Of a DNA stretch of 64,000 nucleotides, positions 1-64,000 are shown piece after piece. The stretch covers positions 4,803,254-4,867,253 of the forward strand of contig NZ_CP101750.1 of NCBI RefSeq assembly GCF_026810505.1. The letters are read 5' to 3'. The position numbers were made by a program, and so were the translations under genes. The notes beneath the pieces are model-generated. The model was not told the origin of the DNA, ran no database searches, and saw only the letters and a list, made by a program, of their open reading frames with translations. The stretch comes from Streptomyces sp. Je 1-369. Its GTDB lineage: Bacteria > Actinomycetota > Actinomycetes > Streptomycetales > Streptomycetaceae. Every line of letters begins with the position of its first letter. Positions within the stretch are counted from its first letter, which is position 1.

Positions 1-118
1 ATTGGGCCCGAAGGGGGTGTTGCGCTGTCCCTACCTTCCGTAACGTCCTCAACTGGCGGCGGTGCATATGCCGCTGCCGCCGTGGGGGAGCCTCGATTCG
101 GGAGAGGACGGCGCCGGT

Positions 119-463
119 ATGGGCTGGGTAACCGACTGGAGTGCGCAGGCGGCCTGCCGCACTACCGATCCGGATGAACTGTTCGTTCAAGGAGCAGCGC
201 AGAACAGGGCCAAGGCGGTGTGCACCGGATGTCCGGTGCGGACCGAGTGCCTGGCCGACGCGCTGGACAATCGCGTCGAGTTCGGCGTGTGGGGTGGCAT
301 GACGGAGCGAGAGCGCCGCGCACTGCTGCGCAGGCGTCCCACCGTCACCTCATGGCGCAGGCTCCTGGAGACAGCGCGCTCCGAGTACGAGCGTGGCGCG
401 GGCCTGCTGCCCGTGGACTTGGAGGACGAGGAGACGTACGAGAGCTACGCGGCGGTCGGGTAG
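119..463 (+). CDS. wblA: WhiB-like iron-sulfur regulator WblA
   Basis: 114-residue WhiB-family protein. The four cluster-binding cysteines are visible as one early Cys (AACRTT) and then the C-X2-C-X5-C of AVCTGCPVRTEC, followed by the FGVWGG turn and a basic ERERRALLRRR segment. WhiB proteins bind a 4Fe-4S cluster and work with sigma factors at promoters. WblA represses antibiotic production and is needed for the switch from aerial growth to sporulation. I chose the ATG at 119 (protein begins MGWVTDWSAQ) because it has a GGGAGAGGA-like ribosome site and matches WblA as I remember it; the ATG at 62 would add an unconserved leader. The neighbours, two ArsA-like ATPases read convergently, match the wblA/whiB4 locus of other actinobacteria. 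Identity is secure; the exact start slightly less so. Confidence 0.93.
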   Translation: MGWVTDWSAQAACRTTDPDELFVQGAAQNRAKAVCTGCPVRTECLADALDNRVEFGVWGGMTERERRALLRRRPTVTSWRRLLETARSEYERGAGLLPVDLEDEETYESYAAVG

Positions 464-515
464 ACCGCCGAAGGCGAGGAAATCCCGGGAACAACCCGAG
501 AAGACCGACCGACAG

Positions 516-534
516 GCGGGGCCCCGCGCCCCGC
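516..534. terminator. Candidate bidirectional hairpin between wblA and the ArsA genes
   Basis: A 7-bp perfect stem (GCGGGGC / GCCCCGC) with a 5-nt loop lies in the 106-bp gap where wblA and the ArsA operon converge. There is no T-run. Termination is inferred only from position. Confidence 0.35.
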
Positions 535-569
535 AGCCGGGCATCCGGGCCGACGAACCCCACGTTCCG

Positions 570-1940
570 TCAGCCCGCCAGCCGGTCCCCTACGGCCCGG
601 AGCCCCGCAAGGTCATGCACATCACCGGGCAGCGCGGCCACCTCGGCCACCGCCACCTCGGGGTGGAGCGCGGTGAAGCGGTCACGCGTGCGCCGCTCAC
701 GGTCGAGCAGCTGCATGCGCTCCGCGTGCAGCCGCAACAGCCCCACGGTCAGCTGCTCGACGGACGGGTCCTCGACGGACGGGTCGGGGTCTCCGGAGGG
801 ATCGGGGTCCTCGGGAGCCGTGGAGTTCGCTGAGTTCGCTGAGTCGGACGGCGCGGAAATCTCTGAAGTCGCGTCATTCTCGGGGGAGTTACGAACAGCT
901 ACCTTCCCGTCCTCCTGATCCACAATGCCGCTCTCCTCAAGATTTTCCGCAGCGGCCAGCGCCCGCTCGGCCGACAGCTGAGCGGCGCCGCTGCCGTGCA
1001 CACGGTTCAGCACGAGCCCCGCGAGCGGCATGTCGTCCGCGGCGAGGCGCTCCACGAAGTACGCGGCCTCCCGCAGCGCGTCCCGCTCCGGCGAGGCCAC
1101 CACCAGGAACGCCGTGCCGGGCGCCTGCAGCAGCCGGTACGTCGCGTCGGCCCGCGTACGGAAACCGCCGAACATGCTGTCCATGGCCGTCACGAACATC
1201 TGCACGTCACGCAGGAGCTGACCGCCGAGGAGTTTGCCGAGGGCGCCCGTCATCATCGACATGCCGGCGTTCAGGAACTTCATCCCGGCCCGGCCGCCCA
1301 CCTTCGCGGGCGCCATCAGGAGCCGGATCAGCTTTCCGTCCAGGAAGGACCCGAGGCGCTTGGGGGCGTCGAGGAAGTCCAGCGCGGAGCGCGACGGCGG
1401 CGTGTCCACGATGATCAGGTCCCACTCGTCCCGGGACCGCAGCTGCCCCAGCTTCTCCATCGCCATGTACTCCTGCGTGCCGGCGAAGCCCGCGGAGAGC
1501 GACTGGTAGAAGGGGTTGTTGAGGATCGCCTTCGCGCGTTCCTTGTCCGTGTGCGCCTCGACGATCTCGTCGAAGGTGCGCTTCATGTCGAGCATCATGG
1601 CGTACAGCTCGCCGGGCCCCTCGGAGCCGTCGCCCGTCTCGACGGGTTCGATCGACTTGACCCGGCGCGGGACGTTGTCGAGCGAGTCGATGCCCATGGA
1701 CTGCGCGAGCCTGCGCGCCGGGTCGATCGTGAGCACGACGACCTTGCGGCCCCGCTCCGCCGCACGCAGCCCGATCGCCGCTGCCGTGGTTGTCTTGCCG
1801 ACGCCTCCGGAGCCGCAGCAGACCACGATGCGGGTCTTCGGGTCGTCGATCAGGGCGTCCACGTCGAGCGTGCGTTCGGGGGCCAGGGGGCGTGCCGGTT
1901 CCTGGGGCGAGTGGTCCCTGGTCGTGCGGTCCCTGGTCAT
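570..1940 (-). CDS. ArsA/Get3-like anion-transporting ATPase (second of pair)
   Basis: 456-residue P-loop ATPase. The deviant Walker A GSGGVGKTTTAAA sits near residue 42, the switch I-type DPARRL follows, and VDTPPS marks the Walker B/switch II region, all typical of the ArsA/Get3 branch of the MinD/ParA fold. A low-complexity acidic stretch near residues 345-395 (PEDPDPSGDPDPSVEDPSVE) interrupts the C-terminal half. The start overlaps the stop of the upstream ArsA gene by 4 bp (ATGA), so the pair is translationally coupled and may form a heterodimer. The actinobacterial pair flanks wblA/whiB4. No arsenic-resistance genes are nearby, so an arsenite role is unlikely; the real client is unknown. 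Confidence 0.85.
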   Translation of the reverse strand: MTRDRTTRDHSPQEPARPLAPERTLDVDALIDDPKTRIVVCCGSGGVGKTTTAAAIGLRAAERGRKVVVLTIDPARRLAQSMGIDSLDNVPRRVKSIEPVETGDGSEGPGELYAMMLDMKRTFDEIVEAHTDKERAKAILNNPFYQSLSAGFAGTQEYMAMEKLGQLRSRDEWDLIIVDTPPSRSALDFLDAPKRLGSFLDGKLIRLLMAPAKVGGRAGMKFLNAGMSMMTGALGKLLGGQLLRDVQMFVTAMDSMFGGFRTRADATYRLLQAPGTAFLVVASPERDALREAAYFVERLAADDMPLAGLVLNRVHGSGAAQLSAERALAAAENLEESGIVDQEDGKVAVRNSPENDATSEISAPSDSANSANSTAPEDPDPSGDPDPSVEDPSVEQLTVGLLRLHAERMQLLDRERRTRDRFTALHPEVAVAEVAALPGDVHDLAGLRAVGDRLAG

Positions 1941-2917
1941 GCGATCCCTTGCTTCCGCAGTGCCGTGGCGAGCTCGTAGAGGCCCGCGAGGTCCATGCCG
2001 CCGGCGAGCAGCGGCAGTTCGTGCAGCGGTTGGCCGAACTCGGTCAGCTGGGCGCGCTGGTCGCGCTCCAGGGCGTACCGCTCGGCGTACTCCGCGGCCT
2101 GCTCCAGGAGCGGGTCGACCAGCCGCTCCGCGCCCCCGCCGCGCCGCGCGCCGCCGAGCCCGGCGGCGGACAGCGTCTTGGCGATGGCCGTACGGGGCGT
2201 GCGGTCGAGGCCCTGTTCCAGGGAGGCGTCGCCCAGCAGGGCTGGGCGCACCATGTTGACGATGACGCGGCCCACGGGCAGCTGCGCGGCCCGCAGCTCG
2301 GCGATGCCGTCCGCCGTCTCCTGGACGGGCATTTCCTCGAGCAGGGTCACTAGGTGCACGGCCGTCTCCGGGGATTTCAGGACCCGCATGACGGCCTGCG
2401 CCTGATTGTGTATCGGCCCGATCTTCGCGAGCCCCGCGACCTCGTCGTTCACGTTCAGGAAGCGCGTGATCCGACCGGTCGGCGGGGCGTCCATGACGAC
2501 GCAGTCGTACGTGTACCGCCCGCGCTTGTCCTTGCGGCGCACGGCCTCACAGGCCTTGCCGGTCAGCAGCACGTCCCGTAGTCCGGGCGCGATGGTGGTG
2601 GCGAAGTCGATGGCCCCGAGCTTCTTCAGGGCGCGTCCGGCTCCCCCCAGTTTGTAGAACATCTGGAGGTAGTCGAGCAGCGCGAGCTCGGGGTCGATGG
2701 CGAGGGCATACACCTCCCCGCCCCCGGGAGCGACGGCGATCTTCCGCTCCTCATAGGGCAGCGCTTCGGTTTCGAAGAGCTGCGCGATGCCCTGCCTGCC
2801 CTCGACCTCCACGAGGAGGGTGCGTTTGCCCTCCGTCGCGAGGGCGAGCGCGAGGGCCGCGGCCACCGTGGTCTTGCCGGTACCGCCCTTGCCACTGACG
2901 ACCTGGAGCCTGCTCAC
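1937..2917 (-). CDS. ArsA/Get3-like anion-transporting ATPase (first of pair)
   Basis: 326-residue ATPase that begins almost directly with its deviant Walker A, SGKGGTGKTTVAAALA, and carries VMDAPPTGRITRFL as switch II. The longer open frame back to 3115 is rejected: the extra 66 residues lack family character, and the GTG at 2917 starts right where homologous ArsA proteins start. It is the promoter-proximal gene of a two-gene operon and overlaps the next ATPase by 4 bp. Head-to-head with it is the DUF4177/RidA pair, with an 82-bp divergent promoter region. Confidence 0.85.
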   Translation of the reverse strand: MSRLQVVSGKGGTGKTTVAAALALALATEGKRTLLVEVEGRQGIAQLFETEALPYEERKIAVAPGGGEVYALAIDPELALLDYLQMFYKLGGAGRALKKLGAIDFATTIAPGLRDVLLTGKACEAVRRKDKRGRYTYDCVVMDAPPTGRITRFLNVNDEVAGLAKIGPIHNQAQAVMRVLKSPETAVHLVTLLEEMPVQETADGIAELRAAQLPVGRVIVNMVRPALLGDASLEQGLDRTPRTAIAKTLSAAGLGGARRGGGAERLVDPLLEQAAEYAERYALERDQRAQLTEFGQPLHELPLLAGGMDLAGLYELATALRKQGIA

Positions 2918-2999
2918 CCTTCCGAGCCTAACCAGTCGCCGCACGGACCATGCAGGAGCCCACCCTGAGCAGCCCCGCACAGCGACTACAGTCGGCCAT

Positions 3000-3161
3000 A
3001 TGACCAAGTGGGAATACGCAACCGTGCCTCTGCTCGTCCACGCCACGAAGCAGATTCTGGACACCTGGGGCGAGGACGGCTGGGAGCTGGTCCAGGTCGT
3101 GCCCGGGCCGAACAACCCCGAGCAGCTCGTGGCCTACCTGAAGCGGGAGAGGCAGGCATGA
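3000..3161 (+). CDS. DUF4177-family small protein
   Basis: 53-residue protein, MTKWEYATVPLLVHATKQIL then DTWGEDGWELVQVVPG. The W-E-Y start and the (D/N)xxGxxGWELV pattern are the hallmarks of DUF4177, a small beta-rich family of unknown function. Its stop overlaps the RidA start (ATGA), so the two are coupled. The same tiny gene stands before the RidA homologue in M. tuberculosis (Rv3678A, from memory), which supports a real gene. Confidence 0.85.
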   Translation: MTKWEYATVPLLVHATKQILDTWGEDGWELVQVVPGPNNPEQLVAYLKRERQA

Positions 3162-3628
3162 GCGGCGCAGTCGAGGCGCGCCTCGCCGAGCTCGGACTGA
3201 CGCTGCCGGAGGTCGTGCCGCCGCTGGCGTCCTACCAGCCGGCGGTCCAGTCCGGCGTGTACGTCTACACCGCGGGCCAGCTCCCGATGGTGGCGGGCAA
3301 ACTCGCCGTGACCGGCAAGGTCGGCGCCGAGGTGACCCCGGAGGAGGCCAAGGACCTGGCCCGCACCTGCGCGCTGAACGGACTCGCCGCGATCAAGTCG
3401 GTCGCCGGAGACCTGGACCGCATCGCGCGCGTCGTGAAGGTCGTCGGCTTCGTCGCGTCGGCCACGGACTTCACGGGCCAGCCCGGCGTGATCAACGGTG
3501 CCAGTGAGCTCCTCGGCGAGGTCCTCGGGGACAAGGGCGTGCACGCCCGGAGCGCCGTCGGCGTCGCCGTGCTGCCGCTGGACGCTCCGGTCGAGGTCGA
3601 GTTCCAGGTGGAACTGACCGAGGCGTGA
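3158..3628 (+). CDS. RidA/YjgF-family reactive-intermediate deaminase
   Basis: 156-residue RidA-type protein of the longer YjgF-like subgroup (V-P-P-L-ASYQPAVQSG-V-YTAGQLP near the N terminus). Classical RidA hydrolyses reactive enamine/imine intermediates from PLP enzymes and has an Arg near residue 105. Here the equivalent stretch reads VVKVVGFVASATDF, without that Arg, so deaminase activity cannot be assumed. The start overlaps the stop of the DUF4177 gene. Family call firm, activity uncertain. Confidence 0.85.
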   Translation: MSGAVEARLAELGLTLPEVVPPLASYQPAVQSGVYVYTAGQLPMVAGKLAVTGKVGAEVTPEEAKDLARTCALNGLAAIKSVAGDLDRIARVVKVVGFVASATDFTGQPGVINGASELLGEVLGDKGVHARSAVGVAVLPLDAPVEVEFQVELTEA

Positions 3629-3671
3629 CCGGTTTTCGGCCGTTCGGGGGCGCCGGTCGTGCGTACCGGGG

Positions 3672-3741
3672 TCCCTGTAGGCACCGATGGGTGTCCCTCC
3701 GTAGGCGCCGACAGGCGCCCCTCCGTAGGCACCGATAGTTG
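3672..3741 (+). repeat. Degenerate 22-24-bp tandem repeat, three copies
   Basis: Three units sharing CC(T)CCGTAGGCRCCGAYRG at 3672-3693, 3694-3717 and 3718-3741, in the gap between ridA and the NUDIX gene and just upstream of the NUDIX promoter. It resembles the stop-codon-associated repeats elsewhere in the window but begins 43 bp after the ridA stop. Confidence 0.7.
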
Positions 3742-3780
3742 CCTCTCGAACATCAGCTCACTAGGGGATAGCCTCCGCCC

Positions 3781-4665
3781 ATGGCAAATGGGCAGTGGTA
3801 CCCCCCGGAGTGGCCCGACCGCATCCGCGCCCTCGCGAGCGGCGAGCTGACACCCGCCGCCCCGCGCCGCGCCGCGACCGTCATGCTGCTCAGGGACGGG
3901 TGGGACGAGGCGGGGAACGGCGCGCCGGAAGTACACATGCTGCGCAGACGCGCCTCCATGGCCTTCGCCGGAGGCGCGTACGCGTATCCGGGCGGCGGCG
4001 TCGACCCGCGCGACGACGACCACCTGGTGCGCTGGGCGGGTCCCACGCGCGCGTCCTGGGCGTCCCGCCTCGGCGTCGACGACGAGGCCGAGGCCCAGGC
4101 GATCGTCTGTGCCGCGGTCCGCGAGACGTACGAGGAAGCGGGCGTCCTGCTCGCGGGGCGGACGCCCGACACGGTCGTCGGCGACACCACGGGCGACGAC
4201 TGGGAGTCGGACCGCAAGGCCCTGGTGGCCCGCGAACTCTCCTTCGCGCAGTTCCTGGACCACCGGAACCTGTACCTGCGCAGCGATCTGCTCGCCGCGT
4301 GGGCGCGCTGGATCACCCCCGAGTTCGAGCCGAAGCGCTACGACACGTTCTTCTTCGTGGCCGCACTCCCCGAGGGCCAGCGCACGCGCAACGCCTCCAC
4401 GGAGGCGGACCGCACGGTCTGGATCCGCCCTTCGGAGGCGGCCGCCCGCTACGACGACGGCGAACTCCTGATGATGCCGCCCACCATCGCGACCCTGCGG
4501 TCCCTGAGCGCCCACCCGACACCCCGCGCGGCCCTCGCCGCCGCCCCGGACCAGGACATGACGCCGGTCCTGGCCCAGGCCCGCCTGGAGAACGACACGC
4601 TGGTGCTCTCCTGGCCGGGGCACGACGAGTTCACCAAGCGGGTGGGAGCGGGCGGGGAACAGTGA
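3781..4665 (+). CDS. NUDIX hydrolase, NUDT19-like
   Basis: 294-residue NUDIX protein. The first half of the box is GGAYAYPGGGVDPRDDD near residues 61-77 and the second half is AAVRETYEEAGVLL near 110-123; an insert of about 30 residues separates them, as in the NUDT19/RP2 branch that hydrolyses CoA and acyl-CoA. The catalytic E-x-x-E-E (ETYEEAG) is intact. The ATG at 3781 follows an intergenic repeat; no strong ribosome site is obvious. Its TGA is the first element of a five-unit tandem repeat. Substrate is inferred from subfamily only. Confidence 0.82.
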   Translation: MANGQWYPPEWPDRIRALASGELTPAAPRRAATVMLLRDGWDEAGNGAPEVHMLRRRASMAFAGGAYAYPGGGVDPRDDDHLVRWAGPTRASWASRLGVDDEAEAQAIVCAAVRETYEEAGVLLAGRTPDTVVGDTTGDDWESDRKALVARELSFAQFLDHRNLYLRSDLLAAWARWITPEFEPKRYDTFFFVAALPEGQRTRNASTEADRTVWIRPSEAAARYDDGELLMMPPTIATLRSLSAHPTPRAALAAAPDQDMTPVLAQARLENDTLVLSWPGHDEFTKRVGAGGEQ

Positions 4666-4759
4666 CGGGTTCGCGAGAAGCAGTGACGGGTTCTCGGCAA
4701 GTAGTGACGGTTTCTCGGCAAGCGGTGACGTTCTCGGAAGAAGTGAAGGGTTCCCGGGA
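4660..4759 (+). repeat. Stop-codon-anchored ~21-bp tandem repeat after NUDIX gene
   Basis: Five units, each starting TGACGG(G)TTC or close to it: 4663, 4684, 4705, 4726 and a diverged TGAAGGGTTC near 4744. The first TGA is the NUDIX stop codon. The first three steps are exactly 21 bp, so the repeated TGAs stay in the reading frame and any read-through would meet a stop every seven codons. Confidence 0.9.
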
Positions 4760-4843
4760 ACATCCCGTACGTGCCCTGAAGGCCCGGCGCCACACACAAC
4801 CCCCGCTGGGCCCCCGCCCGCCCCAGACAGGAGTCACCCCCGC

Positions 4844-5674
4844 ATGACCGATGCCGCGGCCCTCCCCGGCCAGCCCCGCGGCGGGGTCCTCAGCGGCCCC
4901 GCCACCGCCCGCGCGGTCAACGTTCTCGCGCCCAACCCCTCCGCGATGACCCTCGACGGCACGAACACCTGGATCGTGTCCGAGCCGGACTCCCCGCTCG
5001 CCGTGGTCATCGATCCAGGCCCCCAGGACGACGCCCACCTGAGCCGTGTCATCGAGACGGCCGAGAAGCTGGGCAAGCACGTCGCCCTGACCCTGCTCAC
5101 GCATGGCCATCCCGACCATGCGGAGGGAGCCGCCCGCTTCGCCGAGCTGACCCGTACCCCTGTGCGGGCCCTGGACCCCGCTCTGCGGCTCGGGGACGAG
5201 GGTCTGGCACCCGGCGACGTCATCACCACGGGAGGCCTGGAGATGCGCGTCGTCGCGACCCCGGGCCACACGGCGGACTCGCTCTGCTTCCACCTGCCCG
5301 CGGATCAGGCGGTCCTGACGGGCGACACGATCCTCGGCCGCGGCACGACGGTCGTGGCGCACCCCGACGGCCGCCTCGGCGACTACCTGGACTCCCTGCG
5401 GCGGCTGCGGTCCCTGACGGTCGACGACGGCGTCCACACGGTCCTGCCGGGGCACGGGCCGGTCCTGGAGGACGCGCAGGGAGCCGTCGAGTTCTACCTG
5501 GCCCACCGCGCCACGCGGCTCGCCCAGGTCGAGACGGCCGTGGAGAACGGCCACGCGGAGGCCTCCGACGTCGTCGCGCACGTGTACGCCGACGTGGACC
5601 GCTCCCTGTGGCCCGCGGCGGAGCTCTCGGTCAGGGCGCAGCTGGACTACTTGCGGGAGCACGGGCTGATCTGA
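4844..5674 (+). CDS. Metallo-beta-lactamase-fold hydrolase (LACTB2-like)
   Basis: 276 residues with the metal-binding LTHGHPDHAEG (H-x-H-x-D-H), VATPGHTADSL, LTGDTILGRG (bridging Asp) and VLPGHGP, giving the complete two-zinc site, followed by a helical C-terminal segment of the LACTB2/beta-CASP-less type. An AGGAG site precedes the ATG. Relatives include glyoxalase-II-like thioesterases and LACTB2 endoribonuclease; substrate cannot be told from sequence. It converges on crp across a perfect 14-bp hairpin; this neighbourhood is conserved in mycobacteria (Rv3677c next to crp). Confidence 0.85.
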   Translation: MTDAAALPGQPRGGVLSGPATARAVNVLAPNPSAMTLDGTNTWIVSEPDSPLAVVIDPGPQDDAHLSRVIETAEKLGKHVALTLLTHGHPDHAEGAARFAELTRTPVRALDPALRLGDEGLAPGDVITTGGLEMRVVATPGHTADSLCFHLPADQAVLTGDTILGRGTTVVAHPDGRLGDYLDSLRRLRSLTVDDGVHTVLPGHGPVLEDAQGAVEFYLAHRATRLAQVETAVENGHAEASDVVAHVYADVDRSLWPAAELSVRAQLDYLREHGLI

Positions 5675-5718
5675 CGGCGCCCTGCCGCCCGTCGGACCCA
5701 GGGGCCCGCACAACGCGA

Positions 5719-5750
5719 ATGGGTCCCGCCTCTCAGGAGGCGGGACCCAT
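5719..5750. terminator. Bidirectional terminator between MBL gene and crp
   Basis: Perfect 14-bp stem (ATGGGTCCCGCCTC / GAGGCGGGACCCAT) with a TCAG loop between two convergent genes. No T-run, as is common in Streptomyces. The crp-side tandem repeat abuts it. Confidence 0.8.
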
Positions 5751-5754
5751 CGAC

Positions 5755-5828
5755 GTACAGATAAAGCGTCAGTACAGGTACTGCTAAAGCATCAGTACAG
5801 GTACTGCGTCAGTACAGATGCGGCGTCA
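5755..5828 (-). repeat. Stop-codon-anchored tandem repeat after crp
   Basis: Read on the minus strand, four units each begin TGA(C/T)GC and end CTGTAC: 5828-5812, 5811-5795, 5794-5772 and 5771-5755 (17, 17, 23, 17 bp). The first TGA is the crp stop codon. The array runs straight into the 14-bp terminator stem. Confidence 0.9.
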
Positions 5829-6500
5829 GCGCGACCGCTTGGCCAGCCGCTCCACGTCCAGCAGGATCACGGCGCGGGCCTCGAGCCGCAGCCAGCCGCG
5901 GCCCGCGAAGTCCGCGAGCGCCTTGTTGACCGTCTCGCGGGAGGCGCCGACCAGCTGGGCCAGCTCTTCCTGCGTGAGGTCGTGCACGACGTGGATGCCC
6001 TCCTCGGACTGCACACCGAAGCGGCGCGACAGGTCGAGGAGCGCGCGGGCCACACGCCCGGGCACGTCGGAGAAGACCAGGTCGGACATCTGGTCGTTGG
6101 TCTTGCGCAGGCGCCGCGCGACGGCGCGCAGCAGCGCGGCGGCCACCTCGGGCCGGGCGTTCAGCCAGGGCTGGAGGTCACCGTGGCCCAGGCCGAGCAG
6201 CTTCACCTCGGTGAGCGCGGAGGCCGTGGCGGTCCGCGGGCCCGGGTCGAAGAGCGAAAGCTCACCGATGAGCTCGCCGGGACCGAGCACCGCGAGCATG
6301 TTCTCGCGCCCGTCGGGCGAGGTGCGGTGGAGCTTCACCTTGCCCTCGGTGACCACATAAAGGCGGTCTCCGGGGTCACCCTCATGGAAGAGAGCATCCC
6401 CGCGCGCGAGCGTCACCTCACTCATGGAGGCGCGGAGCTCCGCGGCCTGCTCGTCATCGAGCGCCGCGAAGAGCGGGGCGCGCCGCAGAACGTCGTCCAC
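5826..6500 (-). CDS. crp: Crp/Fnr-family transcription factor Crp
   Basis: 224-residue cAMP-receptor-type regulator. Residues 1-120 form the cyclic-nucleotide barrel (GELIGELSLFDPGPRTATA is the phosphate-binding cassette with its R-T), and a winged helix follows with the recognition helix QEELAQLVGASRETVNKAL. In Streptomyces Crp controls germination, development and many antibiotic clusters. I start at the GTG at 6500 (GGAGAG site just upstream), giving VDDVLRRAPLF; upstream codons to 6587 are unconserved. A match to the published Crp consensus lies about 90 bp upstream, suggesting autoregulation. Confidence 0.94.
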   Translation of the reverse strand: MDDVLRRAPLFAALDDEQAAELRASMSEVTLARGDALFHEGDPGDRLYVVTEGKVKLHRTSPDGRENMLAVLGPGELIGELSLFDPGPRTATASALTEVKLLGLGHGDLQPWLNARPEVAAALLRAVARRLRKTNDQMSDLVFSDVPGRVARALLDLSRRFGVQSEEGIHVVHDLTQEELAQLVGASRETVNKALADFAGRGWLRLEARAVILLDVERLAKRSR

Positions 6501-6859
6501 GAGTTCTCTCCTTGTCGACCTGCTCAGGGGATCTTGATTCCCCCGCATATCAGGGGTCCGTGTTCCCCATTTTGCCGGACGGTCCAAACAGTGTGATCAG
6601 TCACAAGTCTGCCGCACCGGCGTCGCAAGCTGTGCGGGAGGGGGCCAATTGGGGGCCGATCCAGGGGGTCAAGGGCGAATGTCAGTGCCGGGCTCTAGGC
6701 TGGCCGGGTGTCCAAAAAGCCGGTGAGAGCGCAGGCCGAGGGGGCTGGGCAGGTGGCCGAAATCCGCGATTCCGCTGTGGGCGAACACGCGTCCTACACC
6801 CCTGACGAAGCGACAAATCGGACAGGTTTCCTGATGTCCCCTGCGATGAGGTCGGCCTT
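6501..6859. other. Divergent crp/nth promoter region
   Basis: 359 bp between the GTG of crp and the GTG of nth. It holds the Crp-type site at 6591-6604, a small hairpin CCCCGCATATCAGGGG near 6541, and a CCAATTGG element near 6646 that recurs near 10214. Short frames here look non-coding. Confidence 0.6.
6591..6604. promoter_or_regulatory. Candidate Crp-binding site
   Basis: GTGTGATCAGTCAC fits the Streptomyces Crp consensus GTG-N6-GNCAC as I recall it and, one base wider on the right, also reads TGTGA-N4-TCACA. It lies 91-104 bp upstream of the crp start and about 255 bp upstream of nth. Confidence 0.55.
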
Positions 6860-7840
6860 GTGAGCACGAAGAAGACGACGAAACCGACGACGGCTACGAC
6901 GACTGAGACGACGACGGCGGCAAAGCCCACGAAGTCCGAGAAGTCCGAGAAGTCCGAGAAGTCCGCGAAAGCCGCCGCCAAGAAGACCGCCGTCCCGGCG
7001 AAGAAGGCCGCGCCAACCAAGAAGGCCACCGCACCCAAAACCGCGGCCAAGAAGGCCACCGCACCCAAGAAGGCGCCCGAGTCCCACGCCGCCCTCGTCC
7101 GCCGCGCCCGGCGGATCAACCGGGAGCTCGCGGACGTCTACTCGTACGCGCACCCGGAGCTGGACTTCGAGAACCCCTTCGAGCTCCTGGTCGCCACGGT
7201 CCTCTCCGCCCAGACCACCGACCTGCGCGTGAACCAGACGACCCCGCGCCTCTTCGCCGCGTACCCGACCCCGGAGGACCTGGCCGCGGCCGTCCCGGAG
7301 GAGGTCGAGGAGCTGATCAGGCCGACCGGGTTCTTCCGCGCCAAGACCAAGTCGATCATGGGTTTGGCGAAGGCGCTGCGGGACGACTTCGGCGGCGAGG
7401 TCCCCGGCCGCGTCGACGATCTCGTGAAGCTGCCCGGCGTGGGCCGCAAGACCGCGTTCGTGGTGCTCGGCAACGCGTTCGGTGTCCCCGGCATCACCGT
7501 GGACACCCACTTCGGCCGTCTGGTGCGGCGCTGGAAGTGGACCGAGGAGACCGACCCGGTGAAGGTCGAGACCGCGGTCGCCGCGCTCTTCCCGAAGAGC
7601 GAGTGGACGATGCTGTCGCACCGCGTGATCTTCCATGGTCGCCGCATCTGCCACTCCCGCAAGCCCGCCTGCGGCGCCTGCCCGATCGCCCCGCTCTGCC
7701 CGTCGTACGGGGAGGGGGAGACCGACCCGGAGAAGGCGAAGAAGCTGCTGAAGTACGAGATGGGCGGCTTCCCGGGCCAGCGCCTCAAGCCGCCGCCGGA
7801 CTACCCCGGCAAGCCGGCGCCCCCGCTCGCCGCGGGATGA
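6860..7840 (+). CDS. nth: Endonuclease III with Lys/Ala/Thr-rich N-terminal tail
   Basis: 326 residues; base-excision-repair glycosylase/AP lyase for oxidised pyrimidines. The catalytic part is complete: helix-hairpin-helix LPGVGRKTA (Lys197), catalytic Asp215 in TVDTHFGRL and a 4Fe-4S loop C264-X6-C271-X2-C274-X5-C280. The first ~75 residues are an added low-complexity basic tail with (SEK)3 and repeated (K)KAT/AP units resembling a histone H1 tail; the E. coli enzyme has no counterpart. The GTG at 6860 is the only start that keeps the tail. The tail probably raises DNA affinity, as with the TopA tail in this window; this is inference. Confidence 0.92.
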
Positions 7841-7910
7841 GACGACAGCGACGCAGGGTGGAACGAACGGCAGGGGAAAGAGCGTTGTCCAGATACGGAC
7901 GGGGGTGCCG

Positions 7911-8666
7911 ATGACGCACGCGAGCGAGACGACGAACGCCACCGAGAACGGTGACACGACCCAAGCGACCCACGCGGGCCGTCAGCCCCAAGGGCCCCAA
8001 GGAGAGTTGCTCAGCACCGCAGGCCTGCCCTCCTGGCTCGACCCGGTCGTCCATGCCGCGCAGACGGTCCAGCCGCTCCAACTGAGCCGTTTCCTGCCCC
8101 CGGAGAGCGGCGCCGGACGCCAGTCCGCCGTACTGATCCTCTTCGGAGAGGGCGAGAAAGGCCCCGAGATACTCCTGATGGAGCGCGCGGGCTCCCTCCG
8201 GTCGCACGCGGGGCAGCCCTCGTTCCCCGGCGGCGCCCTCGACCCCGAGGACGGTGACCCGCAGGGCGAGGGCCCGCTGCGTGCCGCGCTGCGCGAGGCC
8301 GAGGAGGAGACGGGCCTCGACCCCCGCGGCGTCCAGCTCTTCGCCGAGCTGCCGCGCCTGTTCATCCCCGTGAGCGACTTCGTCGTGACGCCCGTCCTCG
8401 GCTGGTGGCGGACCCCGACGCCGGTCGGCGTCGTCGATCCGAACGAGACGGCCCGGGTCTTCACGGTTCCCGTGGCAGATCTCACGGACCCGGCGAACCG
8501 GGCGACGGCGATACACCCCAGCGGTCACCACGGGCCCGCCTTCCTTGTCGAGTCCGCCCTGGTCTGGGGTTTCACGGCCGGCGTGATCGATAGAATCCTG
8601 CACTTCGCGGGCTGGGAGCGCCCCTGGGACCGCGGCAGGCAGGTCCCGCTCGACTGGCGCGCATGA
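7911..8666 (+). CDS. NUDIX CoA pyrophosphatase (CoAse family)
   Basis: 251 residues. The UPF0035/CoAse signature LRSHAGQPSFPGGALD immediately precedes a NUDIX box ending LREAEEETGL, the pattern of CoA diphosphatases (NudL/NUDT7-like) that cleave CoA to phosphopantetheine and 3',5'-ADP. I use the ATG at 7911 with GGACGG spaced 8 nt upstream; the GTG at 7905 is an alternative. It lies between nth and marP as in mycobacteria. The N-terminal 25 residues are Thr-rich and unconserved. Confidence 0.85.
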   Translation: MTHASETTNATENGDTTQATHAGRQPQGPQGELLSTAGLPSWLDPVVHAAQTVQPLQLSRFLPPESGAGRQSAVLILFGEGEKGPEILLMERAGSLRSHAGQPSFPGGALDPEDGDPQGEGPLRAALREAEEETGLDPRGVQLFAELPRLFIPVSDFVVTPVLGWWRTPTPVGVVDPNETARVFTVPVADLTDPANRATAIHPSGHHGPAFLVESALVWGFTAGVIDRILHFAGWERPWDRGRQVPLDWRA

Positions 8667-8714
8667 CAAGGTTGCGTGGAACGGCGGCCGCGATGCGAGG
8701 CGAGGATTGAATCG

Positions 8715-9920
8715 GTGAACGTGCTGGACGTCCTGCTGCTGCTCGCCGCGGTGTGGTTCGCGGTCGTGGGGTACCGCCAGGGCTTCGTGGTCGGCATCCT
8801 CTCGGTGATCGGGTTCCTGGGCGGCGGTCTCGTGGCCGTCTATCTCCTGCCGGTCATCTGGGACGCGCTCAACGACGACGACGCGGCCACGGTGAGTACG
8901 ACGGCGGCGGTGATCGCCGTCGTCATCGTGATCGTCTGTGCCTCCATCGGGCAGGCCTTCACCACGCACCTCGGCAACAAGCTGCGCAGATACATCACCT
9001 GGCAGCCGGCCCGGGCCCTTGACGCGACGGGCGGCGCACTGGTGAACGTGGTGGCGATGCTCCTCGTCGCCTGGCTGATCGGTTCACTCCTGGCGGGTGC
9101 GACGCTGCCGACGCTCGGCAAGGAAGTCCGTAACTCCAAGGTGCTGCTCGGCGTCGACCGCGCCCTGCCCGGCCAGGCCGACACCTGGTTCACGGACTTC
9201 TCCTCGGTCCTCGCGCGCAACGGCTTCCCGCAGGTCTTCAGCCCGTTCTCGGACGAGCCCATCACGGAGGTCAAGCCTCCGGACCCCAAGCTCGCCAAGA
9301 GCGCGGTCGCCACGAAGGCGAAGCGCTCCATCGTGAAGGTCCGGGGCGAGGCCCGCAGTTGCGGCAAGGTCCTCGAAGGCACCGGCTTCGTCTTCGCGGA
9401 CCGCCGCGTGATGACCAACGCGCACGTGGTCGGCGGCGTGGACGACCCGACGGTCCAGATAGGCGATCAGGGCCAGATCCACGACGCCAAGGTCGTCCTC
9501 TACGACTGGGAGCGCGACATCGCCGTACTGGACGTGCCCACGCTGCGGGCACCGGCCCTGCAGTTCACGTCCAAGGACGCGGCGAGCGGCATGGGCGCCA
9601 TCGTCGCGGGCTTCCCCGAGGACGGGCCCTATGACGTGCGTCCCGCGCGCGTGCGCGGGCGCATCACGGCCAAGGGCCCGGACATCTACCATCGGGGCAC
9701 CGTGCGCCGTGATGTGTACTCGCTCTACGCGACCGTCCGCCAGGGCAACTCCGGAGGCCCGCTGCTCACGCCCGAAGGCAAGGTCTACGGCGTGGTCTTC
9801 GCGAAGTCCCTCGACGACCCGGACACCGGCTATGCGCTGACGGCGGACGAGGTGCGCGAGGACATCGAGAAGGGCCGCACCGCCAACCAAGAGGTGGACA
9901 GCGAGGGCTGCGCGCTCTAG
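8715..9920 (+). CDS. MarP-type membrane-anchored serine protease
   Basis: 401 residues. Four hydrophobic segments (about 5-20, 24-48, 62-82, 104-130) form a CvpA-like membrane domain, followed by a trypsin-like protease with His237 (MTNAHVVGG), Asp268 (ERDIAVLD) and Ser346 (RQGNSGGPL). Cys216 and the C-terminal Cys399 are placed like the regulatory disulfide of mycobacterial MarP (Rv3671c), which preserves acid and oxidative-stress resistance by processing a peptidoglycan hydrolase. The GTG at 8715 (CGAGGA upstream) begins VNVLDVLLLL; the ATG at 8676 would add a charged leader before the first membrane segment. Confidence 0.9.
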   Translation: MNVLDVLLLLAAVWFAVVGYRQGFVVGILSVIGFLGGGLVAVYLLPVIWDALNDDDAATVSTTAAVIAVVIVIVCASIGQAFTTHLGNKLRRYITWQPARALDATGGALVNVVAMLLVAWLIGSLLAGATLPTLGKEVRNSKVLLGVDRALPGQADTWFTDFSSVLARNGFPQVFSPFSDEPITEVKPPDPKLAKSAVATKAKRSIVKVRGEARSCGKVLEGTGFVFADRRVMTNAHVVGGVDDPTVQIGDQGQIHDAKVVLYDWERDIAVLDVPTLRAPALQFTSKDAASGMGAIVAGFPEDGPYDVRPARVRGRITAKGPDIYHRGTVRRDVYSLYATVRQGNSGGPLLTPEGKVYGVVFAKSLDDPDTGYALTADEVREDIEKGRTANQEVDSEGCAL

Positions 9921-10294
9921 GGCCTGTGTCGGTGGCTCTGGAGCGGCGGTCGGAGGCCCTGGAGGAGAACGGGGTCAGTCGCGGGTGTGCCGGAGCCGCG
10001 CGGAGACCCAGCGTGCCCTCCGGCGGAGGATGTGGGGAATGCCCATTTCTTGAGGGGGGCCGTGATGGCCCGGGTCCTGCGGCCCGCCCCTCTCGCGGCT
10101 GTTCAGCGCTGTGGCCGAGCGGCGATTGCGTGCTACGTCACTGTAGTCGTGCGTCCAGCCCATACCCCGACGTCTGCCCGTGCCCCATGGTCGGTAATCG
10201 CGCTCAGGGGCCCCAATTGGCCTATGCGCGAGGCAATTGGCGTTCGTAGGACAGACGTTCGCATGAACCCGTCAGCGATCTGCCTCACGGGCCC
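9921..10294. other. Intergenic region without a convincing gene
   Basis: 374 bp between convergent marP and the epoxide-hydrolase-like gene. Short frames exist on both strands (9926-10249 plus, 9975-10163 minus), but neither has a ribosome site, recognisable motif or normal codon pattern. A CCCCAATTGG-type element occurs near 10212. No strong hairpin seen. Confidence 0.5.
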
Positions 10295-11236
10295 TCAGCG
10301 GTCGGGCTCGGGGTCCTTCAGCCAGTTGACGAGTTCCGTCGAGAAGGCCACCGGATCCTCCTCGTGAGGGAAGTGTCCGAGGCCGTCGAAGAGGCGCCAG
10401 CGGTACGGCGCTTCGACGTACTCGCCCGATCCCGCCGCGCTCCTCGTCCGCATCACCGGGTCGAGCGAGCCGTGCAGATGCAGCGTCGGCACCCGCACCG
10501 GGCGCTTCATGCGACGGTTGAACTGCATGCCGTCGGGGCGTGCCATCGACCGCACCATCCAGCGGTACGGCTCGATCGAGCAGTGCGCCGTCGACGGGAT
10601 GCACATGGCCCGCCGGTACGTCTCGACCGCCTCGTCGTCCGGCAGTCCGGGCCCGGACCAGTCCCGCACCAGACGGCCCACCAGGGCGCCGTCGTCGGCG
10701 ACAAGTTGACGTTCCGGTACCCAGGGCCGCTGAAAGCCCCACACATACGACGCCGACGCGGTCTGCTTGCGGTCCGACAGCATCGCCGAGCGCCAGCGCC
10801 GCGGATGCGGCATCGAGGAGACGGCGAGGCGGCGCACCAGCTTGGGCCGCATCACGGCCGCCGTCCACGCGAGGTACCCGCCCAGGTCGTGCCCGACGAG
10901 CGCGGCGTCCGGCTCACCGAGGGAACGGACGACACCGGTGATGTCGAGGGCGAGGTTCGCCGGGTCGTAGCCGCGGGGCGTGCGGTCGCTGCCGCCCACG
11001 CCCCGCAGGTCCATCGCGACGGCACGGAAACCAGCGTCCGCGAGCGCCACCATCTGGTGCCGCCACGTCCACCAGAACTGCGGGAAACCGTGCAGGAGCA
11101 GGACCAGCGGCCCGTCCCCCATCTCGGCGATGTGGAAGCGCGCGCCGTTGGCGGCCACATCCCGGTGGGTCCAGGGTCCCTCGGCGCGTACGACCGAGGC
11201 GGAGGAATGGGCCGATTGGGCGGCGGGGTCCGTCAT
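10295..11236 (-). CDS. Alpha/beta hydrolase, epoxide-hydrolase-like
   Basis: 313 residues with the oxyanion-hole motif HGFPQFWWTW and nucleophile elbow GHDLGG. The nucleophile is Asp, not Ser, which points to epoxide hydrolases/haloalkane dehalogenases. The C-terminal catalytic His is in GLGHFPHEEDP. Its ATG overlaps the stop of the upstream holin-like gene by 4 bp. The counterpart near marP in M. tuberculosis is ephE (Rv3670, from memory), consistent with an epoxide hydrolase. Substrate unknown. Confidence 0.83.
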   Translation of the reverse strand: MTDPAAQSAHSSASVVRAEGPWTHRDVAANGARFHIAEMGDGPLVLLLHGFPQFWWTWRHQMVALADAGFRAVAMDLRGVGGSDRTPRGYDPANLALDITGVVRSLGEPDAALVGHDLGGYLAWTAAVMRPKLVRRLAVSSMPHPRRWRSAMLSDRKQTASASYVWGFQRPWVPERQLVADDGALVGRLVRDWSGPGLPDDEAVETYRRAMCIPSTAHCSIEPYRWMVRSMARPDGMQFNRRMKRPVRVPTLHLHGSLDPVMRTRSAAGSGEYVEAPYRWRLFDGLGHFPHEEDPVAFSTELVNWLKDPEPDR

Positions 11237-11730
11237 GAGGACGAGCGTGCCACAGTGGCCCCCGTCTCACCGATTCGGACGTCGACAGCACCCGCGGGGC
11301 CCACGGCACGGGGATGCGGCTTGACGTTCCCCAGTACGGCAGCCGTCTCTTTGGCCGAAGCGGCGACCTTCTGCGGGCCCTTGCCCTTCTTGGCCTTCTT
11401 CGCGAAGACGACGCCGATCAGCGCGAGCAACCCGGCCACCAGCACGTTCGCGGCGAAGGACAGCAGGAAGCAGACGGCGAGGTTCCAGCCGCTCCAGGTA
11501 CGGATGCCGTACGCGAGCGCGAAACTCAGCATCGGCAGCGAGAAGATGAGGACCGCTCCGGCCGCGGCGAACGCGCCGCCGCCGATCGCGCCGCGCTTGA
11601 CGTCCTGCCGCAGCTGCGCCTTGGCCAGCGCGATCTCGTCGTGGACCAGCGCGGACATCTCACCGGTCGCCGTGGCGACCAGTTGGCCGAGGCTGCGCTC
11701 GGCGCCGACGGGGCCGTCGGGTGAGCTCAT
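11233..11730 (-). CDS. Phage-holin-like (DUF1469/holin III) membrane protein
   Basis: 165 residues with an amphipathic N-terminal helix (ALVHDEIALAKAQLRQDV), two hydrophobic segments near 52-76 and 84-110, and a basic KKAKKGKG patch after them. This is the actinobacterial putative actinophage holin III / DUF1469 layout; despite the name these are housekeeping membrane proteins, not phage genes. ATG at 11730 with GGGGAG upstream. Couples to the downstream hydrolase. Confidence 0.75.
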   Translation of the reverse strand: MSSPDGPVGAERSLGQLVATATGEMSALVHDEIALAKAQLRQDVKRGAIGGGAFAAAGAVLIFSLPMLSFALAYGIRTWSGWNLAVCFLLSFAANVLVAGLLALIGVVFAKKAKKGKGPQKVAASAKETAAVLGNVKPHPRAVGPAGAVDVRIGETGATVARSSS

Positions 11731-11782
11731 CGCGTTCTCCCCTTTTTCTCTTCTGATTGCTTCTGAGATATGTCTGCTCAGA

Positions 11783-13186
11783 TCATGCCGGACCGTTGCC
11801 ATCCTCGCGTTCCCCAACCGCTACTTCGGCAAGCCTCCGGTGTTCCGCGGCCTTCTTCTCGTAGATCGCGGCCATCCGGTGGTGGTACTCCGGGTCGTCC
11901 ATCTCGTAGATGTCGGGGACTCCGCTGAGGTCGTCGTCGCGTTCCTCGTCCTCGCACAGCTTGCGGTACTTGGCATTACGCATCTTCAGCAGGATCCCGG
12001 AGAACAGCGCCGCGATGAGAGAGCCGGTCAGGACGGCCGCCTTGATCTCGTCGGTGAGCAGCGGGTTCTCGGTGAAGGCGAGCTCGCCGATCAGCAGCGA
12101 GACGGTGAAGCCGATGCCCGCCAGTGAGGCGACCGCGAACACGTCGGGCCAGGCCAGGTCGTCGTTCAGCTCCGCCCTGGTGAAGCGCGCCGCGAGCCAG
12201 GTGCCGCCGAAGATGCCGACGGCCTTGCCGACCACGAGGCCGAGGACCACACCGAGCGTCTCCGGCTGGGTGAAGACATCGCCGAGCGCGCCGCCCGTGA
12301 CCACCACTCCGGCGCTGAACAGGGCGAACAGCGGCACGGCAAGGCCCGCGGAGAGGGGACGTACGAGATGTTCGATGTGCTCGCCGGGGGAGTGCTCCTC
12401 GCTCTCGTCCTCCTTGTGGCAGCGCAGCATCAGGCCCATGGCGACGCCCGCGATGGTGGCGTGGATGCCGCTGTTGTACATCAGGCCCCAGGTGGCGAGC
12501 GCCAGCGGAACGTAGATGTACCAGCCCCGCACCCGCTTCCTGAGCAGCAGCCAGAACACGACGAGGCCGAGGACGGCGCCGCCGAGCGCGGCGAAGTTGA
12601 GGTCGCTGGTGAAGAAGACCGCGATGATCAGGATCGCGAAGAGGTCGTCGACGACGGCGAGGGTCAGCAGGAAGGCGCGGAGCGCGGACGGCAGTGAGGT
12701 GCCGATGACGGCGAGGACCGCGAGCGCGAAGGCGATGTCGGTGGCGGTCGGCACCGCCCAGCCGTCCAGTGAGCCGCCACCCGCGGTGTTGGTGAGGAAG
12801 TAGACGAGCGCGGGCACCGCCATGCCGCAGAGCGCCGCGACGACGGGCAGTGCCGCCGCCTTGGGGTCGCGCAGGTCGCCCGCGACCAGCTCGCGCTTGA
12901 GTTCGATGCCGGCCACGAAGAAGAAGACGGCGAGCAGACCGTCGGCCGCCCAGTGCTGGACGGAGAGGTCGAGGCCGAGGGAGCCGGGCCCGAGGTGAAA
13001 GTTCCGGACGGAGTCGTACGAGCCGCCTGCCGTGTTCGCCCAGATCAGAGCGGCGACGGCGGCGACGAGCAGCAGCACGCCGCCGACGGTCTCGGCGCGC
13101 AGGGCTTCCGCGACGAAGTTCCGCTCGGGCAGGGAAAGGCGTCCGAGCACCTTGCGGTCGTTGTTGCTGGGGACGGGCGCGGACAC
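11783..13186 (-). CDS. nhaA: Na+/H+ antiporter NhaA
   Basis: 467 residues with about 12 membrane segments. The NhaA signature is present: PTATDIAFALAVLAV and VVDDLFAILIIAVFF, containing the paired aspartates that bind the ion. It exchanges external H+ for internal Na+ at alkaline pH. A soluble charged tail of roughly 70 residues (EDEERDDDLSGVPDIYEMD) follows the last membrane helix and exceeds E. coli NhaA (388 aa). GTG at 13186 with a clear GGAGG 9 nt away. The acs terminator lies just upstream, so it has its own promoter. Confidence 0.93.
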   Translation of the reverse strand: MSAPVPSNNDRKVLGRLSLPERNFVAEALRAETVGGVLLLVAAVAALIWANTAGGSYDSVRNFHLGPGSLGLDLSVQHWAADGLLAVFFFVAGIELKRELVAGDLRDPKAAALPVVAALCGMAVPALVYFLTNTAGGGSLDGWAVPTATDIAFALAVLAVIGTSLPSALRAFLLTLAVVDDLFAILIIAVFFTSDLNFAALGGAVLGLVVFWLLLRKRVRGWYIYVPLALATWGLMYNSGIHATIAGVAMGLMLRCHKEDESEEHSPGEHIEHLVRPLSAGLAVPLFALFSAGVVVTGGALGDVFTQPETLGVVLGLVVGKAVGIFGGTWLAARFTRAELNDDLAWPDVFAVASLAGIGFTVSLLIGELAFTENPLLTDEIKAAVLTGSLIAALFSGILLKMRNAKYRKLCEDEERDDDLSGVPDIYEMDDPEYHHRMAAIYEKKAAEHRRLAEVAVGEREDGNGPA

Positions 13187-13362
13187 GTGAGTCGACCTCC
13201 GGTCGGGTAGGCAGGGCTGAGCACATGCCGACCAGACTTCCCGGCGCACCTAGGTACTACTTGTCACGTTTTCTCGTCGCATCGTCTTGTCGCGATGTTG
13301 ACGCGATCCTTAGCTTACCTAACGTGCGCCCGGACGAATCCAGTGATCTTCACCCTAAGGGC

Positions 13363-13402
13363 AAAAAGGACACCCGGCGCGCTTGGCGCCGGGTGCCCTT
13401 TC
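13363..13402 (-). terminator. Intrinsic terminator of acs
   Basis: On the minus strand a 15-bp stem (AAGGGCACCCGGCGC with one G-T wobble against GCGCCGGGTGTCCTT) and a 5-nt loop run directly into TTT. A textbook Rho-independent terminator 14 bp after the acs stop. Confidence 0.92.
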
Positions 13403-13415
13403 CGTACAGAGGGCC

Positions 13416-15374
13416 CTAGTCCTCGCTGGGAGCGGCCGGAAGCTTCGTCTGGATGAGGTCCATCACGGACGAGTCGGTGAGCGTGGTGACATCACCGAGC
13501 TCCCGGTTCTCCGCGACGTCCCGCAGCAGACGGCGCATGATCTTGCCGGACCGGGTCTTCGGCAGCTCGGCCACCGGCAGGACCCGCTTCGGCTTGGCGA
13601 TCGGACCGAGCGTGGCGCCCACGTGGTTGCGCAGGTCCGCGACGAGCCCCTCGTCCTCGGCGCTCGCCGTGCCGCGCAGGATCACGAACGCCACGATGGC
13701 CTGCCCCGTGGTCTCGTCCGCCGCGCCCACGACCGCCGCCTCGGCGACCGCCGGGTGCGAGACGAGCGCCGACTCGACCTCCGTGGTGGAGATGTTGTGC
13801 CCGGAGACGAGCATCACGTCGTCCACGCGGCCGAGCAGCCAGATGTCGCCGTCCTCGTCCTTCTTGGCACCGTCACCGGCGAAGTACTTGCCCTCGAAAC
13901 GCGACCAGTACGTGTCGATGAACCGCTGGTCGTCGCCCCAGATGGTGCGCAGCATCGAGGGCCACGGCTCGGTCAGGACCAGGTAACCGCCGCCGCCGTC
14001 CGGCACCTCGTTCGCCTCGTCGTCGACGACGGTGGCGGAGATGCCCGGCAGGGCGCGCTGGGCGCTGCCCGGCTTGGTCTCGGTCGCGCCCGGCAGCGGC
14101 GAGATCATCATCGCGCCGGTCTCGGTCTGCCACCAGGTGTCCACGATGGGACAGCGGTCGCCGCCGATGTTCTTGCGGTACCAGATCCACGCCTCGGGGT
14201 TGATCGGCTCACCGACCGACCCGAGCACCCGCAGGCTGCTCAGGTCGAACTTCGCGGGGATGTCGTCGCCCCACTTCATGAAGGTGCGGATGGCCGTGGG
14301 CGCGGTGTAGAGGATCGTGACCCCGTACTTCTGGACGATCTCCCAGAAGCGGCCCTGGTGCGGGGTGTCGGGGGTGCCCTCGTACATCACCTGCGTCGCG
14401 CCGTTCGCCAGCGGTCCGTACGTGATGTACGAGTGGCCGGTGACCCAGCCGATGTCGGCCGTGCACCAGTAGACGTCGGTCTCCGGCTTGAGGTCGAAGA
14501 CGGCGTGGTGGGTGTACGCGGCCTGCGTCAGGTAGCCACCGGAGGTGTGCAGGATGCCCTTCGGCTTACCCGTGGTGCCCGAGGTGTAGAGGATGAAGAG
14601 CGGGTGCTCCGCGTCGAAGGCCTCGGGAGTGTGCTCGGCGGACTGCTTTCGCGTGATCTCGTGCCACCACACGTCGCGGCCCTCGGTCCACGCCACGTCC
14701 TGCTGGGTGCGCTGTACGACGAGGACGTGCCGGACGCCCTCGACGCGGCTCACGGCCTCGTCCACGGCGGGCTTGAGCGCGGAGGGCTTGCCCCGGCGGT
14801 ACCCGCCGTCGGAGGTGATGACGACCTTGGCGTCGGCGTCCTCGATGCGCTTGGCGATCGCGTCGGCGGAGAAGCCGCCGAAGACCACGGAGTGGGCGGC
14901 GCCGATGCGGGCGCAGGCCAGCATCGCGACGACTGCCTCGGGGATCATCGGCAGATAGACGGCTACGCGGTCGCCCTTCCGGACGCCCAGCTCGGTCAGC
15001 GCGTTGGCTGCCCGGCTGACCTCGTCCTTCAGCTCGGCGTAGGTGATGGCCCGGCTGTCGCCGGGCTCACCCTCGAAGTGGATCGCGACGCGGTCGCCGT
15101 TGCCGGCCTCCACGTGGCGGTCGACGCAGTTGTACGCGACGTTGAGCTTCCCGTCGGCGAACCACTTGGCGAACGGCGGGTTCGACCAGTCGAGCGTCTC
15201 GGTCGGCTCCGTGGCCCAGGTCAGCCGACGGGCCTGCTCGGCCCAGAAGCCGAGCCGGTCAGCCTTGGCCTGTTCGTACGCCTCCGCCGTGACGTTGGCG
15301 GCGGCAGCCAGCTCCGCCGGCGGCGCGAAGCGACGCTCCTCCTTCAAGAGGTTGGCCAGGCTTTCATTGCTCAC
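13416..15374 (-). CDS. acsA: Acetyl-CoA synthetase
   Basis: 652-residue AMP-forming synthetase that makes acetyl-CoA from acetate, ATP and CoA. Adenylation core [27 protein letters not shown], and C-terminal [11 protein letters not shown] with the Lys that is acetylated to switch the enzyme off. Length and sequence match Streptomyces AcsA. GTG at 15374 with AAGGGAG upstream. Monocistronic, ending in an intrinsic terminator. Confidence 0.95.
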
Positions 15375-15531
15375 GACATCTCCCTTGCGCTGCTTTGCCG
15401 GGGGCGACCGTTGTGTCCGAAGCCACAGCTCATCAGACACAACCCGTGGTGACAAGGGCCTGCCGAAAATTGGTTTAGACCTTTACTCGTGCGTTTCCCG
15501 GCCGGTCACGCGGAGGGGGCACTCGGCGGGG

Positions 15532-17922
15532 TCACCCGGAGGGCGTCCGCTCGACTTCGGCCTGTGCTGTGGGCGCCACCTGGTCGAAGACCTCGTCGGG
15601 AAGCGGCTCGGCACCGCTGCCCTCCGTCAGCAGATAGGACTGTGCCTCACCGACGTGGAAGTACATACCGTGCAGCTCAAGATCACCTTCGGCAAGTCGG
15701 CGCGCCACCGACTCGTGCGCCCTCAAGTGCTCCAGTTGCTGTACGACATTGGTGAGGCAGAGCTGCTCGACCGCGTCGGCGGGCGCGCGCCCGGCGAGAC
15801 GCGCCCACGCCCTGTCCTGTGCGCCCATGCGCTCCAGGCTCGGCAGGCCGTGCCGCAGCCACCGCTTCAGCGGGGTCTGGGCGCCGCCCGGCGGTGTGTT
15901 GAGCAGCGCCTGCATGGCACCGCATCCGGAGTGCCCGCACACGGTGATGGACCGCACCTCGAGCACATCCACCGCGTACTCGATCGCGGCGCCCACCGAG
16001 TCGTCCCCGCTCTCGGCGCCCGGCAGCGGCACCAGGTTGCCCACATTGCGGACGACGAAGAGGTCACCGGGACCGCTCGACGTGATCATCGAGGTGACGA
16101 CGCGGGAGTCCGCGCAGGTCAGAAAGAGCTGTGCGGGCTGCTGTCCCTCACGCGCGAGCCGGGCCAGCTCGCCCCGCACATGAGGTGCCGTGTTCCGCTG
16201 GAAGGCGCTGATCCCGCTGGCGAGTTGGTGCCCGCTGGGCCGACGCCCCTCCTGTCCCTCCTGACGCTCCTCCTGCGGCCGGTCGCAGTGGTGATTGCGC
16301 CATGGGGCCCACGGCCTGCAACAGGAGTGGGACGCGCCCACCAGCTCCCGGCTCCCCGGTCCTGAACCCCCGGCGGGCACGGAGATACGAGTCCCGGCGC
16401 GGCCGGTGACCTCGACACTGCCGCCGTGCGCGGTGTGCGCGTCCTGCCAGCACTGCAGCGATTCGTACGCGGCATGGTCCATGAAAGATCCGTCCAACTC
16501 CACGATCACGTCGGCCCCGTGGGGCACCTGGTGCAGTGCCTTGCTGAGTCTCGGCACCGCGAGGAACGTCAACTGCCCGCGCACCCGCACGTGATGGACA
16601 CCGTCGTCCTCGCAGTGGGTGATGCGGGTGCGGGCGAGCCGGTGCAGGGAGACGCCCACGGCGACGGCGACGCCGAGAGCCACGCCTTCGAGGACACCGA
16701 GGAAGACCACGCCGAGGCTCGTGACGGCGTAGACGACGATCTCGCGGTGGCGGGTGATGGTGCGGATGTGGTTGAGGCTGACCATCTGGATGCCGACGAC
16801 CATGACGAGCGCGGCAAGGGCGGCGAGGGGGATCAGCTCCAGGACGGGCACCAGGAGCAGCGCGGCGACTACTACCCAAACGCCGTGCAGCATCGTGGAG
16901 TTCCGGCTCACGGCGCCCGCCCGGATATTGGCCATGCTGCGCACGGCGACTCCGGCGACGGGTAGCCCGCCGAGCGCTCCGGACACGATGTTCGCCGCGC
17001 CCTGGCCGAGCAGCTCGCGGTCGAGGTCGGCGCGGCGCACGCCCGGGTGGAGGTCGGCCTGACCGGCGATGACCTTGTCGACGGCGACGGCGCCGAGCAG
17101 CGACTGCACGCTGCACACCAACGTGATGGTGAGCACGGCGGCGACGAGGCCGAGCGCGGGCCCTTCCGGCAGCCCGGCCAGCGCGTGGCTGCGCCAGGAC
17201 GGCAGGTCGACCTCGTCGACCCGGAGTCCGGCGAGCGCGGAGACGGCCGTCGCGGCGGCGACGGAGATGAGGGCCGCGGGCATGACGCGGGTGAAGCGCC
17301 CCGCACGGCCGGGAATCCGTGGCCAGAGCAGCAGGATCGCCAGGGTGAGCAGGCTGATCGCCAGGGCGGCCAGATGCAGGTCGGCCAGTTGGGCGGGGAG
17401 GGCCCGGAGGTTGTCGAGCACGGAGCTCTGCGGGGTGCCGCCGAGCACGATGTGCAGCTGGGCGACGGCGATGGTGACTCCGATGCCGGTCAGCATGCCG
17501 TGGACGACGGCGGGGCTGACGGCGAGCGCGGTGCGGGCCACGTGCAGGCAACCGAGGCCGAGTTGGGCGAGTCCGGCGAGGACGGTGATGGCGCAGGTGG
17601 TGCGCCAGCCGTACCGGTGGATGAGGTCGGCGGTGACGACGGTGAGGCCGGCGGCGGGGCCGCTGACCTGTAGTGGTGATCCGCCGAGCGCTCCGGCGAG
17701 GATGCCGCCGACGGCGGCGGCGACGAGGCCCGCCTGGAGCGGCGCTCCGGTGGCGAGGGCGATGCCCAGCGACAACGGCAGGGCGATCAGGAAGACGGCG
17801 ACCGATGCGGAGAGGTCGGCACCGGCGATGCGGAACCTCTTGCCCGGTGGCGGGGCGTGGGGGTTGTTGGCGCGAGGCGTGTGAGCCGAGTCAGGGGTGC
17901 GGGTGGGGACGCAGGCAGACAT
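15532..17922 (-). CDS. SulP anion transporter fused to beta-carbonic anhydrase
   Basis: 796 residues. Residues ~30-440 are a SulP permease (about 12 membrane segments beginning ADLSASVAVFLIALPLSLGI), ~450-550 a STAS-like domain (VIVELDGSFMDHAAYESL), and ~590-780 a beta-carbonic anhydrase with LTCADSRV and CGHSGCGAM supplying the Cys-Asp/His-Cys zinc ligands. SulP members move bicarbonate or sulfate; fusion to carbonic anhydrase points to bicarbonate uptake with interconversion to CO2. A His/Cys/Arg-rich linker (SCCRPWAPWRNHHCDRP) joins the halves. ATG at 17922 with GGAGGAG. Confidence 0.9.
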   Translation of the reverse strand: MSACVPTRTPDSAHTPRANNPHAPPPGKRFRIAGADLSASVAVFLIALPLSLGIALATGAPLQAGLVAAAVGGILAGALGGSPLQVSGPAAGLTVVTADLIHRYGWRTTCAITVLAGLAQLGLGCLHVARTALAVSPAVVHGMLTGIGVTIAVAQLHIVLGGTPQSSVLDNLRALPAQLADLHLAALAISLLTLAILLLWPRIPGRAGRFTRVMPAALISVAAATAVSALAGLRVDEVDLPSWRSHALAGLPEGPALGLVAAVLTITLVCSVQSLLGAVAVDKVIAGQADLHPGVRRADLDRELLGQGAANIVSGALGGLPVAGVAVRSMANIRAGAVSRNSTMLHGVWVVVAALLLVPVLELIPLAALAALVMVVGIQMVSLNHIRTITRHREIVVYAVTSLGVVFLGVLEGVALGVAVAVGVSLHRLARTRITHCEDDGVHHVRVRGQLTFLAVPRLSKALHQVPHGADVIVELDGSFMDHAAYESLQCWQDAHTAHGGSVEVTGRAGTRISVPAGGSGPGSRELVGASHSCCRPWAPWRNHHCDRPQEERQEGQEGRRPSGHQLASGISAFQRNTAPHVRGELARLAREGQQPAQLFLTCADSRVVTSMITSSGPGDLFVVRNVGNLVPLPGAESGDDSVGAAIEYAVDVLEVRSITVCGHSGCGAMQALLNTPPGGAQTPLKRWLRHGLPSLERMGAQDRAWARLAGRAPADAVEQLCLTNVVQQLEHLRAHESVARRLAEGDLELHGMYFHVGEAQSYLLTEGSGAEPLPDEVFDQVAPTAQAEVERTPSG

Positions 17923-18218
17923 GTTTCCCGTCTCCTCCGGGGCAGCGCGGTCGCGGGACAAGGGGTCCTCCGAAGATCTCTGGAGGGCATATCGCGGCCG
18001 TGGGTCACGGCGTGCAGCGGCGGGATTTCTCAACTCTCGGTAAACGGATCGTAATCCAGAGTAAAGGTCCGGGATGGATTTTCAGGGCAAATGGTGCAAT
18101 CAGTCACCCTGATGAGTGAATAAAGAATTTAATCGGCTCGTCGGAACATTTGATTCCGGATGCCGTGCGACGTTCGGTCGGAATTGTCCCGACTTGCACG
18201 GAAGTAGGTGGGCGGAAC

Positions 18219-19490
18219 ATGGCCGCCACCCGGAGGATCACCGCGAGCCTGACCGCCCTCGTGGCGTGCGGAGCGGCACTGTCCGGCTGCGCCGACGGCA
18301 GCACCGGCGCGAAGGAAGGCACGCAGGGCCCGAAGAAGGGCGCCGGTGCCCACGCCCCCAAGAACGCCGTCCGGATGATCGGTGACGGCTCCACGGCCTT
18401 CACCGGCAAACAGCCGCACCTGCCCAGACCCGCCCGCCTGAAGCCGGGCCAGAAGCCCCCGCAGTTCGTCGTCTTCTCCTGGGACGGGGCGGGGGAGGAC
18501 AGTCAGAAGCTGTTCTCACACTTCCGCAAGGTCGCCAAGCGCAACGACGCGACGATGACGTACTTCCTCAGCGGCGTGTACATGCTTCCCGAGGGGAAGC
18601 GGAAGCTCTACAAGCCGCCGCAGCACATGGCGGGCAGCTCGGACATCGGCTTCAACGACCGCAAGGGAATCAAGGACACCGTGGAGCAGCTCCGCGGCGC
18701 GTGGCTCGAAGGCAACGAGATCGGCACGCACTTCAACGGCCACTTCTGCGGCAAGGGCGGCGGCGTGGGCGAGTGGTCCGTCGCGGACTGGAAGGACGAG
18801 ATCACCCAGGCAAAGTCCTTCGTGAAGGCCTGGAAGACCAACACCGGCGCGAAGAAGGCGCAGCCCCTGCCCTTCGACTACGACAAGGAACTGATCGGCG
18901 CCCGCACGCCCTGCCTCGAAGGCCGGAAGAATTTCATGCGTGCCGCCCGCGAGCTGGGCTTCCGCTACGACACGAGCGGCGTCAACAACCAGGCCTGGCC
19001 CAAGAAGAAGGAAGGGCTGTGGGACCTGTCGATGCAGCTCGTCCCGGTCCCCGGCCGCAAGTTCGAGACGCTGACCATGGACTACAACTTCATGGTCAAC
19101 CAGTCCGGTTCGACCTCGCACGGCGACCCGTCCCAGCACGAGTACTGGGGCGACCAGATGCGTGACGGTCTGCTCCAGGGCTTCGAACGCGCCTACAAGG
19201 GCAACCGCGCGCCGCTGATCATCGGCAACCACTTCGAGTCCTGGAACGGCGGCACGTACATGCGCGCCATCGAGGAGACCATCGAGACGGTCTGCACCAA
19301 GCGCGACGTGCGCTGCGTCTCCTTCCGCCAGCTCGCGGACTGGCTCGACGCACAGGACCCGAAGGTGCTGGCGAGGCTGACCGGACTGCCGGTCGGCAAG
19401 GCGCCGAAGGGGGGCTGGTCGGCGTTCCTCTCCGCGCGGCCCGCACCGGCCCCCAAGGGCGTCCCGGGCGCTCCGGCGGACAAGCGGTAG
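18219..19490 (+). CDS. Lipoprotein with polysaccharide-deacetylase-like domain
   Basis: 423 residues. Lipoprotein signal with lipobox ALSGC near residue 22, a Lys/Gly-rich spacer, then a divergent NodB-type fold: FSWDGAGED supplies the first Asp, GTHFNGHFC the H-x3-H metal pair, and a late NHFESWNGG motif. The substrate cannot be assigned; cell-wall or secreted glycan is likely for an anchored extracellular enzyme. ATG at 18219 chosen because it creates the signal peptide; upstream frame to 18150 is discarded. The 296-bp gap shared with the divergent SulP gene is AT-rich and probably holds both promoters. Confidence 0.78.
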   Translation: MAATRRITASLTALVACGAALSGCADGSTGAKEGTQGPKKGAGAHAPKNAVRMIGDGSTAFTGKQPHLPRPARLKPGQKPPQFVVFSWDGAGEDSQKLFSHFRKVAKRNDATMTYFLSGVYMLPEGKRKLYKPPQHMAGSSDIGFNDRKGIKDTVEQLRGAWLEGNEIGTHFNGHFCGKGGGVGEWSVADWKDEITQAKSFVKAWKTNTGAKKAQPLPFDYDKELIGARTPCLEGRKNFMRAARELGFRYDTSGVNNQAWPKKKEGLWDLSMQLVPVPGRKFETLTMDYNFMVNQSGSTSHGDPSQHEYWGDQMRDGLLQGFERAYKGNRAPLIIGNHFESWNGGTYMRAIEETIETVCTKRDVRCVSFRQLADWLDAQDPKVLARLTGLPVGKAPKGGWSAFLSARPAPAPKGVPGAPADKR

Positions 19491-19525
19491 CGCCCGGCGT
19501 CCCGGCCCGGGACCGACGTCTGGGC

Positions 19526-20506
19526 TCAGGCCGTGGCGGTCATGCGCTCACGGAGCACGAAGGCGGGGTCGACCTGGGCGGCCAGGTCGGCCCCCGTCCG
19601 CTCGTTGCCCCAACTCTGCGCGTTCTTCAGGTGGAAGTGGACCATCTGGCTTGTGTACCGCTCCCAGTCCCGGCGCTCGTACGAGGCGTCGACCGCATCC
19701 TGCAGCGCCCGCAGGGAGCGGCGGTTCTCCTCCTCCAGGAGCTCGAAGCGCGGCGGGCGCCCCTTCTCCATGGCGCGCACCCAGTCCGAGTGCCCGACGG
19801 TCACCAGGAGGTCGTCACCGACCTGCTCGCGCAGGAAGTCGATGTCGTCCTGGCCCTGCACCTTGTTGCCGACGACCGCGAGGCTCACGCCGAAGTCACG
19901 GGCGTACTCCTTGTACTGGCGGTAGACGGAGACCCCCTTCCTCGTCGGCTCGGCCACCAGGAACGTCATGTCGAAGCGGGTGAACATGCCGGAGGCGAAG
20001 GAGTCCGAGCCTGCGGTCATGTCCACGACCGCGTACTCGTCGCGGCCGTCGACGAGGTGGTTCAGGCAGAGCTCCACCGCTCCTGTCTTGGAGTGGTAGC
20101 AGGCGACACCGAGGTCGGCTTCGGTGAACGGCCCGGTGACCATCAAACGGACGGTGGCGTCGTCGAGTTCCACGGTTCGAGCGCACGCGTCGAACACGGG
20201 GTTGTCCTCGCGCACCCGCAGGAGCCGCGAGCCCTCGCCGGGGGGCGTCGTCTTGATCATCGTGTCCGCGGAGGCGATCCGCGGATTGGAGCCCCTCAGA
20301 TAGTCCTTGATGAGCGGCAGGCGCGCGCCCAGGGCGGGCAGCTCGGCGGCCTCCGCCTCGTCGAGGCCCAGGGCGGGACCCAGATGCTGGTTGATGTCGG
20401 CGTCCACCGCGATGACGGGCGCGCCAGTACTGGCGAGGTGCCGGATGAAGAGCGAGGACAGCGTGGTCTTGCCGCTGCCGCCCTTCCCTACGAAAGCGAT
20501 TTTCAT
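19526..20506 (-). CDS. CooC/MinD-family ATPase
   Basis: 326 residues starting MKIAFVGKGGSGKTTLSS: a deviant Walker A (KGGxGKTT), then VIAVDADINQHLG, and VVDMTAGSDSFASGMF as switch II. Closest in pattern to CooC-type ATPases that help load nickel into CO dehydrogenase, but no such enzyme is in the window, so the client is unknown. Start placed at 20506; an ATG ten codons earlier is possible, neither has a good ribosome site. Divergent from the Fic-like gene. Confidence 0.75.
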   Translation of the reverse strand: MKIAFVGKGGSGKTTLSSLFIRHLASTGAPVIAVDADINQHLGPALGLDEAEAAELPALGARLPLIKDYLRGSNPRIASADTMIKTTPPGEGSRLLRVREDNPVFDACARTVELDDATVRLMVTGPFTEADLGVACYHSKTGAVELCLNHLVDGRDEYAVVDMTAGSDSFASGMFTRFDMTFLVAEPTRKGVSVYRQYKEYARDFGVSLAVVGNKVQGQDDIDFLREQVGDDLLVTVGHSDWVRAMEKGRPPRFELLEEENRRSLRALQDAVDASYERRDWERYTSQMVHFHLKNAQSWGNERTGADLAAQVDPAFVLRERMTATA

Positions 20507-20607
20507 AATCACGAAGCGTAGCGGTTTGCTCACCATGCGTGCGTCATGTGCGTGAAGAAGACCACTCCTTCGTGGAGCGCGGCCCGGAAGTACGTAGGGT
20601 CGTACTC

Positions 20608-21423
20608 ATGAGTACGACAGCCGATCCGCTCGCGGCCCTCGGGGCCCTCCCCGGCGTGGCCGACTCCGTGGACTCCGTGCGCAGGGCCGTGGACCGGGTC
20701 TACGGACACCGGGTCATGCGGCGCCGCAGCAACGAGATCACCTCCGAGGCGGCACTGCGCGGCGCCCGGGGCTCCGCGGCGCTCTCCGGCGCCGACTGGG
20801 CGCTCGAAGAGGTGCGCCGGCGCACCGACTTCAGCGGCGACGGCGAGGAGCGCACGGTCGGCGCGGCCTTGCGGCTCACCGCGGAGGCGGGGCAGCTCCT
20901 GTCCATCTGGCGGCAGTCTCCTTTGCGGGTCCTCGCGCGTCTGCACCTGGTCGGCGCGGCCGACTCCACGGAGGGCGCGGGCCGCCCGCGGCTCGCCGGC
21001 GAGCCCGTCGACGAACCGTTGGTCGAGCTTCCCGTGCCGGACGCGGACGAGGTGGCGGGCCGCCTGGAGGGTCTCTCGCAGCTGATCATCGCGGGCAGCG
21101 AGGCGCCTGCGCTGGTGACGGCGGCCGTCGTCCACGGCGAACTGGTCAGCCTCCGCCCCTTCGGCTCGCACAACGGCCTGGTGGCGCGCGCGGCCGAACG
21201 CATCGTCCTGGTGGGCAGCGGCCTCGACCCGAAGTCGGTCTGCCCTGCCGAGGCGGGGTACGCAGAGCTGGGGCGGGCGGCCTACGTGGCGGCGCTCGAC
21301 GGCTACGCGTCCGGCAGGCCCGAGGGTATGGCGGCCTGGATCGCCCATTGCGGGAAGGCGGTCGAGCTGGGCGTCAGGGAGTCGACGGCGGTCTGCGAGG
21401 CGCTGCAGCGCGGCGCGGCGTAG
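20608..21423 (+). CDS. Fic-like protein lacking catalytic residues
   Basis: 271 residues, often annotated as an oxidoreductase in Streptomyces without support that I can see. Residues 181-194 read SLRPFGSHNGLVAR and line up with the Fic motif H-P-F-x-x-G-N-G-R-x-x-R: P, F, N, G and the last R are kept, but catalytic His is Arg183 and the first catalytic Arg is Leu191. An upstream GSAALSGADWALEEV resembles the Fic N-terminal segment. It is thus probably Fic-fold but not an AMP-transferase. ATG at 20608 with weak AGGGT. Its stop sits in a tandem repeat. Confidence 0.6.
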   Translation: MSTTADPLAALGALPGVADSVDSVRRAVDRVYGHRVMRRRSNEITSEAALRGARGSAALSGADWALEEVRRRTDFSGDGEERTVGAALRLTAEAGQLLSIWRQSPLRVLARLHLVGAADSTEGAGRPRLAGEPVDEPLVELPVPDADEVAGRLEGLSQLIIAGSEAPALVTAAVVHGELVSLRPFGSHNGLVARAAERIVLVGSGLDPKSVCPAEAGYAELGRAAYVAALDGYASGRPEGMAAWIAHCGKAVELGVRESTAVCEALQRGAA

Positions 21424-21499
21424 GGGGCCCGAAAAGGGTTGCGGCGGTCCCGGAGAGGGGTGCGGCGGTCCCGAACAGGGTTGCGGCGGTACGGAAGCC
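21421..21499 (+). repeat. 21-bp tandem repeat at the stop codon of the Fic-like gene
   Basis: Units TTGCGGCGGTCCCGGAGAGG(G) at 21439-21459, a near copy at 21460-21480 and TTGCGGCGGTACGGAAGCC at 21481-21499. The gene end (GCGGCGTAGGGGGCCCGAAA, from 21415) is a diverged first unit containing the stop. Period 21 bp. Confidence 0.8.
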
Positions 21500-21509
21500 G
21501 TACCGCCGC
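21483..21509 (+). terminator. 12-bp hairpin at the end of the repeat array
   Basis: GCGGCGGTACGG / CCGTACCGCCGC, perfect 12-bp stem with AAG loop. The left arm is the last repeat unit, so the terminator appears to have formed from the repeat. Confidence 0.75.
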
Positions 21510-21844
21510 TGGCATGTTCACCGGGTTACCAAGCGTCCTCGAAGTGTTGCCCATCAGGTCGGGACGTTGCCCGTCACCTGGTGCGGCTGGCCCGTAATCG
21601 ACGGGTCGACGTCGCGTGGGTGCTCGGTGTTCATGCTTCGGTCCGTGGGGCCTTTACTGCGTTTGAAGGTGATCCTCTCGGATGTCCTTGGTCTCGCGGG
21701 CCGTTGACTCCTTTGTACTCCTGTCCTGGGGTAAGCGGAAGTCCTGGCCGCACTTCTTTACTTTTGGGTTCAAATAGGAGCGAAGCGGACAGTTCGTGTC
21801 GGAGGCATGACGGCCCGGCCGCGAAGGGGCCCGTGGGGGTTCGG
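21510..21844. other. Intergenic region, no gene recognised
   Basis: About 335 bp between the hairpin and the stop of the convergent HAD gene. It is less GC-rich than its flanks (around 21650-21790), but no frame with ribosome site, no long hairpin and no RNA family I recognise. Confidence 0.4.
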
Positions 21845-22669
21845 TCAGCCCGCGACCGCGCGGCGTCGGCTGGCGAACCAGACGAGACCCGCCGTGGCCG
21901 CGGCGGCCCCGACCGCGGCGGCTGCGACGAGCGCGGGCCGGGGCGGCGCGGGAAGGCGCTGCTTCAGGCGCACCGGACGGTTGAAGTCGAGGATCGGCCA
22001 CGCGCGCGTGAGGGCCTCCCGGCGCAGCGCGCGGTCCGGGTTGACCGCGAAGGGGTGTCCGACCGACTCCAGCATCGGCACATCGGTCGCCGAGTCGCTG
22101 TAGGCGTAGCAGCGGTCGAGGTCGTACCCCTCCGACCGCGCGAGCTCCTTGACCGCCTCCGCCTTGGTGGGGCCGTACGCGTAGTACTCCACCTCGCCCG
22201 TGAAGCAGCCGTCGTCCCCGACCACCATGCGGGTCGCCACCACGCGGTCCGCGCCGAGGAGCTCCCCGATGGGCTCGACGACCTCGGCGCCCGACGTGGA
22301 GACGATGACGACGTCGCGGCCCGCGGTGTGGTGCTCCTCGATCAGGGACGCCGCCTCGTCGTAGATGATCGGGTCGATCAGGTCGTGCAGCGTCTCGGCC
22401 ACGATCTCCTTGACCTGTTCCACGTTCCAGCCGCGGCACAGCGCGGACAGATATGAACGCATCCGTTCCATCTGGTCGTGGTCGGCTCCGCCCGCGAGGA
22501 ACACGAACTGCGCGTACGCGGTGCGCAGTACTGCTCTGCGGTTGATCAGGCCGCCTTGGTAGAACGACTTGCTGAAGGTGAGAGTGCTCGACTTCGCAAT
22601 GACCGTCTTGTCCAGGTCAAAGAACGCGGCAGTGCGGGGAAGGGAGTGGTTTTCCACGAGGCCGAGCAT
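21845..22669 (-). CDS. HAD-family (subclass IB) phosphatase
   Basis: 274 residues. Motif I FFDLDKTVI (nucleophile and acid Asp), motif II VIVSTSGAE, motif III Lys in GPTKAEAV, motif IV YSDSATDVPML, the SerB-like HAD-IB set. A C-terminal basic stretch and one hydrophobic segment (VAAAAVGAAAATAGLVWFA) would anchor it to the membrane facing the cytoplasm. From memory this is SCO3558, called a morphological differentiation-associated protein, matching Rv3661 beside ssd. Substrate unknown. Confidence 0.87.
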   Translation of the reverse strand: MLGLVENHSLPRTAAFFDLDKTVIAKSSTLTFSKSFYQGGLINRRAVLRTAYAQFVFLAGGADHDQMERMRSYLSALCRGWNVEQVKEIVAETLHDLIDPIIYDEAASLIEEHHTAGRDVVIVSTSGAEVVEPIGELLGADRVVATRMVVGDDGCFTGEVEYYAYGPTKAEAVKELARSEGYDLDRCYAYSDSATDVPMLESVGHPFAVNPDRALRREALTRAWPILDFNRPVRLKQRLPAPPRPALVAAAAVGAAAATAGLVWFASRRRAVAG

Positions 22670-22761
22670 AGGCGCCCACCATTCGGCGTAAGCTGAGGCG
22701 CGTGGGTTTGCCTGAGAAGGCTCTCGGGTACACCATGGAAGTCACGGATCGTTCGCGACCG

Positions 22762-22860
22762 TGCTAACCCGGTCTGGCTCCTCCCCCCCCGAGTCGGACC
22801 GTGGGGACGACCCCCGCTCTCCCCCCCGGCGGGGGTCGTCGCATGTCCGGATGGGTTTTT
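22762..22860 (+). ncRNA. 6C small RNA
   Basis: Two hairpins with cytosine-run loops: stem 22771-22780 / 22791-22800 (10 bp including two G-U) with loop CTCCCCCCCC, then stem 22806-22817 / 22829-22840 (12 bp perfect) with loop TCTCCCCCCCG. A T5 run at 22856-22860 follows. Two stem-loops each with at least six consecutive Cs define the actinobacterial 6C RNA family (B11 in M. tuberculosis), which lies between the HAD phosphatase and ssd genes, exactly as here. The 5' end is estimated. It is implicated in development and DNA-replication/secretion genes in mycobacteria; its C-loops pair with G-rich ribosome sites. Confidence 0.9.
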
Positions 22861-22944
22861 GAACCCTCCGTCGATCCTCTTCCGGCCCTTGAGCCGTTCT
22901 CGTTGCCTTCTCGACCGCGCGTCGCCCTGCCCAAGGTTCGTCAC

Positions 22945-22958
22945 TGTGTGTAGTCACA
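22945..22958. promoter_or_regulatory. Crp-like palindrome
   Basis: TGTGTGTAGTCACA, same 14-bp layout as TGTGATCAGTCACA upstream of crp (three mismatches), and containing GTG-N4-GTCAC. It lacks the exact N6 spacing of the published consensus, so binding is a guess. Confidence 0.3.
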
Positions 22959-23018
22959 GGGCTGCTCTGTGGAAGTCATGGTGATGGCCGTGGGATGTCA
23001 CCGGTATGGGTGAGCGGG

Positions 23019-23065
23019 TTATTCACAAGCACCGTCTTGTCCACAGTTATTGACCAAGATCCACA
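23019..23065 (+). promoter_or_regulatory. Cluster of DnaA-box-like 9-mers
   Basis: TTATTCACA (23019), TTGTCCACA (23037, the preferred Streptomyces DnaA box) and AGATCCACA (23057), in the same orientation at 18- and 20-bp spacing, upstream of ssd. Another TTGTCCACA lies at 26352-26360 inside tadC. Confidence 0.5.
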
Positions 23066-23200
23066 CGCTTTCCAGCGCCGCTGCACGCTGATTCCGCCCG
23101 TTCCACTCGCGAAGTTCATGGCCGGATTGCTTTGCCAGGTTCTTCGCGGGTGACGAGCGCGGCATTAACAGGAGTCATGTGCCAAGAGGGGGACGGGATC

Positions 23201-24313
23201 GTGGGTGGAGTCATTTCAAGTGCCGTGGCCATGCAGGCCGATGGCCGACAGGGCGGACCGCTGATCGTCACGGAGGACGTGGAGTTGCTGGATGACCTGC
23301 TGCGGCTGTGTGCCGCGGCGGGGGCGCTGCCGGAGGTGCATCACGGAGGGCCCGAGCGGCGGGGGAGCTGGGACGCGGCACCGCTCGTTCTGGTCGGGGA
23401 CGACGCGGCGGACCGGGTGCGCGGGGCCGTGCGACGGCGTGGAGTCGTCTTGGTTGGGCGGGATCAGGACGATCCCGGAGTCTGGCAGCGGGCCGTGGAG
23501 ATCGGCGCCGACCACGTGCTGGTCCTGCCGGACGGCGAGCAGTGGCTCGTGGACCGCATCGCCGATGTGGCCGAGGGCGTGCGGCGCCCCGCGCTCACCG
23601 TCGGGGTCCTCGGCGGCCGTGGAGGCGCCGGCGCCTCCACTCTGGCCTGTGCCCTCGCGGTCACGGCGGCCCGTGAAGGGCGGCGCACGATGCTCGTCGA
23701 CGCGGACCCACTGGGCGGCGGCCTGGACGTCGTCCTCGGCGCGGAGGACGCCGAAGGGCTCCGCTGGCCGGCCTTCGCCGCCTCGCGGGGCAGGGTCGGA
23801 GGCGGCGCGCTGGAGGAGTCGCTGCCCCACATGCACGCGCTGCGGGTCCTGAGCTGGGACCGGGGAGAGACCGTCGCGGTCGCCCCCGAAGCCGTGCGGG
23901 CGGTCGTCGCGGCGGCTCGCAGGCGGGGCGGCGCGGTGGTCGTGGACCTGCCGCGCCGGATGGACGAGGCCGTCGCGGAGGCCATGGCGCAGGTGGACCT
24001 GGGGCTGCTCGTGGTGCCCGCGGAGCTGCGCGCCGTCGCGGGGGCCCGCCGGGTGGCTGCGGCCGCGGGCATGGCGCTGCGGGATCTGCGGGTGGTGGTG
24101 GCGCGAGGTCCGGCACCGGGCGGGCTCGACTCGGAGGAGGTCGCGGGGCTCCTCGGCCTGCCGCTGGCCGGGGAAGTGCCCTGGGAGGCGGGCCTGGCGG
24201 CCCAGCAGGCCTCGGGGACGCCACCGGGAGGCGTGGCACGCGGGCCGCTCGCGCGGTTCTGCGCTGCCTTCTGGGGCCGACTGCCGGTCGACGCCGTGGG
24301 AGGGGGCGTATGA
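23201..24313 (+). CDS. ssd: Septum-site-determining-like protein Ssd (CpaE/TadZ-type)
   Basis: 370 residues. A receiver-like N-terminal half (~1-125) without obvious phosphorylation site precedes a MinD/ParA-type ATPase: VGVLGGRGGAGASTLACALA is the deviant P-loop (Ser replaces the usual second Thr region and the C-terminal Lys is missing, GGAGAST), then LVDADPLGGGLD. In mycobacteria Ssd affects septation; in Tad systems the equivalent TadZ/CpaE localises the apparatus. GTG at 23201 chosen for GAGGGGGA at 7-nt spacing; ATG at 23177 is the alternative. Overlaps tadA by 4 bp, so first gene of the Tad operon. Confidence 0.85.
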   Translation: MGGVISSAVAMQADGRQGGPLIVTEDVELLDDLLRLCAAAGALPEVHHGGPERRGSWDAAPLVLVGDDAADRVRGAVRRRGVVLVGRDQDDPGVWQRAVEIGADHVLVLPDGEQWLVDRIADVAEGVRRPALTVGVLGGRGGAGASTLACALAVTAAREGRRTMLVDADPLGGGLDVVLGAEDAEGLRWPAFAASRGRVGGGALEESLPHMHALRVLSWDRGETVAVAPEAVRAVVAAARRRGGAVVVDLPRRMDEAVAEAMAQVDLGLLVVPAELRAVAGARRVAAAAGMALRDLRVVVARGPAPGGLDSEEVAGLLGLPLAGEVPWEAGLAAQQASGTPPGGVARGPLARFCAAFWGRLPVDAVGGGV

Positions 24314-25479
24314 GCGCGGTCGTGGGGGCCCGGATGCTGGACGGGGTGCGGCAGTGGCTCGCGGAGAGCGGGACGGAGCCGACCCCCGCCCGGGTCGCCG
24401 AAGCGCTGCGGGCCCAGGGCCGGGTGCTCGGCGACACGGAGATCCTCGGGGCGGCGGAACAACTGCGCTCGGAGCTGGTCGGGGCGGGTCCTCTGGAACC
24501 GCTGCTCTCGGACGCCTCCGTGACCGACGTGCTGGTCTCCGCGCCCGACCGGGTGTGGGTGGACCGGGGCGGCGGCCTGGAGCTCACGGACGTCACGTTC
24601 CGGGACGCCGCCGCACTCCGGCGGCTCGCGCAGCGCCTCGCAGCCGTGGCGGGCCGCCGCCTCGACGACGCGCGGCCCTGGGTGGACGCACGCCTGCCGG
24701 ACGGCACCCGCCTGCACGCGGTCCTGCCACCAGTGGCGGTCGGCTCGACCTGCCTCTCCCTGCGGGTCGTGCGCCCCAAGGCCTTCACCCTCGCGGAGTT
24801 GGCTGCGGCGGGGACGATCCCGCCGGACGGCGAGCCGATCCTGCGGGCCTTGCTCGACGCCCGCCTGTCCTTCCTGATCAGCGGCGGCACCGGCACCGGC
24901 AAGACGACCCTGCTGAGCACGCTGCTGAGCCTGGTGGGCCCGAAGGAGCGGATCGTGCTCGCCGAGGACTCGGCGGAGCTGAAACCCGACCACCCGCACG
25001 TGGTGCGCCTGGAAACCAGGCCCGCGAACCAGGAAGGAGCAGGCTCCGTCGGCCTGGACGACCTGGTGCGCCAGGCCCTGCGGATGCGCCCGGACCGCCT
25101 GGTCGTGGGCGAGGTCCGGGGCGCGGAGGTCGTGCATCTGCTGGCGGCGCTGAACACGGGGCACGAGGGCGGGTGCGGCACGGTGCATGCCAACGCGGCC
25201 GGAGACGTACCGGCACGCCTGGAAGCCCTGGGCACGACCGCGGGCCTCGACCGGGCCGCCCTGCACAGCCAGTTGGCGGCCGCCCTGTCGGTGGTGATCC
25301 ATCTCGTACGCGACCGGGCGGGCCGCCGCCGCATGGCCGAGGTGCACGTCCTGGAGCGAGCCGCGTCGGGTCTGGTGGTGACGGTACCGGCACTGCGATG
25401 GGGCGAGCGGGCCTTCACCCGGGAGCAGGGCTGGAACCGCCTGAACACCCTCCTCACAGGCGGGGGTGAGGATCGATGA
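24310..25479 (+). CDS. tadA: TadA/CpaF-type secretion ATPase
   Basis: 389 residues. Walker A ISGGTGTGKTTLLSTLLS near residue 197, Asp box IVLAEDSAEL, Walker B RPDRLVVGEVRG and His box GHEGGCGTVHAN complete the PilB/VirB11-like set. It powers assembly of the Tad/Flp pilus or a related secretion channel at the cytoplasmic membrane. Overlaps ssd and tadB by 4 bp each. Confidence 0.92.
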   Translation: MSAVVGARMLDGVRQWLAESGTEPTPARVAEALRAQGRVLGDTEILGAAEQLRSELVGAGPLEPLLSDASVTDVLVSAPDRVWVDRGGGLELTDVTFRDAAALRRLAQRLAAVAGRRLDDARPWVDARLPDGTRLHAVLPPVAVGSTCLSLRVVRPKAFTLAELAAAGTIPPDGEPILRALLDARLSFLISGGTGTGKTTLLSTLLSLVGPKERIVLAEDSAELKPDHPHVVRLETRPANQEGAGSVGLDDLVRQALRMRPDRLVVGEVRGAEVVHLLAALNTGHEGGCGTVHANAAGDVPARLEALGTTAGLDRAALHSQLAAALSVVIHLVRDRAGRRRMAEVHVLERAASGLVVTVPALRWGERAFTREQGWNRLNTLLTGGGEDR

Positions 25480-26348
25480 CCACGGCGATGGGTGCATGGA
25501 CAGCGGCGCTGACGATGTGCGCGGGTGTCGCGGCCTGGCTGCTGACCCGACGGGATCACGCGTCACGGCGCCTCCGGAAACTCCTGCCACCCCACGCCGC
25601 ACAACCACCCGCAACTCCGCGTCGGCAACGACTGGTCGAAACAGCCCGTGGCCGCTTGCGTCCCGAATGGTGGTGCGTGGCGGCCGGGGCGGTGGTGGCG
25701 CTGCTGGGGGAGTCGGTGGTGCCGCTGGCCTTGGGTGTGGCCGGGGTGCCGCTGGCGGCGGGCGTGCGGAGGGCCAGGGCCGCGCGCCGGGAACGTGAGC
25801 GACGCGAGGTCGCGGTGATCGCGCTGCTCGGGGAGGTGGGGGCCGAGGTGCGGGCGGGACGCCAGCCCGGAGATGCGCTGCGCCTGACACTCCACGACCC
25901 TGTCGACGCCGGGGTGGGCACCGGCGCCGCCCGGAGTGCGGTGCTGGCCGCGACACGGTTCGGCGGCGACGTGCCGGGTGCGCTGCGCTCGGCGGCCCGG
26001 GAGCCGGGCGCCGAGGGCCTCCTGGGGTTGGCGGCGTGCTGGCGGGTCGCCGTGGACCGGGGCGCGGGCCTCGCCGCCGGTCTGGAACGCCTGGAGGCCG
26101 CACTGCGCTCAGAACGCGACCAACGCGCCGACCTGCGAGCCCAACTGGCAGGCGCCCGGTCAACGGCCGTGATGCTGGCCGCCCTCCCGCTGCTGGGCCT
26201 GCTGATGGGCAGCGCGCTGGGAGCACAGCCGCTGCGGGTGCTGCTCCACACCGGCCCCGGGTTGGCGTGTCTCGCCGTGGGCGGAGTCCTGGAGGGCGTC
26301 GGCGTGTGGTGGGCGCTGCGCATCGTGCGAGGGGCGGAGGAACGGTGA
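25476..26348 (+). CDS. tadB: TadB-like inner-membrane platform protein
   Basis: 290 residues, GspF/T2SSF type. N-terminal membrane segment, a pair near residues 65-90, a cytoplasmic helical bundle with GLLGLAACWRVAVDRGAGLA (the T2SSF core motif), and two C-terminal membrane segments (MLAALPLLGLLMGSALG and the last). Coupled to tadA and tadC by ATGA/GTGA overlaps. Confidence 0.85.
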   Translation: MTTAMGAWTAALTMCAGVAAWLLTRRDHASRRLRKLLPPHAAQPPATPRRQRLVETARGRLRPEWWCVAAGAVVALLGESVVPLALGVAGVPLAAGVRRARAARRERERREVAVIALLGEVGAEVRAGRQPGDALRLTLHDPVDAGVGTGAARSAVLAATRFGGDVPGALRSAAREPGAEGLLGLAACWRVAVDRGAGLAAGLERLEAALRSERDQRADLRAQLAGARSTAVMLAALPLLGLLMGSALGAQPLRVLLHTGPGLACLAVGGVLEGVGVWWALRIVRGAEER

Positions 26349-27130
26349 ACGTTGTCCACAGGCTGGGGGTGATCGTGTGGGTTGCCGCAGCCGTGCTGTG
26401 GCTCACGCTGACGGCGCTGGCCGCGCGAAAGGAGAGGGCGCAGAGGAGGCGGGTGGACAGGGCGTTGCCCGAGACGCGGCCGTCGAAGACCGGAGTCCGG
26501 AAAGCGCGCTTGAACGGCTGGGCTGTACAACGCGATTGGCTGCTACCGGCCGGAACGGCGAGTGCGGTCTACGTGCTGGCGGGTGGCGTGTTGGGGGTTC
26601 TGGCCGCGGCGGCGGTAGGACACCTGGCCTGGCGCCGCATTCGCCAGAAGCGCGAAGGTTCCGAGGGCCGGCATCACGACACGGAGGAGGCGGCCCGTCA
26701 ACTCCCCCTGGCGGCTGACCTCTTAGCGGCGTGCATCGCGTCCGGAGCGAGTCCGACGGCAGCGGCGCAGGCGGTGGGGGAGTCCTTGCAGGGTCCGGTC
26801 GGCGTACGGCTGTCCCGAGGCGCGGCAGAGGTACGGCTGGGCGGCGAACCTTCGGACGCGTGGCGCCAGTTGAGTGCGATACCGGGTGCCGCCCCACTGG
26901 CCCGCCTCCTGGCGCGCGCGGGCGAATCCGGCGCACCGGCGGCGGACCCGGTGGCCCGCCTGGCCGCGGACGCCAGGGCGGACCGCGCCCGAGCGTCGAC
27001 GGCCGCAGCACGCAAGGCGGCGGTCCTGATGACGGCCCCGGTCGGCCTGTGCTTCCTGCCCGCCTTCGTGGCGGTCGGGGTGCTGCCGGTGGTGATGGGA
27101 CTGGCGGAGGGGTTGTTGAGCGCGGGCTGA
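26345..27130 (+). CDS. tadC: TadC-like platform protein with a TTA codon
   Basis: 261 residues from the GTG at 26345, which overlaps the tadB stop (GTGA). T2SSF core LPLAADLLAACIASGASPTAA and a C-terminal hydrophobic pair. Codon 127 (26723-26725) is TTA, read only by the bldA tRNA in Streptomyces; it is the only in-frame TTA I found by eye in the window. A perfect TTGTCCACA lies at 26352. With TadB it forms the membrane platform on which TadA acts. Confidence 0.85.
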   Translation: MNVVHRLGVIVWVAAAVLWLTLTALAARKERAQRRRVDRALPETRPSKTGVRKARLNGWAVQRDWLLPAGTASAVYVLAGGVLGVLAAAAVGHLAWRRIRQKREGSEGRHHDTEEAARQLPLAADLLAACIASGASPTAAAQAVGESLQGPVGVRLSRGAAEVRLGGEPSDAWRQLSAIPGAAPLARLLARAGESGAPAADPVARLAADARADRARASTAAARKAAVLMTAPVGLCFLPAFVAVGVLPVVMGLAEGLLSAG

Positions 27131-27207
27131 GGACCGAAGGCGCCGAACACGAAACACGAACAGGGACCTGAAGAAACATTTTCGAGCACGTCATGACGGA
27201 GGTTGAA

Positions 27208-27429
27208 ATGCGGGGGCGGATGATGCGGTGGACGTGTGGTCTGAGGCGAAGGGCGCGGTCGTCGCGGGGGTCGCTGGGGCCAGATGCCGGGATGGTGACA
27301 TCCGAGTACGCCATGGGCTTGATCGCGGCGGTGGGTTTCGCCGGCTTGCTCTACAAGGTGGTGACGAGCGGACAGGTCAAGGCGGCGCTGCAGGCGCTGG
27401 TGGAGAAGGCGCTCGATGTCCCGTTCTGA
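27208..27429 (+). CDS. DUF4244 / Flp-pilin-like small protein
   Basis: 73 residues. After a basic leader comes GMVTSEYAMGLIAAVGFAGL, i.e. a Gly-Met-Val-Thr-x-Glu-Tyr start to a hydrophobic helix, the layout of Flp-type pilins (E at position 5 of the mature chain). Likely the major subunit. The ATG at 27208 has GGAGG at 5-nt spacing; an earlier ATG at 27193 is possible. No prepilin peptidase gene is in the window. Confidence 0.8.
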   Translation: MRGRMMRWTCGLRRRARSSRGSLGPDAGMVTSEYAMGLIAAVGFAGLLYKVVTSGQVKAALQALVEKALDVPF

Positions 27430-27832
27430 GGGCGGGCGGCAGCGGTGCCTCGCCCGGCTTCGGGCGCGCCTACCCGGCCTCTCGGACCGGGGGTTCGTGA
27501 CGGCGGAGGCGGCCGTGGTGCTGCCGACGCTGGTGCTCTTCACGATGGCGTTGATCTGGACGCTGCTGGCGGCCTCCGCGCAGATCCAGTGCGTGGACGC
27601 CGCCAGGGCCGGGGCGCGGGCGGCGGCCCGTCAGGACCCCGATGAGGCGGCCGTGGCAGCGGCCCGGCAGGCGGCGCCGCGCGGGGCGAACGTATCCGTG
27701 CGACGTGAGGCCGACCTCGTGCGGGTCGAGGTGGTGGCGGACGCCCCGGGCCCGGAGGTGCTGGGGCTGGGTCTGCGCCTGCGTTCCGAAGCGGTGGCGT
27801 TGGCGGAGGAGAGCGTGGGGGCGGCCGTATGA
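27416..27832 (+). CDS. tadE: TadE-like pseudopilin
   Basis: 138 residues. Basic leader, then GFVTAEAAVVLPTLVLFTMALIW: TadE signature with the conserved Glu in the first turn of the membrane helix, followed by an extracytoplasmic alpha/beta part. Overlaps the DUF4244 gene by 14 bp and the next gene by 4 bp. Probably a minor pilin. Confidence 0.85.
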   Translation: MSRSEGGRQRCLARLRARLPGLSDRGFVTAEAAVVLPTLVLFTMALIWTLLAASAQIQCVDAARAGARAAARQDPDEAAVAAARQAAPRGANVSVRREADLVRVEVVADAPGPEVLGLGLRLRSEAVALAEESVGAAV

Positions 27833-28245
27833 GAGTCGATACGTGGACAGGTGCGGGACGCGATCGCGGAGCCGCCACGGTGTGGGTGGTCGTCGTGATG
27901 GCCGTACTCGGCGTGATCTGCGGTGCGGTGCTCGCGATGACGCAGGTCGTCGTGGCTCGGCACCGGGCGGGCGGCGCGGCGGACCTGGCGGCGCTGGCGG
28001 CGGCGGATCGGTGGTCTGCGGGGTCCGATGCGGCTTGCGCGGGGGCGGGGCGGGTGGCTGCGGCACAAGGTGCGCGAATGGTTCTGTGCGGGTTGCGGGG
28101 CGAGACCTCAGAGGTCTCGGTCTCGTCTTCGGCGGGCCCTTTCACCGCGACGGTCAGATCCCGGGCGGGCCCGGTGACATCCGGGGCGTTGCCCCACCGG
28201 ATAGGAGCGCCGAACTGTCCCCCGTGCACCGCCCTGCGCGGGTAG
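27829..28245 (+). CDS. TadE-like protein of the helicase/secretion neighbourhood
   Basis: 138 residues: DRGAATVWVVVVMAVLGVI then an extracytoplasmic tail with two Cys (ACAG, VLCGL). This matches the Rv3654c-type family defined by its place between Tad genes and a DECH-box helicase (TIGR03816, from memory), as here. The last ~20 residues run into GC-rich sequence and may be family-atypical. Likely another minor pilin. Confidence 0.75.
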   Translation: MRVDTWTGAGRDRGAATVWVVVVMAVLGVICGAVLAMTQVVVARHRAGGAADLAALAAADRWSAGSDAACAGAGRVAAAQGARMVLCGLRGETSEVSVSSSAGPFTATVRSRAGPVTSGALPHRIGAPNCPPCTALRG

Positions 28246-28256
28246 GAGCACCAAGC

Positions 28257-28273
28257 CCGCCGCTGCGCGGCGG
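28257..28273. terminator. Bidirectional hairpin between Tad operon and helicase
   Basis: CCGCCGC / GCGGCGG, 7-bp perfect stem with TGC loop in the 154-bp gap between two convergent genes. No T-run. Confidence 0.5.
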
Positions 28274-28399
28274 ATGTTCCCCACTCGCCCACCCGCCCAG
28301 CCGTTCACCCCGCGACGTCCAGCGGGAGTAGGTGCGCCCCCCCCCGGCCGCACCCGCGCAGCAACGCAACGCCAGACGAACCCCCACCGCAGACACCGC

Positions 28400-30862
28400 T
28401 CAAGGCGCCCCGCCGGCCCCCGCATCGCGCAACAGCACCGAAAGCAACCGCACCGCCCCCCGCTTGTGCAGCGGATCGTTGCCGTTGCCGCACTTGGGGG
28501 ACTGGATGCACGAAGGGCAGCCCGCCTCGCACTCGCAGGAGGCGATCGCCTGGCGCGTGGCCGTGAGCCACTCCTGGGCCGTGTGGAAGGCCCGCTCGGC
28601 GAAGCCCGCCCCGCCGGGGTGGCCGTCGTACACGAAGACCGTGGGAAGGAGCGTGTCCGGGTGCAGCGGGACGGAGACGCCGCCGATGTCCCATCGGTCA
28701 CACGTGGCGAAGAGCGGCAGCATGCCGATGGACGCGTGTTCGGCGGCGTGCAGCGCGCCGCCGAGGATCTCGGGGTTGATGCGTGCGGCGTCGAGTTGGT
28801 CCTCGGTCACCGTCCACCACACCGCGCGCGTCCGGAGCGTACGAGGAGGGAGGTCCAGCTTGGTCTCGCCGAGTACCTCGCCGGTGATGATGCGGCGACG
28901 CAGGAAGGAGACGACTTGGTTGGTGACTTCGACGGAGCCGTAGCAGAGGCGCCCCGCGCCCCAGGGGACCTCCGTGTCCGTCTCCAGGATGGAGATCGCC
29001 GTCGTGTCGCGAGCGGTCGTGGAGTAGGGCGGCGCGGCTTCCTCGACGAGGGCGACCGAGTCCTCCAGGTCGAGGTGGCGGACGAGATACGTACGCCCTT
29101 GGTGGAGGTGGACCGCGCCTTCGTGGACGCTCGTGTGCGCGGCGGACGCGTCGACCGTGCCGAGGAGCCGGCCCGTGCCCTCCTCGACGATCTGGACAGG
29201 CTTTCCGCCCTCGCCGCGGATGTCGGTGAGGTCGGCGGCCCGCTCCCGGCGGGTCCAGTGCCAGGACTTGGTCCGGCGCCGGAGGAGCTTCGCGGCTTCC
29301 AGCTGCGGGAGGAGTTCTTCGGTGGTGGGGCCGAAGAGGGTGAAGTCCTCTTCGGTCAGGGGGAGTTCGGATGCGGCGGCGCAGAGGTGGGGCGCCAGGA
29401 CGTAGGGGTTGTCGGGGTCGAGGACCGTGCACTCGACGGGCTGCTGGAACAGCGCCTCGGGGTGGTGGACGAGATACGTGTCCAGCGGGTCGTCCCGGGC
29501 GACGAGGACGGCCAGCGCGCCCTGCGCCGACCGTCCCGCGCGTCCGGCCTGCTGCCAGAGCGAGGCCCGCGTGCCCGGGTAGCCGGCGATGACGACCGCG
29601 TCCAACCCCGAGACGTCGACGCCGAGTTCGAGGGCGGTGGTGGCGGCGAGGCCGAGGAGTTCGCCGGAGTGCAGGGCGCGCTCCAGGGCGCGGCGCTCCT
29701 CGGGGAGGTAGCCGCCGCGGTAGGCGGCGACACGCCGGGCGAGGGAGCGGTCGACTTCGGCGAGGCGTTCCTGGGCGATCACGGAGATCAGTTCGGCGCC
29801 GCGCCGGGAGCGTACGAAGGCGACCGAGCGGACGCCTTGGACGGTGAGGTCGGTGAGGAGGTCGGCGGTCTCGGCGGTGGCGGTGCGGCGGACCGGGGCG
29901 CCCTTCTCGCCGTGGAGCTCGGTGAGAGGGGGTTCCCAGAGGGCGAAGACGAGGTCGCCGCGGGGTGAGGCGTCGTCGGCGACCTCCTGCACGGGGAGGC
30001 CGGTGAGGCGCTCCGCGGAGGCCGCGGGGTCGGCGCAGGTGGCGGAGGCGAGGAGGAAGACGGGCTCGGAGCCGTAGCGGGCGCAGAGGCGGCGCAGGCG
30101 GCGCAGGACCTGGGCGACGTGGGAGCCGAAGACGCCGCGGTAGGTGTGGCACTCGTCGATGACGACGTAGCGCAGGGAGCGCAGGAAGGAGGACCAGCGC
30201 GGGTGGGAGGGGAGTATCCCGCGGTGCAGCATGTCGGGGTTGGTCAGGACGTAATTGGCGTACTGCCGGACCCATTCGCGCTCTTCGAAGGGGGTGTCGC
30301 CGTCGTAGACGGCGGGGCGCACCGCGTTGCCGAGGGGGGCGGCCAGCTCGCGGACGGCGCGGCGCTGGTCGGCGGCGAGGGCCTTGGTGGGCGCGAGGTA
30401 CAGGGCGGTGGTGCCGCGCCCGTTGGGTGCTTCCGAGCCGTCCAGGAGGGCGGAGAGGACGGGGGTGAGGTACGCCAGGGACTTGCCGGAAGCGGTGCCG
30501 GTGGCGACGACCACGGATTCCCCGTCCAGGGCGTGCTCGGCGGCAAGCGCCTGGTGCGCCCAGGGGTGCTCGATGCCGGCGGCCTGGACGGCGGATATGA
30601 CCTCGGAACGGATGCGGTCGGGCCAGACTGCATACCGGGCCTCACGTGGGGGCAGGTGCTCCGTATGAGTGACGCGCGATGCACGGCTCGGCCCCGCGGT
30701 GAGCCGGTCAAGAACGGTCCGCGGGGACGTGCGTGCCGGGGCGCCCGCAGAGGGTCCTCCGGGAGGAGAAATTTTGGCCATCGGCATCGAGTGTGTCACT
30801 GGCGAGATGGACAATGGTCCGAAGGCGTCGTGCACGCCTGCCGGTAAGTGATTGAATGCCAT
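28400..30862 (-). CDS. DECH-box superfamily 2 helicase with DUF1998 zinc domain
   Basis: 820 residues. Motif I VATGTASGKSLAYL, motif II VIDECHTYRG (DECH), motif III LASATCADP, motif VI QQAGRAGRSAQGALAVL, then a C-terminal cysteine cluster CECEAGCPSCIQSPKCGNGN typical of DUF1998 (MrfA/Hrq1-like). Relatives repair mitomycin-type crosslinks in Bacillus; that role is an analogy. The N terminus begins MAFNHLPAGVHDA; internal ATGs at 30787 and 30781 are alternatives because no clear ribosome site marks the first. Divergent from bldG with 80 bp between starts. Confidence 0.88.
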   Translation of the reverse strand: MAFNHLPAGVHDAFGPLSISPVTHSMPMAKISPPGGPSAGAPARTSPRTVLDRLTAGPSRASRVTHTEHLPPREARYAVWPDRIRSEVISAVQAAGIEHPWAHQALAAEHALDGESVVVATGTASGKSLAYLTPVLSALLDGSEAPNGRGTTALYLAPTKALAADQRRAVRELAAPLGNAVRPAVYDGDTPFEEREWVRQYANYVLTNPDMLHRGILPSHPRWSSFLRSLRYVVIDECHTYRGVFGSHVAQVLRRLRRLCARYGSEPVFLLASATCADPAASAERLTGLPVQEVADDASPRGDLVFALWEPPLTELHGEKGAPVRRTATAETADLLTDLTVQGVRSVAFVRSRRGAELISVIAQERLAEVDRSLARRVAAYRGGYLPEERRALERALHSGELLGLAATTALELGVDVSGLDAVVIAGYPGTRASLWQQAGRAGRSAQGALAVLVARDDPLDTYLVHHPEALFQQPVECTVLDPDNPYVLAPHLCAAASELPLTEEDFTLFGPTTEELLPQLEAAKLLRRRTKSWHWTRRERAADLTDIRGEGGKPVQIVEEGTGRLLGTVDASAAHTSVHEGAVHLHQGRTYLVRHLDLEDSVALVEEAAPPYSTTARDTTAISILETDTEVPWGAGRLCYGSVEVTNQVVSFLRRRIITGEVLGETKLDLPPRTLRTRAVWWTVTEDQLDAARINPEILGGALHAAEHASIGMLPLFATCDRWDIGGVSVPLHPDTLLPTVFVYDGHPGGAGFAERAFHTAQEWLTATRQAIASCECEAGCPSCIQSPKCGNGNDPLHKRGAVRLLSVLLRDAGAGGAP

Positions 30863-30942
30863 CGCGGCTGGCGATCCGTCCTGGGGGCTCTGCCGAGGTG
30901 TCCCGAGGGATGACCGCTCGATAGCAAGGTGCTGGAGGATCC

Positions 30943-31284
30943 GTGGACCTGTCCCTGTCGACCCGTACCGTCGGCGATCGTACGGTCGTCGAGGTCGGTG
31001 GCGAAATCGATGTTTATACCGCGCCCAAGCTGCGCGAGCAGTTGGTCGAGCTGGTGAACGACGGCAGTTTTCATCTGGTCGTCGACATGGAGGGCGTGGA
31101 CTTCCTCGACTCCACCGGGCTCGGCGTGCTGGTCGGCGGCCTGAAGCGTGTGCGTGCCCATGAGGGCTCGCTGCGCCTGGTCTGCAACCAGGAGCGCATT
31201 CTCAAGATTTTCCGTATCACCGGTCTGACCAAGGTGTTCCCCATTCACACCTCGGTCGAGGAAGCGGTCGCGGCCACCGACTGA
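30943..31284 (+). CDS. bldG: Anti-sigma factor antagonist BldG
   Basis: 113-residue STAS protein. The phosphorylatable serine is Ser57 in [12 protein letters not shown], as in published BldG. Unphosphorylated it releases sigma factors from anti-sigma partners; bldG mutants fail to raise aerial hyphae or make antibiotics. GTG at 30943. Two hairpins separate it from its co-transcribed partner gene downstream, consistent with reported mono- and bicistronic transcripts. Confidence 0.95.
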
Positions 31285-31310
31285 GTGGCCTTCGACCGAG
31301 CGCCTGACCT

Positions 31311-31330
31311 CCCGGGCCCCTGGGCCCGGG
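31311..31330 (+). terminator. Hairpin 1 downstream of bldG
   Basis: CCCGGGCCC / GGGCCCGGG, 9-bp perfect stem with only 2 nt between arms, 26 bp after the bldG stop. Probably an attenuating terminator. Confidence 0.55.
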
Positions 31331-31344
31331 ACGGCAGTACAGCA

Positions 31345-31370
31345 GGGGACCGGGCCTGCGGCCCGGCCCC
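31345..31370 (+). terminator. Hairpin 2 downstream of bldG
   Basis: GGGG-A-CCGGGCC / GGCCCGG-CCCC, 11 pairs with a single bulged A and TGC loop, 33 bp before the anti-sigma ATG. Together with hairpin 1 it could set the ratio of BldG to its partner. Confidence 0.55.
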
Positions 31371-31402
31371 CTGACAGCACGTGCGTATGTCGAGGGGGAT
31401 GC

Positions 31403-31843
31403 ATGGCCACCGTTGAGCTCCGCTTCAGCGCCCTGCCCGAGCACGTCAGGACCGCCCGTCTGGTGGCGGCCGCGGTGGCGCGCAGGGCCGGGGTGGACGA
31501 GGCCGTTCTCGACGAGGTCAGGCTCGCGGTCGGCGAGGCCTGCACGCGCGCCGTCGGGCTGCATCAGAGCAGCGGAGTGACGGCGCCGGTGCGGGTTGCG
31601 CTGATCGAGGACGAGAAACAGTTCTCCATCGAGGTCGGCGACGAGGCCCCCCGTGCGGCTCCCGGTGACCGGGCGCCCGGCGTGCGTTTCGACGACGGCG
31701 AAGAGGCGGATGCCGAGGGCGAGGACGAGATGGGCCTCGCGGTCATCAGCGGCCTCGTGGACGACGTGGAGGTCACGGCCGGTGAGGCCGGCGGCCTCAT
31801 CCGCATGAGCTGGCCGACGACGCCCGCGCCGCTCGTGCGCTGA
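31403..31843 (+). CDS. BldG-partner anti-sigma factor (RsbW-like ATPase, degenerate)
   Basis: 146 residues of the GHKL anti-sigma type, the SCO3548 counterpart. The N-box reads VRLAVGEACTRAV: the Glu is kept but the Mg-binding Asn is Arg49. The G1 box is VGDEAPRAAPGDR instead of D-x-G-x-G, and EDEMGLAVISGL fits G2. With the Asn missing, classical RsbW kinase activity is doubtful even though BldG is phosphorylated in vivo, so another kinase may act. ATG at 31403 with GAGGGGG. Its stop begins a two-unit 21-bp repeat. Confidence 0.85.
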   Translation: MATVELRFSALPEHVRTARLVAAAVARRAGVDEAVLDEVRLAVGEACTRAVGLHQSSGVTAPVRVALIEDEKQFSIEVGDEAPRAAPGDRAPGVRFDDGEEADAEGEDEMGLAVISGLVDDVEVTAGEAGGLIRMSWPTTPAPLVR

Positions 31844-31874
31844 GAAGCACCCCTTGTGCGCTGAGGAACACCCC
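31835..31874 (+). repeat. Stop-codon-spanning 21-bp repeat after the anti-sigma gene
   Basis: GTGCGCTGAGAAGCACCCC at 31835 and GTGCGCTGAGGAACACCCC at 31856, 21 bp apart. The first TGA (31841) is the stop codon; the second (31862) is in the same frame. Confidence 0.88.
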
Positions 31875-32352
31875 ACACACCAGCGAGCGGCTCGCAGCGG
31901 CTTCGAGTGACTCCGAGTTCGAGTGCCTCCGAGTAGCCCCGCGCCGCGCCGATGCCGCCAAGCAGTTCCACGTGGCGTCCAGCGGTGTCGATCAGTGCCG
32001 GGCGGCGTCACCCTGACACTCACGGGCACTTTCCGGGCGCCATACGCCTGCTTGCCGTCCGCGTTCCGACGTCCGCCCCGGCGTCCCCTGGCCCCGTCAC
32101 CACCACGGTGAACTGGGCCTTTTCTTTTTCTGATCTTATACGGCCCTAGATCGACGATCTCGCTCCGATCACTCACCGGTCAACTGTCAACGGTTTTGAG
32201 GCATTACCGCTTTCGGGGCCAATCCAGACGCGCGATCATTTGCTGAGAAGCAATCTCAGGTCAATTCCGTTTGTGGCGCTCTGTTTTGATCAGGTTCCGC
32301 TCCCTACAATCCGTCCACATCTTGAGCTCAGCCCAAGCGTCAAGGAGGACGA
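31844..32352. other. Intergenic region upstream of hppA
   Basis: 509 bp. After the stop-codon repeat comes a second short repeat, TTCGAGTGACTCCGAG / TTCGAGTGCCTCCGAG (about 31902-31933), then an AT-richer segment from ~32110 with pyrimidine run CCTTTTCTTTTTC and the hppA promoter near 32305. Small frames at 31923-32149 lack ribosome sites and coding character. No known riboswitch recognised. Confidence 0.55.
32305..32310 (+). promoter_or_regulatory. Candidate -10 of hppA promoter
   Basis: TACAAT (5/6 match to TATAAT) 42 bp upstream of the hppA ATG. The best -35 at 17-bp spacing, TGTTTT (32282), is poor, so another factor may help. Confidence 0.4.
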
Positions 32353-34755
32353 ATGGCGGGGCTTTCTACCCCTCATGAGTTTGACCAACCCACAACCTTC
32401 GCAGCCGCAGTCCTGACAGATGACAACCGTCTCATCGTGATGGTGATCGCAGCCGTCGCGGTGGCGGCGCTCGTCGTCGCGGGTGTGCTCGTACGACAAG
32501 TACTCGCGGCGGGCGAGGGCACCGACAGCATGAAGAAGATCGCGGCGGCGGTCCAGGAAGGCGCGAATGCCTATCTGGGTCGGCAGATGCGCACACTCGG
32601 CGTATTCGCCGTCGTGGTGTTCTTCCTGCTCATGCTGCTGCCCGCGGACGACTGGAATCAGCGCGCCGGACGATCGATCTTCTTCTTGGTCGGAGCGGCG
32701 TTCTCGGCGACCACCGGCTATATCGGTATGTGGCTCGCCGTACGCAGCAATGTGCGCGTCGCAGCCGCCGCCCGAGAGGCCACTCCGGCAGAAGGTGAAC
32801 CCGAAAAGGATCTCACCGCTGTCTCGCACAAGGCCATGAAGATCGCTTTCCGCACGGGCGGCGTAGTCGGCATGTTCACGGTGGGGCTCGGTCTGCTGGG
32901 CGCCTCCTGTGTGGTGCTCGTCTACGCGGCCGACGCGCCGAAGGTGCTCGAAGGTTTCGGCCTCGGCGCCGCGCTGATCGCGATGTTCATGCGAGTCGGC
33001 GGCGGCATCTTCACCAAGGCCGCCGACGTCGGCGCCGACCTGGTCGGCAAGGTCGAGCAGGGCATTCCGGAGGACGATCCGCGCAATGCCGCGACCATCG
33101 CCGACAACGTGGGCGACAACGTCGGCGACTGCGCCGGTATGGCCGCCGACCTCTTCGAGTCGTACGCCGTGACGCTCGTCGCGGCGCTGATCCTCGGCAA
33201 GGTCGCGTTCGGCGACTCCGGGCTCGCCTTCCCCCTGCTCGTCCCGGCGATCGGCGTCGTGACGGCGATGATCGGCATCTTCGCGGTGGCGCCCCGGCGC
33301 TCCGACCGCAGCGGGATGAGCGCCATCAACCGCGGATTCTTCATCTCCGCCGTCATCTCGCTCGTCCTCGTGGCCGTGGCGGTCTTCGTCTATCTGCCGT
33401 CCACGTACGCGGACCTGGACGGTGTCACCGACGCCGCGATCAAGGGCCACGACGGTGATCCGCGGGTTCTCGCGCTCATCGCCGTCGCCATCGGCATCGT
33501 GATGGCCGCGCTGATCCAGCAGCTCACCGGCTACTTCACCGAGACCACCCGGCGTCCCGTCAAGGACATCGGGAAGAGCTCGCTCACCGGCGCGGCCACC
33601 GTCGTCCTCGCCGGTATCTCGATCGGTCTGGAATCGGCCGTCTACACCGCGCTGCTGATCGGGCTCGGCGTGTACGGGGCGTTCCTGCTCGGCGGTACGT
33701 CGATCATGCTCGCCCTGTTCGCGGTCGCGCTCGCCGGTACGGGACTGCTGACCACGGTCGGCGTCATCGTCGCCATGGACACGTTCGGTCCCGTCTCCGA
33801 CAACGCGCAGGGCATCGCCGAGATGTCCGGCGACGTCGAGGGCGCGGGCGCGCAGGTCCTCACCGACCTGGACGCCGTCGGCAACACCACCAAGGCCATC
33901 ACCAAGGGCATCGCCATCGCGACCGCGGTCCTCGCGGCGTCGGCGCTCTTCGGGTCGTACCGCGACGCCATCGCGGAAGCGGCCAAGGACGTCGGCGAGA
34001 AACTCGGCGACGGCGCTCCGATGAACCTTGTGATGGACATCTCACAACCCAACAACCTGGTGGGCCTGATCCTCGGCGCCGCGGTCGTCTTCCTCTTCTC
34101 GGGGCTGGCGATCAACGCGGTGTCGCGGTCGGCGGGCGCCGTGGTCTACGAGGTGCGGCGGCAGTTCCGCGAGCACCCCGGGATCATGGACTACACCGAG
34201 GAACCCGAGTACGGCCGCGTCGTCGACATCTGCACCAAGGACGCGCTGCGCGAGCTGGCCACACCGGGTCTGCTCGCCGTGCTCACGCCGATCGCGGTCG
34301 GTTTCTCGCTCGGCGTCGGCGCGCTCGGCTCGTTCCTCGCGGGCGCGATCGGCACCGGCACGCTCATGGCGGTCTTCCTCGCCAACTCCGGCGGTGCCTG
34401 GGACAACGCCAAGAAGCTCGTCGAGGACGGGCACCACGGCGGCAAGGGCAGCGAGGCGCATGCCGCGACCGTCATCGGTGACACGGTCGGCGACCCGTTC
34501 AAGGACACCGCGGGCCCCGCTATCAACCCCCTGTTGAAGGTGATGAACCTGGTGGCGCTGCTCATCGCGCCCGCGGTCGTCAAGTTCAGCTACGGGGACG
34601 ACGCCAGCGTCGGGATGCGGGCGCTGATCGCGTCGCTCTCCATCGCGGTCATCATCGGTGCGGTCTACGTCTCCAAGCGGCGCGGTATCGCCGTCGGGGA
34701 CGACGGCAACTCCGAGCGGGTGGCGAAGCCGGCCGATCCGGCCGTGGTCTCGTAG
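32353..34755 (+). CDS. hppA: K+-independent proton-pumping pyrophosphatase
   Basis: 800 residues with about 16 membrane segments. The PPi site DVGADLVGKVEQGIPEDDP and the NVGDNVGDCAGMAADLFES and IGDTVGDPFKDTAGPAINP motifs are intact. It couples pyrophosphate hydrolysis to proton export. The K+-independent subclass marker is visible: GNTTKA carries Lys where K+-dependent enzymes have Ala. AAGGAGG ribosome site 7 nt before the ATG. Followed by a strong hairpin, so monocistronic. Confidence 0.96.
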   Translation: MAGLSTPHEFDQPTTFAAAVLTDDNRLIVMVIAAVAVAALVVAGVLVRQVLAAGEGTDSMKKIAAAVQEGANAYLGRQMRTLGVFAVVVFFLLMLLPADDWNQRAGRSIFFLVGAAFSATTGYIGMWLAVRSNVRVAAAAREATPAEGEPEKDLTAVSHKAMKIAFRTGGVVGMFTVGLGLLGASCVVLVYAADAPKVLEGFGLGAALIAMFMRVGGGIFTKAADVGADLVGKVEQGIPEDDPRNAATIADNVGDNVGDCAGMAADLFESYAVTLVAALILGKVAFGDSGLAFPLLVPAIGVVTAMIGIFAVAPRRSDRSGMSAINRGFFISAVISLVLVAVAVFVYLPSTYADLDGVTDAAIKGHDGDPRVLALIAVAIGIVMAALIQQLTGYFTETTRRPVKDIGKSSLTGAATVVLAGISIGLESAVYTALLIGLGVYGAFLLGGTSIMLALFAVALAGTGLLTTVGVIVAMDTFGPVSDNAQGIAEMSGDVEGAGAQVLTDLDAVGNTTKAITKGIAIATAVLAASALFGSYRDAIAEAAKDVGEKLGDGAPMNLVMDISQPNNLVGLILGAAVVFLFSGLAINAVSRSAGAVVYEVRRQFREHPGIMDYTEEPEYGRVVDICTKDALRELATPGLLAVLTPIAVGFSLGVGALGSFLAGAIGTGTLMAVFLANSGGAWDNAKKLVEDGHHGGKGSEAHAATVIGDTVGDPFKDTAGPAINPLLKVMNLVALLIAPAVVKFSYGDDASVGMRALIASLSIAVIIGAVYVSKRRGIAVGDDGNSERVAKPADPAVVS

Positions 34756-34811
34756 GGCCGCGGTCTCATGACCCGACTCGGTGACTCCTAGTCGGGCTCT
34801 GCCCAACACGC

Positions 34812-34845
34812 GGGCGGACGGCGCTTTTTGATGCGCCGTCCGCCC
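34812..34845 (+). terminator. hppA terminator
   Basis: GGGCGGACGGCGC / GCGCCGTCCGCCC, 13-bp perfect stem with 8-nt loop (TTTTTGAT), extended by ACGC/GCGT across one bulge. Confidence 0.85.
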
Positions 34846-35011
34846 TGCGTGTGTCCGCGGAGAGATCCGTGAGCCTTCTCTCGCGCCCCGTTCCCGTACG
34901 CCGCTTGGTGCAAATGGCTGCAATAGCGGATGTACCGAGCCCCCGGCATGCGGATGTCGCCCAGTTGGCGTGTAAGTTCCGGGGCCGAGAGCCATGGAAG
35001 GGACCAATCCG

Positions 35012-35578
35012 GTGAACAAGAAGCTTGCAGCCGCACTGTCCGGCGGTGCGGTACTGGTACTCGCTTTGTCAGGGTGCAGCGACGACGGCAACAAGAAGCT
35101 GGACGACTGGGCCAAGAAGGTCTGTGACTCGGTGCAGCCGCAGTCGAAGAAGATCGCCGGCGCCAACGCCGCGATCCAGAAGGAGACCTCCGACAACAGC
35201 TCGCCGGGCGACGTCCAGAAGACCGACTCCAAGGCGTTCAAGGACATGTCCGACGCCTACAAGTCGATGGGCGACGCCGTGAAGAACGCGGGCGCGCCCC
35301 CGGTCGACGACGGCAAGAAGAAGACCGACGACGCGGTCAAGGAACTCAACGCCATCTCCAAGTCGTACGGCGACCTGAAGAAGCAGGTCGACGGCTTGGA
35401 CACCAAGAACCAGGCGGACTTCGCCGACGGCCTCAAGGACGTCGCGGGCGAGCTCGACAAGCTCAGCAAGAGCGGCAACGAGGCCCTGGAGAAGCTGCAG
35501 GAGGGGGAGGTCGGCAAGGCGATGGGCAAGCAGGACAGCTGCAAGAGCGCGTCCGCCACGCCCTCCGCCAAGAGCTGA
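35012..35578 (+). CDS. Small Lys/Asp-rich lipoprotein
   Basis: 188 residues. Signal MNKKLAAALSGGAVLVLALSGC with lipobox LSGC, then a soluble helical protein rich in Lys, Asp and Ser, with two more cysteines (KKVCDSV and DSCKSAS) placed to form one disulfide. No domain recognised; predicted largely alpha-helical with heptad-like spacing. GTG at 35012 follows GGAAGGGA at 8-nt spacing. Ends at a 10-bp inverted repeat. Confidence 0.8.
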   Translation: MNKKLAAALSGGAVLVLALSGCSDDGNKKLDDWAKKVCDSVQPQSKKIAGANAAIQKETSDNSSPGDVQKTDSKAFKDMSDAYKSMGDAVKNAGAPPVDDGKKKTDDAVKELNAISKSYGDLKKQVDGLDTKNQADFADGLKDVAGELDKLSKSGNEALEKLQEGEVGKAMGKQDSCKSASATPSAKS

Positions 35579-35591
35579 CCCTTCCGCAAGG

Positions 35592-35626
35592 GATGCCCTC
35601 GGTGCCCACGCGGTGTCGAGGGCATC
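35592..35626 (+). terminator. Lipoprotein gene terminator
   Basis: GATGCCCTCG / CGAGGGCATC, 10-bp perfect stem with a 15-nt loop, 14 bp after the stop. It covers the upstream end of the next open frame, which supports the later GTG start for that gene. Confidence 0.75.
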
Positions 35627-35654
35627 GGCGCGCCCGGCGGGCCACAATGGAGGG

Positions 35655-37169
35655 GTGAGTAACGCCAGCCTTCCCCTGCCCTCGTCCGACCGCGCCGACG
35701 TCGCCGCCGCCCTGCGCGACGCGCTGCTCGCCGCCGACTTCACCGCCGACGGGCTGCTCGAGCTGCTCGGGGCCCCCGCCTACACCGCGCTGGCCCGCAG
35801 CGAGACCGTGCCCGCGCTGCGGGCCACGCGCGGGGACGGGGCCCTCCCGGCGCTCGTACGCCTCTTCCTGCTGCAGGAATCGGTGCCCCACGCGCGCGTG
35901 GCCGACGTTCTCCCCGTCGACGTACTCCTGGAGAGCGACTGGCTGGCCGAGCGGGACGGCGGACTGTGGGCGACGGTGGACGTGCGGCCGTACGGCGGGC
36001 CGAGCGGCGAGGACTGGTTCATCGTCTCGGACCTGGGGTGCGCGGTCGGCGGCGCCGGCGGCATCGGCAAGCACGAGGAGGGCGTCGTCCTCGGCGTGGG
36101 CGGCGCGTCCACCACGCTGGCCGGCATCACGGTGCGCCTCCCCGTCGGGAACGCCCTCGACCTCGGCACCGGCTCCGGCATCCAGGCCCTGCACGCCGCG
36201 CAGCACGCCACGCGCGTGACCGCGACCGACCTCAACCCGCGGGCCCTGCGGTTCACCCGGCTCACCCTGGCGCTGTCCGGCGCCCCGGAGGCCGATCTGC
36301 GGGAGGGCTCGCTCTTCGCGCCGGTCGCGGACGAGACGTACGACCTGATCGTCTCCAACCCGCCCTTCGTGATCTCGCCGGGCGCCCGGCTCACGTACCG
36401 GGACGGCGGCATGGGCGGGGACGATCTGTGCCGCTCGCTCGTTCAGGAGGCGGGGGAGCGGTTGAACGAAGGGGGATACGCGCACTTCCTGGCCAACTGG
36501 CAGCACGTGGAGGGCGAGGAGTGGCAGGACCGGCTGCGGTCCTGGGTGCCGCGCGACTGCGACGCCTGGATCGTGCAGCGCGAGGTGCAGGACATCACGC
36601 AGTACGCCGAGCTGTGGCTGCGCGACGCGGGGGACCACCGCACGGACTCCGCGGAGTACGCCGCGCGGTACGACGCGTGGCTGGACGAGTTCGAGGCGCG
36701 GGGCACGCGTGCCGTCGGATTCGGCTGGATCACGCTCAGGAAGACGGCTGCCGCCGAGCCGTCCGTCACCGTCGAGGAGTGGCCGCACCCCGTCGAGCAG
36801 CCGCTCGGCGACACGGTGCGGGAGTTCTTCGAGCGGCAGGAGTACCTGCGCGCCCACGACGACGCCGCGCTGCTCGCCGCGCACTTCAAGCTCGCCGACG
36901 AGGTCGTGCAGGAGCAGGTCGGACTGCCGGGCGCCGAGGACCCGGAGCACGTCGTGCTGCGCCAGAACCGCGGAATGCGGCGGGCCACCAAGGTCGACAC
37001 GGTGGGCGCCGGGTTCGCGGGAGTCTGCGACGGCTCGCTGAGCGCCGGGCGGATCCTGGATGCCATCGCGCAACTGGTCGGGGAGGACCCGGTGTTGCTG
37101 CGGGACCGTACGCCCGCGCAGATCAGGCTCCTCGTGCAGCAGGGCTTCCTGCTGCCCGCGTCGGAGTAG
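35655..37169 (+). CDS. Class I methyltransferase with NPPF motif
   Basis: 504 residues. N-terminal helical domain (~1-165, VAAALRDALLAADFTADGLLELLG), then a Rossmann methyltransferase: motif I ALDLGTGSGIQALHAA, and motif IV LIVSNPPFV, which marks N-methylation of planar amide or ring nitrogens (HemK/RsmC-like); a C-terminal extension (~355-504) follows. Substrate, RNA or protein, cannot be decided. GTG at 35655; its GGAGG is unusually close (1 nt), so the start is uncertain. TAG lies in the first unit of a tandem repeat. Confidence 0.82.
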   Translation: MSNASLPLPSSDRADVAAALRDALLAADFTADGLLELLGAPAYTALARSETVPALRATRGDGALPALVRLFLLQESVPHARVADVLPVDVLLESDWLAERDGGLWATVDVRPYGGPSGEDWFIVSDLGCAVGGAGGIGKHEEGVVLGVGGASTTLAGITVRLPVGNALDLGTGSGIQALHAAQHATRVTATDLNPRALRFTRLTLALSGAPEADLREGSLFAPVADETYDLIVSNPPFVISPGARLTYRDGGMGGDDLCRSLVQEAGERLNEGGYAHFLANWQHVEGEEWQDRLRSWVPRDCDAWIVQREVQDITQYAELWLRDAGDHRTDSAEYAARYDAWLDEFEARGTRAVGFGWITLRKTAAAEPSVTVEEWPHPVEQPLGDTVREFFERQEYLRAHDDAALLAAHFKLADEVVQEQVGLPGAEDPEHVVLRQNRGMRRATKVDTVGAGFAGVCDGSLSAGRILDAIAQLVGEDPVLLRDRTPAQIRLLVQQGFLLPASE

Positions 37170-37248
37170 GGGCTGGTTACGGGCCGGTTGGGGGCTGGTG
37201 ACGGGCCGGTTGGGGGGCTGGTTACGGGACGGTTGGGGGCTGATCAGG
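37167..37248 (+). repeat. Stop-codon-anchored 22-23-bp tandem repeat after the methyltransferase
   Basis: Units start at 37167 (TAGGGGCTGGTTACGGGCCG), 37189, 37211 and 37234 (partial). The first three letters are the gene's TAG; in the other units the same position is TGG, a single-base difference. Confidence 0.9.
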
Positions 37249-37345
37249 CCAACATCCCCGCTCGCCGTTCACCCCGATTTCGTCCTCCCGATTCCCGTGC
37301 GTGTCAGCCTCCCGACAGGGGAACTCGGCACGGGGAGGCAAGACC

Positions 37346-37543
37346 ATGGAGAGCGGGCCAGCGATCTTCGCCGGAACGGTGTTCGCACTGTTCGGCGCCG
37401 GACTGCTGATGTGGACGGGTGTGCGTGTCGCGCACCGCGCTCCCGTCGCCCAGGGTGTGAACCCCGTCGCATCGGTGACCTTCGCGACGCTCGCGGGATC
37501 GGGCGCGCTGCTGCTCGGGGCGTGGTGCTTCACGAGGCTGTGA
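37346..37543 (+). CDS. Small two-helix membrane protein
   Basis: 65 residues: MESGPAIFAGTVFALFGAG (first helix), a short loop RVAHRAPVAQGVNP, then SVTFATLAGSGALLLGAWCF (second helix). GGGGAGG at 8-nt spacing makes the ATG at 37346 convincing. No family recognised; function unknown. Confidence 0.7.
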   Translation: MESGPAIFAGTVFALFGAGLLMWTGVRVAHRAPVAQGVNPVASVTFATLAGSGALLLGAWCFTRL

Positions 37544-37917
37544 AGCGGAGGCAAAGCGGCTGGAGAGCGGCCGCGCCGCGACTCCGGCGACGCACCCTCC
37601 CCAGTGATCGCACAGGCCTCGTGCGGGCTCCGGCCGTGTGAGGTGCTGAAACAGTGGGTCGCCACTCCGGGCGGCAGGAATGGCGGTAGTCGGGTTACCG
37701 TTCGAGTGGCCGTTGCGGGCTTTTCCCGTTTGACACGGGGGCGGGATGTACCGTCACACTCCGCAGCGACAGCGCAACGCAAGCCATGCGGGCACTGTCA
37801 CCGCACTGCCACGAGCATTGCCACAGCGCAATGCGAGTGAGCGGGGCGACGCGGCAGTGCGACCGAGCACTGCTGCCGCGCACTGCCACCGAGCGCCGAC
37901 CGGAGAGAAGAGCGAAG
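37544..37917. other. topA upstream region with iterated CGCACTGCCAC-like words
   Basis: 374 bp. A TTGACA (37730-37735) without a well-spaced -10 is the best promoter hint. From ~37755 to ~37895 the words CACTGCCAC, GCACTG, GCAATGC, CATTGCCAC and their complement GCAGTGCG recur at least eight times on both strands, just upstream of the topA ribosome site. Supercoiling-responsive control of topA is known in Streptomyces; whether these words matter is unknown. Confidence 0.5.
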
Positions 37918-40734
37918 TTGTCCCCGACCAGCGAGACCGCACAGGGCGGCCGCCGACTCGTCATCGTCGAGTCGCCTGCCAAGGCGAAGACGATCAAGAG
38001 CTACCTCGGCCCCGGCTACGTAGTCGAGGCCAGCGTCGGGCACATCCGCGACCTCCCCAACGGCGCCGCGGAGGTGCCGGAGAAGTACACCGGCGAGGTC
38101 CGCCGCCTCGGCGTGGACGTCGAACACGACTTCCAGCCCATCTATGTCGTCAACGCCGACAAGAAGGCGCAGGTCAAGAAGCTCAAGGACCTCCTGAAGG
38201 AGTCCGACGAACTCTTCCTCGCCACCGATGAGGACCGCGAGGGCGAAGCCATCGCGTGGCACCTCCTCGAGGTCCTGAAGCCCAAGGTCCCCGTCCACCG
38301 CATGGTGTTCCACGAGATCACCAAGGACGCGATCCGCAGCGCCGTCGCCAACCCGCGCGAGCTCAACAAGCGCATGGTCGACGCCCAGGAGACCCGCCGC
38401 ATCCTCGACCGTCTCTACGGCTACGAGGTCTCGCCGGTCCTCTGGAAGAAGGTCATGCCGCGCCTGTCGGCCGGCCGCGTGCAGTCCGTGGCCACCCGCC
38501 TCGTCGTCGAGCGGGAACGCGAGCGCATCGCCTTCCGCTCCGCCGAGTACTGGGACCTGACCGGCACCTTCGGCACCGGCCGCGCCGGTGACGCCTCCGA
38601 CCCGTCGCAGCTCGTCGCCCGCCTCACCGCGGTCGACGGCAAGCGCATCGCGCAGGGCCGTGACTTCAACTCCGTCGGACAGCTCAAGTCCGACACGCTG
38701 CACCTGGACGAGGCGAACGCCCGCGCGCTGGCCGCCGCCCTCCAGGACACCTCTTTCTCCGTGCGGTCGGTCGAGTCCAAGCCGTACCGCCGCTCGCCGT
38801 ACGCCCCGTTCCGTACGACGACGATGCAGCAGGAGGCCTCGCGCAAGCTGGGCTTCGGCGCGAAGGCCACCATGCAGGTGGCCCAGAAGCTGTACGAGAA
38901 CGGCTTCATCACGTACATGCGTACGGACTCCACGACTCTGTCGGACACGGCGGTCACCGCAGCCCGTGCGCAGGTCACGCAGCTCTACGGCAGCGACTAC
39001 CTGCCGGACAAGCCGCGCACGTACGCCGGGAAGGTCAAGAACGCCCAGGAGGCGCACGAGGCGATCCGCCCGTCAGGGGATCGTTTCCGCACGCCCGCCG
39101 AGACCGGTCTGACCGGCGACCAGTTCCGGCTCTACGAGCTCATCTGGAAGCGGACCGTCGCCTCCCAGATGAAGGACGCGACGGGCAACTCCGTCACGGT
39201 CAAGATCGGCGGCCGCGCCTCCGACGGCCGCGACGCAGAGTTCAGCGCGTCCGGCAAGACCATCACCTTCCACGGCTTCCTCAAGGCGTACGTCGAGGGG
39301 GCCGACGACCCGAACGCCGAGCTGGACGACCGCGAGCGCAGGCTCCCGCAGGTCAACCAGGGCGACGCGCTCTCCGCCGACGAGATCTCGGTCGACGGCC
39401 ACGCGACGAAGCCCCCGGCCCGCTACACCGAGGCCAGCCTCGTCAAGGAGCTCGAAGAGCGTGAGATCGGCCGCCCGTCGACGTACGCGTCGATCCTCGG
39501 CACGATCCTCGATCGCGGATACGTCTTCAAGAAGGGGACGGCCCTCGTGCCCTCCTTCCTGAGCTTCGCCGTGGTCAACCTGCTCGAAAAGCACTTCGGC
39601 CGCCTCGTCGACTACGACTTCACCGCCAGGATGGAGGACGACCTCGACCGCATCGCGCGGGGCGAGGCGCAGGCCGTGCCGTGGCTGCGGCGCTTCTACT
39701 TCGGCGAGGGCGAGGCCTCCGGCGGCGCCGCCGACGCGGGCAACGGCGACGGAGACCACCTCGGCGGCCTCAAGGAGCTCGTCACCGACCTCGGCGCGAT
39801 CGACGCCCGCGAGGTGTCGTCCTTCCCCGTGGGCAACGACGTCGTGCTGCGCGTCGGGCGCTACGGCCCCTACATCGAGCGCGGCGAGCGCGACTCCGAG
39901 AACCACCAGCGCGCGGACGTCCCCGACGACCTGGCACCCGACGAGCTGACCGTCGAGTACGCGGAGGAGCTGCTCGCCAAGCCGAGCGGCGACTTCGAGC
40001 TGGGCGCGGACCCGCAGAGCGGCCACCAGATCGTCGCCAAGGACGGCCGCTACGGCCCGTACGTCACCGAGGTGCTCCCCGAGGGCACCCCGAAGACCGG
40101 CAAGAACGCGGTCAAGCCGCGTACGGCCTCCCTCTTCAAGACCATGTCCCTCGACACGGTCACTCTGGAGGACGCCCTCAAACTGATGTCCCTCCCGCGC
40201 GTGGTGGGTGCCGACGCGGAAGGCGTCGAGATCACCGCGCAGAACGGGCGGTACGGGCCGTACCTGAAGAAGGGCACCGACTCGCGCTCCATCGACACCG
40301 AGGAGCAGCTCTTCACCATCACGCTGGAAGAGGCCCTGGAGATCTACTCCAAGCCGAAGCAGCGTGGCCGCGCCGCCGCCAAGCCGCCCCTGAAGGAGCT
40401 CGGCGAGGACCCGGTCAGCAAGAAGCCGGTCGTCGTCAAGGACGGCCGCTTCGGGGCGTACGTCACGGACGGCGAGACGAACGCGACGCTGCGGGCGGCC
40501 GACTCCGTCGAGGACATCACCCCGGAGCGGGGTTACGAGCTCCTCGCGGAGAAGCGGGCGAAGGGCCCCGCCAAGAAGACCGCGAAGAAGGCACCTGCCA
40601 AGAAGGCGCCCGCAAAGAAGACCGCCGCCAAGAAAACGGCGGCCAAGAAGACCACTGCCGCGAAGAAGACCACTACCAAGAAGACTGCCGCCAAGAAGAC
40701 GGCCGCTTCGAAGAGTGCTGCTTCGGAGGAGTGA
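37918..40734 (+). CDS. topA: DNA topoisomerase I with Lys/Ala C-terminal tail
   Basis: 938 residues. Toprim domain RLVIVESPAKAKTIKSYLG and TDEDREGEAIAWHL, active-site Tyr333 in ITYMRTDSTTLS. It removes negative supercoils. The C-terminal part has repeated GRYGPYV-type Topo_C modules in place of zinc fingers and ends in about 60 residues of alternating Lys and Ala (KKTAKKAPAKKAPAKKTAAK), the Streptomyces-specific tail reported to give high processivity. TTG at 37918 with GGAGAGAAG upstream, matching S. coelicolor TopA; the 44-codon upstream extension is rejected. Confidence 0.96.
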   Translation: MSPTSETAQGGRRLVIVESPAKAKTIKSYLGPGYVVEASVGHIRDLPNGAAEVPEKYTGEVRRLGVDVEHDFQPIYVVNADKKAQVKKLKDLLKESDELFLATDEDREGEAIAWHLLEVLKPKVPVHRMVFHEITKDAIRSAVANPRELNKRMVDAQETRRILDRLYGYEVSPVLWKKVMPRLSAGRVQSVATRLVVERERERIAFRSAEYWDLTGTFGTGRAGDASDPSQLVARLTAVDGKRIAQGRDFNSVGQLKSDTLHLDEANARALAAALQDTSFSVRSVESKPYRRSPYAPFRTTTMQQEASRKLGFGAKATMQVAQKLYENGFITYMRTDSTTLSDTAVTAARAQVTQLYGSDYLPDKPRTYAGKVKNAQEAHEAIRPSGDRFRTPAETGLTGDQFRLYELIWKRTVASQMKDATGNSVTVKIGGRASDGRDAEFSASGKTITFHGFLKAYVEGADDPNAELDDRERRLPQVNQGDALSADEISVDGHATKPPARYTEASLVKELEEREIGRPSTYASILGTILDRGYVFKKGTALVPSFLSFAVVNLLEKHFGRLVDYDFTARMEDDLDRIARGEAQAVPWLRRFYFGEGEASGGAADAGNGDGDHLGGLKELVTDLGAIDAREVSSFPVGNDVVLRVGRYGPYIERGERDSENHQRADVPDDLAPDELTVEYAEELLAKPSGDFELGADPQSGHQIVAKDGRYGPYVTEVLPEGTPKTGKNAVKPRTASLFKTMSLDTVTLEDALKLMSLPRVVGADAEGVEITAQNGRYGPYLKKGTDSRSIDTEEQLFTITLEEALEIYSKPKQRGRAAAKPPLKELGEDPVSKKPVVVKDGRFGAYVTDGETNATLRAADSVEDITPERGYELLAEKRAKGPAKKTAKKAPAKKAPAKKTAAKKTAAKKTTAAKKTTTKKTAAKKTAASKSAASEE

Positions 40735-40759
40735 CACCGCTGCCCCGTGGGTGCCCCAG

Positions 40760-40778
40760 GGCTCCCATACCGGGAGCC
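40760..40778 (+). terminator. Candidate topA terminator
   Basis: GGCTCCC / GGGAGCC with a 5-nt loop, 26 bp after the topA stop, with flanking GGGT/ACCC that could extend it. Confidence 0.5.
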
Positions 40779-40847
40779 ACCCGGACCTGACGGTCGTTTG
40801 TTCGGGTGGCTCGGCGGGGAGTCGGTCCGTCCAGATAGGCTGGACGG

Positions 40848-43800
40848 ATGACGCGTGCCGAGCAGCCAACGGCCGGAAACCCGGCCCCCGACGACGCCCT
40901 GGTCGCAGATTCCCGAGAGCGTGCCGTCCGCGCCTTGCTGCGCGTACCGCAGCTGAAGAGGTTGTGGAGCGCCCATCTCGTCGGCAGTGTCGGCGACGCG
41001 CTCGCGCTCCTCGTCCTGGTGATCCTCGCGCTCCAGTCGGCCATCGCCGAAGCCGCCTTCGGAGGCGGCTATCGGGGTGTCGCCTTCGCCGTGACCGCCG
41101 TCTTCGGAGCACGCGTCCTCGCGACGCTGCTCTTCGGGGCGGTGCTGTTGGGACCGCTCACCTCGCTCACCTCCCCGGACGGACCGCTCGACCGCCGCTG
41201 GACCATGGTCGGCGCCGACGGAGTGCGTGCCGCGCTCCTCGTCGTCGCACCCCTGTGGATCGACTGGACCCCGGACAACGCCCTCGCGATGATCCTGGTG
41301 ACGTCCTTCGTCATCGGCGTCGCCGAGCGCTTCTGGACCGTCGCCAAGGAGAGCGCGGCGCCCGCGCTGCTGCCCGCACCGCCCCTGGAGGGCGCGACGG
41401 TACGGCCGCTGCCGGACCACATGGACGCGCTGCGGCGCCTGTCCCTGCGTACGGGATTCCTCGCGCTGCCCCTCGCGGCCGCGACCCTCGTCGCCATCAC
41501 CCTCATCGGCAACCTGCTCGGCGCGGGCCTCGACTGGTTCGAGCTCCACCAAGCCGGACTGGCCTCCTTCGTGGCGGCCGGACTCTTCGCCGCGTCGCTG
41601 TCGATCCTGTACCTCCTCGAACTTCCCCGTACGCAGACGCCCCGCGCCCGCAGCCCGCTCGAGGGGCTGCGCAGGCCGCGTACCGGCACCGGCACCGACA
41701 AGGGCCGCACCGGCGCCATCTCGCTGTTCGTCGCGGCCTGCGCCGCCGTCACGGGGGCCATCGCGGCCGCCGTCGCCGTCGCCGTGCTGCACGCCAAGGA
41801 CCTGGGCGGCGGACCCGTCACATACGGCCTGATCGTCCTCGCCCTGACCGGCGGCACCGCCGTCGGCATCCGCACCGCGCCGTCCCTGCTGCCCACGCTC
41901 TCGCGCCGCAGGCTGCTCGCCCTCGCCATCGCCCTCACCGGCATCGCGCTGCTCGCCGCGGGCCTCGTGCCCGACGTGACGACCGTGCTGCTGCTCCTGG
42001 CCCTCGCGGGGGTCTGCGCGGGCGTCGCCGCGAACATCGGCCACGCGCTGCTGGACCAGGAGGTCGAGGACTACCGCAGGGCCCGTACGACGGAACACCT
42101 CCACGCGGTCGTACGCCTCACCCTCGCGCTCGGCGCGCTGATCGCCCCGGTGGTGGCCGCCGCGATCGGGCCGCACCGGATGGTCAACGGCAAGTTCGTC
42201 TTCGACCACGGCGGCGCCGCGTTCACGCTCATGCTGGTCGGCGCCCTGCTCCTGCCGGTGGCCGCGCTGGTCCTCGCCAAGGCCGACGACCGGCAGGGCG
42301 TCCCCCTCCGGCACGACCTCCTTGACGCGCTGCGCGGCGGCGACGACCCGGCGCAGGCGCCCTGCGCCACCGGCTTCTTCATCGCCCTTGAGGGCGGCGA
42401 CGGCGCCGGCAAGTCGACGCAGGCCGAAGCGCTCGCCGAGTGGATCCGCGCCAAGGGCCACGAAGTCGTCGTCACGCGCGAGCCGGGGGCCACGCCCGTC
42501 GGCAAGCGGCTGCGCTCGATCCTCCTCGACGTCTCGTCGGCCGGTCTCTCGCACCGTGCCGAAGCGCTCCTGTACGCCGCCGACCGCGCGGAGCACGTCG
42601 ACACCGTCGTGCGCCCCGCCCTCGAACGCGGCGCCGTGGTCATCTCCGACCGCTACATCGACTCGTCCGTCGCCTACCAGGGCGCAGGACGTGACCTGTC
42701 GCCGACCGAGATCGCCCGCATCAACCGCTGGGCGACCGGCGGTCTCGTACCGAACCTGACGTGCCTGCTCGACGTGTCGCCCGAGGCTGCCCGCGAGCGG
42801 TTCACGGAGGCCCCCGACCGACTGGAGTCGGAGCCCGCCGAGTTCCACGCGCGCGTGCGTTCCGGATTCCTCACGCTCGCCGCCGCCGACCCCGGGCGGT
42901 ACCTGATCGTCGACGCCTCCCAGGAGCCGGAGGCGGTCACGACCGTGATCCGGCACCGGCTCGACCTCGTACTGCCCCTCTCCGAAGCCGAGGTGAAGGC
43001 ACAGGAGGAGGCCCGCAAGGCCGCCGAGGAGGAAGCCAGGCGCAAGGCCGAGGAAGAGGCCGCGCGCAAGGCCGAGGAGGAGCGCCTCGAGCGCGAGCGC
43101 CAGGAGCAGCTCGCCAAGCTCCGTGCCGAGGAGGAGGAGCGCAAGCGGCGCGAGCTGGAGGAGGCCCAGCGCCGCGAGGCCGAGCGGCAGGCCGAGGAGG
43201 CCAGGAAGCGTGCCGAGGAGGCACGGCGCAAGGCCGAGGGGGAGAAGGCCAGGCTCCTCGCCGAGGAGAAGGTGCGGGCGGCCGAGGAGGCGCGGCGCAA
43301 GCGCGAGGCCGAGGAAGAGGCGCGGCTGCGCGCGGAGGCGGAGCAGCGGCGGCTCGAGAAGCAGCGGAAGGCCGAGGAGGCGCTGCTGCGGGCTGAGGAG
43401 GCGCGGCGGCTCGCGGCGGCCTCTGCGGCTGCGGCGACGGCTGCGGCGGCTCCGGAGCGGAAGAGGCCGACGCCTGTGCGTAAGCCGGCGGCGGCCGCTG
43501 AAAAGAAGGCCCCAGCTCCTGAGCGGGACGCTCCTGCTCCCGAGCAGAAGGCTGCGGCCGAGCCGTCCGTACCCGACAACGAGACCACCGTGCCGACGCC
43601 GGTGGTGAAGCCCCCGTCCGGAGCCACCGACGAGACGGCCGTGCTGCCTGCGGTCGGGACCGGGACCGGTGACGGTGCCGATGCCGGGGTCGAGGGTCCG
43701 AGCGCGGAGGACACCGCGGTGCTGCCGCGGGCGACCGAGCCCGCGGGCGCCGCGGACGAGACGGCCGTGCTGCCTGCCGTGGGGCAGGACAAGGTGCCGC

Positions 43801-44063
43801 CGGGGTACTTCCGGGACGAGCGACCCGCCGCCGAGCCCGCGTCCTCGCTCGACGGTGCCAACGACCGGACCCGTGAGCTGCCGCAGGTCGACGAGCACGG
43901 CGTGCCCCGGCACGCGGGCTCCGACTGGGCCGAGGAGACGCCGCTCGACGACCTGCCGTCGCTCGCGGACGAACTGCTCGGGTCGCACGAGGACGCGGAC
44001 GACGACGCCGCGGGTGACGACGACGGCGACCGGCGGAAGCGGCGCGGTCGGCGAGGCCGCTGA
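40848..44063 (+). CDS. tmk: MFS-like permease fused to thymidylate kinase with coiled-coil tail
   Basis: 1071 residues in three parts. 1-490: an MFS-like membrane domain of about 12 segments. ~505-715: thymidylate kinase with P-loop LEGGDGAGKSTQAE, TREPGATPVGK and SDRYIDSSVAYQGAGR, so dTMP phosphorylation is expected. ~720-880: a long charged coiled coil of (E/R/K/A) repeats; ~880-1071: an acidic Pro/Thr-rich disordered tail with repeated DETAVLPAVG-like units ending in a basic RRKRRGRRGR. The same fusion occurs at S. coelicolor SCO3542. It is next to holB, as tmk-holB are in many bacteria. What the membrane domain carries is unknown. Confidence 0.92.
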   Translation: MTRAEQPTAGNPAPDDALVADSRERAVRALLRVPQLKRLWSAHLVGSVGDALALLVLVILALQSAIAEAAFGGGYRGVAFAVTAVFGARVLATLLFGAVLLGPLTSLTSPDGPLDRRWTMVGADGVRAALLVVAPLWIDWTPDNALAMILVTSFVIGVAERFWTVAKESAAPALLPAPPLEGATVRPLPDHMDALRRLSLRTGFLALPLAAATLVAITLIGNLLGAGLDWFELHQAGLASFVAAGLFAASLSILYLLELPRTQTPRARSPLEGLRRPRTGTGTDKGRTGAISLFVAACAAVTGAIAAAVAVAVLHAKDLGGGPVTYGLIVLALTGGTAVGIRTAPSLLPTLSRRRLLALAIALTGIALLAAGLVPDVTTVLLLLALAGVCAGVAANIGHALLDQEVEDYRRARTTEHLHAVVRLTLALGALIAPVVAAAIGPHRMVNGKFVFDHGGAAFTLMLVGALLLPVAALVLAKADDRQGVPLRHDLLDALRGGDDPAQAPCATGFFIALEGGDGAGKSTQAEALAEWIRAKGHEVVVTREPGATPVGKRLRSILLDVSSAGLSHRAEALLYAADRAEHVDTVVRPALERGAVVISDRYIDSSVAYQGAGRDLSPTEIARINRWATGGLVPNLTCLLDVSPEAARERFTEAPDRLESEPAEFHARVRSGFLTLAAADPGRYLIVDASQEPEAVTTVIRHRLDLVLPLSEAEVKAQEEARKAAEEEARRKAEEEAARKAEEERLERERQEQLAKLRAEEEERKRRELEEAQRREAERQAEEARKRAEEARRKAEGEKARLLAEEKVRAAEEARRKREAEEEARLRAEAEQRRLEKQRKAEEALLRAEEARRLAAASAAAATAAAAPERKRPTPVRKPAAAAEKKAPAPERDAPAPEQKAAAEPSVPDNETTVPTPVVKPPSGATDETAVLPAVGTGTGDGADAGVEGPSAEDTAVLPRATEPAGAADETAVLPAVGQDKVPPGYFRDERPAAEPASSLDGANDRTRELPQVDEHGVPRHAGSDWAEETPLDDLPSLADELLGSHEDADDDAAGDDDGDRRKRRGRRGR

Positions 44064-44121
44064 GCACGTCGCTGAAGGTCCGGGCCGGATTGTCAGAGGC
44101 GTCCCGCACAATGGCAGTCCG

Positions 44122-44160
44122 GCGGATCGGTCCAGCGGATCGGTCCGGCGGATCGGTCCG
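44122..44160 (+). repeat. Exact 13-bp tandem repeat, three copies
   Basis: GCGGATCGGTCC(A/G) at 44122, 44135 and 44148, with one mismatch. In the 136-bp gap between tmk and holB, immediately upstream of the holB ribosome site. Confidence 0.9.
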
Positions 44161-44199
44161 GTGGAACAGCAGCAGAACGCGGCGTAAGGCGGTGACCCC

Positions 44200-45405
44200 A
44201 TGAGCGTGTGGGACGACCTGGTGGGGCAGGAGCGGGTGAGCGAGCAGCTGGGCGCCGCCGCCCGGGACGCCGACGCGCTGGTGACCGCGGTCAGTACGGA
44301 CACGCCGCCTCCGGAGTCGTCGAAGATGACGCACGCCTGGCTGTTCACGGGCCCGCCCGGCTCCGGACGGGCCACCGCCGCGCGGGCCTTCGCCGCCGCC
44401 CTGCAGTGCACCAGCCCGGACCGCGCGCTCGGCGGCGCCCCCGGCTGCGGCTTCTGCGACGGCTGCCACACCAGCCTGATCGGCACCCACGCCGACGTGG
44501 AAGTGGTCCGCACGGACATGCTCTCCATCGGCGTGAAGGAGACCCGCGACCTCGTCAGGCGCGCCCAGTTGTCGCCCGCTGTGGGCCGGTGGCAGGTCAT
44601 CGTCCTTGAGGATGCCGACCGCCTCACCGAGGGCGCGGGGAACGTCCTCCTGAAGGCAGTCGAAGAACCCGCCCCCCGCACGGTGTGGCTGCTCTGCGCG
44701 CCCTCCCTGGAGGACGTGCTGCCGACCATCCGTTCGCGCTGCCGGCACCTGACGCTGCGTACACCTCCGGTGGACGCGGTCGCCGACGTGCTCGTACGCA
44801 GGGACGGCATCGAGCCGAACGTGGCGGCTGCCGCGGCGCGTGCCACGCAGGGGCACATCGACCGGGCCCGGCGCCTTGCGACCGACCCACGCGCGCGTGA
44901 GCGCAGGAACGCCGTCCTGAAGCTGCCGCTGCGGGTGGAGGAGATCGGCGGCTGCCTGAAGGCCGCGCAGGAGCTGATCGACACGGCGGCCGAGGACGCG
45001 AAGCAGGTCGCCGAGGAGGTCGACGTCAAGGAGACCGAGGACCTGAAGGCGGCGCTCGGCGCGGCGCAGGGCGGTCGGATGCCGCGCGGTACGGCCGGGG
45101 CGATGAAGGAGCTGGAGGACAGGCAGAAGCGGCGCAGGACGCGTACGCAGCGGGACAGCCTCGACCTCGCGCTCACCGACCTGACCGCGCTCTACAGAGA
45201 CGTGCTCGCCCTGCAGCTCGGCTCGCAGGTGGCCATCGCCAACACGGAGGTCCAGGACATGCTGCAGCGCCTGGCCCTGGCCGCGGCGCCCGAGGCCACG
45301 CTCCGCCGCATCGAGGCGATCAGTGCCTGCCGTACGGCCCTCGACCGCAATGTGGCGCCGCTGCTCGCGGTCGAGGCGATGACGGTGGCGCTGCGGGCGG
45401 GCTGA
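44200..45405 (+). CDS. holB: DNA polymerase III delta' subunit
   Basis: 401 residues. AAA+ clamp-loader fold with LFTGPPGSGRATAARAF, in which the Walker Lys is Arg, as expected for the non-hydrolysing delta' stator; a zinc module with C-(x)-CGFCDGC; VIVLEDADRLTEGAGN in place of an active Walker B; sensor-like TIRSRC. It loads the beta clamp with gamma/tau and delta. ATG at 44200; no strong GGAGG, but AAGGCGGTG lies 11 nt upstream. Confidence 0.9.
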   Translation: MSVWDDLVGQERVSEQLGAAARDADALVTAVSTDTPPPESSKMTHAWLFTGPPGSGRATAARAFAAALQCTSPDRALGGAPGCGFCDGCHTSLIGTHADVEVVRTDMLSIGVKETRDLVRRAQLSPAVGRWQVIVLEDADRLTEGAGNVLLKAVEEPAPRTVWLLCAPSLEDVLPTIRSRCRHLTLRTPPVDAVADVLVRRDGIEPNVAAAAARATQGHIDRARRLATDPRARERRNAVLKLPLRVEEIGGCLKAAQELIDTAAEDAKQVAEEVDVKETEDLKAALGAAQGGRMPRGTAGAMKELEDRQKRRRTRTQRDSLDLALTDLTALYRDVLALQLGSQVAIANTEVQDMLQRLALAAAPEATLRRIEAISACRTALDRNVAPLLAVEAMTVALRAG

Positions 45406-45501
45406 ACGGCTTCACGGCGGGGGTGGATCGACGACTGACGTCGCGTCACTCGTACGAGTGCGATGTGTGACCGTCCGCGTGCGGAGAGTTAGTCTCGCGG
45501 G

Positions 45502-47097
45502 ATGGACATCAGCAGTCGCGGTCGCAGCGGTCGCCCCCGTAACAGTCGCCGCAGCCGTCATCTCCCCCTCCGTACGGGCGGCATCCTGCTCGTGGCCGCG
45601 GGGCTGCTCATCTCCGGCTGTTCGAGCGGGAGTTCACCGGTGGAGGCCTCGCTGGCGTCGCTGTCCCGCTCGACACCGGCGGAACTCTCCCCGTACTACG
45701 GGCAGAAGCTGAGCTGGCGCGACTGCGGTGCGCCCGGGTTCCAGTGCACGTCGATGAAGGTCCCGCTCGACTACGCGAGGCCCGCGGCGGGCGACATCCA
45801 GCTGGCGGTCTCCCGCAAGCAGGCCACCAAGAAGAAGGGCCGGCTCGGTTCGCTCCTGGTCAACCCGGGTGGGCCGGGCGGCTCGGCGATCGGGTACCTC
45901 CAGTCGTACGCGGCCCTCGGCTACCCCGCGGAGGTCCGCGCCCGCTACGACATGGTGGCCGTCGACCCGCGCGGCGTGGCCCGCAGCGAGCCCGTGACGT
46001 GCCTCGAAGGCGAGCGCATGGACGCGTACACGCAGACCGACGTCACCCCGGACGACCCCCACGAGACCGACGCCCTGCGCACGGCCTTCCAGTCGTTCGC
46101 GTCCGGCTGCAAGGAGCGGTCGGCGAAGGTCCTGCCGCACGTCTCCACGGTCGAGGCGGCCCGCGACATGGATGTCCTGCGGTCGGTGCTCGGTGACGGG
46201 AAGCTGTCGTACGTAGGCGCGTCGTACGGGACGTTCCTCGGTGCGACGTATGCGGAGCTGTACCCGGAGCGGGTGGGCCGGCTGGTCCTGGACGGCGCGA
46301 TGGACCCGTCGCTGCCCGCGCGCCGCATGAACCGCGACCAGACCGCCGGCTTCGAGACGGCGTTCCGGTCCTTCGCGAAGGACTGCGCGTCGAAGGGCCA
46401 GGAGTGTCCCCTGGGTGCGGGGAGCCCCGAGGACGCGGGCAAGCGCCTCAAGGCGTTCTTCGGCGAGCTGGACCGTCAGCCGCTGCTCATCGGGGGGAGC
46501 GGCGGCAGGCGGCTCGGCGAGGCGCTGGCCACGACGGGCGTGATCGCGGCGATGTACGACGAGGCGGGCTGGCCCCAGCTGCGGGACGCGCTCACGTCGG
46601 CGATGAAGAACAAGGACGGCTCGGGCCTGCTCGCCCTCTCCGACGGCTACTACGAGCGGGACGGCGACGGAAAGTACGCGAACCTGATGTTCGCCAACGC
46701 GGCCGTGAACTGCCTGGACCTCCCGCCCGCCTTCGCGTCCCCCGCGGAGGTCGAGAAGGGCGTCCCGGCGTTCAAGGAGGCCTCGCCGGTCTTCGGCGAG
46801 GGCCTCGCCTGGTCCTCGCTGAACTGCGCGTACTGGCCGGTGCGGGCCACGGGCAAGGCGCACCGCATCGAGGCGAAGGGCGCGGCGCCGATCCTGGTAG
46901 CCGGCACGACCCGCGACCCGGCGACCCCCTACCGCTGGGCCCAGGCCCTCGCCTCCCAGCTCTCCTCCGGCCGCCTCCTCACCTACGAGGGCGACGGCCA
47001 CACGGCGTACGGCCGCGGCAGCGAGTGCGTCGACTCGACGATCAATGCGTACCTCCTGGAGGGCACCGTCCCGAAGGACGGAAAGCGCTGCTCATAG
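45502..47097 (+). CDS. Secreted tripeptidyl-aminopeptidase-type alpha/beta hydrolase (lipoprotein)
   Basis: 531 residues. A twin-Arg-like basic leader then LLVAAGLLISGCSSGSS, a lipobox. Catalytic Ser in VGASYGTFLGA, oxyanion region VNPGGPGGSA, late Asp in GTTRDPATPY and His in GDGHTAYGRGSECV: the S33/TAP peptidase set with the C-terminal TAP-like domain. Releases short N-terminal peptides from extracellular proteins in S. lividans relatives. ATG at 45502. Confidence 0.88.
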   Translation: MDISSRGRSGRPRNSRRSRHLPLRTGGILLVAAGLLISGCSSGSSPVEASLASLSRSTPAELSPYYGQKLSWRDCGAPGFQCTSMKVPLDYARPAAGDIQLAVSRKQATKKKGRLGSLLVNPGGPGGSAIGYLQSYAALGYPAEVRARYDMVAVDPRGVARSEPVTCLEGERMDAYTQTDVTPDDPHETDALRTAFQSFASGCKERSAKVLPHVSTVEAARDMDVLRSVLGDGKLSYVGASYGTFLGATYAELYPERVGRLVLDGAMDPSLPARRMNRDQTAGFETAFRSFAKDCASKGQECPLGAGSPEDAGKRLKAFFGELDRQPLLIGGSGGRRLGEALATTGVIAAMYDEAGWPQLRDALTSAMKNKDGSGLLALSDGYYERDGDGKYANLMFANAAVNCLDLPPAFASPAEVEKGVPAFKEASPVFGEGLAWSSLNCAYWPVRATGKAHRIEAKGAAPILVAGTTRDPATPYRWAQALASQLSSGRLLTYEGDGHTAYGRGSECVDSTINAYLLEGTVPKDGKRCS

Positions 47098-47181
47098 CCG
47101 CCCGCAGGGGGTGTGCGGAGCACTCTGAAAAACTGTGTAGACTTGGCCGCGTTGCTGATCGCACGATGGTGCGGACGGCGC

Positions 47182-47255
47182 GCCGCCTTAGCTCAGATGG
47201 CCAGAGCAACGCACTCGTAATGCGTAGGTCTCGGGTTCGAATCCCGAAGGCGGCT
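47182..47255 (+). tRNA. tRNA-Thr (anticodon CGU)
   Basis: 74 nt. Acceptor GCCGCCT (47182-47188) pairs with AGGCGGC (47248-47254); anticodon stem ACGCA/TGCGT with loop CTCGTAA gives CGU at 47216-47218; T-arm CGGGTTCGAATCCCG is intact. CCA is not encoded. A TAGACT (47138-47143) may be its -10. An intrinsic terminator follows 8 nt later. Confidence 0.97.
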
Positions 47256-47262
47256 CATCTGG

Positions 47263-47297
47263 AACCCCAGGTCAGATCCAATCTGACCTGGGGTTTT
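47263..47297 (+). terminator. tRNA-Thr intrinsic terminator
   Basis: AACCCCAGGTCAGAT / ATCTGACCTGGGGTT, 15-bp perfect stem with CCA loop, running into TTTTC. Confidence 0.93.
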
Positions 47298-47307
47298 CTG
47301 TGTTTGG

Positions 47308-48213
47308 TCAGGCGATCGGCTCGGGGACGGGGGCCGGGCGGGTGAAGGACTCGTGGCAGTGGTGGATCAGTTGGCGCAGGGCGGGGTTGTCCGTGGTGGA
47401 CCAGGCCAGGGACAGGACGGGCTCCGTGTGGATGTCCGCGATCCTGCGGGTGGTCAGGCGGGGGCGGTGCTGGGCTACCAGGGACTCGGAGAGGATGGCG
47501 ACGCCCAGGCCGCGGATCGCCAGGTCGGCGATTGCGCTGGGGGCGCCTGCCTGGAACGCGATTTCCATGTGGACGCCCGCCGCGGCGCAGGCGTCGTCGA
47601 AGACCCTGCGCACCCCGGCGCCCGTCGGGAGGCTCACCACCGAGTGGTGGGCCAGGTCTTCGAGGGTCACCGCGGGCTTTTCGCAGAGCGGGTGGCCGAT
47701 GGGCATCGCGGCCACCAGGGGCTCGCGGATGATCTCGTATGCCTCCAGGCCCGGTGGGGTGGAACCGGAGGTGCTGACCAGCGCTATGTCCGCGGTGCCC
47801 GCGCGCAGTCGCTCCAGGAGGCGGTCGGAGGTGTCTTCGAGGAGGGTGATCTCCACGCCGGGGTGCCGGTGGTGGAAGGCGGACAGCGCGTCGAAGAGCG
47901 GTGTGACCGTGCATGCCGTCACCATGCCGACCACGAGCCTGCCCCGGATCAGGCCGTTCACCTCGTCGACCGCCTGCCGCACGGCGTCCACGGCCGCCAG
48001 GGCCGAGCGCGCGTGCCGCAGTGCGGCCACTCCGGCGGGGGTGAGTCGGGTGCTGCGGCCCGAGCGGTCGAACAGCGAAGTCCCGAGGTCGTGCTCCAAC
48101 TGCCGGATCTGGGCGCTCACTCCGGACTGGCTGATGTGCACGCGCTCCGCGGCGCGAGTGAAGTTCTCCTCTTCGGCCACCGCGACGAAGTATTCGAGCT
48201 GCCTGAGTTCCAT
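47308..48213 (-). CDS. LysR-type regulator 1
   Basis: 301 residues. Winged helix MELRQLEYFVAVAEEENFTR then SQSGVSAQIRQLEHDLG, followed by a periplasmic-binding-like effector domain. About 44 of the first 61 residues are identical to the second LysR gene at 55310. ATG at 48213. Its stop lies 11 bp from the tRNA terminator, so it is the first gene of the accessory segment. GATT-CTAGT-AATC (48221-48233) just upstream may be its own site. Target unknown, plausibly the adjacent metabolite genes. Confidence 0.85.
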   Translation of the reverse strand: MELRQLEYFVAVAEEENFTRAAERVHISQSGVSAQIRQLEHDLGTSLFDRSGRSTRLTPAGVAALRHARSALAAVDAVRQAVDEVNGLIRGRLVVGMVTACTVTPLFDALSAFHHRHPGVEITLLEDTSDRLLERLRAGTADIALVSTSGSTPPGLEAYEIIREPLVAAMPIGHPLCEKPAVTLEDLAHHSVVSLPTGAGVRRVFDDACAAAGVHMEIAFQAGAPSAIADLAIRGLGVAILSESLVAQHRPRLTTRRIADIHTEPVLSLAWSTTDNPALRQLIHHCHESFTRPAPVPEPIA

Positions 48214-48609
48214 GGCTCGTGATTCTAGTAATCGGTGATGGTATTCGTTCGGCTTCTGGTCAAATTCCGCTTGAGGAGAGATGGAGGTTTGGCGGAGGGG
48301 GGTTGGGGTGTGAGTGGGGAGGTTAACTGTCAAGCTAATTGGGGAATTTGGCTTGAAAGTGTGCGAGTGTGGCGGGCGTGGCCGCTGTCACAGTGGCCCC
48401 GTGGGGTACCTGGGCGGTAATTTAAGTAAACAACTATTCCAGGTTCCGGCGTTGTCACGAGTTCCGTTTGTGCCCTGCGCGGCGTCCATTCTGCGCATTC
48501 CATGAAGCATGTTCTGGGCAATCCGGTGGGAATTATTGATTCCGCTTCGCGGGGGCGACGGTTGCGTGTCGATGCAGACAGGCGAACTCTGACAGGGGGC
48601 GACGGGTTC
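48214..48609. other. Intergenic region between LysR 1 and the StrR-like gene
   Basis: 396 bp (or 288 bp if the regulator starts at 48502). AT-richer than the flanks, e.g. around 48400-48435 (GGTAATTTAAGTAAACAAC). Likely holds both divergent promoters; no clear gene. Confidence 0.5.
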
Positions 48610-49866
48610 ATGTATGCGAGCGAGTCGACGGAAGCATGGGAAGCCGAGGAAGCCGAGGAAGCCGAGGAAGCTGCGGGAGTCGTGGCAGCGGTGGAAGCGG
48701 AAAAGAAGCCTTGGGAAATACGGCCGCATTCACTGCCGGTCGAACGGATACCCGTCGACCTCTTGTGGTCGGCCGACTCACCGCGGCTGGTCGGCGAGAA
48801 CGTCGACCACATCCGGGTCCTGGCCGAGGCCGGATCCGATCTGCCGCCGATCCTCGTCCACCGGCCGACGATGCGCGTCATCGACGGCATGCACCGCCTG
48901 CGGGCGACCGTGCTGCGCGGTGAGCGGGAGATCGCCGTCCGGTTTCTCGACGGATACGAGCCGGACGTGTTCATCGTGGCCGTCCAGGCCAACACCACCC
49001 ACGGGCTGCCCCTGACACGGGCCGACCGCAACGCCGCGGCCACCCGCATCATCCACTCCCACCCGCAGTGGTCGGACCGCATGATCGCCTCGTTCGCCGG
49101 TCTCTCGCCCAAGACGGTCGGGAGCATCCGGCGCAGGCTCGGCGACGATCTGCCCGCCGCGCCGGTGCGGATCGGGCGCGACGGCCGGACGCGGCCGGTC
49201 GACAGCAGCAGCGCACGCGCCGCCACCGGCGAGTTCATCCGGACCCACCCCGACGCGACGCTGCGGCAGATCGCCGGGGCCGCCGGAGTCTCCCGTTCCA
49301 CCGCCCGTGACGTGCGCAGGAAGTTGGAGGAGGGGGATCAGGGGCTGGGAGTGGTGGCGCGGCCGCGGCTCGTTCCCTCGCCGCATCACCAGGACGCGCC
49401 CGACCTCACAGCCATCCCCGCCCTGGGAGCGGTGGGAGCGGTGGGAGCGGTGGGGGCGATGGGAGAGAGGGGTGGCATGGGAACGGTGGGGTCTGTGGGG
49501 TCCATGCCGGTGGGAGATGCGGCGGGGAGTGCTGTGGGTGCCGTGGCTCTGACGGCCCGGATCGCCTCCGATTCCGCTGTCACATCGCCCATTTCCGCGC
49601 GGCTCAGCCCTGCGGACGCGGAGCAGAGCGTCGCCGCCGACCTCATTCCGATCCTGAAGCGGGACCCCTCCATCCGCTTCACCGACTCCGGCCGTCTGCT
49701 GCTGCGGCTCCTCGACGCGGCCACGCTGCCCCCCGACGAGTGGAACCGGCTCATCGAGAGCGTTCCGGCCCACTGCGTCGACATGGTGGCGAACGTGGCA
49801 CGCGCCTGCGGAGAGGTCTGGCTCAACGTCGCACAGGAAGTGGACAGTCGCTCCGCACAGCGGTGA
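48610..49866 (+). CDS. StrR-type ParB-domain transcriptional activator
   Basis: 418 residues. ParB/sulfiredoxin-like domain at 35-120 (SLPVERIPVDLLWSADSPRL, ILVHRPTMRVIDGMHRLRA), then two helix-turn-helix units (SDRMIASFAGLSPKTVGSI; TLRQIAGAAGVSRSTARDV). This is the StrR/NovG class of pathway-specific activators of antibiotic clusters. An acidic (EAE)n run opens the protein and (GAV)n-like low-complexity lies near 270-300; both come from DNA tandem repeats. Start at 48610 (GGGGG site) or 48502. Strong hint that the region is a biosynthetic locus. Confidence 0.85.
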   Translation: MYASESTEAWEAEEAEEAEEAAGVVAAVEAEKKPWEIRPHSLPVERIPVDLLWSADSPRLVGENVDHIRVLAEAGSDLPPILVHRPTMRVIDGMHRLRATVLRGEREIAVRFLDGYEPDVFIVAVQANTTHGLPLTRADRNAAATRIIHSHPQWSDRMIASFAGLSPKTVGSIRRRLGDDLPAAPVRIGRDGRTRPVDSSSARAATGEFIRTHPDATLRQIAGAAGVSRSTARDVRRKLEEGDQGLGVVARPRLVPSPHHQDAPDLTAIPALGAVGAVGAVGAMGERGGMGTVGSVGSMPVGDAAGSAVGAVALTARIASDSAVTSPISARLSPADAEQSVAADLIPILKRDPSIRFTDSGRLLLRLLDAATLPPDEWNRLIESVPAHCVDMVANVARACGEVWLNVAQEVDSRSAQR

Positions 49867-49909
49867 CAGCCGGGGCAACCGGCGGTAGCCGGGTGCACCG
49901 GAGGCGACT

Positions 49910-51412
49910 TCAGTCTCGTACGACCGTCTTCGTGCGCATCAGGAAATCGGAGAGGTAGCCGTCGTGCGGCAGCCCGGGCCGCATCCAGTGGGTCGGGTGG
50001 TCTCCGACGTACAGGTTGGCGATGGACGGTTCCGCCAGGAGCCCGTCGAGCAGCGGTTCCTGGTGCGTCAGCGCGGTGAGCACCAGGCTGTCGCGCAGCG
50101 GAGCGATTCCGTCCGCCGGGCGCCAGGGTGCCACCCACACACAGGGGAAGGGGAGTTCGGCGCCGAGCTGAGGGGCGTCGGCGCGGTCGAGCTGGTGGAC
50201 TGCCGGGCGCAGGACCGCGCTGCCGTCACCCAGCTCGTCCGCCACCGTGTCCGCGCCCAGCCAGGCCCGGGCCCCCGCGGCACGGCGCCCCACGTACTCC
50301 GCGAGCGCCCGGGCACCGGCGGCCGGTTGTACGGGCAGCACCGCCTTCGGGTGGTCCGGCGGGAGGCTGGGCAGCGCCGAGAACCGTTCGGCGAGCGCCT
50401 CGCACAGCGGCGTCGGGTCGCCCTCCACCAGGACGGCCGTCGTGTTCACGCAGCCCGTACCGCCGCGCCCGGCGACGGAGTCCACGATGGTGTCGAGGTG
50501 GTCGCGCCAGTCCACGTCGGCCGTCAGCAGGACCTTGGAACGGCCGGGGCCCTGGAGCAGGACGGTCGCGTCCGCGCCGTACTTGCGGACCACGTCCTCG
50601 CCGCCGTACACCAGGCCCAGATCGGCGCCCCGCAGCACGGCGTCCGCGCCCGCGTGGTCCGTGGGCAGCAGCGTGATCTCGTCGTTCCCGAAGCCCGCGA
50701 GGCGCAGCGCGGAGACGAGCCGGTGCGGCGTGAACGGCTCGCGGCGGGAGGGCCGGACCGTGACGCGGAAGCCCAGCGCGAGCGCCTCGGGCCACAGGCT
50801 GTGGGTGCCGGGGTGGTTGCCCGCCGCGTGCACGGCGAAGGTGTCGCCGCGCCGGGTGTGGACGGCCCGGCCGCTCCTGACCAGCGGGTCCCGCCAGTCG
50901 GTGACCGCGCCGGCGGGCCGTGCCTGTGCGATGCCGGTCGCGATGTCCCGGAGCCGTTCCGCGATCCGGTCGACGGCCGAGGTGACCTCCGTGAGCGGAA
51001 CGCCGCCGACGCGGCTGACCAGGAGGCGGTACTCCGCCACGCTCAGCCCGGCGACGGTGCCGGTGGCGAACAGGTCGGCCGCGGCGGCGATCCTGCGTAC
51101 CCGCTCATCGGCCGGTGCGGGGGCCGCGCGGCGGAGCGCGGAGTGGGTGCGGCTGACGAACGGCGGGGGTACGAGGCTCAGTTCGGCGGCGGGGCGGCCG
51201 GTCACGTCCGTGACCACCTGGCGGTTTCTGGCGCGGAACGCGCCGCGGGGGCCGAGCGCGTCGAGCTGCACCGGCTCCTGCACCGGCTCCTGCACCGGCT
51301 CCTGCACCGGTTTCCGCACCGGATCGCCGGTCGTGCCGTCCTGGGCGGGCGTCGGGGTGTCGGGATACGGGGTGTCGGGGTTCGGGGTCTCGGGATTCGG
51401 GGTGGATGGCAT
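49910..51412 (-). CDS. Aldehyde-dehydrogenase-fold acyl reductase (LuxC/EhpG-like)
   Basis: 500 residues. Catalytic Cys321 in GRGGTGCVNTTAVLVEG, a nucleotide-site AAGNHPGTHSLWPEALALG (Asn199), and no general ALDH Glu motif, which fits thioester-reducing LuxC-like enzymes. Upstream in the same operon is an EhpF-like adenylating enzyme; in Pantoea the EhpF/EhpG pair activates and reduces a phenazine carboxylate. Residues 5-50 are a Pro-rich low-complexity tail ((N/Y)PDTP and four PVQE repeats) not expected in the family. ATG overlaps the upstream stop (TAATG). Confidence 0.78.
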   Translation of the reverse strand: MPSTPNPETPNPDTPYPDTPTPAQDGTTGDPVRKPVQEPVQEPVQEPVQLDALGPRGAFRARNRQVVTDVTGRPAAELSLVPPPFVSRTHSALRRAAPAPADERVRRIAAAADLFATGTVAGLSVAEYRLLVSRVGGVPLTEVTSAVDRIAERLRDIATGIAQARPAGAVTDWRDPLVRSGRAVHTRRGDTFAVHAAGNHPGTHSLWPEALALGFRVTVRPSRREPFTPHRLVSALRLAGFGNDEITLLPTDHAGADAVLRGADLGLVYGGEDVVRKYGADATVLLQGPGRSKVLLTADVDWRDHLDTIVDSVAGRGGTGCVNTTAVLVEGDPTPLCEALAERFSALPSLPPDHPKAVLPVQPAAGARALAEYVGRRAAGARAWLGADTVADELGDGSAVLRPAVHQLDRADAPQLGAELPFPCVWVAPWRPADGIAPLRDSLVLTALTHQEPLLDGLLAEPSIANLYVGDHPTHWMRPGLPHDGYLSDFLMRTKTVVRD

Positions 51413-52512
51413 TAGTACACGCCCTCCACCACGTCCTCGTTCTCGAACCTGCTGACCGGCGCGATGTCGGCCACGGAGTCGCCGGGGCCGCCGTCGAGCG
51501 GCTCGACCCGCGTGGCCAGGTCGCGTTCGAGGTTGTTGGGGAGCAGGAACGACTTGCTGACGTGGCTGGCCACGACCCGGCCGCGCGCCCCGTACGGGAC
51601 CGGCCTGAGCGTCTCGGGGTCGACGACCGAGAAGGTGACGTACGGACTCAGCGTGTCGAAGACACAGGGGTCGTCGTCGCCGAGGCCGGGGCGCTCGCCC
51701 GCGAAGCCGAGGATCATCGTGCTGCCGTAGTTCCCGGAGAAGACGGTGTCGGGGAAGATCTCCGTCCGGTACACCTGGCGGGAGTCGGGGTCGAGCTGTG
51801 TGCCGCCCCAACGGATCGCCCTGACCTTCTCGTTGATGAGCTCCACGAGTTCGTCGCGGCGCGCGATCCGGTCCAGGATCGGCGGGGTGACGGTGAGGAT
51901 GCCGATGTTCTGCGAGCGCAGTACGTCCGCCGCCTGGTCTACGACGTGCTCGGCGTAGTCGTCGGCCTCGCTGCCGCGGCCCCCGGATATCAGGCGCTTC
52001 ACCCAGCGCGGGTCGAGGTCGATGGTGAATCCGTGGTTGCCGTGCGTCGTTGCCGAGCCCCGGAAGAACTCACCGACGATGTGCGGGCCGCTGGGGACGA
52101 TTCCCAGCCAGTTTGCGCCCCGCGGGAAGCCGTGGGCGTCCAGTTGCTCGCCGGTCCAGTGGAGCAGCCGTCGGCGCCAGTCGCCGTGCAGGACGACTCG
52201 TTTGGGGGCGCCGGTGGTGCCGCCGCTCTCGAACACGCCCCGTACGTCCGGGTTTTCGCCGTACCCGCGCGGGATCAGGTCCTCGGCTCGGACCTTGCGC
52301 AGTTCGGCGGCGACATTGGGGAAGCGTACGAGGTCGGCCACCGAGGAGATGTCGGTCCGCGGGTCGAAGTCCAGGGACTTCGCGCGCTCCAGCCAGTACG
52401 GGGAGCCGGTCTCGGGGCCGAAGTGCCAGTCCATCGCGGCCCTGATGTATTCGTCCGGGTCGGGCCGGACGCCGGGCGGGAGGTCGAGGATGTCCCAGGT
52501 ATTCGACGTCAT
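51412..52512 (-). CDS. EhpF/LuxE-like adenylate-forming enzyme
   Basis: 366 residues, the length of EhpF and about 100 short of a full ANL ligase: the C-terminal lid domain with the catalytic Lys is absent. The P-loop-like A3 motif is VFESGGTTGAPKRVV (~93-107), and FSGNYGSTMILGFAGE replaces the usual YGxTE. It would activate a carboxylate as acyl-AMP and hand it to the reductase next to it; the acyl substrate is unknown. ATG at 52512 overlaps the preceding gene's stop by 4 bp. Confidence 0.8.
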   Translation of the reverse strand: MTSNTWDILDLPPGVRPDPDEYIRAAMDWHFGPETGSPYWLERAKSLDFDPRTDISSVADLVRFPNVAAELRKVRAEDLIPRGYGENPDVRGVFESGGTTGAPKRVVLHGDWRRRLLHWTGEQLDAHGFPRGANWLGIVPSGPHIVGEFFRGSATTHGNHGFTIDLDPRWVKRLISGGRGSEADDYAEHVVDQAADVLRSQNIGILTVTPPILDRIARRDELVELINEKVRAIRWGGTQLDPDSRQVYRTEIFPDTVFSGNYGSTMILGFAGERPGLGDDDPCVFDTLSPYVTFSVVDPETLRPVPYGARGRVVASHVSKSFLLPNNLERDLATRVEPLDGGPGDSVADIAPVSRFENEDVVEGVY

Positions 52513-52985
52513 GTGGTTGTCGTTGTCCTTCCCGGCTTTTCGCCCGACATTTTCTCTTTTGAAGGAACCGTGGCATTGGAACCGGGGCTGTTCGGGGGTG
52601 TCAACACCGCCACGGGTGTCCCGGTGATAGCTGTCCCGGAGAACGCCGTCCCGGCGAAAGCCGGGCCCAGGGCCTGCAACGACGCCAGGTCGTGCAGTCC
52701 CTCGACCGTGCCCTCCGCCTCGAAGGTGGCGCGTATGTCCGGGGGCCGCCCGATCAGTGCGAGGGCGGCGTTCGGGGGCAGTTCGTCCAGCGGTGGCCGC
52801 TCGTCCGTCTCCCAGAGCATCACCGCGCCCCACCGGTTCTGCTCCCGGTCCGCGAAGTAGATCTTCAGCCGCAGACCGGGCACCTGGGTCCAGTGGTCGA
52901 GCGTGTGGTCGCGCAGGTGTTCGCGCATGGACTCGATGGTCTGCGGCGTGCCGTCCAGGTGCCACCAGGCGACGTCGACCCTCAT
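52509..52985 (-). CDS. ABM/YdhR-like dimeric alpha-beta-barrel protein
   Basis: 158 residues. The N-terminal ~95 residues (HWTQVPGLRLKIYFADREQ, WGAVMLWETDERPP) resemble the ferredoxin-like fold of YdhR and antibiotic-biosynthesis monooxygenases; I see no cofactor motif. The remaining ~60 residues are Ala/Gly/Thr/Pro-rich and likely disordered, ending RTTTTT. First gene of the minus-strand operon; coupled to the ligase. Could modify an aromatic ring, but this is a family-level guess. Confidence 0.6.
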   Translation of the reverse strand: MRVDVAWWHLDGTPQTIESMREHLRDHTLDHWTQVPGLRLKIYFADREQNRWGAVMLWETDERPPLDELPPNAALALIGRPPDIRATFEAEGTVEGLHDLASLQALGPAFAGTAFSGTAITGTPVAVLTPPNSPGSNATVPSKEKMSGEKPGRTTTTT

Positions 52986-53142
52986 GGCAGTGCTCGCAAG
53001 ACGTGACTGATCGTGTGCGGTGCGTAACTGGACATGGGTGCCTCCGTCTTCGGTGTGAGAGGGCGGGAGGGGAGAGGGAGGGAGCGGAGGGGCAGGGAAG
53101 CCAGTGAGCGTACGGGGCGTTCGGCCCGGACGCCGAGGTGGC

Positions 53143-53162
53143 GACTGAGGAATTCCTCAGTC
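53143..53162. promoter_or_regulatory. Perfect 20-bp palindrome, candidate operator
   Basis: GACTGAGGAATTCCTCAGTC is self-complementary with no spacer. Roughly midway between the divergent starts at 52985 and 53349, where one dimeric regulator could control both operons. A cruciform terminator is less likely because no gene ends here. Confidence 0.6.
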
Positions 53163-53252
53163 CCCCGGCAGCCGTCGGTAGCGCAGCCGTCGGTAGCGCA
53201 GTCGCCGGGAGCCCCCCGGCAGTCGTCCTGGTCCCGCGAACCAGATCTATTG

Positions 53253-53269
53253 CTTCTGGTTGCCAGAAG
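53253..53269. promoter_or_regulatory. 17-bp inverted repeat with extra half-site
   Basis: CTTCTGG-TTG-CCAGAAG; a third half-site CCAGA lies at 53241-53245. About 80 bp upstream of the SnoaL-like start. Candidate operator. Confidence 0.5.
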
Positions 53270-53348
53270 TAAGGGGAGTTGGACTTGCCAGATCCCCGCA
53301 GCCAAGCTTGACGGTGCTGGAAATCAGCTCTGAACGAGAGGCTCCCCT

Positions 53349-53711
53349 GTGTCCGAATATGAGAAGGCCTTCAAGCCGGAAGACATCACGCGGCTGTTCG
53401 TCGAGCGCGCCAACAAGGGCGACGCGACCGGCGTGGCGGAGCTCTACGCGGAGGACGCGGTGGTCGCCTTCCCGCCCGGCCAGATCACCCAGGGGCGCGA
53501 GGCCATCCGCAAGCTGTGGGAAATGGCGATGACGCGCAACCCCAAGTTCGAGCCGGAGGAGCCCCTTCCGACTCTGATCAACGGTGACATCGCGCTCACG
53601 TCCACCCCGCCGAAGGACGGCACGGGCGCGCGCGCCCAGGTCGTGCGCCGCCAGCCCGACGGTTCGTGGCTGCGCATCCTCGACCAGCCCGAATTCATCC
53701 AGCCCAAGTAA
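53349..53711 (+). CDS. SnoaL/SgcJ-like NTF2-fold protein
   Basis: 120 residues. ITRLFVERANKGDATGVAEL then YAEDAVVAFPPGQITQGREA is the opening of the ketosteroid-isomerase-like/DUF4440 (SgcJ/EcaC) fold; the C-terminal strand pair contains VVRRQPDGSWLRILDQPEF. These proteins act as cyclases, isomerases or hydrolases in antibiotic pathways, and many have unknown chemistry. GTG at 53349 with GAGAGG. Leads an operon with the exporter 22 bp downstream. Confidence 0.82.
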   Translation: MSEYEKAFKPEDITRLFVERANKGDATGVAELYAEDAVVAFPPGQITQGREAIRKLWEMAMTRNPKFEPEEPLPTLINGDIALTSTPPKDGTGARAQVVRRQPDGSWLRILDQPEFIQPK

Positions 53712-53733
53712 TCGACCCCGGGGGAGATCAGCC

Positions 53734-55302
53734 ATGGCCAAGCGGTGGTGGACGTTGGTGGTCGTCTGTGCGTCGACCTTCATGCTCCTGCTGGATGCCA
53801 CCATCGTCACGGTCGTCCTGCCGCAGATCCAGAGCGGACTCGACAGCAGCTTCGCCGACGCGCAATGGGTCGTCGACGCCTACTCGCTGACCCTCGCCGC
53901 GATGCTGCTGGTCGGCGGTTCGCTGGCCGACCGCTACGGCTACCGCAAGCTGTTCATGGTGGGCCTCGCCGTCTTCACCGTCAGCTCGCTGCTCTGCGGT
54001 ATCGCGTCCTCCCCCCTCATGCTGATCCTCTCGCGTGCCGCACAGGGCATCGGCGGATCGGTCATGTACGCCACGTCGCTGGCGCTGCTCGCCCGGACCT
54101 TCACCGGGAAGGAGCGGGGCGTCGCCTTCGGCGTCTGGGGTGCGGTGACGGGCCTGGCCTCCGGACTCGGGCCCGTCTTCGGCGGGTTGATCGCGGCCAA
54201 CATCAGCTGGCGCGGCATCTTCCTCATCAACGTTCCCCTCGGCGTCATCGCCATCCTGGTGACGCTGTGGAAGGTCGACGAGTCCCCGGCGCGGGGCAGG
54301 CTCAAGCTGGACTGGCCGGGCTTCGTCCTGTTTACCAGTGGTCTGGTCGCGCTGATCTACGGTCTGATCCGGGCCGGTGAGACGGAGTGGGGCAACACCG
54401 ACGTCGTGCTGTGGCTGGGTGCGGCCGCCGCCCTCCTGATCACCTTCCTGATCGTGGAACTCCGGTCCGCGGAACCTCTGTTCGACCTGTCGCTGTTCCG
54501 CACCCCGACGTTCGTGGGCGGCTCGATAGCCGCGTTCACCATGAACGGCTCGCTGTTCGCGATGCTCCTCTACCTGGTGCTCTACCTGCAGAACGGCCTC
54601 GGCTACTCCGTGCTCGAATCCAGCGTGCGCCTGCTGGTGATCAGCGTGTGCGCCCTGGTGGCGTCGACCGTCGCGGGACGGCTGAGCAGCAAGCTGCCGG
54701 TGAAGTGGCTGATCGGCCCCGGTCTCCTTCTCGTCGGCATCGGCCTGCTCCTCATGTCGGGGAACGACGCGTCGAGCAGCTGGACCCACCTCATCCCCGG
54801 CTTCGTCGTGGCCGGTATCGGCAGCGGCGTCGTCAACCCGCCGCTCGCCTCCACCGCCGTCGGCGTGGTCACGCCGGACCGGTCGGGCACCGCGTCGGGC
54901 ATCAACATCACCTTCCGGCAGGTCGGCATGGCCGCCAGCATCCCGATCCTCGGCTCCATCTTCACGGCGTCGCTCCACGACGACGTCCTGCGGAACCTGT
55001 CGGGCATTCCGGAGCTGGCGAGCAGCGCCCCGGGTGTCGCGGCCGCCGTCGAGCACGGCGACGTGTCGGGGCTCGGCGAGAAGGTGCCGGCGTCGATGCG
55101 GGACGAGGTCGCCACCGCGCTGCACTCCGGTTACGCGGAGGCGCTCAACGATCTGCTGATCATCACCGGTGTACTGGCCCTGGCCGGAGCGGTGTTCGCC
55201 TTCTTCCTGATCCGCACCAAGGACTTCCTGGCCGCCAAGCAGCCGCCGCAGGACGCCGGTGACGCCGGTGTCGAGGCGGGCGAGCCGCAGCCCGTGAAGT
55301 GA
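53734..55302 (+). CDS. MFS exporter, DHA2 (14-helix) family
   Basis: 522 residues with 14 predicted membrane segments. Motif A region LADRYGYRKLFM and the antiporter motif C stretch SGLGPVFGGLIAANISWRGI followed by FLINVPLG fit the DHA2 drug:H+ antiporters. Likely exports the locus product and gives self-resistance. ATG at 53734 with GGGGGAGAT. Converges on LysR 2 with a 7-bp gap and no hairpin. Confidence 0.9.
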   Translation: MAKRWWTLVVVCASTFMLLLDATIVTVVLPQIQSGLDSSFADAQWVVDAYSLTLAAMLLVGGSLADRYGYRKLFMVGLAVFTVSSLLCGIASSPLMLILSRAAQGIGGSVMYATSLALLARTFTGKERGVAFGVWGAVTGLASGLGPVFGGLIAANISWRGIFLINVPLGVIAILVTLWKVDESPARGRLKLDWPGFVLFTSGLVALIYGLIRAGETEWGNTDVVLWLGAAAALLITFLIVELRSAEPLFDLSLFRTPTFVGGSIAAFTMNGSLFAMLLYLVLYLQNGLGYSVLESSVRLLVISVCALVASTVAGRLSSKLPVKWLIGPGLLLVGIGLLLMSGNDASSSWTHLIPGFVVAGIGSGVVNPPLASTAVGVVTPDRSGTASGINITFRQVGMAASIPILGSIFTASLHDDVLRNLSGIPELASSAPGVAAAVEHGDVSGLGEKVPASMRDEVATALHSGYAEALNDLLIITGVLALAGAVFAFFLIRTKDFLAAKQPPQDAGDAGVEAGEPQPVK

Positions 55303-55309
55303 CGGCGCG

Positions 55310-56221
55310 TCAGGGTCCGGTTTCGGCAGGGGCGTTACGTTCCTGAATGCGGTGGAGCGCGTGCTGGATGACCGCCTGCGCCGCGGGATCGATCGTCCGG
55401 TCGTCGGGCCACGCCAGATATAGCCGCCCGTGCATGTCCGGGTCGCGGAACGGGATCAGTCGCAGATCCTCGCCCGCTGATCTGACCGCCCCGCGCGGCA
55501 GGATCGCCACGCCGAAACCGCGGGCGGCCATGTCCACCAGGACCTGCGGATCGCTGGCCGCGAAGGCGATGGGTGCGTCGATGCCCGCCGTGGCGAGGGA
55601 GCTGTCGAGCTGGCGCCGGGTGCCGCTGTCGCTCGGCAGCGAGAGCAGCTGACGGGGCGCCAACTCCTTGAGCAGCAGGGAATCCCGCTCGGCGTACTCG
55701 TCGTCCGAGCGCAGCACCGCGACGAGCGGGTCGGTGAGGATGACCTCCGTGCGCAGGAAGGCCGGGGGCTCGACGGCCATGCCGAGGAAGGCCATGTCGA
55801 GTTCGCCGTCCTTCAGCGCGTCGACGAGGTCGTCGGTGCTGCCCTGGCGCAGCGCCACCTCCACGGTGGGATGCTCCGCCTGGAACTCCGCGAGCATGCC
55901 GGGCACGTCGAGCGACGCCACCACCGTCACCATGCCCACGTTCACCTGCCCCCGCAGCAGCCCCGCCACCTGGTCGACCGCGAGTCTGGCGTTGCGGATC
56001 GCGGCCAGCGCGGCCTTGGCGTAGGGCAGCAGGGCCTCGCCGACGGCGGTGGGGCGGACCGTGCGTCCGGACCGGTCGAGCAGTTCGTACCCCAGTTCCC
56101 GTTCGAGTCGGCGGATCTGTGCGCTCACGCCCGGTTGTGTCACATGGACCCTGGCCGCCGCTCTGGTGAAGTTGCCGTCCTCGACGACAGCGACGAAGTA
56201 CTCGAGTTGGCGTATCTCCAT
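55310..56221 (-). CDS. LysR-type regulator 2
   Basis: 303 residues: MEIRQLEYFVAVVEDGNFTR, TQPGVSAQIRRLERELG, then a LysR substrate-binding domain. Very similar to LysR 1 at 47308, so the locus carries two related regulators at its edges. No good ribosome site before the ATG at 56221; possibly leaderless. Probably controls the APS-kinase/methyltransferase/sulfotransferase genes that read away from it. Confidence 0.87.
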   Translation of the reverse strand: MEIRQLEYFVAVVEDGNFTRAAARVHVTQPGVSAQIRRLERELGYELLDRSGRTVRPTAVGEALLPYAKAALAAIRNARLAVDQVAGLLRGQVNVGMVTVVASLDVPGMLAEFQAEHPTVEVALRQGSTDDLVDALKDGELDMAFLGMAVEPPAFLRTEVILTDPLVAVLRSDDEYAERDSLLLKELAPRQLLSLPSDSGTRRQLDSSLATAGIDAPIAFAASDPQVLVDMAARGFGVAILPRGAVRSAGEDLRLIPFRDPDMHGRLYLAWPDDRTIDPAAQAVIQHALHRIQERNAPAETGP

Positions 56222-56544
56222 AACTGACCGATCTAGGCTTCAGTACGAACAGATATTGGACGCCCGGTAAACGCCGGGACAATACTGACGGGGTCGCTCG
56301 ATCAGTGTCCGCTCGATCGGTGTCCGCTCGACCGAGTGGAACGCCGGAAAGAGCGACCATTCAACGGCGCATTCAACGGCCAGACAGTGGCCTTTTTTCA
56401 CGGGGATACTCGAGATTTTCCGAGTAATGCATGCTGAATTTACGTGCCAAAATTTTCTGAGGAACTTTACAGCAGTGAAGTCGTGCTGTGAAGAGTCCGC
56501 CTGCGCCGAGCGGGCCACCGTACGTCCACTGAGGGGAGCCATCC
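56222..56544. other. Divergent region upstream of the sulfation operon
   Basis: 323 bp, notably AT-rich near 56380-56470. Contains a 17-bp tandem repeat GTGTCCGCTCGATCGGT / GTGTCCGCTCGACCGAG near 56304-56337, the inverted repeat at 56407-56426 and ATCT-N16-AGAT (56231-56254) near the LysR 2 start. No gene recognised. Confidence 0.55.
56407..56426. promoter_or_regulatory. Inverted repeat, candidate operator
   Basis: TACTCG-AGATTTTC-CGAGTA: 6-bp arms with 8-bp AT-rich spacer, 119 bp upstream of the APS-kinase-like ATG. Confidence 0.4.
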
Positions 56545-57102
56545 ATGGGAACCACGGGAGTTGGAGGCGCCGATTCCGGCGGGGCGGTCATCTGGGTGAC
56601 CGGGCTTGCCGAGGCCGGCAAGACGACGGTCGCCCGCGAACTGGTCCGCCAACTGCTCCAGCGCGGTCGGCAGCCGATTCTGCTCGACGGCAACGAGGTG
56701 CGGACCGCGTTGGGCATGATGACCTCCGGATTCGACCGTGAAAGCCGGATAAAGACATCCATGACCTACGCGCGACTGTCCCAACTGCTCGCGGAACAGG
56801 GACATCTCGTGGTCGTCGCGACCATCTCGCTCTTCCACGAGGTGCAGCGGCACAACCGGGAGAACCAGCCCGACTACTTCGAGGTGCTGCTCGACGTGCC
56901 CGTCGCGGAACTCAAGCGACGGGACAGCAAGGGCATCTACAGCGAGAACGACGACAAGGACGTGGTCGGAATCGGGCAGTCCGCCGAGTTCCCGACCGAT
57001 CCCGATCTCGTGGTCACCAACTACGGGGATGTCGATCCGAAGGCCGCGGCCACCATGATTCGACTCGCGCACGAGCAGCGTTTGCCGTCCGCCGTGGCAT
57101 GA
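56545..57102 (+). CDS. Adenylylsulfate-kinase-like protein
   Basis: 185 residues, the usual APS kinase length. P-loop GLAEAGKTT (20-28; typical GLSGSGKST), LLDGNEVRTALG (48; usually DGDNVR, so the second Asp is Asn), ATISLF (91-97; canonical ISP/Ser kept) and RRDSKGIY (126-132; canonical RDPKGLY). Predicted to phosphorylate APS to PAPS, which the sulfotransferase two genes downstream would consume. The changed motifs leave room for a different substrate. ATG at 56545 with GAGGGGAG. Confidence 0.78.
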   Translation: MGTTGVGGADSGGAVIWVTGLAEAGKTTVARELVRQLLQRGRQPILLDGNEVRTALGMMTSGFDRESRIKTSMTYARLSQLLAEQGHLVVVATISLFHEVQRHNRENQPDYFEVLLDVPVAELKRRDSKGIYSENDDKDVVGIGQSAEFPTDPDLVVTNYGDVDPKAAATMIRLAHEQRLPSAVA

Positions 57103-57193
57103 GGCACGAATTCAAAGGGCTCATGGAGCCCCACCAGGCTTTCACGGTTATCGATTCAGCTTTTCAGCGAACATATAAGGAGCTGTGCCTCGC

Positions 57194-57985
57194 ATGACGA
57201 CGACTTCGACCAAGCTCAAGCACGGAGACTTCACCGACCTGGCGAAGGACTACTCGAAGTACCGCGAGGGTTACGCGACCTCGGTGCGGGACGCGCTGAT
57301 CGGCCTGGTGGGCCGCCCGGCCGCCGAGCTCGACGCCGTCGACGTCGGCGCCGGCACGGGCCTGTGGACCCGCATCGTGGCGGACGGCGGATTCCGCTCG
57401 GTCACCGCGGTCGAGCCGAACGACAACATGCGCGCCGAGGGCATCTCGGACTCCGAGGGCTACTCGATCACCTGGCGCAAGGGCCAGGGCGAGCAGACCG
57501 GACTCGCCGACGGGTCGGCCGACCTCATCAGCATGGCGTCGTCCTTCCACTGGGTCGACTTCGAGGTGGGCACCGCCGAGTTCTGCCGTGTCCTGCGTCC
57601 CGGCGGCTGGTTCGTCGCGCTCTACAACCCGCGGCTGATCGAGGTCAACCCGGTGCTCGTGGACATCGAGAACGAGCTCAAGCGCCTGATGGGCGAGCGC
57701 AAGCGGATCACCTCCGCCCACCCGCAGATGATCAAGGAGCTGTCGGACAAGTTCAACGCCAGCCCGCGCTTCGACGACGTCGTCGTGCTGGAGGGCAGGC
57801 ACTCCGTCGAGCAGAGCATCGACCACTACATCGGCCTGTGGCAGTCGGTGAACGACGTGCGGGTGCAGCTCGGCGTCGACAAGTTCGAGCAGTTCCTCGA
57901 CTACATCCGCGAGCGCCTCGCCGACGCGCAGAAGCTTGAGGTCACCTACCTGACCAGGGCGGTCGCGGCGCGCGCCAAGAAGTGA
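57194..57985 (+). CDS. SAM-dependent class I methyltransferase
   Basis: 263 residues. Motif I AVDVGAGTGLWTRI (48-61), acidic TAVEPNDNM, and SSFHWVDFEVGTAEF with VLRPGGWFVALYNP, the small-molecule methyltransferase (Methyltransf_11) type. AAGGAG lies 11 nt before the ATG at 57194; the GTG at 57185 is too close to it. Probable O- or N-methylation of the product. 91 bp after the kinase-like gene, same operon. Confidence 0.85.
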   Translation: MTTTSTKLKHGDFTDLAKDYSKYREGYATSVRDALIGLVGRPAAELDAVDVGAGTGLWTRIVADGGFRSVTAVEPNDNMRAEGISDSEGYSITWRKGQGEQTGLADGSADLISMASSFHWVDFEVGTAEFCRVLRPGGWFVALYNPRLIEVNPVLVDIENELKRLMGERKRITSAHPQMIKELSDKFNASPRFDDVVVLEGRHSVEQSIDHYIGLWQSVNDVRVQLGVDKFEQFLDYIRERLADAQKLEVTYLTRAVAARAKK

Positions 57986-58056
57986 CCCGCCACCGCTCCG
58001 GCTCCGCACCGACGCCTTCGGCCGTGGGGCCGCGGGGGAGAGACAGGACTTCCGAC

Positions 58057-58962
58057 ATGACCGAGGACTCCGCCCGGGAACTGCGTCCGGACGAACTGGC
58101 CCGGCGCAGTGCGCGACTGCTGGGCGAGCACGACATCGTCGTGGCAGGTGACCCGGGCTCCGGGCAGGCGCTCGTGGCCAACATCGTGTTCGAGCTCGGC
58201 TTCGACTACCTCGACCCGTACGTCGAGCCGCCCCAAGAGGCCGACGGTGTGTCGCAGTCGGTGGAGGACCGTCTCGACTACTACCGGCAGCGTCTTGCGG
58301 CCACGTCCGAGAAGAGCCAGGCGGCTCTGGACAGGGCGGCGAGCGGGGCCGTCGCCAAGAGGTTCATCAAGACGCACTTCTACCCGGAGGTGTTCGCGGA
58401 GTCCTCGGTGAACACCGCGATCCTGGTGGTGCGGGACCCGCGCGACACCATCTACTCGTCGTACAAGTGGTTCTCCTCCTTCGGCGGCTCCTGGATACCG
58501 GACGCCGCGGACATGATCGGGAAGCTCACCTACCCCGACTTCCTCGACCGCGTCAGGCTCGGGGACGGGGAGCCCTCGATCCCGGGCTGGGCCCGCTTCT
58601 ACCGGAGCTGGCTCGAAGCGGCGCCGGACTTCTCGAAGTTCGCCGTCGTACGGTTCGAGGACCTGAAGTCCCACCCCGTGGGCGCCATCACCGCCATGCT
58701 CGCGGCCCTGGGGCTCGCGGTGCCGCCCGAGGTGGTCGAGCAGGCGGCCGAGCGCAGCTCCTTCAAGGCGATGCGGGCCCGTGAGGACGCGGCGTCCGCG
58801 GGTGAGGGCGACACCACCAAGAACGCGCGCATCATGCGGCGCGGTCAGGTGGGGGAGTGGCGCGAGTGGATCGGGGAGGGCGACCTGCGGGAACGCTTCG
58901 CCCACCCGGGTCTGGTCGATATGGCGGCGCGCTTCGGGTACGACGCGACGCCGACGCGGTAG
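58057..58962 (+). CDS. PAPS-dependent sulfotransferase
   Basis: 301 residues. 5'-phosphosulfate loop VVAGDPGSGQALVANIV (28-44), catalytic-His motif KTHFYP (His107), 3'-phosphate motif RDPRDTIYSSY (126-136) and the C-terminal cap loop RRGQVGEWREW, matching RKGxxGDWK of cytosolic sulfotransferases. Transfers sulfate from PAPS to a hydroxyl or amine. ATG at 58057 preferred; a GTG at 57982 overlapping the previous stop would add a basic 25-residue leader. Followed by a strong terminator, so last gene of the locus. Confidence 0.88.
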   Translation: MTEDSARELRPDELARRSARLLGEHDIVVAGDPGSGQALVANIVFELGFDYLDPYVEPPQEADGVSQSVEDRLDYYRQRLAATSEKSQAALDRAASGAVAKRFIKTHFYPEVFAESSVNTAILVVRDPRDTIYSSYKWFSSFGGSWIPDAADMIGKLTYPDFLDRVRLGDGEPSIPGWARFYRSWLEAAPDFSKFAVVRFEDLKSHPVGAITAMLAALGLAVPPEVVEQAAERSSFKAMRAREDAASAGEGDTTKNARIMRRGQVGEWREWIGEGDLRERFAHPGLVDMAARFGYDATPTR

Positions 58963-58998
58963 GCCCGTTCAGCAGTACGTTCAGCAGGCACGTCCGTC

Positions 58999-59042
58999 GC
59001 GGAGGGCCGGGCCACGAGTCATTTCGTGGCCCGGCCCTCCGC
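58999..59042 (+). terminator. 19-bp perfect hairpin closing the metabolite locus
   Basis: GCGGAGGGCCGGGCCACGA (58999-59017) pairs fully with 59024-59042; 6-nt loop GTCATT. 36 bp after the sulfotransferase stop. Confidence 0.93.
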
Positions 59043-59102
59043 GGCTTTCCGGAATGGTGAGCTCCGGGGTTATGACGCTCCTGGGCCGGGGAGCGATCGA
59101 TC

Positions 59103-59636
59103 ATGGCCGAGACAGTCGAAACAGCAGAAGAGGTGGCCGCGCGGCACGGGCTGCGCCCGCTGCCGGTGGAGGGCGGACTCTTCCGGCGGACCTGGGTGGG
59201 GCCGCCGGACGCGGACGGGCGCCCCGCGGGTTCGGCGATCGTCGTCCTCCTGACCACCGCCCCCGGCGATTTCTCCGCCCTGCACCGGCTCCCCACCGAC
59301 GAGGTCTGGCACTTCTATGAGGGCGACGCCCTGGAACTGCTGCTCCTCGCCCCGGACGGCACCGACCGCATCGCCGTCCTCGGCCCCGGCGGCGACGTGC
59401 AGTTCGTCGTCCCCGCAGGCACGTGGATGGGCGCGCGCGTCCCCGCCGACGGCGGGCGGCACGGCTGGGCGCTCTTCGGGACGACGATGGCGCCCGGTTT
59501 CGTCCCCGAGGACTACGAGGGCGGGGACCCGGAGGAGTTGAGCGCACGGTATCCGGGGCGGGCCGGACTCATCCGGGAGTTGTGCCGGGCGGGGGAGCCG
59601 TTGCGGATGAAGGCGGGGGACGAGGATGGGGGATGA
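59103..59636 (+). CDS. Cupin protein, DUF985/Cupin_5
   Basis: 177 residues. FSALHRLPTDEVWHFYEGDALELLLL and VVPAGTWMGARVP fit the Cupin_5 (DUF985) family with its H-x-L-x(3)-E-x-W-H metal-like motif. Family function unknown; relatives may be sugar epimerase-like. The gene end (GDEDGG) is encoded by, and its TGA arises within, a 13-bp tandem repeat that continues past the stop. Confidence 0.83.
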   Translation: MAETVETAEEVAARHGLRPLPVEGGLFRRTWVGPPDADGRPAGSAIVVLLTTAPGDFSALHRLPTDEVWHFYEGDALELLLLAPDGTDRIAVLGPGGDVQFVVPAGTWMGARVPADGGRHGWALFGTTMAPGFVPEDYEGGDPEELSARYPGRAGLIRELCRAGEPLRMKAGDEDGG

Positions 59637-59666
59637 GGACGGGGGACGAGGACGGGGGACGAGAGG
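59615..59666 (+). repeat. 13-bp tandem repeat spanning the cupin stop codon
   Basis: Four exact-length units GGGGGAYGAGGAY at 59615, 59628, 59641 and 59654. The stop TGA (59634) exists only because unit 2 has T where the others have C. Confidence 0.92.
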
Positions 59667-59673
59667 GAGTTGG

Positions 59674-60483
59674 GTGAGGCAGAGAGTGGTGAATGACGTG
59701 GGCTCCATGCGGGATGAGGCGCTGCCCGGGCTGGCGGGACGGGTCGCTCTGGTGACCGGCGCCAGCGGGGGTGTCGGGGCCGGGATCGCCTGGCGGTTCG
59801 CGCAGGCGGGGGCCGCGGTCGTCGTCCATTACCGGCGGGGCGGCGAGCGGGCCGAGGAACTGGTCGGGCGGATCGTGGCGGCGGGCGGTGACGCCGTCGC
59901 CGTGACCGCGGACCTGACCCGGGAGGAGGAGTGCCACCGCCTCGTCGAGGAGGCGCACTCCTGGCGGGGGCGGCTCGACGCGCTGGTCAACAACGCCGGG
60001 ATCCAGCCCCTTCAGGCGCTCGACGGGATGTCGGCGGCGGACTGGCGGGAGCTGTCCGAGGCGAACGTGACGAGTGCGTTCTGCTGCACGCAGGCGGCCG
60101 CCGGGATCATGGTGGGCCAGGACGGCGGCGGTACGGTCACGCAGATCGCGTCCATCGAGGGCTCGCGCCCCGCGCCCGGCCACGCGCACTACAGCGCGTC
60201 CAAGGCGGCCCTGATCATGTTCGCCCGCTCCGCAGCCCTGGAGTACGGTCCGCACGGCATCCGCGTCAACAGCGTCTCGCCCGGCCTCATCGACCGTCCT
60301 GGGCTCGCCGAGGACTGGCCCGACGGCGTGGAACGGTGGGGCAGGGCGGCACCGCTCGGGCGGCTCGGGCGGCCCGAGGACATCGGCAGCGCGTGCGTGT
60401 TCCTCGCCTCGGACGCGGCGTCCTGGATCACGGGGACGGACCTGGTGGTGGACGGCGGGGTGGGGGCGCGGCCCACCTGGTAG
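59674..60483 (+). CDS. Short-chain dehydrogenase/reductase
   Basis: 269 residues. Rossmann glycine motif TGASGGVGAGI, NNAG in LVNNAGIQPLQ, catalytic Ser in ASIEGSRP and Tyr/Lys in HYSASKAAL, C-terminal DGGVG. An NADPH-using classical SDR of the FabG-like type; substrate unknown. Start uncertain: GTG at 59674 has AGGGAG 4 nt away; GTG at 59689 and ATG at 59707 are alternatives. The stop is part of a duplicated 18-bp segment. Confidence 0.85.
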   Translation: MRQRVVNDVGSMRDEALPGLAGRVALVTGASGGVGAGIAWRFAQAGAAVVVHYRRGGERAEELVGRIVAAGGDAVAVTADLTREEECHRLVEEAHSWRGRLDALVNNAGIQPLQALDGMSAADWRELSEANVTSAFCCTQAAAGIMVGQDGGGTVTQIASIEGSRPAPGHAHYSASKAALIMFARSAALEYGPHGIRVNSVSPGLIDRPGLAEDWPDGVERWGRAAPLGRLGRPEDIGSACVFLASDAASWITGTDLVVDGGVGARPTW

Positions 60484-60517
60484 GCCTGCCCACTCGGCAG
60501 CGGCCCACCTGGTGGGC
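60468..60517 (+). repeat. Duplicated 3' end of the SDR gene
   Basis: GCGGCCCACCTGGTAGGC (60468-60485) recurs at 60500-60517 with TGG in place of the stop TAG; period 32 bp. Confidence 0.88.
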
Positions 60518-60521
60518 GTCC

Positions 60522-61343
60522 TCAGCCGTCCAGGCGGGCCAGCCAGGTGCGGAGCGCGGAGTTGAAGTCGTCGGGGCGCTCCAGGTTCGGCAGGTGCGCC
60601 GCCGACTCCACGATGTGCAGCGTCGAGTCGGGGAGTACGGCGTGCATGGCCTCGGCGTCGGAGACCGGCGTGAACGTGTCGTCGCGGCCCACGACGACGA
60701 GCGAGGGGACGTCGGCGCGGGCCAGCAGATCGCGGTAGTCGGGGCGCTCGGCCCGGCCGCGCAGGGCGGCGGCCGCGCCTTCCGGCGGGGCGGACAGCAT
60801 CAGGCGGTGGACGTACGCGGACACCTTCGCGTTGTACGGAGCCACCATCTTGTCCCGCACCTCGTCCGCGTACCCCTTCATGCCGTCGGCGAGGAGGCGG
60901 TCGGCGAGGGCGTTGCGGAACACCTTGCCGTCCGCGGTCTCGGCCGCGGGGGACGTGTCCGCGAGGAGCAGCCCCGTGACGCGCTCGGGGAAGAGGCGGT
61001 AGCACTCCATCACGAGCTGGCCGCCCATGGAGACCCCGCCGAGCGCGAATTCGCGCACGCCCAGGTGGTCCATGAGGGCGGCGATGTCCTCGGCGAAGGT
61101 GGCGAAGCCGGTGGTGCCGGGCACGACGGTGGACGCGCCGTAGCCGCGGAGGTCCGGGGTGATCACGCGGTGGGTCGCGGTGAACGCGGCGCGCTGCGGG
61201 GTCCACATCGAGCGGTCGAAGGGGTGACCGTGGAGGAGGACGAGGGTGCGCCGGGCGTCGCCCTGACGGGGGCTGACGTCGCCCGCGCCGGGGCCGTTGT
61301 CGTCGTAGCCGATGGTGATGCCGTTGACCTGTGCGGTTGCCAT
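60522..61343 (-). CDS. Alpha/beta hydrolase (Ser nucleophile)
   Basis: 273 residues. LVLLHGHPFDRSMW, nucleophile elbow GGVSMGGQL, Asp in VVGRDDTFTP and His in ESAAHLPNLE: the complete triad of the 3-oxoadipate enol-lactonase/esterase-like group. ATG at 61343. Converges on the SDR gene. Substrate unknown. Confidence 0.86.
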   Translation of the reverse strand: MATAQVNGITIGYDDNGPGAGDVSPRQGDARRTLVLLHGHPFDRSMWTPQRAAFTATHRVITPDLRGYGASTVVPGTTGFATFAEDIAALMDHLGVREFALGGVSMGGQLVMECYRLFPERVTGLLLADTSPAAETADGKVFRNALADRLLADGMKGYADEVRDKMVAPYNAKVSAYVHRLMLSAPPEGAAAALRGRAERPDYRDLLARADVPSLVVVGRDDTFTPVSDAEAMHAVLPDSTLHIVESAAHLPNLERPDDFNSALRTWLARLDG

Positions 61344-61483
61344 GCGGGGAGGCTAGGCCGGGGGGCGCGCGGGCGATAGGGCCCGGAACAGCCTGGCAGC
61401 GAGTTGTGAGGATCCTGTCAGCCCGCCGTCGCGATCCCATTTGCCCCACCGGAATCTGTCGGGCGGTGCCTATCCTCAACGCC

Positions 61484-62254
61484 ATGTGCGCTTTTGTCCT
61501 GGTCGCGGAGGACGACGAGAAACAGGCCGAGCTGGTCCGCCGCTATCTGGAACGCGAGGGCCACGAGGCCGCCGTCGTCCACGACGGGTCCGCCGCTCTG
61601 GCCGAGGTGCGGCGCAGGCTGCCGGACCTGCTGATCCTCGACGTGATGATGCCCGGCACCGACGGCCTGGAGGTCACCCGTTTCCTCCGGGACGGGAACG
61701 GGCCGACGGAGCTGACCCGCCTCCCGATCCTGATGCTGACCGCCCGCACCACCGAGGACGACCTCCTCATGGGCCTCGACACGGGCGCTGACGACTACCT
61801 CACCAAGCCGTACAGTCCGCGCGAGCTGATGGCCCGGGTCCGGACGCTGCTGCGCCGCGCGGGCGGCATCCACGCGCCGCTGCCCGAAACGGACCGGCGG
61901 ATCCTGCGGGTCGGCGGCCTCGTCGTCGACCCGCTGCGGCACGAGGTGACGGTCGACGGACGGCACGTCGACTGCACGCCGGGCGAGTTCGACCTGCTCA
62001 CGGTCCTCGCGGAGGAGCCGGACCGGGTCTTCACGCGGCCGCAGCTCCTCGACCGCATCCACGGCTCGTCGGGGTACATATCCGCGCGCACGGTCGACGT
62101 GCACGTGCTGAACCTCCGCAAGAAGATCGAGTCCGATCCGCGGCGCCCGGACCGCCTTCTCACGGTGTTCGGGGTGGGGTACAAGCTGGCAGGGGCGGGT
62201 GCCGGTCCGGGCGCGGGTCCGGGTGCGGGTGCGGGGGCGACGCGTGGCGCGTGA
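61484..62254 (+). CDS. OmpR/PhoB-type response regulator
   Basis: 256 residues. Receiver with acid pocket (AEDDE), phospho-Asp53 in LLILDVMMPG, and TKPYSPREL with its Lys; then an OmpR winged helix ending TVDVHVLNLRKKIE and GVGYKLAG. The last ~20 residues are a (GAGAGP)n low-complexity tail. A TATCCT at 61471-61476 lies 7 nt before the ATG and no ribosome site is visible, so the mRNA may be leaderless. Overlaps the kinase gene by 11 bp. Confidence 0.9.
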   Translation: MCAFVLVAEDDEKQAELVRRYLEREGHEAAVVHDGSAALAEVRRRLPDLLILDVMMPGTDGLEVTRFLRDGNGPTELTRLPILMLTARTTEDDLLMGLDTGADDYLTKPYSPRELMARVRTLLRRAGGIHAPLPETDRRILRVGGLVVDPLRHEVTVDGRHVDCTPGEFDLLTVLAEEPDRVFTRPQLLDRIHGSSGYISARTVDVHVLNLRKKIESDPRRPDRLLTVFGVGYKLAGAGAGPGAGPGAGAGATRGA

Positions 62255-64000
62255 CGTTCCGCTGCGCAAGAGCCTGCTGGCCCGGCTGCTCGCCGTCTCC
62301 GTACTGGTATCCATCGGCTCCATCGCCGCCACTGCGTGGCTCGCCGCGCAGACCACGTCCGGGGCGCTGCGGCAGGAACAGGGGCAGGTACTCGCCGACG
62401 ACGCCCGTATCTACGACAAGCTCCTCGGCCTCGGCGCGACCTCTCCGGAGTGGCGGGGCGCCGACGAGGCCGTCCGCGAACTGTCCCGCCAGACCGGCCG
62501 CCGTATCGCGCTCACCACGCAGGAACGCAAGGTCATCGCGGACTCGTCGGCGCCGCCGAAGGGGGCCGGCGGTGCCGCCGAGGGTGGGGACTCCGGGAGG
62601 CCGCCTCCGTCTCCCAAGGCCCGCACCGGGCGTGACGCCACAACCAGCCCCAAGACCGGCGACGACAAGTCCGCCGCACCCCTCCCCCCGACCGCCTCCG
62701 CCGTCCTCGACCCGCTCTCCGTCGACAGCGCGCTCGCCCCGGGCCGTGCGGACAACGAGGCGTCGGACGACGCCGCGGCGGACCGCATCGATCCACGGGC
62801 GGTCGGCCCGTACCGGCTCACCAAGGTGGAACGTACGCGCCTGAAGGACGCCGCCGACCGGCGCGCGGCCTGTCTCGTGGACCTCGGCATGACACCCCAG
62901 GTGGTCGTCGGCCCCGGCGGCCGACCCACCGTCCGCGTCGACCACGACCCGGGCGAGTTCCTGCAGTCCCAGTGCCGTACGCCTCCCTTGGAGATGCCCA
63001 CCGAGTCCGAGCAGAAGGCCCTCAAGAAGCTCAACGCCCTCACCGGCGCCTGTCTGAAGCGGCAGGGCCTCGACCCCGTCCCTGTCGGCCTCGACCTGGA
63101 GGGGCGGAGCGGTCCGAAGCCGGTCGCCGCCTCCGTGCCGTCGTTCGCCGCCGCGAAGCCCGACGTACCCCCAGCGCCCGACGGCGCCGTATGGCCCAGT
63201 GAAGAGCGGGCGGCGATCCGTCCGAACGCCGGGGCCGTCGGGCCGGAGTCCACCACCGCCGCGACCGCGTCCTGCGTCGACACCGCGCGCCGCGAGCAGC
63301 TCGGCCCCTACGTCTCGTCGCCCGCGCTCCTCTTCATCACCAGCTCCGACGGCACCCGCAGCACCCCCGCCTTCAGCCTCTCCCGGGCCAACACCATCCG
63401 TCTGGCCTTGCTCGCCGCGGCCGTCCTCGCCGTCACGATCGCCGTCACCGCGCTGGCCGCGACCCGGCTGACCAGGCCGCTGCGCGCACTCACCGCCGCG
63501 ACGCGCCGCATGAAGAACGGCGAGTCGAGCGAACCGGTCCCCGCAAGGGCCACGCGCTCGGCGGGCGAGATCAGCCAACTCGCCGCCGCGTTCAACGACA
63601 TGGCGGCCCACCGCAAGGCCCTGGAGGAACAGCGCAAGGCCATGGTCAGCGATGTGGCGCATGAGCTGCGCACGCCGCTGTCCAACATCCGCGGCTGGCT
63701 GGAGGCGGCGGAGGACGGGGTCGTCGACACCGACCCCGAACTCGTCACCTCTCTCCTCGAAGAGGCGCTGCTGCTCCAGCACATCGTCGACGACCTCCAG
63801 GATCTGGCGGCCGCCGACGCCGGTACGCTCCGGCTGCACCGCGAGCCGGTACGGGCCGCCGAGATCGCCGACCAGGTCGCCGCGGCGCACCAGGCGCGCG
63901 CGGACGGCGCGGGGGTACGGCTCAGGGCCACCGCGTTCGGCGACCCGTGGGTGACGGCCGATCCGCTGCGGCTGCGGCAGGCGATCGGCAACCTCGTCTC
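62244..64000 (+). CDS. Sensor histidine kinase, truncated by the window end
   Basis: 585 codons visible, open at the 3' edge. GTG at 62244 inside the regulator's end. First membrane helix ~12-34, an unusually long (~350-residue) Pro/Ala-rich extracytoplasmic sensor domain with several Cys (RRAACLVD, QSQCRTP, TGACLKR, ASCVDTA), second helix ~386-407, HAMP from RLTRPLRAL, and the H-box VSDVAHELRTPLSN with phospho-acceptor His473. The ATPase N-box begins at the edge (LRQAIGNLV). Partner of the regulator just upstream; signal unknown. Confidence 0.9.
   Translation, partial: MARDVPLRKSLLARLLAVSVLVSIGSIAATAWLAAQTTSGALRQEQGQVLADDARIYDKLLGLGATSPEWRGADEAVRELSRQTGRRIALTTQERKVIADSSAPPKGAGGAAEGGDSGRPPPSPKARTGRDATTSPKTGDDKSAAPLPPTASAVLDPLSVDSALAPGRADNEASDDAAADRIDPRAVGPYRLTKVERTRLKDAADRRAACLVDLGMTPQVVVGPGGRPTVRVDHDPGEFLQSQCRTPPLEMPTESEQKALKKLNALTGACLKRQGLDPVPVGLDLEGRSGPKPVAASVPSFAAAKPDVPPAPDGAVWPSEERAAIRPNAGAVGPESTTAATASCVDTARREQLGPYVSSPALLFITSSDGTRSTPAFSLSRANTIRLALLAAAVLAVTIAVTALAATRLTRPLRALTAATRRMKNGESSEPVPARATRSAGEISQLAAAFNDMAAHRKALEEQRKAMVSDVAHELRTPLSNIRGWLEAAEDGVVDTDPELVTSLLEEALLLQHIVDDLQDLAAADAGTLRLHREPVRAAEIADQVAAAHQARADGAGVRLRATAFGDPWVTADPLRLRQAIGNLV

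Follow-up and report, generated by a model that had tools for sequence, protein, structure and literature searches.

A putative phenazine-tailoring locus, distant from the phenazine core genes and carrying an atypical kinase and sulfotransferase-fold pair, in Streptomyces sp. Je 1-369

In Streptomyces sp. Je 1-369, a compact group of regulatory, tailoring and export genes lies between a tRNA-Thr gene and an inverted repeat in the 64,000-nucleotide stretch that we analysed (contig NZ_CP101750.1, positions 4,803,254 to 4,867,253; hereafter the window, with coordinates counted from its first base; Table 1). The first-pass annotation had described this group as a sulfated-metabolite locus, and all the genes it named are long open reading frames at the positions it gave. 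Profile and PDB matches bear out the claimed set: two LysR regulators, aldehyde dehydrogenase, AMP-binding, ABM, SnoaL_2, exporter, APS_kinase, methyltransferase and Sulfotransfer_1 domains. The tRNA gene at one end is equally secure, and a hairpin does lie at the far end, although it is a perfect 20-bp inverted repeat and not the 19-bp terminator that had been reported. The supposed StrR-type activator gene is present, but its type is less secure: in a Pfam search its product matched no family above its cut-off and gave only weak HTH matches, and its StrR/ParB likeness is putative. A homologue of this product with 39-40% identity adjoins EhpF/EhpG in loci L067/L093 of genome G109. Among possible starts, ATG at 48213 was chosen for LysR1, and the transferase may begin at 58057 or at a GTG at 57982. 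The ehpG start and the ehpF stop share one base, and ehpF overlaps the ABM gene by 4 bases. As had been claimed, the locus holds no core gene: profile searches found none of phzB-G in the 64-kb window, and by that measure it is not in itself a phenazine cluster.

Table 1. Genes and other features of the locus, in window coordinates
Feature	Position	Strand	Evidence
tRNA-Thr (CGT)	47182..47256	+	ARAGORN; Rfam tRNA 69.5 bits
Hairpin terminator 3' of tRNA-Thr	47261..47297	+	
LysR-family regulator 1 (LysR1)	47308..48213	-	Pfam LysR_substrate and HTH_1
Putative StrR/ParB-like HTH regulator	48502..49866	+	Weak HTH matches
EhpG-like reductase, aldehyde-dehydrogenase fold	49910..51412	-	Pfam Aldedh 41.3 bits
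EhpF-like adenylating enzyme (putative aromatic carboxylate activation)	51412..52512	-	PDB EhpF 3l2k/3hgu, 266.7 bits
NosA-like ABM protein	52509..52985	-	PDB NosA 4za1, 55 bits
SnoaL-like protein	53349..53711	+	Pfam SnoaL_2 40.8 bits; TIGR02246 38.2 bits
DHA2-family MFS exporter	53734..55302	+	TIGR00711 264.7 bits (cut-off 230.2)
LysR-family regulator 2	55310..56221	-	Pfam match
APS-kinase-fold 3'-nucleotide kinase, PRK05541 type, DGN motif	56545..57102	+	PRK05541 159.5
SAM methyltransferase	57185..57985	+	Pfam Methyltransf_11
Sulfotransferase-fold transferase, PAPS-loop lysine absent	58057..58962	+	Pfam Sulfotransfer_1 (PF00685) 75.9 bits
Perfect 20-bp inverted repeat, 6-nt loop, far end of locus	58998-59017/59024-59043	no strand	

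In S. atriruber NRRL B-24165 (L032/L065), the same genes occur in the same order with protein identities of 90-98% (78% for the StrR-like gene), a comparison made without LysR1, whose expected position lies beyond the end of the contig (C165, 16.8 kb). Judging by this conserved order, the grouping of the genes is more than chance. Blastn comparison with nine relatives places the end of synteny at the tRNA-Thr or at the terminator behind it: the matches of seven extend to 47292-47301, those of the other two (L077, L085) end at 47256, and in all nine the DNA behind the tRNA is unlike that of the window. Despite this variability, an integrative element at the tRNA was rejected, as the window holds no second copy, longer than 12 nt, of the sequence at which the tRNA ends 3' (att site); profile searches also found no integrase among the genes between the tRNA-Thr and the hairpin.

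The adenylating enzyme matches EhpF over residues 18-366 of its 366. The best PDB relationship of the adjacent reductase is to a general aldehyde dehydrogenase (30.4 bits), and its EhpG name rests on its linkage to EhpF, which a homologue likewise adjoins in other loci compared. The ABM protein matches Pfam ydhR below the cut-off (14.2 bits), and in several phenazine loci a homologue of it separates PhzE from PhzF. In 22 Streptomyces neighbourhoods, EhpF identity and phenazine linkage go together, in that core genes lie on the same contig in 14 of 14 cases with at least 65% identity and in none of the eight with 61-62%; four of the 14 linkages (G002, G227, G234, G124) emerged only when the stretch first fetched was extended, which was done for none of the eight, so that counting PhzG across whole genomes compares the two groups more fairly. 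Within the stretches fetched, L036/L039 have only PhzD/PhzE-like genes and L047 has no phenazine core gene. In the tree, the EhpF of the window falls within a phenazine-linked clade of 22 rows (support 85/98, short of the starred level), which leaves out one EhpF with phenazine linkage (G361). By these relationships, the EhpF/EhpG pair and the ABM protein resemble those that phenazine clusters of actinomycetes contain.

A search for partner core genes across the genome, as the first-pass annotation had advised, was rewarded: a complete phenazine core is present, split across sites, with phzB, C, D, E and G near the left chromosome end, phzE and phzG also near the right end, and phzF in a phzF-phzG-phzB group at 7.31 Mb. 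The locus is about 4.7 and 3.9 Mb from the two ends and 2.5 Mb from phzF. Because its EhpF belongs to the phenazine-linked clade and core genes occur elsewhere in the genome, we propose with moderate confidence that this is a detached phenazine-tailoring locus, whose core would be supplied by the distant phz genes. Of the earlier suggestion that it tailors an aromatic acid or an unknown scaffold, the aromatic acid is thus probably right, while the EhpF/EhpG lineage and the phz core speak against an unknown scaffold. The end cluster carries prenyltransferases and an O-methyltransferase of its own, and may yield a finished product without the locus.

The kinase and transferase of the locus are unusual at their active sites. 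The kinase scores over the PRK05541 cut-off of 127 and, at 97.3, under that of TIGR00455 apsK (138.7), a pattern opposite to that of the genome's own CysC proteins in L110 and L113 (apsK 193.6 and 191.3). At E 1e-27, a strict threshold that would miss relatives as distant as those in L087/L088, one of 384 genomes across the class has a relative, namely the window's own. Among metagenome contigs, the lengths 21492, 26810 and 418717 recur in the lists of kinase and of transferase homologues. The FTG string of the kinase lid, absent in 92 of 92 homologues, is absent in the genome's own three CysC rows too, and was dropped as a mark of APS kinases. The transferase is matched as a sulfotransferase both by PF00685 and by fold comparison of a predicted model. 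With the PAPS loop (YPKSG, 5'-phosphosulfate) set by alignment to 1hy3, its subfamily has G, A or S in place of the lysine in 58 rows and a gap in one, and thereby differs from the PAPS-dependent sulfotransferases Teg12/StaL and the SULTs; the 3'-phosphate site (R...S and RxGxxGxW) is kept, with R/S in all 59 rows and RRGxxGEW in 51. On the sequence evidence, both enzymes are members of subfamilies with altered residues. Of the claim of a sulfated product, the APS_kinase domain and the sulfotransferase fold are borne out, whereas sulfate itself is doubtful given the missing lysine and the apsK score, and we do not accept plain PAPS sulfation as settled.

Taking these components together, the phz genes near the chromosome ends and phzF at 7.31 Mb would make a phenazine core (PDC or PCA), a carboxylate of which EhpF would adenylate and EhpG would reduce to the aldehyde, while ring or side-chain chemistry may be assisted by the ABM protein and the SnoaL-like one. 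The kinase is predicted to make a 3'-phosphorylated nucleotide donor, whose 5' group the sulfotransferase-fold enzyme would transfer to a phenazine hydroxyl; the methyltransferase could cap either the scaffold or the group so transferred. Export of the product would fall to the MFS pump, under the control of the StrR-like and LysR regulators. We infer this cooperation of loci, the individual reactions and their order as the most likely course.

The nature of the substrate admits another interpretation. GriC and GriD of grixazone act on aminohydroxybenzoate, and the locus might similarly act on a non-phenazine aromatic acid, its phenazine ancestry being history. Such a history would suit the lack of phz genes around all eight EhpF homologues of 61-62% identity, the unlinked core and the presence of an EhpF paralogue (39%) at 7.58 Mb in the same genome. 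We nevertheless consider it unlikely: the EhpF tree, in which the window's protein is nested among phenazine-linked ones, disfavours a grixazone-type aminohydroxybenzoate substrate, the ABM partner belongs to a family that several phenazine operons carry between PhzE and PhzF, and a phz core is at hand in the genome. Very improbable, in our estimate, is a phenazine cluster acquired at a variable tRNA site and now decaying without a product, as the missing core genes, the site and the altered residues of the kinase and transferase might be taken to imply; the reading frames are open, dN/dS against S. atriruber is 0.02-0.30 for 10 locus genes (LysR1 left out), and the altered residues do not signify decay because they are common to whole subfamilies.

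A further alternative, possible though doubtful, is that the pair would add a phosphoramidoyl-type group, the kinase 3'-phosphorylating a CDP-phosphoramidate-like nucleotide, the transferase moving its 5' group and the methyltransferase perhaps O-methylating. Besides the profile scores and the lysine-free loop, it is favoured by the source name 'cytidine diphosphoramidate kinase' of six of the 92 kinase homologues, including one of 70% identity (P0124), and by L087/L088, where distant relatives of the transferase and kinase lie beside a PEP-utilising kinase that matches PRK05849 with 770 and 755 bits, over a cut-off of 501, an NTP transferase, a methyltransferase and a C26 hydrolase with gamma-glutamyl-CDP-amidate hydrolase (NF045546) as best NCBIfam match (93.9 bits against a cut-off of 250, from a search with the L087 protein). 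This context looks like a CDP-phosphoramidate pathway. The Campylobacter capsule carries methyl phosphoramidate. As described in the available part of one account, Cj1415-Cj1418 of Campylobacter jejuni yield CDP-phosphoramidate 3'-phosphate, a pathway with the 3'-nucleotide kinase step in common with the window and other domain types in common with L087/L088, and the transfer is assigned to Cj1421/Cj1422 via gene deletion (PMC11800397); here, the group would pass to a small molecule by way of an enzyme with a sulfotransferase fold, and no glutamine kinase was found. More precisely, a search of this genome for that glutamine kinase gave at best a 28-bit match, in a PEP-utilising domain, its PF01326 sites have no match to the L087/L088 glutamine kinases at the thresholds used, and the strongest cytidylyltransferase match reaches a weak 33.6 bits. 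The window's kinase also has DGN against the DGD of the L087/L088 kinases, to which the tree does not specifically join it; L122/L123 combine the transferase with adjoining methyltransferase homologues (59-69%) but have neither kinase nor glutamine kinase in the stretches fetched. Furthermore, NCBIfam describes PRK05541 as adenylyl-sulfate kinase, and adenylyl-sulfate or adenylylsulfate kinase(-like) names outnumber CDP-phosphoramidate kinase among the named homologues. Plain phosphoramidate transfer was not accepted either, as the genome yielded no glutamine kinase; for this reason, and because the genome has true APS kinases, we slightly prefer sulfate as the putative transferred group. It is rather doubtful, in turn, that lysine-less sulfotransferase-fold enzymes and PRK05541-type kinases constitute a separate group-transfer system of actinomycete secondary metabolism, whose 3'-phosphonucleotide donor is not PAPS (in L087/L088 probably CDP-phosphoramidate 3'-phosphate) and which here would decorate a phenazine aldehyde, derived in trans from the core at the chromosome ends.

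If true, these proposals would mean that a phenazine pathway can occupy three kinds of site on the chromosome, so that single-locus genome mining would miss it, and that the donor is in doubt for a subfamily now named 'sulfotransferase'. A sulfotransferase-fold family beside a CDP-phosphoramidate pathway would also be a candidate phosphoramidate transferase. Searches of the literature by title and start of abstract found no sulfated phenazine clusters, and no sulfotransferase-fold phosphoramidate transfer appeared among the matches listed; the main text of a phenazine review (PMC11477647) has no words starting with sulfo, sulfate or phosphoramid.

The searches made found no homologous cluster with a known product, and the systems compared each share part of the locus. 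The ehp operon (ehpA-O) of Enterobacter (Pantoea) agglomerans Eh1087, which makes D-alanylgriseoluteic acid, includes the phenazine core in one operon, and we know of no sulfotransferase/kinase pair in it. Its EhpF-type adenylating enzyme acts after PDC, according to the accessible part of the report (PMC3175449). In Streptomyces sp. S4.7, as far as the available text describes it, mfq and a second phenazine cluster have genes split over loci, with phzF from another cluster and aromatic prenyltransferases; there the split affects the core, unlike the tailoring locus of the window, and the words 'sulfotransferase' and 'aldehyde' are absent from that text (PMC12814520). The ascamycin cluster, in the portion of its description available, likewise pairs an APS kinase with a sulfotransferase; it was set aside as a model owing to its sulfate adenylyltransferase genes, which are absent from the locus (PMC4257720). 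Compared by description, the lomofungin cluster of Streptomyces lomondensis differs in having the phz core within the locus, and its Table 3 lists no sulfotransferase or APS-kinase-type genes; a formyl phenazine is made there from PDC, the EsmB1-like lomo15 is next to the aldehyde dehydrogenase lomo16, which would parallel EhpF and EhpG here if lomo15 is an EhpF orthologue, and a methyltransferase, a transporter and regulators are present too (PMC4549113). On that partial account, no other characterised system among those compared comes as close to a part of the locus.

The gene set of the first-pass annotation holds, with 11 genes lying between tRNA-Thr(CGT) and an inverted repeat (see the table); its far-end hairpin is likewise present, though as a perfect 20-bp inverted repeat and not a 19-bp terminator. 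While the observation is confirmed, its interpretation is partly supported: the locus does lack a core gene, but in place of an unknown scaffold we find an EhpF in a phenazine-linked clade and phenazine core (phz) genes elsewhere in the genome. The individual parts are of known kinds; what is new is the combination of putative remote phenazine tailoring with a kinase and a sulfotransferase whose donor sites are altered. ABM, EhpF, and EhpG probably form one operon because ABM overlaps EhpF by four bases and EhpF overlaps EhpG by one. The name EhpG reflects linkage to EhpF, the protein's Pfam and PDB matches being aldehyde dehydrogenases only. The regulator that we take to be StrR-like shows only weak HTH motifs in Pfam.

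Features of the locus and of related clusters
Feature	Position	Strand	Remark
tRNA-Thr(CGT)	47182-47256		one border
LysR1		-	
StrR/ParB-like HTH		+	
Aldehyde-dehydrogenase-fold (EhpG-like)	49910-51412	-	
Adenylating enzyme (EhpF)	51412-52512	-	
ABM	52509-52985	-	
SnoaL-like		+	
MFS		+	
LysR2		-	
APS-kinase-fold	56545-57102	+	
Methyltransferase		+	
Sulfotransferase-fold	58057-58962	+	
Perfect 20-bp inverted repeat	58998-59043		other border
Left-end cluster (L060)	97000-116900 (genome coordinates)		core: PHZA_PHZB x2, class-II DAHP synthase, isochorismatase, PhzE (chorismate binding + GATase), PhzG; others: two aromatic prenyltransferases, O-methyltransferase, FMN reductase
L087 (genome G069)	9809-18259 (in L087)		distant transferase and kinase homologs, PRK05849 protein, C26 hydrolase, NTP transferase, two methyltransferases
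L088 (genome G158)	9229-17043 (in L088)		distant transferase and kinase homologs, PRK05849 protein, MFS, C26 hydrolase, NTP transferase, methyltransferase

The adenylating enzyme matches the crystallised EhpF (266.7 bits) and has homologs in 114 of the 392 genomes of the genus sample (E 1e-20). Larger neighborhoods were compared in 22 genomes, excluding Streptomyces sp. Je 1-369 itself and S. atriruber; homologs such as those of G085, G055, and G317 fall outside this linkage count. Where EhpF identity was at least 65%, at least two phz core genes lay on the same contig in 14/14 (10 in the first fetched stretch; G002, G227, G234, and G124 after a second); at 61-62%, such genes lay in the first stretch, the only one fetched, in 0/8. 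Genome-wide, PhzG surpassed its family cut-off in 12 of the 14, none of the eight, and 43/392 overall, the exceptions among the 14 being G109 (269.7 against 270) and G361. In a named collection of 17 EhpF loci, phz genes occur in L034, L035, L037, L038, and L046, and PhzD/PhzE-like genes only in L036 and L039; none was found in the 14 kb of L047 or in L040, L041, L042, L044, L045, and L048 (EhpF 50-63%). L033 is the G309 locus again, L032 that of S. atriruber, and L043 covers 3 kb only. In a 38-row EhpF tree, the window's protein sits inside a 22-row clade (support 85/98, below the starred level) comprising 18 phenazine-linked loci, two PhzD/PhzE loci, the window, and S. atriruber; three changes of the phz label are required because G361 falls outside this clade. 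Several phenazine operons of actinomycetes (e.g., L046:3722, L097:12094) have an ABM/NosA-like gene inserted between PhzE and PhzF. The genome also has a second EhpF-like gene (7576416-7577462, L061; 39% identity), with no phz match in the 20-kb stretch that contains it.

The genome-wide search for partner core genes, suggested by the first-pass annotation, located them at the left chromosome end and, for PhzF, at about 7.31 Mb. PhzE occurs twice, at 107,021 and 8,710,847 of the 8.82-Mb contig (PhzE/PhzG also at 8710847-8713796). The two 5,160-base PhzE stretches are identical, and so is a second pair, of 3,453 bases each, that carries an APS kinase and lies closer to the chromosome ends; this fits putative terminal inverted repeats. 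Gene content was read at the left end only, where PhzG exceeds its cut-off and both PhzF and ABM are absent from the cluster. This cluster is of the prenylated-phenazine type without phzF. Beside PhzF at 7.31 Mb (L062:9374-11424) lie second copies of PhzG and PhzB, a stretch 99.7% identical over 1,169 bases to that at the left end. Published work describes a phz cluster without phzF in Streptomyces sp. S4.7 that yields the phenazine core product PDC using phzF from elsewhere (PMC12814520), and the formyl phenazine lomofungin as derived from PDC, its locus pairing an EsmB1-like gene with an adjacent aldehyde dehydrogenase (PMC4549113). Given these precedents, the EhpF-phz linkage, and the remote core, we read ABM-EhpF-EhpG as a putative carboxylate-to-aldehyde tailoring unit for a phenazine synthesized at other chromosomal sites, with which the remote core would act together.

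For the kinase and transferase, a serious rival to sulfate transfer is that the pair transfers phosphoramidate. In Campylobacter, Cj1415-Cj1418 make CDP-phosphoramidate 3'-phosphate (PMC11800397); Cj1418 was earlier regarded as a PEP synthase or PPDK (PMC10971088). We infer a connection between this pathway and the domain types of L087 and L088, in which PRK05849 (770 and 755 bits, respectively; cut-off 501) would represent the Cj1418 family and the remaining genes would be assignable to its steps; the C26 hydrolase of L087, at 93.9 bits, is below its family cut-off of 250. The L087 cluster seems to contain a full CDP-phosphoramidate pathway, with a P-N natural product as its possible output. 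However, the L087 glutamine-kinase-like protein attains only 28 bits against the Je 1-369 genome and has no match at that genome's PF01326 places, and cytidylyltransferase matches there are weak. L122 and L123 encode the methyltransferase (59-69%), MFS, and transferase, with no kinase within the fetched stretch; L089 has the transferase and MFS only. On this evidence, we slightly prefer sulfate as the group transferred in Je 1-369. The pair may travel together, since contigs of the same three sizes (21492, 26810, 418717) recur in the kinase (P0119-P0140) and transferase (P0001-P0031) homolog lists. Among the listed kinases closest to that of the window, DGN replaces DGD in 19 of the first 22, and in the closest transferases GDPG-type loops replace YPGS. 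In L087, the transferase shares its reading frame with a ketosynthase domain, and the L123 methyltransferase homolog (7689-8341) matched in two pieces, the gene being perhaps broken.

S. atriruber carries the identical gene set and order on a 15.5-kb contig ending inside the StrR-like gene, with protein identities of 90-98% (StrR-like, 78%) and dN/dS over 10 locus genes from 0.02 (SnoaL) to 0.30 (StrR-like; kinase 0.05, transferase 0.10). Transferase homologs occur in 8/392 genomes (E 1e-12), the two near-identical ones being those of Je 1-369 and S. atriruber; a protein search, in which scoring was limited to the 7,996 candidates with the highest shared-word counts, added further Streptomyces with 84-91% homologs.

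The upstream hydrolase gene is found in 17 other relatives; 10 were fetched, one merely 2.9 kb, and nine compared. The tRNA-Thr is present in all nine, and the window's match (at least 150 bases) covers the hydrolase gene and tRNA, plus the terminator in seven, and then stops. No att-like repeat of the tRNA 3' end longer than 12 nt was found in the window. The DNA behind the tRNA (window 47256-47301) is unlike the window's in 9/9 (L077, L079-L086). The site is variable rather than always different, because L080 and L082 have roughly another 1.7 kb in common with each other beyond it.
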